This document shows positions 1 to 16,067 of a stretch of DNA of 16,067 bases, piece by piece. The stretch's first letter is position 1. Each line of letters opens with the position of its first letter. The notes below the pieces were generated by a model that was given only the letters and a program-made list of their open reading frames with translations, made no database searches and had not been told where the DNA came from. Position numbers and translations under genes: made by a program. The stretch comes from an uncultured Aquincola sp. (GTDB lineage Bacteria; Pseudomonadota; Gammaproteobacteria; Burkholderiales; Burkholderiaceae), in assembly GCA_937883885.1 (NCBI GenBank), contig CAKZXL010000415.1, forward strand, positions 1 to 16,067, in the 5' to 3' direction.

Positions 1-3000
1 CAGGGCGAGGCCCTGCTGCGGCGCGCCGCCGACACGCTGCGCCGCGTGGCGCAGACGCCCGGCGAAGTGGCGCGGGTGGATGCGCTGCTGGGCGCCGTCG
101 AGCGGCTGCGGGCCCTGCCCGCCACCGCCGAGCCGCCCGGCGACGGGCTGGTGCAGGCGCAGCTGGCGCTGCACGAGATCCATGAGCAGCTGGCGGCCAT
201 CGACACCCAGGTGCAGGCGCAGGACCGCGCCGACAACCAGCGCCTGTCGCAGGTGTTCGATGCCACGCTGGTGCTGTCGGGCCTGCTGCTGCTGGGCTTG
301 TGGAGCGCCATGCTCCGCGCCGAACGGGCCCGCACCCAGGCCGGCGATGCGCTGCAGGCCAGCGCCGAGCGCTGGCGCAGCACCTTGTCGGCGCTGGCCG
401 AGGCGGTGATCACCGTCGACGTCGATGGCCGCGTGGTGGACTGCAATGCCGCGGCCCGCCGGCTGCTGGGCGGCCGCGCCGCCGCCGACGAGGGCTTCGA
501 TCCGGTGGGCCAGGTGCTCAGCGTCCGCTGGCCGCTGCAGCACCCGGGCGGCGGGCCGATCGATCCCGCCGACAGCCCCAGCCGCCGGGCGATGTCCAGC
601 GGCCAGCCGCAGCGTGGCATGGTGGTGGCGGCCGACTACTTCGGCCAGGGCCAGCGCCTGTACCGCGCCAACGCCGAGCCGCTGATCGACGGCGGCCGGG
701 TCACCGGTGCCGTGGTCACGCTGGTGGACATCACCGAGCAGCAACTGGCCAGCGACCGCCTGGAAGAGCTGGTGAACGAGCGCACGCGCGAGCTGCAGCA
801 GGCCCTGGCCGCGCAGCGCGAGGCCGAGCGCTTCACGCAGGACATCCTGGATGCGCAACCCACGCTGCTGGCCTACTGGGGCCGCGACCTGCGGCTGCGC
901 TTTGCCAACCGTGCCTACCTCGACTGGTTCGGCCTGCGGCGCGAAGAATGCATCGGCGGCACCGTGCCCGAGGTGCTGGGCGAAGAAACCCTGCAGCGCC
1001 AGCTGGGCTCCATCCGGCGGGTGCTGGACGGCGAGCCGATCGAGATGGAACTCGACATGACCGACCCCGGCGGCCGTGTCGGGCACTTCTGGGTGTACCG
1101 CCTGCCCGAGCGCCGCAACGGCGAGGTGGAAGGCTGGTTCTTCATCGCCACCAACATCACCGAGCTGGTGGAAGCCAAGCGCTTCACCCGCCTGGTGGCC
1201 GACAGCGTGCCGGGCGTGATCGGCTACTGGCGCATGGACATGACCTGCGGCTTTGCCAACCAGGCCTACCGCGACTGGTTCGGCCGCGGCCCCGAAGAAG
1301 TGGTGGGCATGCGCGCCCGCGACCTGGTGAGCCCCGAGGCCTATGCCGCGGCCGAGCCCTACATCCTGCGGGCGCTGCAAGGCGAGCGGCAGGACTACCA
1401 GCGCCAGATCGTGCGCGCCGACGGCGCCACCGTGGACGCGCTGCTGAGCTACATCCCGCACTGGGTCGATGGCCAGCAGCAGGGCTTTTTCGTGGCCATC
1501 ACCGACATCACGGCGTTGCGCCAGGCGCAGACGCAGCTGGCCTGGCTCAATGGGCAACTGGAAGCGCGGGCCGCGCAGGCCGAATCGGCCACCAGCGCCA
1601 AGAGCGCCTTCCTGGCCAACATGAGCCATGAGATCCGCACGCCGATGAACGCCATCATCGGCCTGACGCACCTGATGTCGCGCGACACCCGCGACACCTT
1701 GCAGCACGACCGGCTGACCAAGATCGACGGCGCGGCCAAGCACCTGCTGCAGCTGATCAACGACATCCTCGACCTCTCGAAGATCGAGGCCGGCAAGATG
1801 GTGCTGGAAGACGTGGAGTTCTCGGTGGACGCGCTGGTGACCAGCGCCTTCGACCTGGTGGGCGACCGCGCCCGCGAGAAGGGCCTGGAACTGGTGCTGG
1901 ACACCGACCACCTGCCCGCCCGGCTGCGCGGCGACCCCACGCGGCTGTCGCAGGCGCTGGTGAACCTGCTGGGCAATGCGGTCAAGTTCACCGACGAGGG
2001 CTGGGTGCGCCTGAAGGCCGAGCTGATGGCCGAAGACCGGCGCCGGCTGCAGGTGCGCTTCGAGGTGGCCGACACCGGCGAAGGCATCGCGCTGGCCGAC
2101 CAGGCGCGCCTGTTCCATGCTTTCGAGCAGGCCGATGCCTCGGCCACGCGGCGGCATTCGGGCACCGGCCTGGGCCTGGCCATCACCCGCCACCTGGCCG
2201 AGCTGATGGACGGCGAAGTGGGCGTGGAAAGCAGCCCCGGCCAGGGCAGCCGCTTCTGGTTCACCGCCTGGCTGGGCCGTGCCGCCGAGGCCGGCGACCG
2301 CGCCGCGCCCCCCTTGCTGCGCGGCCTGCGCGCGCTGGTGGTGGACGACCTGCCCGAAGCCCGCCAGGCCATCGAAGACCGCCTGAGCGACTTCGGCCTG
2401 GAAGTCGAAGGCCTGGCCGATGGCGAAGCCGCGCTGCGCCAGGTGCAGGCGCGCATGAAGGCGGGCCGGCCCTACGACGTGTTCCTGATCGATTGGCGCA
2501 TGACGCCGCTGGACGGCATTCAAACGCTGCAGCAGCTGCGCGCGATGCTGGACGACGGCATGCCGCCCAGCATCCTGGTCACCGCCTTCGATGAAGCGCC
2601 GATGTGGCAGGAGGCGCGCCATGCCCATTACGACGCGGTGCTGGTCAAGCCCATCACCGCCTCGGCCCTGCACGATGCGCTGGTGCGCGTGCTGCGCCCG
2701 CGCAGCGAGGTGCTGACCCTGGACGGCGCCAGCCCCAGCGAGCAGGAAGCCCTGCTGCGCCGCCACCATGCCGGCCAGCGCGTGCTGCTGGTGGAAGACA
2801 ACGCCGTCAACCAGGAAGTGGCGCACCAGCTGCTGCGCGCCGCCGGCCTGGCCGTGGAAACCGCCGAGAACGGCGCCCGCGCGCTTGCCCTGGTGCGTCA
2901 CCGCGACTACGACGCCATCCTGATGGACATGCAGATGCCGGTGATGGACGGCTTGGAGGCCACGCGCGCCATCCGCGCCGAACTGGGCCGTGGCCTGCCC

Positions 3001-3573
3001 ATCATCGCGATGACGGCCAACGCCTTCGGCGAAGACCGCGTGGCCTGCCTGGAGGCCGGCATGAACGACCACCTGGCCAAGCCGGTAGACCCGGTGAAGC
3101 TGTACGCCACGCTGCTGCGCTGGCTGCCGCGCCGGCCGCTGATTCCCACGCTGGCGCTGTCGCACGCCGCCACCTCGGCCGACGCGCCCCCGGAGCGCCC
3201 GCTGGACATGCGCCTGGCCGCCATCGAAGGCCTGGACATCACGGTGGCGATGCGCCACATGGGCGACAACCTGCCCGGCCTGGCCCAGGTGCTGCGCCAG
3301 TTTGCCGCCACCTACCAGGCCGGCATGCCCCAGCTGCTGGTGGCCGCCGACCCCCAGGACCCCGCCGCACAGGCCCATGCGCGCCGACAAGCCAGCCACT
3401 CGCTGCGCGGCGCCTGCGCCAGCATCGGCGCGGGCGCGCTGGTGCAGCAGCTGCACGACTTCGAAACCGCCGTGCTGGCGCACGAAGACGAGCCCAGCCT
3501 GCAGCAACGCGGCCAGGCCATCCACCAGCAGGTGCTGGGGCTGGTGGGGGCGATTGGGCGGGAGCTGGTTTAG
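1..3573 (+). CDS. Hybrid sensor histidine kinase, PAS3-HisKA-HATPase-REC-REC-Hpt (5' partial)
   Basis: The frame is open from base 1, so the start lies outside the window. Numbering below is from the first codon seen. Order: helical segment (probable end of a periplasmic sensor), TM about 86-104, PAS1 121-246, coiled linker 247-277, PAS2 278-393 and PAS3 395-510. HisKA follows with SHEIRTPMN and phospho-His 543, then HATPase_c with N-box Asn659, DTGEGI 691-696 and GTGLGLAI 721-728. Receiver 1 has acceptor Asp831 (LIDWRM), receiver 2 has acceptor Asp976 (MDMQMPVMDG), and the C-terminal Hpt has HSLRG with His1133. All phosphorelay residues are present, so the protein should be an active BarA/BvgS-type relay at the inner membrane. 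The final output regulator is not in the window. PAS2 and PAS3 resemble each other (both contain a FAN-x-AY-x-DWFG motif), suggesting domain duplication. Ligand and target genes cannot be told from the sequence. Confidence 0.95.
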   Translation, partial: QGEALLRRAADTLRRVAQTPGEVARVDALLGAVERLRALPATAEPPGDGLVQAQLALHEIHEQLAAIDTQVQAQDRADNQRLSQVFDATLVLSGLLLLGLWSAMLRAERARTQAGDALQASAERWRSTLSALAEAVITVDVDGRVVDCNAAARRLLGGRAAADEGFDPVGQVLSVRWPLQHPGGGPIDPADSPSRRAMSSGQPQRGMVVAADYFGQGQRLYRANAEPLIDGGRVTGAVVTLVDITEQQLASDRLEELVNERTRELQQALAAQREAERFTQDILDAQPTLLAYWGRDLRLRFANRAYLDWFGLRREECIGGTVPEVLGEETLQRQLGSIRRVLDGEPIEMELDMTDPGGRVGHFWVYRLPERRNGEVEGWFFIATNITELVEAKRFTRLVADSVPGVIGYWRMDMTCGFANQAYRDWFGRGPEEVVGMRARDLVSPEAYAAAEPYILRALQGERQDYQRQIVRADGATVDALLSYIPHWVDGQQQGFFVAITDITALRQAQTQLAWLNGQLEARAAQAESATSAKSAFLANMSHEIRTPMNAIIGLTHLMSRDTRDTLQHDRLTKIDGAAKHLLQLINDILDLSKIEAGKMVLEDVEFSVDALVTSAFDLVGDRAREKGLELVLDTDHLPARLRGDPTRLSQALVNLLGNAVKFTDEGWVRLKAELMAEDRRRLQVRFEVADTGEGIALADQARLFHAFEQADASATRRHSGTGLGLAITRHLAELMDGEVGVESSPGQGSRFWFTAWLGRAAEAGDRAAPPLLRGLRALVVDDLPEARQAIEDRLSDFGLEVEGLADGEAALRQVQARMKAGRPYDVFLIDWRMTPLDGIQTLQQLRAMLDDGMPPSILVTAFDEAPMWQEARHAHYDAVLVKPITASALHDALVRVLRPRSEVLTLDGASPSEQEALLRRHHAGQRVLLVEDNAVNQEVAHQLLRAAGLAVETAENGARALALVRHRDYDAILMDMQMPVMDGLEATRAIRAELGRGLPIIAMTANAFGEDRVACLEAGMNDHLAKPVDPVKLYATLLRWLPRRPLIPTLALSHAATSADAPPERPLDMRLAAIEGLDITVAMRHMGDNLPGLAQVLRQFAATYQAGMPQLLVAADPQDPAAQAHARRQASHSLRGACASIGAGALVQQLHDFETAVLAHEDEPSLQQRGQAIHQQVLGLVGAIGRELV

Positions 3574-3630
3574 CGAAGGCAGCCCACGCCGGGCCAGACT
3601 CCGCATGTCGATGGTCGGCTTTCTTCTTTC

Positions 3631-3650
3631 GGGCGGGCGCTCGCCCGCCC
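3631..3650. terminator. Perfect GC inverted repeat, possible hairpin between kinase and hydrolase
   Basis: A 20-base palindrome-like element (9-bp arms GGGCGGGCG/CGCCCGCCC around CT) lies 58 bases after the kinase stop and 20 bases before the hydrolase start. It is preceded by a pyrimidine tract, but no T-run follows it on either strand, so it is not a canonical intrinsic terminator. It could weakly terminate, pause, or protect the kinase mRNA 3' end. This is a structural call only. Confidence 0.35.
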
Positions 3651-3669
3651 TAAGCTGGCCGCCGTTTCC

Positions 3670-4656
3670 ATGGCACATCGGCACCGTACACGCATGCTCA
3701 AAACCCTGGCCTACGCCCTCCTCCTGATCGTCGTGCTGCTCAGCGTCGGCCTGGCCGCGGTCTGGCTTTACCTGCGCACGCCGGACCGCCCCGCGGCCGA
3801 GCTGGAACGCCGATACGCGGGCGCCGACGATCACTTCATCGAACTGCCGGGCGGCCTGCGCCTGCATTACCGCGACCAGGGCGACCGCTTGCGGCCGGTG
3901 CTGGTGCTGCTGCATGGCTATGGCGACTCGTACGCCACCTGGGAAGCCTGGGGCCAGGCGCTGCAGGACCGCTACCGCGTCATCAGCCTGGACCTGCCCG
4001 GCCACGGGCTGAGCGCAGCGCCCGCGGACTACCTGCTGGACGCCGACGCGCTGGCCGCCCTGGTGGTGGATGTGGCCACGCGACTGGGGCTGCCGCCCTT
4101 CGTGCTGGCGGGCAACTCGATGGGCGGCGGCGTGGCCTGGAAGGTGGCGCTGCTGGCGCCCCAGCAGCTGCGTGCGCTGGTGCTGGTGGCCGCAGCGGGC
4201 TGGCCGGCCCCCACCCAGGGGCAAAGCCCCTCGCTGGCTTTCCGGGTGCTGCAGCACCCGATCGGGCGCTGGGTGCTGGCACGCATCGACAACAAGCCCT
4301 TGATCGCCCAGGGCCTGAAGGCCCAGGTCTACGACAAGGGCCTGATCACCGAGGCGGTGGTGCAGCGCTGGGCCGACTACCAGCTGTACCCGGGCCATCG
4401 GCCCATCCTGATGTCGGTACCGCCCGGCAGCCATTCACAGGCCACGGCCGAGAAGCTGGCCGCCATCCGGCTGCCGACGCTGGTGATGCACGGCGAGTAC
4501 GACCCGCTGATCCCGGTGGACAACAGCCGCAAGTTCGCCGCCGCCATTGCCGGTGCGCGGCTGATCACCTATCCCCAGGTGGGCCACCTGCCGCAGCGCG
4601 AGATCCCGGCCCGATCGGCCGCCGACCTGCGCGCCTTCCTGGACACGCTGCCCTGA
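3670..4656 (+). CDS. Membrane-anchored alpha/beta hydrolase
   Basis: 328 residues. A single N-terminal hydrophobic segment (about residues 11-32) looks like an uncleaved signal anchor, placing the catalytic domain in the periplasm or on the membrane. The alpha/beta-hydrolase features are in order: HGYG oxyanion region 82-85, a DLPGHG strand/turn, nucleophile elbow GNSMGG with Ser150, acid Asp278 in HGEYDPLIP, and His306 in VGHLPQ. The complete Ser-Asp-His triad predicts an active hydrolase of the broad esterase/epoxide-hydrolase-like group, but the substrate cannot be named. The start is uncertain: ATG 3670 and ATG 3694 (MLKTLAYA, directly before the hydrophobic segment) are both possible and neither has a clear Shine-Dalgarno. 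It is transcribed toward the TonB receptor, with 24 nt between the two stops. Confidence 0.9.
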   Translation: MAHRHRTRMLKTLAYALLLIVVLLSVGLAAVWLYLRTPDRPAAELERRYAGADDHFIELPGGLRLHYRDQGDRLRPVLVLLHGYGDSYATWEAWGQALQDRYRVISLDLPGHGLSAAPADYLLDADALAALVVDVATRLGLPPFVLAGNSMGGGVAWKVALLAPQQLRALVLVAAAGWPAPTQGQSPSLAFRVLQHPIGRWVLARIDNKPLIAQGLKAQVYDKGLITEAVVQRWADYQLYPGHRPILMSVPPGSHSQATAEKLAAIRLPTLVMHGEYDPLIPVDNSRKFAAAIAGARLITYPQVGHLPQREIPARSAADLRAFLDTLP

Positions 4657-4680
4657 GGGCGCAGCCCGGCCCTGGGGCGC

Positions 4681-6891
4681 TCAGAACTCGTAGCTGAGCG
4701 TGACGCCCACCGTGCGCGGCTGGCCGGCTGCAGCCACGTTCAGGTCGTCCTGGGTGGCGGGGCGGTTGCCGAAGAAGTTGCGCGTCAGGTCGTATCGCCG
4801 GTCGAACAGGTTCTGCACCACCAGGCTGAGCTGCCACGGCGCGCCGGCCTTGGACACTTCGAGTCGTGCATTGGCCAGCCAGTAGGCCGGGATGTCGTAG
4901 ACGTTGCCACCGTCGACATTCAGGCGGTTCAGCCACGACTCGTACTTGCTGCGGTAGCTGTAGTCGCCCGCCAGCTTGAACGCATAGCCCTGGGTGCTCC
5001 AGGCGTAGGAGACGTTGCCGCCATAGCTGAGCTTGGGCAGGAATTGATCGTGGCCCGACAGATCGCCCAGCAGCACCGACTTGAAGTCCTTGAAGGTGGC
5101 GTGCTTGTAGCCAATGGCCTGGCCGATGGTCAGCCCGGCCAGCGGGCGCCACTGCAGCTCCACCTCGCCACCGCGGACCGCGGACCGCGGGATGTTGACG
5201 ATCTTGCCGACCAGGGCCCCGGTGTTGGAGGTGATGACATCCTGGAATTGCTGGTTGCGGTAGTCGTAGTGGAACAGCGCCGCATTCAGGCGCAGCGTGC
5301 GGTTCAGGTCGGCCTTGTAGCCCAGCTCCAGGCTGTTGAGCTTCTCGGGCTGGAAGGCACCCAGCGCCGCCGGATCGAAGGTGTTGTGGGCCGTGATGCC
5401 ACCCGACTTGATGCCGCGGCTCAGCGAGACGTAGACGAGCTGCTCGCGCGCCACCTGGTACTCCAGCGCCAGCTTGCCCGAGGTGTTGCCGGTGTCGAGC
5501 GAGCTGGACAGACCCGTCAGGCCCGAACCCGGGATGTTGGTGAAGGTGGTGCTGAAGTCGCGCAGGCCGCGTTCTTCCTTCTCGCGGCGCAGGCCGGCCA
5601 CCAGCTTGAGGTCAGGCGCCAGCAGGGTGTCGGCCTGACCGAACAGGGCCCAGGTCTTGCCGGACTGCGTGTACTTCGTGCGCGTGATGACGCCGAAGTC
5701 GCGGCGGAAGTCGGTGTACCAATCCTCGTCCAGCTGCTCCTTGGCGTAGTAGGCGCCCAGCACCCAGTTGAACGCAGCGGTCTTGTTGGAGGCCAGTCGC
5801 AGCTCCTGGGTCGTGATGCTGGCCTTGTCCTTCCAGAACACGTCGGAATGGTTGATCGGCGTGCCGTCCCAGTCGCCCAGTTCGCGGCGGTCGAACCGCT
5901 GGTGGCTGCTGATGCTGGTGAGGCGCGTGGCGCCCAGGTCCCAGTTCAGCGTCAGCGCCACCTGGGTGGCGCTGTTGTCGCGCGAAGGGGCGCTGTCCGC
6001 ACCGACGCCGACAAGCGTGGCGAAATCCGGCGCCAGGCCCCAACCGGTCTTGCTGCGGTCGCGGTCGGCGGCATAGCCATAGGACGGGCGGGCGGTGAAC
6101 AGGTACAGGCCGGCCACGTCCGACTTGTCGACGTTGTGCGACAGGCTCAGATGGGCCTTCAGGTCGCGCGTGACGTCCAGTTCCAGCTGGCCGCGCAAGG
6201 CCACGATGTTCTTGTCGCCCAGCTTGGCACCGGTGAGGCGGTTGCTCTGCCAGGCGCCGCCCTGCTCGGTGGCCAGCGAGAGGCGGCCCCGCAGGCTCTC
6301 GCTCAAAGGGCCGGACAGATAGCCCTGGGCCGACCTGGCCTGGTTCGACCCATAGCCGAGTGAAAAGCCGCCCTCCCGGGTCTGGGTCGGTTTGCGGGTG
6401 AGCAGGTTGATGGCACCGCCGGTGGTGTTCTTGCCGTACAGCGTGCCCTGCGGGCCGCGCAGCACCTCCACACGCTCCAGGTCGAACAGCAGTCCCTGGG
6501 TTTGCACCGGATAGCCGAAGGCCACCTCGTCGACGTAGAGGCTGACGGCCGACGCGTTGTTGCTGCCGTAGTCCTGGAAGCCGATGCCGCGGATGCGGAA
6601 CTGCGGCTGTCCGCTGCCGAAGGCCGGCTCAATTTCCAGACTGGGCAGCTCGTTCTGCAGCTTGTTGACGTTGGTGACGCCGCGCGCCGCCAGCTCGTCA
6701 CCGGACAGCACGCTGATGGCCACGCCCACGCTCTGCACCGATTCCACGCGGCGTTGCGCCGTGACCTCCACCCGCTCCAGCGCGGCTGGCGCGTCGGGCG
6801 TCTGCGCCGCCGCCAAACTGCTGACCAGCCAGGCCACGCCGGCTGACACTGCCTTCAATTCACGCTGCTGCTTGCGCATCACTCGACCCAT
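4681..6891 (-). CDS. TonB-dependent outer-membrane receptor
   Basis: 736 residues, a normal length. Signal peptide to about residue 29 (ends SLAAAQ), followed by a TonB-box-like ERVEVTAQRR. The plug domain includes the diagnostic VEVLRGPQGTLYGKNTTGG stretch at about residues 139-157. A long beta-barrel follows, ending GVTLSYEF with the C-terminal Phe required for BamA-dependent assembly. There is no STN domain, so it probably does not signal through a FecR/FecI-type pathway. It should import a scarce ligand with TonB-ExbB-ExbD energy. No periplasmic binding protein, ABC transporter or siderophore gene adjoins it, so the substrate is open (siderophore, heme, B12, glycan or aromatic). ATG 6891 and ATG 6879 (MRKQQREL) both precede the same signal peptide. 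The upstream gap is 111 bases. Confidence 0.93.
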   Translation of the reverse strand: MGRVMRKQQRELKAVSAGVAWLVSSLAAAQTPDAPAALERVEVTAQRRVESVQSVGVAISVLSGDELAARGVTNVNKLQNELPSLEIEPAFGSGQPQFRIRGIGFQDYGSNNASAVSLYVDEVAFGYPVQTQGLLFDLERVEVLRGPQGTLYGKNTTGGAINLLTRKPTQTREGGFSLGYGSNQARSAQGYLSGPLSESLRGRLSLATEQGGAWQSNRLTGAKLGDKNIVALRGQLELDVTRDLKAHLSLSHNVDKSDVAGLYLFTARPSYGYAADRDRSKTGWGLAPDFATLVGVGADSAPSRDNSATQVALTLNWDLGATRLTSISSHQRFDRRELGDWDGTPINHSDVFWKDKASITTQELRLASNKTAAFNWVLGAYYAKEQLDEDWYTDFRRDFGVITRTKYTQSGKTWALFGQADTLLAPDLKLVAGLRREKEERGLRDFSTTFTNIPGSGLTGLSSSLDTGNTSGKLALEYQVAREQLVYVSLSRGIKSGGITAHNTFDPAALGAFQPEKLNSLELGYKADLNRTLRLNAALFHYDYRNQQFQDVITSNTGALVGKIVNIPRSAVRGGEVELQWRPLAGLTIGQAIGYKHATFKDFKSVLLGDLSGHDQFLPKLSYGGNVSYAWSTQGYAFKLAGDYSYRSKYESWLNRLNVDGGNVYDIPAYWLANARLEVSKAGAPWQLSLVVQNLFDRRYDLTRNFFGNRPATQDDLNVAAAGQPRTVGVTLSYEF

Positions 6892-7002
6892 TCGACGTAC
6901 CCGATGTCAGAAGGAGCCGATGGGCCCGGTCACCGCGGGAACACCGGCCTGCTGCGCCAAAGTCTATGGGTCGGGCGCGCGGGTGCCGAGTGAGAAAACA
7001 GG

Positions 7003-7446
7003 CTATCGATATGCAGCGGGTGAAGAGGGCGCCACCGACGCCGGCAAACCGAACACGCGGTCGAAGGCCCAGGTGAAGACCACCGCATAAACGAAGAAGA
7101 AGGCCAGCACACCCAGGTCCGCCACGAAGGCGTGCAGCAGGGTCGTGTTGAGCCACCAGGCCATGACGGGCACCAGCGTGATCACCAGACCCCCTTCAAA
7201 ACCGAGGCCATGGGCCAGACGGCGCCGCCAGGTGCGGCCCTTGACGGCCTGCCTGGACTCCCAACGCTCGAACCACCCATTGAAGACGTAGTTCCATGCC
7301 ACTGCCACGGTCGACATGAAGACCGCCAGGCCCACCGTCGATGCCAAGGACTCCGAAAAAATCAGTCCCAGCGCAGGCCCCACGACAGCCACCGCAATGA
7401 CTTCATAAAGACCTGCTTGTACGAGGCGTCTGGTTCGTGGGCTCAT
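7003..7446 (-). CDS. PACE-family (AceI-like) multidrug/biocide efflux protein
   Basis: 147 residues, close to the usual PACE size of about 140-150, with four hydrophobic segments arranged as two transmembrane pairs. Family-type motifs are visible: Glu15 in the first helix (YEVI; Glu15 is the proton-coupling residue in Acinetobacter AceI), WNYVFNGWFERWE at the end of TM2, RLAHGLGFEGGL at TM3, and FDRVFGLP near the C-terminus. Characterised members export chlorhexidine and related biocides or short diamines by proton antiport; the natural substrate here is unknown. GC is lower than the neighbours (roughly 55-65% in sampled lines against over 70%), hinting at separate acquisition. The LysR regulator that often sits next to aceI is absent. 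No good Shine-Dalgarno precedes the ATG. Confidence 0.88.
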   Translation of the reverse strand: MSPRTRRLVQAGLYEVIAVAVVGPALGLIFSESLASTVGLAVFMSTVAVAWNYVFNGWFERWESRQAVKGRTWRRRLAHGLGFEGGLVITLVPVMAWWLNTTLLHAFVADLGVLAFFFVYAVVFTWAFDRVFGLPASVAPSSPAAYR

Positions 7447-7470
7447 GTCAATGTTCAGTCCGGATAGCCG

Positions 7471-7484
7471 CCTGCAAACGCAGG
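7471..7484. promoter_or_regulatory. Small inverted repeat in the leader of the PACE gene
   Basis: CCTGC-AAAC-GCAGG forms a perfect 5-bp stem with a 4-base loop, 25 bases upstream of the PACE start. It would fold in the 5' leader of that mRNA. No T-run follows it, so it is not a terminator. The function is unknown and chance occurrence is possible. Confidence 0.25.
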
Positions 7485-7494
7485 TTCAATGCAA

Positions 7495-7512
7495 TTGATC
7501 AGCAACGATCAA
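7495..7512. promoter_or_regulatory. Perfect inverted repeat, candidate operator of the PACE gene
   Basis: TTGATC-N6-GATCAA is a perfect dyad about 50 bases upstream of the PACE start, in a roughly 50% GC intergenic patch. It fits a dimeric regulator site. It also contains a T-N11-A spacing as in LysR sites, which would suit an AceR-like regulator encoded elsewhere. No convincing -10 element is placed relative to it, so this is a candidate only. Confidence 0.35.
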
Positions 7513-7599
7513 AAGATGCACCGATAGAGACTACACGCACTGCAGTTGAGCAGACCGCCATTGACATTTCGAAGTGGGCTTCAGAGTTGTCCGCACCGC

Positions 7600-8511
7600 T
7601 CAGCACGAGGAGGCATTGCGATCGACATGTGCCATGGCCCTGCCCACCCGACCTATGCGCACCAGCACCCCCAGCCCCAGCAGCATCAAGGCCCAGCTGG
7701 CCGGCTCAGGCACCGGCGCCAGGAAGTTGGTGCCGCTGACGCCGGTGGTGTTGAGCCCGGCCACCGACGGCGTCAGGCTGTAGGCGGCCGAGTGGTAGAA
7801 GTCGGCCACGCCGCTGCGCGTGGTGGTGGCCGAGCTGTCCACGCTGGCGCCCACGTTCAGGTAGCCGGTGATGCCCAGATCGTGGCCGACCTGGGTGTTC
7901 AGCGTCAGCAGGTACAGGCCGGGGGACTGGCTGGCCGCGTTCCAGCGCAGGCTTACCGTTTCGCGGGTGATCTTGTCTTCCAGCCGCACCTCGGCCGCCC
8001 CGTAAACGCCGACGTGGCCGCCCATCTCGAAGCTGGGGCTGCTGATGCTGCCGTTGATGCGCAGGCCCACGGTGTACTGCACCGGTGTGCCTTCGCTCAG
8101 GCCGGCCCCGGTGACGGCCACGGTGTCGGTGAAGCCGGCGTCCACCGTGGCATTGCTGAAGCCGCTGGTCACCAGCTCGCCGCCGATGGTGCAGCAGTAC
8201 GGGTGGCTGGCCGCGGCATACGCCTTCAGCAGGCCGATGCGGCCCAGGAACTTCACCTCGGCCGTGCCGCCGTTGGAGGTGGTGATGCGGTCGTCCATCA
8301 CCTGCAGCTGGGCGGCGTCGGGGGAGTCGAACAGGGTGAGGTAGGTGGGCCGGCTGTGGTCCTCACGGGGCGCGGGCGAGGTCATCACCGAGGTCACCGT
8401 GGTGGTGACCATCAGCGACGTGTTCTGCGCCCAGGTCTGGGCGGGACCGAGCGCCAGGGCACCGATCAGCGCGCTGGCTGCGGCAAGCCGCGGGGGACGG
8501 AAACAGGACAT
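7600..8511 (-). CDS. PEP-CTERM sorting-domain protein (second of tandem pair)
   Basis: 303 residues from ATG 8511. Signal peptide about 1-29 (ends TWAQ), a beta-rich secreted body, then the C-terminal VPEP signal (267-270), a hydrophobic segment and Arg-containing tail. This is the exosortase sorting tag that is recognised and cleaved at the inner membrane before surface or matrix delivery. The body is clearly paralogous to the upstream gene: shared GRIGLLKAYA, the vicinal cysteines Cys106-Cys107, a PSFE motif, VSLRW, and FYHSA before the tag. I do not recognise the body as a named family. ATG 8511 is chosen because it starts the signal peptide, lies 2 nt after the preceding stop and has GGAGAG upstream. 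The tail after the TM is unusually long (ends NASSC) and its basic cluster is weak. No exosortase gene is in the window. Confidence 0.87.
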   Translation of the reverse strand: MSCFRPPRLAAASALIGALALGPAQTWAQNTSLMVTTTVTSVMTSPAPREDHSRPTYLTLFDSPDAAQLQVMDDRITTSNGGTAEVKFLGRIGLLKAYAAASHPYCCTIGGELVTSGFSNATVDAGFTDTVAVTGAGLSEGTPVQYTVGLRINGSISSPSFEMGGHVGVYGAAEVRLEDKITRETVSLRWNAASQSPGLYLLTLNTQVGHDLGITGYLNVGASVDSSATTTRSGVADFYHSAAYSLTPSVAGLNTTGVSGTNFLAPVPEPASWALMLLGLGVLVRIGRVGRAMAHVDRNASSC

Positions 8512-8513
8512 GG

Positions 8514-9407
8514 TCAGCTCTCCAGGGCGGGGGAAGGAAGCGTGAGGAGGCGGCGCCGGCCGCGCAGCACGGCCAGCGCCCCCAGACCGCTGCACCACAG
8601 CAGGGTGGTTGCGGGTTCAGGCACCGGCGCGAGGAAGTCGGTGCCGCTGGCGCCGATGGTGTTGAGCCCGGCCACCGAGGGCGCCAGGTGGTAGCCGGCC
8701 GAGTGGTAGAAGTCCACCTCGGCATGGCGGCCGATCAGCGCGCCGGCCTCGACATGGGTGTCGGCGAACAGCATGCCCTGGATGGACAGCGTGTGGCCCA
8801 CGGTGGTGGGCAGCGTCAGCGTGTACACGCCGGTGGCCTGCTCGGCCGCGTCCCACTTCAGGCTCACTTCCTGGCCGCTGCTGCTGTCGCGCAGGCGGGC
8901 TTCGGCCATGGCCACCGCATACAGGTTGGCGCCGCTCTCAAAGCTGGGGTGGCTGACCGTGCCGCTGAGCCTGACCACCAGCTGGTAGCTCACCGGCGTA
9001 CCCACGGCCAGGCCGGCGCCGCCCACCAGCACCTCGTCGTAGAAGCTGCCCTGCACCGTGGCATTGGCGCCGCCCAGCAACACCGTGGCGCCTTCGATGC
9101 AGCAGCGGGCGTAGTTGGATTCGGCGTAGGCCTTCAGCAGGCCGATGCGCCCCATGAACAGCGCCGTGGCGTTGCCGTGGTCCGCCGCGGCAACGCTGTC
9201 CAGCCGCTGCAGCGTGCCCGCGCCGGGCTGGTTCAAGAAGTTCAGGTTCTGGGCATCGGTGTCGGTGCTGCCGGGCGCAGGCAGAAAGCTCACGGTGCGG
9301 GCGTTGGCCGTGGCGGTGAGCTGGTAAGTGGCCTGGGCCGACAGCGGCAGCAGTGCCGCCAGCGCCAGGGCGGCGGCAGGGCGAAACAGGGTCGGGCCAA
9401 TGGACAT
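8514..9407 (-). CDS. PEP-CTERM sorting-domain protein (first of tandem pair)
   Basis: 297 residues. Signal peptide 1-26 (ends SAQA), secreted body, VPEP at 262-265, hydrophobic segment and RGRRR basic stop, so a textbook PEP-CTERM tag for exosortase processing. It shares with its downstream paralog GRIGLLKAYA, the double cysteine (Cys102-Cys103), HPSFESG, VSLKW and the FYHSAGY to VPEP region. Asn-rich glycosylation-like sites such as NATVQG are present, but that proves nothing. The start is well supported by AGGAG 6 nt upstream. It is the promoter-proximal gene of a two-gene unit and is divergent from the ECF sigma gene across about 150 bases. Likely role: an exported surface, matrix or biofilm-associated protein. 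The molecular function is not known. Confidence 0.87.
   Translation of the reverse strand: MSIGPTLFRPAAALALAALLPLSAQATYQLTATANARTVSFLPAPGSTDTDAQNLNFLNQPGAGTLQRLDSVAAADHGNATALFMGRIGLLKAYAESNYARCCIEGATVLLGGANATVQGSFYDEVLVGGAGLAVGTPVSYQLVVRLSGTVSHPSFESGANLYAVAMAEARLRDSSSGQEVSLKWDAAEQATGVYTLTLPTTVGHTLSIQGMLFADTHVEAGALIGRHAEVDFYHSAGYHLAPSVAGLNTIGASGTDFLAPVPEPATTLLWCSGLGALAVLRGRRRLLTLPSPALES
8518..8523 (-). promoter_or_regulatory. Shine-Dalgarno of the second PEP-CTERM gene
   Basis: GGAGAG on the minus strand lies 6 nt before ATG 8511 and inside the last codons of the upstream gene. It fixes the start at 8511 rather than the longer frame beginning at 8598, and implies translational coupling of the pair. 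Confidence 0.7.
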
Positions 9408-9559
9408 GGGGGGCTCCTATGACAGTGCAGGGCGGGCGTCGTCTCGACAATCGGTCATCTGCCCAGCCAACGGCGCCGGCCACGCCATCCGGACATGCCG
9501 TGCCCCAAAAAACATGGGGGGTGGCTGCGGCCGGCTCACCGCGTGCGAACATCAAATGC
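9408..9559. promoter_or_regulatory. Divergent intergenic region between PEP-CTERM pair and ECF sigma gene
   Basis: This 152-base segment must hold the start signals of the minus-strand PEP-CTERM unit, and probably those of the plus-strand sigma/kinase unit. No sigma-70 -35/-10 pair stands out on either strand. The only notable composition is an A6 run flanked by C and G runs at 9503-9521. The promoter consensus of this sigma group is not known to me, so no element is marked. Confidence 0.4.
9414..9418 (-). promoter_or_regulatory. Shine-Dalgarno of the first PEP-CTERM gene
   Basis: AGGAG on the minus strand, followed by six C residues and then ATG 9407. It is the strongest ribosome binding site seen in the window. 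Confidence 0.75.
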
Positions 9560-10123
9560 ATGCCGACGCCCGCTCCCCAGGACGCCCCCGATGCCAACGC
9601 CGACGACCAGCCGCCCGCCAGCTGGCAGGCGGCCTACCCCGAGCTGAAGAAGATCGCCCGCGCCCGCCTGCAGGCCGCCGGACCGGGCACGCCCGGGCTC
9701 AACACCACGGCCTTGGTGCACGAGAGCTTTCTGCGCCTGGCCGGCCGCGTCGACACGCTGCACTTCGACAGCCGCGGCCATTTCTATGCCTATGCCGCGC
9801 GGGTGATGCGCTCGGTCATCGTCGACCTGGTGCGCCAGCAGGCCACCGACCGGCGCGGCGGTGGCGCCGCCCATGTGACGCTGGACACCGTGCTGGCCGA
9901 CGGCCTGGCCGGGCCCGACGACGCGGAGGCGCTGCGGGTGGACGAGGCGCTGAGCACCCTGGCCACGGTGGAGCCGCGCCTGGCCCAGGTGGTGGAGATG
10001 CGCTACTTCGCCGGCATGGCCGATGCCGAGATCGCCCAGGTGCTGGGCCTGACCGACCGCACCGTGCGCCGCGACTGGGACAAGGCGCGGCTGCTGCTGC
10101 GCGCGATGTTGAGCCAGCCCTGA
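9560..10123 (+). CDS. ECF-type RNA polymerase sigma factor, Ser/Thr-kinase-associated group (TIGR02999/ECF43-like)
   Basis: 187 residues from ATG 9560. Region sigma-2 spans about 24-100 (LNTTALVHESFLRL, then GHFYAYAARVMRSVIVDLVR), and sigma-4 about 125-185 with an HTH at 152-177 (DAEIAQVLGLTDRTVRRDW). The acidic sigma-2.2 patch of ordinary ECFs (DAED before LVQE) reads Asn48-Thr-Thr-Ala51 before LVHE here. In the Vibrio EcfP/PknT system this kind of sigma is switched on by kinase phosphorylation of a Thr, and the adjacent kinase gene fits that model. There is no anti-sigma gene. The frame stays open back to 9353, but homology-like sequence starts only near Trp22, so ATG 9560 is preferred; GTG 9521 is an alternative. 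The Shine-Dalgarno is poor. The likely role is transcription of a small regulon, perhaps including the divergent PEP-CTERM genes. Confidence 0.9.
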   Translation: MPTPAPQDAPDANADDQPPASWQAAYPELKKIARARLQAAGPGTPGLNTTALVHESFLRLAGRVDTLHFDSRGHFYAYAARVMRSVIVDLVRQQATDRRGGGAAHVTLDTVLADGLAGPDDAEALRVDEALSTLATVEPRLAQVVEMRYFAGMADAEIAQVLGLTDRTVRRDWDKARLLLRAMLSQP

Positions 10124-10167
10124 TGTCCGCTTCGGCCTGCCTGCCCCGTTGGCCGCTGCAGCGATGA
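10123..10167 (+). CDS. 14-codon mini-ORF linking sigma and kinase genes
   Basis: A short frame (MSASACLPRWPLQR) starts at ATG 10123, overlapping the sigma stop as TGATG. It stops with TGA at 10165, overlapping the kinase start as ATGA. It exactly bridges the 40-base gap between the two genes, whose kinase start lacks a clear Shine-Dalgarno. The likely purpose, if real, is translational coupling by terminating and reinitiating ribosomes rather than a functional peptide. It may also be chance: no independent ribosome site is strong. Confidence 0.35.
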   Translation: MSASACLPRWPLQR

Positions 10168-13022
10168 CCGCCCTGCCCTGTCCGCCCGAACACTGGCCCG
10201 CGTTTTCGCGCCGGCTGGATGCCCTGCTGGCGCTGCCCGCCGACCAGCGCGCCGACGCGCTGCAAGCGCTCCCCGCTGAAGAGGCCGTGCTGCGCCCCTG
10301 GCTGGCCGCCGTGCTGGCCCGGCAGGCCGACGCGCTGGCCGACCACTACCTGAGCACGCCGCGCTGGGCACCGGTGGCCGATGACGCGCCGGCGCACCGC
10401 GCGGGCCGGCGCATCGGCCCCTGGCGGCTGCTGCGCGAGCTGGGCCGGGGCGGCATGGGCGTGGTGTGGCTGGCCGAGCGGGCCGACGGCGCCTACACCC
10501 GCCAGGTGGCGCTCAAGCTGCCCCACCTGCACCTGCTGGAAAACCTCAACGCGGCCGGCGTGCGCGCCCGCTTCGCCCGCGAGCGCGACATCCTGGCCGG
10601 GCTGGCGCACCCGCACATCGCACGCTTCTACGACGCCGGTGTCGCCGACGCTGCCGGCCCTGATGGCGAGGCCACTGCCGGCCAGCCCTGGCTGGCGCTG
10701 GAGGCGGTGGAAGGTCTGCCCATCACCGCCTGGTGCCAGCAGCGCGCGCTGCCGCTGGACGCCCGGCTGGCGCTGTTCGACCAGGTGGCCGACGCCGTGG
10801 CCCATGCCCACGGCCGGCTGGTAGCCCACCGCGACCTGAAGCCGGCCAACGTGCTGGTGACGGCCGATGGGCAGGTCAAGCTGCTGGACTTCGGCATCGC
10901 CAAACTGCTGCAGGCCGGTGACGGCGGCGACGCCACCGCCAACGCCGACAGCACCGCCCTGACCCGCGCCCAGGGTGTGCTGGCCACGCCGCGCTATGCC
11001 GCGCCCGAGCAGCTGGCCGGTGGTCCGGTGAGCGTGGCCACCGATGTCTACGCGCTGGGGCTGATGCTGTTCGAGCTGCTGACCGACCAGCCGGCCTTTG
11101 GTGCCGATGCCGCGGGCCGGCAGCACGCGGCCGGCCACGACGAGCCGCCGCAGCCCTCGCGCGTGGCTGCTACACCGGCGCTGCGCCGAGCGCTGGCCGG
11201 CGACCTGGATGCCATCGTCGCGCAGGCACTGCAGCCGGCGCCCGAGGCGCGCTACCCCTCGGTGGCGGCGCTGGCCGACGACCTGCGCCGACACCTCCAG
11301 CATTTGCCGCTGCGGGCGCGCCGGCTCAGCACAGGCCAGCGGCTGGCGCGCTATGTGCGCCGCCACCGGCTGCCGGTGGCGCTGGGCAGCGCCTTGGCCG
11401 CCGTGCTGGTGGTGGGCGTGGCCGGTGTGGCCTGGCAGGCCCATGAGGCGCGCGCCCAGGCCCGCCGTGCCGAGGCGGTGAAGGACTTTCTGCTGGGCGT
11501 GTTCAGCGCCGCCGACCCCCGTGTGGCCGGCGGCAAGCCCGATGGCCAGACCACCGCCAAGACCCTGCTCGACCGCAGCGCCGCCCGCATCGACGCGCAG
11601 TTCACCCACGACCCCGAGCTGCGCATCGAGCTGCTGCGCACCGCCGCCGACATCTACCGCGAGCTGGGCGAAGACGCCGCCTACGAAGCCCTGCAGCAGC
11701 GCCAGCTGGCCCTGGTGCTGCAGCACCACGGCCCGCTGCATCCCAACGTACTGGAAGGCCAGCTGGAAGCCGCCATGCGCGCCTACGGCCGTGGTGACCT
11801 GGCCGCCTGCCGCCAGCAGCTGGCGGTGGCCGACGAGGGCCTGCGCCGCGCCGGCCGCGACCGCGACCCGCTGCGCGCCCACTGGTGGACCACGCGCGGC
11901 ATCTGCCTGCGCGACCAGCCCGACCAGGCCGACGCCCGGCTGCAGGCCCTGAAGCGCGGCTCCACGCTGTCCGCCGAGGTGGAGCCCGGCGGCCGTGGCC
12001 ACGTCACGGCCCTGGCCGAGCTGGCCACCGAGCACAGCACCCAGGGCCGGCAGACCGAGGCCATCGCCACCAACCGCCAGGCCATCGCCATGGCCCAAGC
12101 GCTGCCGCAGCGCAACGAGGCCGAACTGCAGACGCTGTACGGCAACCTGGGCCTGGCCCTGCAGCAAAACGGCGACCTGGACGCCGCCGCCGCAGCCTAC
12201 GGCCAGGCCGCCGACATCGCCGAGCGCACCAGTGGCACCGATTTTTCGGTGGCCTGGCTGCCCCGCGCCAAGCATGCACGCACGCTGCACCTGGCCGGGC
12301 GGCGGGCCGAAGCAAAGCCGCTGTTCGACCGCCTGCTGGCGCAGATCGGCGAGCGCAGCGACCTGCCCGATGCCCACGTGGTGCGCGAGGACGCCGGTGA
12401 ACGCCTGGCCGCCGAGGGCCGCGCCGCGCAAGGGCTGCCCTTGCTGCTGCAGGCCCAGGCCGCCTACCGGCGCACCGCGCAGTACGACTTCGACCAACGC
12501 CGGGTGCAACGCCACATCGGCGACGCCCTGGCCCGCCTGGGCCGCCACGAAGAAGCCCTGGCCACGCTGCGCAGCGCCATGGCCGCCTTCGAGGCGGCCG
12601 ACCCGCCCGGCCGGCAGTCCACCGCGGCCTGCCGCGAGCGCCTGGGCCGGCTGCTGCTGGACATGGGCCGGCCCGAAGAAGCGCAGCAGCAACTGCAGCG
12701 CGTGGTCGACGAAGCCGCCGTCAAGACCTGGAGCCACGTGGCCCTGGCCCAGGCCGGCCTGGCCCGCGCTGCGCTGGCCCGTGGTGCCCTACCGGAAGCA
12801 CAAGCCCTGAGCCAGCAGGCCCTGGACACCTGGGACCGGCTGACCGGCTTTCGCGACGTGCGCATGCAGGCCTACCTGTGGCGCGTACGCGCCGCGGTGC
12901 TGGCTGCGGCCGGCGACATCCCCGGCGCCCAGGCCCTGCGCGACCGCGCCCTGGCCGCCGCCCGCCGCACTGATGCGCCGGACAGCCCGACGGTCTTGCA
13001 GCCGGGGGTGGTGGGGTTGTGA
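10164..13022 (+). CDS. Transmembrane Ser/Thr protein kinase with TPR-like C-terminal region
   Basis: 952 residues from ATG 10164. A helical N-terminal extension (about 6-60) is followed by a Hanks-type kinase domain, about 88-365. Its motifs are Gly loop GRGGMGVV (94-101), Lys118 in VALKLP, HRDLKPAN with Asp224, DFG 242-244, and TPRYAAPEQ as the P+1/APE region. All catalytic residues are present, so an active kinase is expected. TM is about 403-424, with basic residues on both sides. The C-terminal ~530 residues hold TPR-like helical pairs (clear around 616-690 and 786-840), probably periplasmic and sensory by analogy with PknS/PknT-type kinases. It directly follows the sigma gene, its likely substrate. 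A TTG at 10149 in frame is less likely than this ATG, which overlaps the mini-ORF stop. It converges on the hydrolase gene. Confidence 0.93.
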   Translation: MTALPCPPEHWPAFSRRLDALLALPADQRADALQALPAEEAVLRPWLAAVLARQADALADHYLSTPRWAPVADDAPAHRAGRRIGPWRLLRELGRGGMGVVWLAERADGAYTRQVALKLPHLHLLENLNAAGVRARFARERDILAGLAHPHIARFYDAGVADAAGPDGEATAGQPWLALEAVEGLPITAWCQQRALPLDARLALFDQVADAVAHAHGRLVAHRDLKPANVLVTADGQVKLLDFGIAKLLQAGDGGDATANADSTALTRAQGVLATPRYAAPEQLAGGPVSVATDVYALGLMLFELLTDQPAFGADAAGRQHAAGHDEPPQPSRVAATPALRRALAGDLDAIVAQALQPAPEARYPSVAALADDLRRHLQHLPLRARRLSTGQRLARYVRRHRLPVALGSALAAVLVVGVAGVAWQAHEARAQARRAEAVKDFLLGVFSAADPRVAGGKPDGQTTAKTLLDRSAARIDAQFTHDPELRIELLRTAADIYRELGEDAAYEALQQRQLALVLQHHGPLHPNVLEGQLEAAMRAYGRGDLAACRQQLAVADEGLRRAGRDRDPLRAHWWTTRGICLRDQPDQADARLQALKRGSTLSAEVEPGGRGHVTALAELATEHSTQGRQTEAIATNRQAIAMAQALPQRNEAELQTLYGNLGLALQQNGDLDAAAAAYGQAADIAERTSGTDFSVAWLPRAKHARTLHLAGRRAEAKPLFDRLLAQIGERSDLPDAHVVREDAGERLAAEGRAAQGLPLLLQAQAAYRRTAQYDFDQRRVQRHIGDALARLGRHEEALATLRSAMAAFEAADPPGRQSTAACRERLGRLLLDMGRPEEAQQQLQRVVDEAAVKTWSHVALAQAGLARAALARGALPEAQALSQQALDTWDRLTGFRDVRMQAYLWRVRAAVLAAAGDIPGAQALRDRALAAARRTDAPDSPTVLQPGVVGL

Positions 13023-13044
13023 GGGCCCACGCTCGTCGTGCCCG

Positions 13045-13701
13045 CTAAGAAGGCGAGGGTTCGGCGCTGCGGCCGACGCGCCGAATGATCTCGGTGGCGA
13101 CGCACTGGCTGGCGGGCAGCCAGGAGTGGAACACCGGCACCTCCAGCTGAGATTCGAACCAGGGTGCAGAGACTTCCGAGACCGAGACGATGCCGTCGTT
13201 GGGTTCGCCCCGGAACGGCGACTGCTTCCAGGTGATGCCTTTTGTGCCGATGATGGCGGTGGTCGGCGCATCGATGGCGCCGATGGCGGACATGCGTGCC
13301 GGCGACGCGAGCAGCTGCCCGCAGTCGCCTGTCGCGAGCCGGAAGACCAGGTTGCCAGACAGCCTTGAAGCCCAACGCGAAGCCGCGATGGGCGACCCCA
13401 GCAGGAACGCCCGCGTGGGCTGCTTGGCCTTGCACGCGGAGGGAGCCAGCGCGGCACGCAGCAATACGCCGCCCAACGAATGGCCGATCACGATGTAGTC
13501 CCCGCGATCGGCGATGTCGTTCAGCCGCACCGACAGACGCCGAACCACTGACGCGAAGTCCTCCACTGCGGCCGAATAGCCGAAGGTTTGGACCTGGATG
13601 CCCACGCGCCCGAGCTGCCGCAGCATCGGCCAGCCCGACAGGGGCGATCGGCCCATGCCGTGGACGAAGAGCGCGATCAAGCGTCTGCCCTCACCCCCCA
13701 T
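13045..13701 (-). CDS. Small alpha/beta hydrolase (lipase/PGAP1-like)
   Basis: 218 residues with no signal peptide, so probably cytoplasmic. FVHGMGRSP (12-20) is the oxyanion-side loop, GHSLGG carries nucleophile Ser75, NDGIVSV gives acid Asp169, and FHSWLP gives His192. The order and the DGIV...H spacing match the lipase/PGAP1-like branch of alpha/beta hydrolases. The triad is complete and the substrate unknown. ATG 13701 lies inside the last codons of the SHMT gene (11-nt overlap), so translation is likely coupled and it would be the last gene of a SulP-SHMT-hydrolase operon. GC is slightly lower than the SHMT gene. A lower-likelihood alternative is a general serine esterase with no link to the operon. 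Confidence 0.8.
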   Translation of the reverse strand: MGGEGRRLIALFVHGMGRSPLSGWPMLRQLGRVGIQVQTFGYSAAVEDFASVVRRLSVRLNDIADRGDYIVIGHSLGGVLLRAALAPSACKAKQPTRAFLLGSPIAASRWASRLSGNLVFRLATGDCGQLLASPARMSAIGAIDAPTTAIIGTKGITWKQSPFRGEPNDGIVSVSEVSAPWFESQLEVPVFHSWLPASQCVATEIIRRVGRSAEPSPS

Positions 13702-14977
13702 AAATCGGAAACCGCCGCGTCATCGCCCTCACCTGCTCGGCCACCGCCATTTCGGTCGCGGTGTTGTCGTGCGGCTTCGCGGCCAAGCCGGCCAGCACCT
13801 GCGCCACCCAGTCGCCCACCTGCTCGAACTCGGCGGTGCCGAAGCCGCGGGTGGTGCTGCCGCTGACGCCGAAGCGCAGGCCCGACATCACCTTGAGGTC
13901 GGCGGTGTCGGAGGGGATGGGGTTGGCATTGGCGATCAGGCCGGCGCGTTCCAGGCTGTGGGCGGCCGGGGCGCCGGTCAGGCCCTGCGGGCGCAGGTCG
14001 ACCAGCATCAGCGGGGTGTCGGTGCCGCCGCCCACCAGGTGGTGGCCGTGCTGCTGCAAGCGGGCGGCCAGCGCGCGGGCGTTGGCCAGCACGGCGGCGG
14101 CGTGGGCCTTGAACTCAGGCCGCAGCGCTTCGCCCAGCGCCACCGCCTTGCCCGCGACGATGTGCAGGAAAGGCGTGCCCTGCAGGCCCGGGAACACCGC
14201 GTTGTTGATGGGCTTGCTCAGCGCCTCGTCGTTCCACAGCACGATGGCGCCACGCGGCCCGCGCAGCGACTTGTAGGTGGTGGTGGTCACGATGTCGGCG
14301 TGCGGAAACGGGTCGGCATGCGCGCCGCCCGCCACCAGGCCGGCGAAGTGGGCCATGTCGACCAGCAGGCGCGCGCCGGCCGCATCGGCCGCGCGGCGGA
14401 AGGCCTCGAAGTCCAGCGCGCGGGCATAGGCCGAGCCACCGGCAATCACCAGCTTGGGCCGGTGGCGGCGGGCCAGGTCGATCACCTGGTCGTAGTCGAT
14501 CAGGCCGCTGTCCGGCTGCACGCCGTAGTTCACCACCTGGAACCAGCGGCCGCTGAAGTTGGCCGCCGCGCCATGGCTCAGGTGGCCGCCGGCATTGAGG
14601 TCCATCGCCAGGATGGTGTCGCCCGGCTGCGCCACCGCATGCAGCACCGCATGGTTGGCCTGGCTGCCCGAGTGCGGCTGCACATTGGCAAAGCGGCAGC
14701 CGAAGAGCTGGCAGGCCCGCTCGATGGCGGCGCGCTCCACCGCGTCCACATGGGCAGCGCCGGCGTGGTAGCGCTTGCCGGGGTAACCCTCCACCGTCTT
14801 GTTGGTGAGGATGGAGCCCTGCACCTCCAGCACCGCGCGGCTGACGATGTTCTCGGAGGCGATGAGTTCGATCACCTCCTGCTGGCGCCGCAGCTCCTGC
14901 GCAATGGCCTCGGCGATCAGCGGATCGGTCTGCGCCACGGGGGCATCGAAGTAGCCGGGGTGCACGGTGAGGCTCAT
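13691..14977 (-). CDS. Serine hydroxymethyltransferase family protein (GlyA-like paralog, altered active site)
   Basis: 428 residues (E. coli GlyA has 417), a PLP fold-type I enzyme, cytoplasmic. Conserved features: ELIASEN, EGYPGKRY with Glu63, GGHLSHG, LLVDMAHFAGLVA, PLP lysine Lys236 in TTTTYKSLRGPRG, and SGLR substrate-carboxylate Arg. Compared with E. coli GlyA recalled from memory, Tyr55 is Thr61, Tyr65 is His71, and His228 before the lysine is Tyr235. The usual PF-x-TSGIR-x-GTPA region is also changed to DLKVMSGLRFGVSGSTTRG. It therefore may not be the housekeeping enzyme: options include alpha-methylserine hydroxymethyltransferase or another aldolase-like activity. ATG 14977 is preferred over TTG 14980 because GGAG lies 7 nt upstream. 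It is 22 nt downstream of the SulP gene. Confidence 0.88.
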   Translation of the reverse strand: MSLTVHPGYFDAPVAQTDPLIAEAIAQELRRQQEVIELIASENIVSRAVLEVQGSILTNKTVEGYPGKRYHAGAAHVDAVERAAIERACQLFGCRFANVQPHSGSQANHAVLHAVAQPGDTILAMDLNAGGHLSHGAAANFSGRWFQVVNYGVQPDSGLIDYDQVIDLARRHRPKLVIAGGSAYARALDFEAFRRAADAAGARLLVDMAHFAGLVAGGAHADPFPHADIVTTTTYKSLRGPRGAIVLWNDEALSKPINNAVFPGLQGTPFLHIVAGKAVALGEALRPEFKAHAAAVLANARALAARLQQHGHHLVGGGTDTPLMLVDLRPQGLTGAPAAHSLERAGLIANANPIPSDTADLKVMSGLRFGVSGSTTRGFGTAEFEQVGDWVAQVLAGLAAKPHDNTATEMAVAEQVRAMTRRFPIYGG

Positions 14978-14984
14978 CAATCAA

Positions 14985-14988
14985 CTCC
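14985..14988 (-). promoter_or_regulatory. Shine-Dalgarno deciding the SHMT start
   Basis: GGAG on the minus strand is 7 nt before ATG 14977 and only 4 nt before the alternative TTG 14980. Spacing favours the ATG. Confidence 0.6.
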
Positions 14989-14999
14989 GTCAGTGAGAA

Positions 15000-16067
15000 C
15001 TAGATGCCGTCTCCAGCCGAGGTTCCAGGCCGCGGCGGGCAGTCGAAGAAGATGCGCACATTGCAGCGCGCGCAGATGTCCGGGTCCAGCCGCGGCACGA
15101 TGTCGGCCAGCGCGCTGCGCTTGTCCTTGTACAAGTGGTCTTCGCCCAGCCGCTGCAAAAAGCCGGTGGTCTGCCAGGCTTCGACGACCGGCGGCCGCGG
15201 CCGGTGGAAGTACAGGTCGCCGCCCATCGCGCGGCGGGCGGCCAGCTCGTCCTGCCACAGCTCGGCGCCAGCCAGGTCGATGAAGTTCATGCTCTTGCTC
15301 ATCACCAGCAGGTGGCGCGGCGCATCGGGGCCGCGGCGCAGCTCGTGCAGGCGGTCGGCCACATGGGCTGTGGCGCCGAAGTACACCGAGCCTTCCATGC
15401 GCAGCAGCTTGAGCTGCGGGCACTCGGGCAGCGTGCCGGGCGGGTGGCCGTCGATCACCACGAAGGCCCGGTCGTGGGCGCTGGGCTGGTCGAAGCCCAT
15501 GGTGCGCATCGCCGGGCGCGAGGTGCGGTACAAGAAGCTCACCAGCGACAGCATGGTGCCCAGCAAGATGGCCACTTCCAGCCGCAGCGTCACCGTGGCC
15601 AGCAGCGTGGCGGCGGCAATCGCAAACTCGCTGCGGCTCACCTGCCACAGCCGCTGCCAGCGCGGCAGGTCGAACAAGCCCCAGGCCACCAGCAGCAGCA
15701 GGCCGGCAATGGCCGCCATCGGAATCAGCGCCAGCAGCGGCGCACTGAAGGCCACCAGCAGCACCAGCAAGCCGGCCGAGAACACCGCCGCCATCGGCGT
15801 GCGGGCGCCGGCTTCCAGGTTGGGCATCGATCGGTTGAGCGAGCCGCAGGACACATAGCTCGACGAGAAGCTGCCCACGATGTTGGACAGCCCCTGGCCG
15901 ATGAACTCGCGGTTGGCGTCGATGCGCTGGCCGCTGCGCACCGCCACCGCCTTGGCGATGGAAAACGACTGCCCCAGCGCCACGATGGTGAGCGCAAAGG
16001 CCAGGCCGGCCAGCTCGGGCACCTGGCTCCACGACACCTGCGGCACCGTGAGCGGCGGCCAGGCCGA
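15000..16067 (-). CDS. SulP-family anion transporter with STAS domain (5' partial)
   Basis: The frame runs open off the right edge, so the N-terminal half is missing; 355 residues are seen. The fragment has the late membrane helices (ALTIVALGQSFSIAKAV; then two pairs around 95-195) and the SulP signature-like SLNRSMPNLEAGARTPMAA. A cytoplasmic STAS domain lies at about 220-320 (LLRMEGSVYFGATAHV; LLVMSKSMNFIDLAGAE). The C-terminus has a Cys-containing tail, CARCNVRIFFDC. Family members exchange or symport sulfate, bicarbonate, chloride or dicarboxylates; which anion cannot be told here. It is the most upstream visible gene of an apparent operon with the SHMT paralog and the small hydrolase. 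The GTG at 16046 is not a credible start because conserved membrane sequence precedes it. Confidence 0.9.
   Translation of the reverse strand, partial: SAWPPLTVPQVSWSQVPELAGLAFALTIVALGQSFSIAKAVAVRSGQRIDANREFIGQGLSNIVGSFSSSYVSCGSLNRSMPNLEAGARTPMAAVFSAGLLVLLVAFSAPLLALIPMAAIAGLLLLVAWGLFDLPRWQRLWQVSRSEFAIAAATLLATVTLRLEVAILLGTMLSLVSFLYRTSRPAMRTMGFDQPSAHDRAFVVIDGHPPGTLPECPQLKLLRMEGSVYFGATAHVADRLHELRRGPDAPRHLLVMSKSMNFIDLAGAELWQDELAARRAMGGDLYFHRPRPPVVEAWQTTGFLQRLGEDHLYKDKRSALADIVPRLDPDICARCNVRIFFDCPPRPGTSAGDGI

Follow-up and report, generated by a model that had tools for sequence, protein, structure and literature searches.

Two ECF43 sigma factors paired with Ser/Thr kinases are the closest described relatives of the locus analyzed here. 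EcfP of Vibrio parahaemolyticus has a sigma2.2 region without acidic residues, with the motif STTA, and adjoins the gene of the transmembrane Ser/Thr kinase PknT (PMC8999054); its regulon is polymyxin resistance. In Xanthomonas citri, PknS and EcfK (motif QATE) control a type VI secretion system, and the kinase combines an N-terminal extension, a Hanks kinase domain, a transmembrane segment and periplasmic TPRs. The sigma2.2 consensus for ECF43 is QTTA (88%; PMC13147305). ECF43 factors have no anti-sigma partner. A third comparison is the PrsK/PrsR/sigma-54 system, whose histidine kinase, response regulator and -24/-12 promoter regulate the PEP-CTERM gene pepA in Aquincola tertiaricarbonis RN12, an exosortase-bearing bacterium from the same group.

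We analyzed a stretch of 16,067 nucleotides from an uncultured Aquincola sp. (contig CAKZXL010000415.1), called the window below, where a Ser/Thr kinase, an ECF sigma factor and a -35/-10 promoter would take these roles. Sigma factor and kinase are predicted to be of the ECF43/EcfP-PknT/EcfK-PknS kind, with the matched profiles (TIGR02999 and PF07638) being broader than ECF43. The window resembles EcfP-PknT in its acid-free S/N-T-T-A motif (here NTTA) and adjoining transmembrane kinase, and EcfK-PknS in kinase architecture. It differs from both in what it is predicted to control, namely PEP-CTERM genes plus the gene of its own kinase. It is highly probable that a dedicated phospho-sigma switch runs PEP-CTERM surface proteins, with feedback through the kinase gene.

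Genes of the window

The original prediction described an ECF sigma factor and a transmembrane Ser/Thr kinase facing tandem PEP-CTERM paralogues, and profile matches confirm these identities (Table 1). The sigma factor scores 157 bits against TIGR02999, "ECF-type sigma factor" (cut-off 126), and matches PF07638 at 6e-40; its start is uncertain, as the open frame extends upstream to an ATG at 9419. The acids of the sigma2.2 DxxD motif are replaced, with Thr at the position of EcfK T51, which is an ECF43 trait. The Thr50 codon (9707-9709) falls at the position of the EcfP phospho-Thr, by comparison with PMC8999054. A Pfam scan of the ten window proteins turned up no anti-sigma partner.

The kinase domain gives a Pkinase match of 4.4e-34 in the Pfam scan and carries the motifs GRGGMG, HRDLKPAN, DFG and APE, the PknS/PknT-type set (GxGGMG, HRDxKxxN, DFG, APE). 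Its nearest PDB structure is X. citri PknS (9EED), to which residues 19-378 align at 1.7e-45. The strongest hydrophobic stretch starts at residue 405 (transmembrane segment about 405-423), and TPRs lie past residue 600, probably on the extracytoplasmic side.

The two PEP-CTERM proteins are 47% identical across 251 residues and presumably share one transcript. Both match PF07589 above cut-off in the Pfam scan and carry the substrate signature of a C-terminal PEP motif, a hydrophobic helix and a basic tail. A structure model of P0003 predicts a beta-sandwich fold with a C-terminal helix (265-288) at the PEP-CTERM tag. The sorting tag is the sole part that Pfam recognizes in either protein, and NCBIfam PEP-CTERM families match the pair below cut-off, except for the general tag model TIGR02595.

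Table 1. Features of the sigma factor, kinase and PEP-CTERM locus (window positions)
Feature	Position	Strand	Details
Second PEP-CTERM paralogue P0002	7600..8511	-	303 aa; 2 bp behind P0003
First PEP-CTERM paralogue P0003	8514..9407	-	297 aa
ECF promoter predicted for P0003 and P0002	9467..9495	-	TGTCCGG-N16-CGTTGG, 59 nt ahead of ATG
Inverted repeat CCCCCCATGTTTTTTGGGG (minus-strand letters)	9503..9521	.	immediately upstream of -35
ECF43-like sigma factor	9560..10123	+	187 aa counted from ATG at 9560
Predicted sigma2.2 motif Asn48-Thr49-Thr50-Ala51 (NTTA)	9701..9712	+	by comparison with EcfP (PMC8999054)
Predicted kinase-gene promoter	10124..10152	+	TGTCCGC-N16-CGTTGG, 1 mismatch
Transmembrane Ser/Thr kinase, C-terminal TPRs	10164..13022	+	952 aa; kinase domain residues 89-364

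A predicted promoter that accompanies the sigma factor

The predicted promoter of the PEP-CTERM pair has a -35 box TGTCCGG at 9495-9489, a spacer of 16 and a -10 box CGTTGG at 9472-9467. A plain sigma-70 promoter, which the original prediction named, jointly with transcripts that do not respond to loss of sigma factor or kinase, as evidence against the link, was looked for: the predicted promoter is ECF-type, and no sigma-70-like one was found in 7300-13100.

For this PEP-CTERM family 114 relatives were found; those that carry a name belong to Aquincola, Aquabacterium, Roseateles, Paucibacter and Pelomonas. Two further family loci occur in Rubrivivax. We compared 33 family loci: 21 have sigma factor and kinase nearby, nine have no sigma factor within about 10 kb, and three lie on truncated contigs. 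As in ECF43, the sigma gene stands alongside a Hanks-type kinase gene in the window and 20 further family loci. The cognate ECF-type promoter precedes the PEP-CTERM operon at 21/21 loci with sigma factor and kinase versus 0/9 without the sigma factor, counted over related loci with kinship ignored (the L040 and L152 promoters are identical). Included in the 21 are nine loci fetched once the motif was fixed, all nine with the promoter, and G113, where the promoter was spotted first and the sigma gene located later about 14 kb off. Among random 330-bp pieces, one mismatch or fewer was reached by 24/4000 for the type A motif and 14/4000 for type B.

Sigma factor type and promoter change together: type A goes with the -10 box CGTTGG and type B with CGTAYG (TGGCCGG-N16-CGTAYG). 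Exact type B sites number seven across 17 genomes, every one at these loci. Comparison of the syntenic loci L170 and L171 shows absence of the sigma-kinase block together with a decayed promoter, with the flanks retained. Sequence comparison shows the predicted promoter, the match between promoter and sigma type, and the gene neighbourhood; the proposed regulatory link from sigma factor and kinase to PEP-CTERM genes has strong comparative support.

The association extends to whole genomes. A sigma gene lies within 10 kb of a full-length family member in 9/16 genomes against 0.12 genomes expected by chance, a rough expectation because the sigma counts come from at most eight scored candidates per genome. 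Against the type A profile, sigma factors reach 295-333 bits in 6/399 genomes, and all six contain the PEP-CTERM family; the next best (259.5 bits, in G304, with sigmas of 235 bits or less left out) has a kinase and no family member. An exosortase (PF09721) was present in 27/27 related genomes searched. The PEP-CTERM family can also run otherwise, because 9/33 loci have neither a sigma gene within about 10 kb nor such a promoter.

A copy of the promoter appears to serve the kinase gene. It starts straight after the sigma stop codon, and its -10 box ends 11 nt ahead of the kinase ATG. Among loci with sigma-then-kinase order, a copy with at most one mismatch is found at 9/11 type A and 4/6 type B loci; L037, L039, L041 and L148 have no good copy. 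Another conserved element, CCCC[CT]A, lies upstream: 15/23 promoters have it no more than 50 bp from the -35 box, and related boxes precede 6/9 family members without the sigma factor, which makes the involvement of one or more additional regulators likely.

Phosphorylation and alternative explanations

The kinase-sigma switch very likely turns the PEP-CTERM genes on, because the matching promoter tracks the nearby sigma gene. The TPR part of the kinase would detect some extracytoplasmic signal and, by analogy with EcfP and EcfK, the kinase would phosphorylate Thr50 in a sigma2.2 that is without the acidic residues needed for RNA polymerase binding. The charged sigma factor may then read TGTCCGG-N16-CGTTGG ahead of the PEP-CTERM pair and the second copy ahead of the kinase gene, giving positive feedback on the kinase and none on the sigma factor. 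We infer transcription by the window sigma factor, its phosphorylation, sensing and exosortase export in this scheme.

The phospho-switch of the original prediction suits the window's sigma type, in which Thr-Thr is found in sigma2.2 of 15/15 type A factors (and of L112). It fits type B less well, where the phospho-Thr position holds Glu in 5/6, Gln in 1/6 and Thr in 0/6. The L037 and L170 sigmas have Asp in the first position of the motif. Because of the type B residues and because EcfK T51A is still functional, Thr50 may not be the sole or decisive site. We consider it possible, if rather unlikely, that the sigma factor drives the PEP-CTERM genes while the kinase works by another route (the linker, as with EcfK T106, or a further partner) and Thr50 is not the switch. 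EcfK requires T106 and tolerates T51A in X. citri (PMC13147305), and a kinase gene adjoins the type B sigma gene in 6/6 loci. The conservation of Thr-Thr throughout type A argues for the Thr50 switch, as does EcfP, where that Thr is the single phosphosite (PMC8999054, PMC13147305).

It is very improbable that the TGTCCGG...CGTTGG boxes are an ordinary transcription factor site and the sigma factor serves other genes: the CCCC[CT]A element and the related boxes of sigma-less members would suit such a site, but the boxes have no dyad, are oriented toward the gene, stay 16-17 nt apart, end 36-59 nt ahead of the ATG (14 type A loci), differ according to sigma type and are degraded in the absence of the sigma gene.

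The sigma-54 consensus is TGGCACG-N4-TTGC. Its best match in the window has three mismatches, as in random pieces, and matches ahead of family genes have three to four, as in most random pieces. Control by sigma-54 and PrsK/PrsR, with the sigma-kinase adjacency incidental, has precedent in pepA of the nearest named relative, A. tertiaricarbonis RN12, which is RpoN1-dependent (PMC9850573), and in the sigma-54 motif ahead of 99/167 proteobacterial PEP-CTERM genes (Haft et al., PMC1569441), but hardly seems credible here given that the ECF-type promoter follows the sigma gene (21/21 versus 0/9). RN12 is an environmental strain for which transposon and plasmid genetics are available (PMC9850573).

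Gene order and regulon size

The kinase-sigma switch was expected to come with a conserved divergent arrangement. That layout did not hold up, being found in 10/21 loci as one of three main arrangements; the link did, with sigma factor and kinase nearby in 21/33 loci and the cognate promoter in all of these. Because gene order varies across loci, the promoter is conserved rather than the layout. A motif shared with other PEP-CTERM genes had also been proposed, and genome-wide counts are not raised: at one mismatch, type A gives 1-11 sites per genome (reversed control 16-39) and type B 0-7 (reversed control 4-24). Weak sites elsewhere therefore carry no meaning, and the regulon is predicted to be a small, local one that does not extend to other PEP-CTERM genes.

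Wider reading and significance

Taken jointly, the results can tentatively be read as a kinase-linked sigma branch for exosortase substrates with two modes of the same wiring, a bistable loop and a second regulator at CCCC[CT]A. Type A would be switched by the sigma2.2 phospho-Thr, and type B would have a permanent negative charge (Glu) at that position, so that its kinase would have to act elsewhere or merely report. As the kinase gene would be a target of its own circuit, cells may commit bistably to a PEP-CTERM surface state, in some genomes together with a secreted protease of papain-like type and an exporter of CsgG type. Floc formation by a close relative involves one PEP-CTERM protein (PMC9850573).

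PEP-CTERM proteins have a wide distribution; the regulation we found in print is sigma-54/PrsK/PrsR only. A Ser/Thr-kinase switch would offer a testable input, a promoter and a short target list, and the natural Glu in type B sigma factors would provide an engineering-free test of the EcfP charge model.

Genes of the window

The window encodes an ECF sigma factor and a Ser/Thr kinase that diverge from two genes for proteins with PEP-CTERM, a sorting tag for export. Matches to TIGR02999, PF07638, Pkinase and PF07589 confirm the original prediction of a sigma factor, a kinase and two PEP-CTERM paralogs. The paralogs share 47% identity across 251 residues, and the closest named relative of the first is from Aquincola tertiaricarbonis (89% identity). 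The strongest hydrophobic stretch of the kinase starts at residue 405. The flanking genes (window 1-7446 and 13045-16067) show no tie to this group.

Features of the window and of related loci (L numbers, loci fetched from related genomes)
Feature	Position	Strand	Remark
Hybrid sensor kinase with receivers	1-3573		Assigned by eye
Hydrolase	3670-4656		Pfam scan
TonB receptor	4681-6891		Pfam scan
PACE efflux pump	7003-7446		Pfam scan
Second PEP-CTERM gene	7600-8511	-	PF07589 above cut-off
First PEP-CTERM gene	8514-9407	-	PF07589 above cut-off
Predicted type A promoter	9495-9467	-	Exact
CCCC[CT]A element	9503-9521		Upstream of -35
TGCGAACAT	9544-9552		A few bases 5' of sigma ATG
Sigma factor	9560-10123	+	TIGR02999 157 bits (cut-off 126), PF07638 6e-40
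Junction promoter copy	10124		
Kinase	10164-13022	+	Pkinase 4.4e-34, TPRs behind kinase domain
Hydrolase-like frame	13045-13701		
SHMT	13691-14980		
SulP transporter	15000-16046		
L001, second PEP-CTERM family	8331-8993		First gene of operon
L037, promoter	10178	-	
L079, three exact sites	8724-11726		G308:C23
L080, part of G113 island	1-8000		G113:C1, continued in L042
L170, kinase-sigma block	10512-13387		

The element TGCGAACAT is also conserved before the sigma gene in L001 and L031. There is no obvious ribosome site there, and the element is perhaps an extended -10, in which case the sigma mRNA would have almost no leader.

Family loci and gene order

A profile of the PEP-CTERM family (A1, E <= 1e-12) was run on 399 genomes of the taxonomic family around Rubrivivax pictus (G001) and matched 19 of them, 16 at full length. 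The G002 locus was added separately and 15 further loci were drawn from the genera of G308, G298 and G299, giving 33 loci with the window included. Sigma and kinase lie nearby in 21 of these, counting G113, where the family gene is in L042 and the pair ~14 kb off in L080. Among genomes with full-length members, 9 of 16 have the sigma within 10 kb of the family gene vs 0.12 expected by chance, a rough expectation with at most eight sigma candidates scored per genome. Nine loci have no sigma nearby. In the six of their genomes that were scored, the type A profile gives no sigma more than 209 bits, which speaks to type A sigmas only; type B sigmas score 150-180 bits with this profile and may thus occur elsewhere in these six.

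Family loci by gene content, gene order and promoter copies
Group	Loci
Sigma and kinase nearby, first set	window, L001, L031, L033, L036-L041, L048
Sigma and kinase nearby, later set	L148, L150-L152, L166-L170
No sigma within ~10 kb either side	L030, L032, L034, L035, L043, L044, L165, L171, L172
Contig too short to judge sigma presence	L149, L155, L156
Divergent (10)	window, L031, L037, L039, L040, L150, L151, L152, L166, L001 (other genes in between)
Sigma-kinase-PEP-CTERM, one strand (6)	L033, L036, L038, L041, L048, L148
PEP-CTERM-kinase, one strand, sigma convergent (4)	L167-L170
Exact type A promoter, motif scan	window, L001, L037, L039, L040, L042 (twice)
New loci, exact type A, spacer 16	L150, L151, L152, L166
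New loci, exact type A, spacer 17	L167-L169
New loci, one mismatch	L170 (type A), L148 (type B)
Type A junction copy, at most one mismatch	window, L031, L001, L040, L080, L150, L151, L152, L166
Type A junction copy failing	L037, L039 (retains -10 only)
Type B junction copy, at most one mismatch	L033, L036, L038, L048
Type B junction copy failing	L041, L148

The divergent arrangement, whose conservation the original prediction had proposed to check, occurs in only 10 of the 21 sigma-kinase loci, and in G113 the sigma-kinase pair and the PEP-CTERM gene are far apart. Since the order differs among the 21 loci, the head-to-head layout is not what is conserved. The operons of L001, L041 and L048 begin with a member of a second PEP-CTERM family; the L048 member has a match to a discoidin-like domain (PF21114). 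In L037 (G298) the family gene and the next PEP-CTERM gene are read as a continuous frame of 632 aa, which has only one tag, at its C-terminus.

A predicted promoter that goes with the sigma factor

Comparison of the divergent regions reveals a single invariant piece, TGTCCGG-N16-CGTTGG, directed at the PEP-CTERM genes; L031 has it with one change. In L001, where the PEP-CTERM genes and sigma do not face each other, it precedes the PEP-CTERM genes and not sigma. Five same-strand loci (L033, L036, L038, L041, L048) are without this type A motif and have in common TGGCCGG-N16-CGTAYG before the PEP-CTERM genes. Their sigmas group with that of L148 in a clade of their own, type B (support 1.00, quick FastTree). 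All seven exact type B sites (TGGCCGG-N16-CGTAYGT) in 17 genomes are at type B family loci.

Both motifs were fixed before the new loci were fetched, and the scan of these permitted spacers of 15-17. The cognate promoter is present in 9/9 new loci with sigma and kinase; L149 and L156 have an exact type A site too, with no sigma on their short contigs. Overall, including operons headed by a different PEP-CTERM gene, it is found in 21/21 loci with sigma and kinase vs 0/9 without sigma, where the best site has at least three mismatches (P = 7e-8, only indicative because the loci are related; the L040 and L152 promoters are identical). In random 330-bp segments drawn from these loci, a site with at most one mismatch turned up in 24/4000 (type A) and 14/4000 (type B), true sites included. 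For 20 of 23 promoter sites, the first long frame picked by the script has a PEP-type tag at its end, with SEP (L033) and AEP (L038) as variants of PEP. The others are L039, with the tag variant VPAP, L149, where the script took another frame, and L156 (G487:C273), where the gene is broken by an in-frame TAG. The link between sigma and PEP-CTERM genes, originally proposed from adjacency, has strong comparative support in predicted promoters that occur with the sigma-kinase pair.

A natural deletion is seen in L171, which is syntenic with L170 (80-82% identity on either side). The kinase-sigma block of L170, in the same order in L169, is replaced in L171 by ~50 bp, and the L171 promoter is spoilt (TTTCCCT, a shortened spacer, CGTTGT) between the retained CCCCCTAACTTGA upstream and TAGAGTCGAG downstream. 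The sigma gene may have been lost before or after the promoter decayed.

Within 50 bp 5' of the -35, CCCC[CT]A occurs in 15/23 PEP-CTERM promoters vs 0.7% of random 50-mers, at 22-26 bp in 11, 14 bp in three and 33 bp in one. The two main positions are about one helical turn apart, as for an activator, and the element is likely a site for a second regulator. Related boxes (CCCCCAA...CTAGGGG, CTAGGGG, CCCCTAA) precede six of the nine sigma-less family members (L030, L032, L034, L043, L165, L171).

Predicted kinase promoter and other candidate targets

A second promoter copy with at most one mismatch lies at the sigma-kinase junction in 9/11 type A loci of sigma-then-kinase order and in 4/6 type B loci. 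Its -10 ends 11 nt 5' of the kinase ATG in the window, and in the four type B loci the distance is 8 nt, so the kinase may be translated from an almost leaderless mRNA. The kinase gene of L167-L170, behind the PEP-CTERM gene, could share the promoter of that gene.

Genome-wide statements come from the genomes of relatives. A shared motif across the genome had been suggested as a check, and in relatives neither motif is enriched: with at most one mismatch there are 1-11 type A sites per genome vs 16-39 for the reversed control, and 0-7 type B sites vs 4-24. Across 18 genomes, 26 sites match the type A motif exactly: 11 at family loci, three at G308:C23, an additional site in G113, one in G304 at a distance of 8 kb from the sigma gene there, and ten elsewhere, vs nine for the reversed control. 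The groups at G308:C23 and G113 look real. At G308:C23, each of three genes has an exact site 30-36 nt 5' of it. They encode a CsgG-family lipoprotein, a protein of 99 aa and a papain-family protease, and the N-termini of the latter two look signal-like by eye; this 20-kb piece (L079) has neither a sigma nor a kinase of the type discussed here. The 16-kb G113 island comprises the sigma, the kinase, the PEP-CTERM gene and genes for a CsgG-family lipoprotein and two further proteins that have signal-like N-termini and a DWGG or NWG stretch; it has five promoter copies, two exact.

Predicted mechanism and relation to known PEP-CTERM control

The sigma-kinase part is of a known, ECF43-like kind. 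EcfP of Vibrio parahaemolyticus is reported to lack the acidic DAED residues in sigma2.2 and to have the motif STTA, in which PknT phosphorylates the second Thr (PMC8999054), and EcfK of Xanthomonas citri is reported to be phosphorylated by PknS at T51, the same position, and in the linker, with T106 required and T51A still functional (PMC13147305). Like EcfP with its reported STTA, the window sigma has NTTA in sigma2.2 (Thr50), and Thr-Thr is kept in each of the 15 type A sigmas, as well as in the related G304 sigma (L112). Type B sigmas have Glu at the phospho-Thr position in 5/6 (L033, L038, L041, L048, L148) and Gln in L036; the Glu is a predicted natural phosphomimic. The best PDB match of the window kinase is PknS (9EED, 1.7e-45, residues 19-378, N-terminal extension included). 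We predict that a signal would be perceived on the TPR side of the kinase, that the kinase would phosphorylate sigma, and that sigma would then drive transcription of the PEP-CTERM pair and the kinase gene. An exosortase was found in 27/27 relatives searched.

Published control of PEP-CTERM genes, as reported by Haft et al., involves a sigma-54 site and PrsK/PrsR/PrsT (99/167 proteobacterial genes; PMC1569441), and pepA of A. tertiaricarbonis RN12 is described as RpoN1-dependent, with a mapped start (PMC9850573). The window pair instead has a predicted ECF-type promoter and a Ser/Thr kinase. In the largely open-access literature searched, we found no report that links PEP-CTERM genes with an ECF sigma or a Ser/Thr kinase. 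The predicted PEP-CTERM target, the promoter, the feedback on the kinase and the type A/B split seem to be new.
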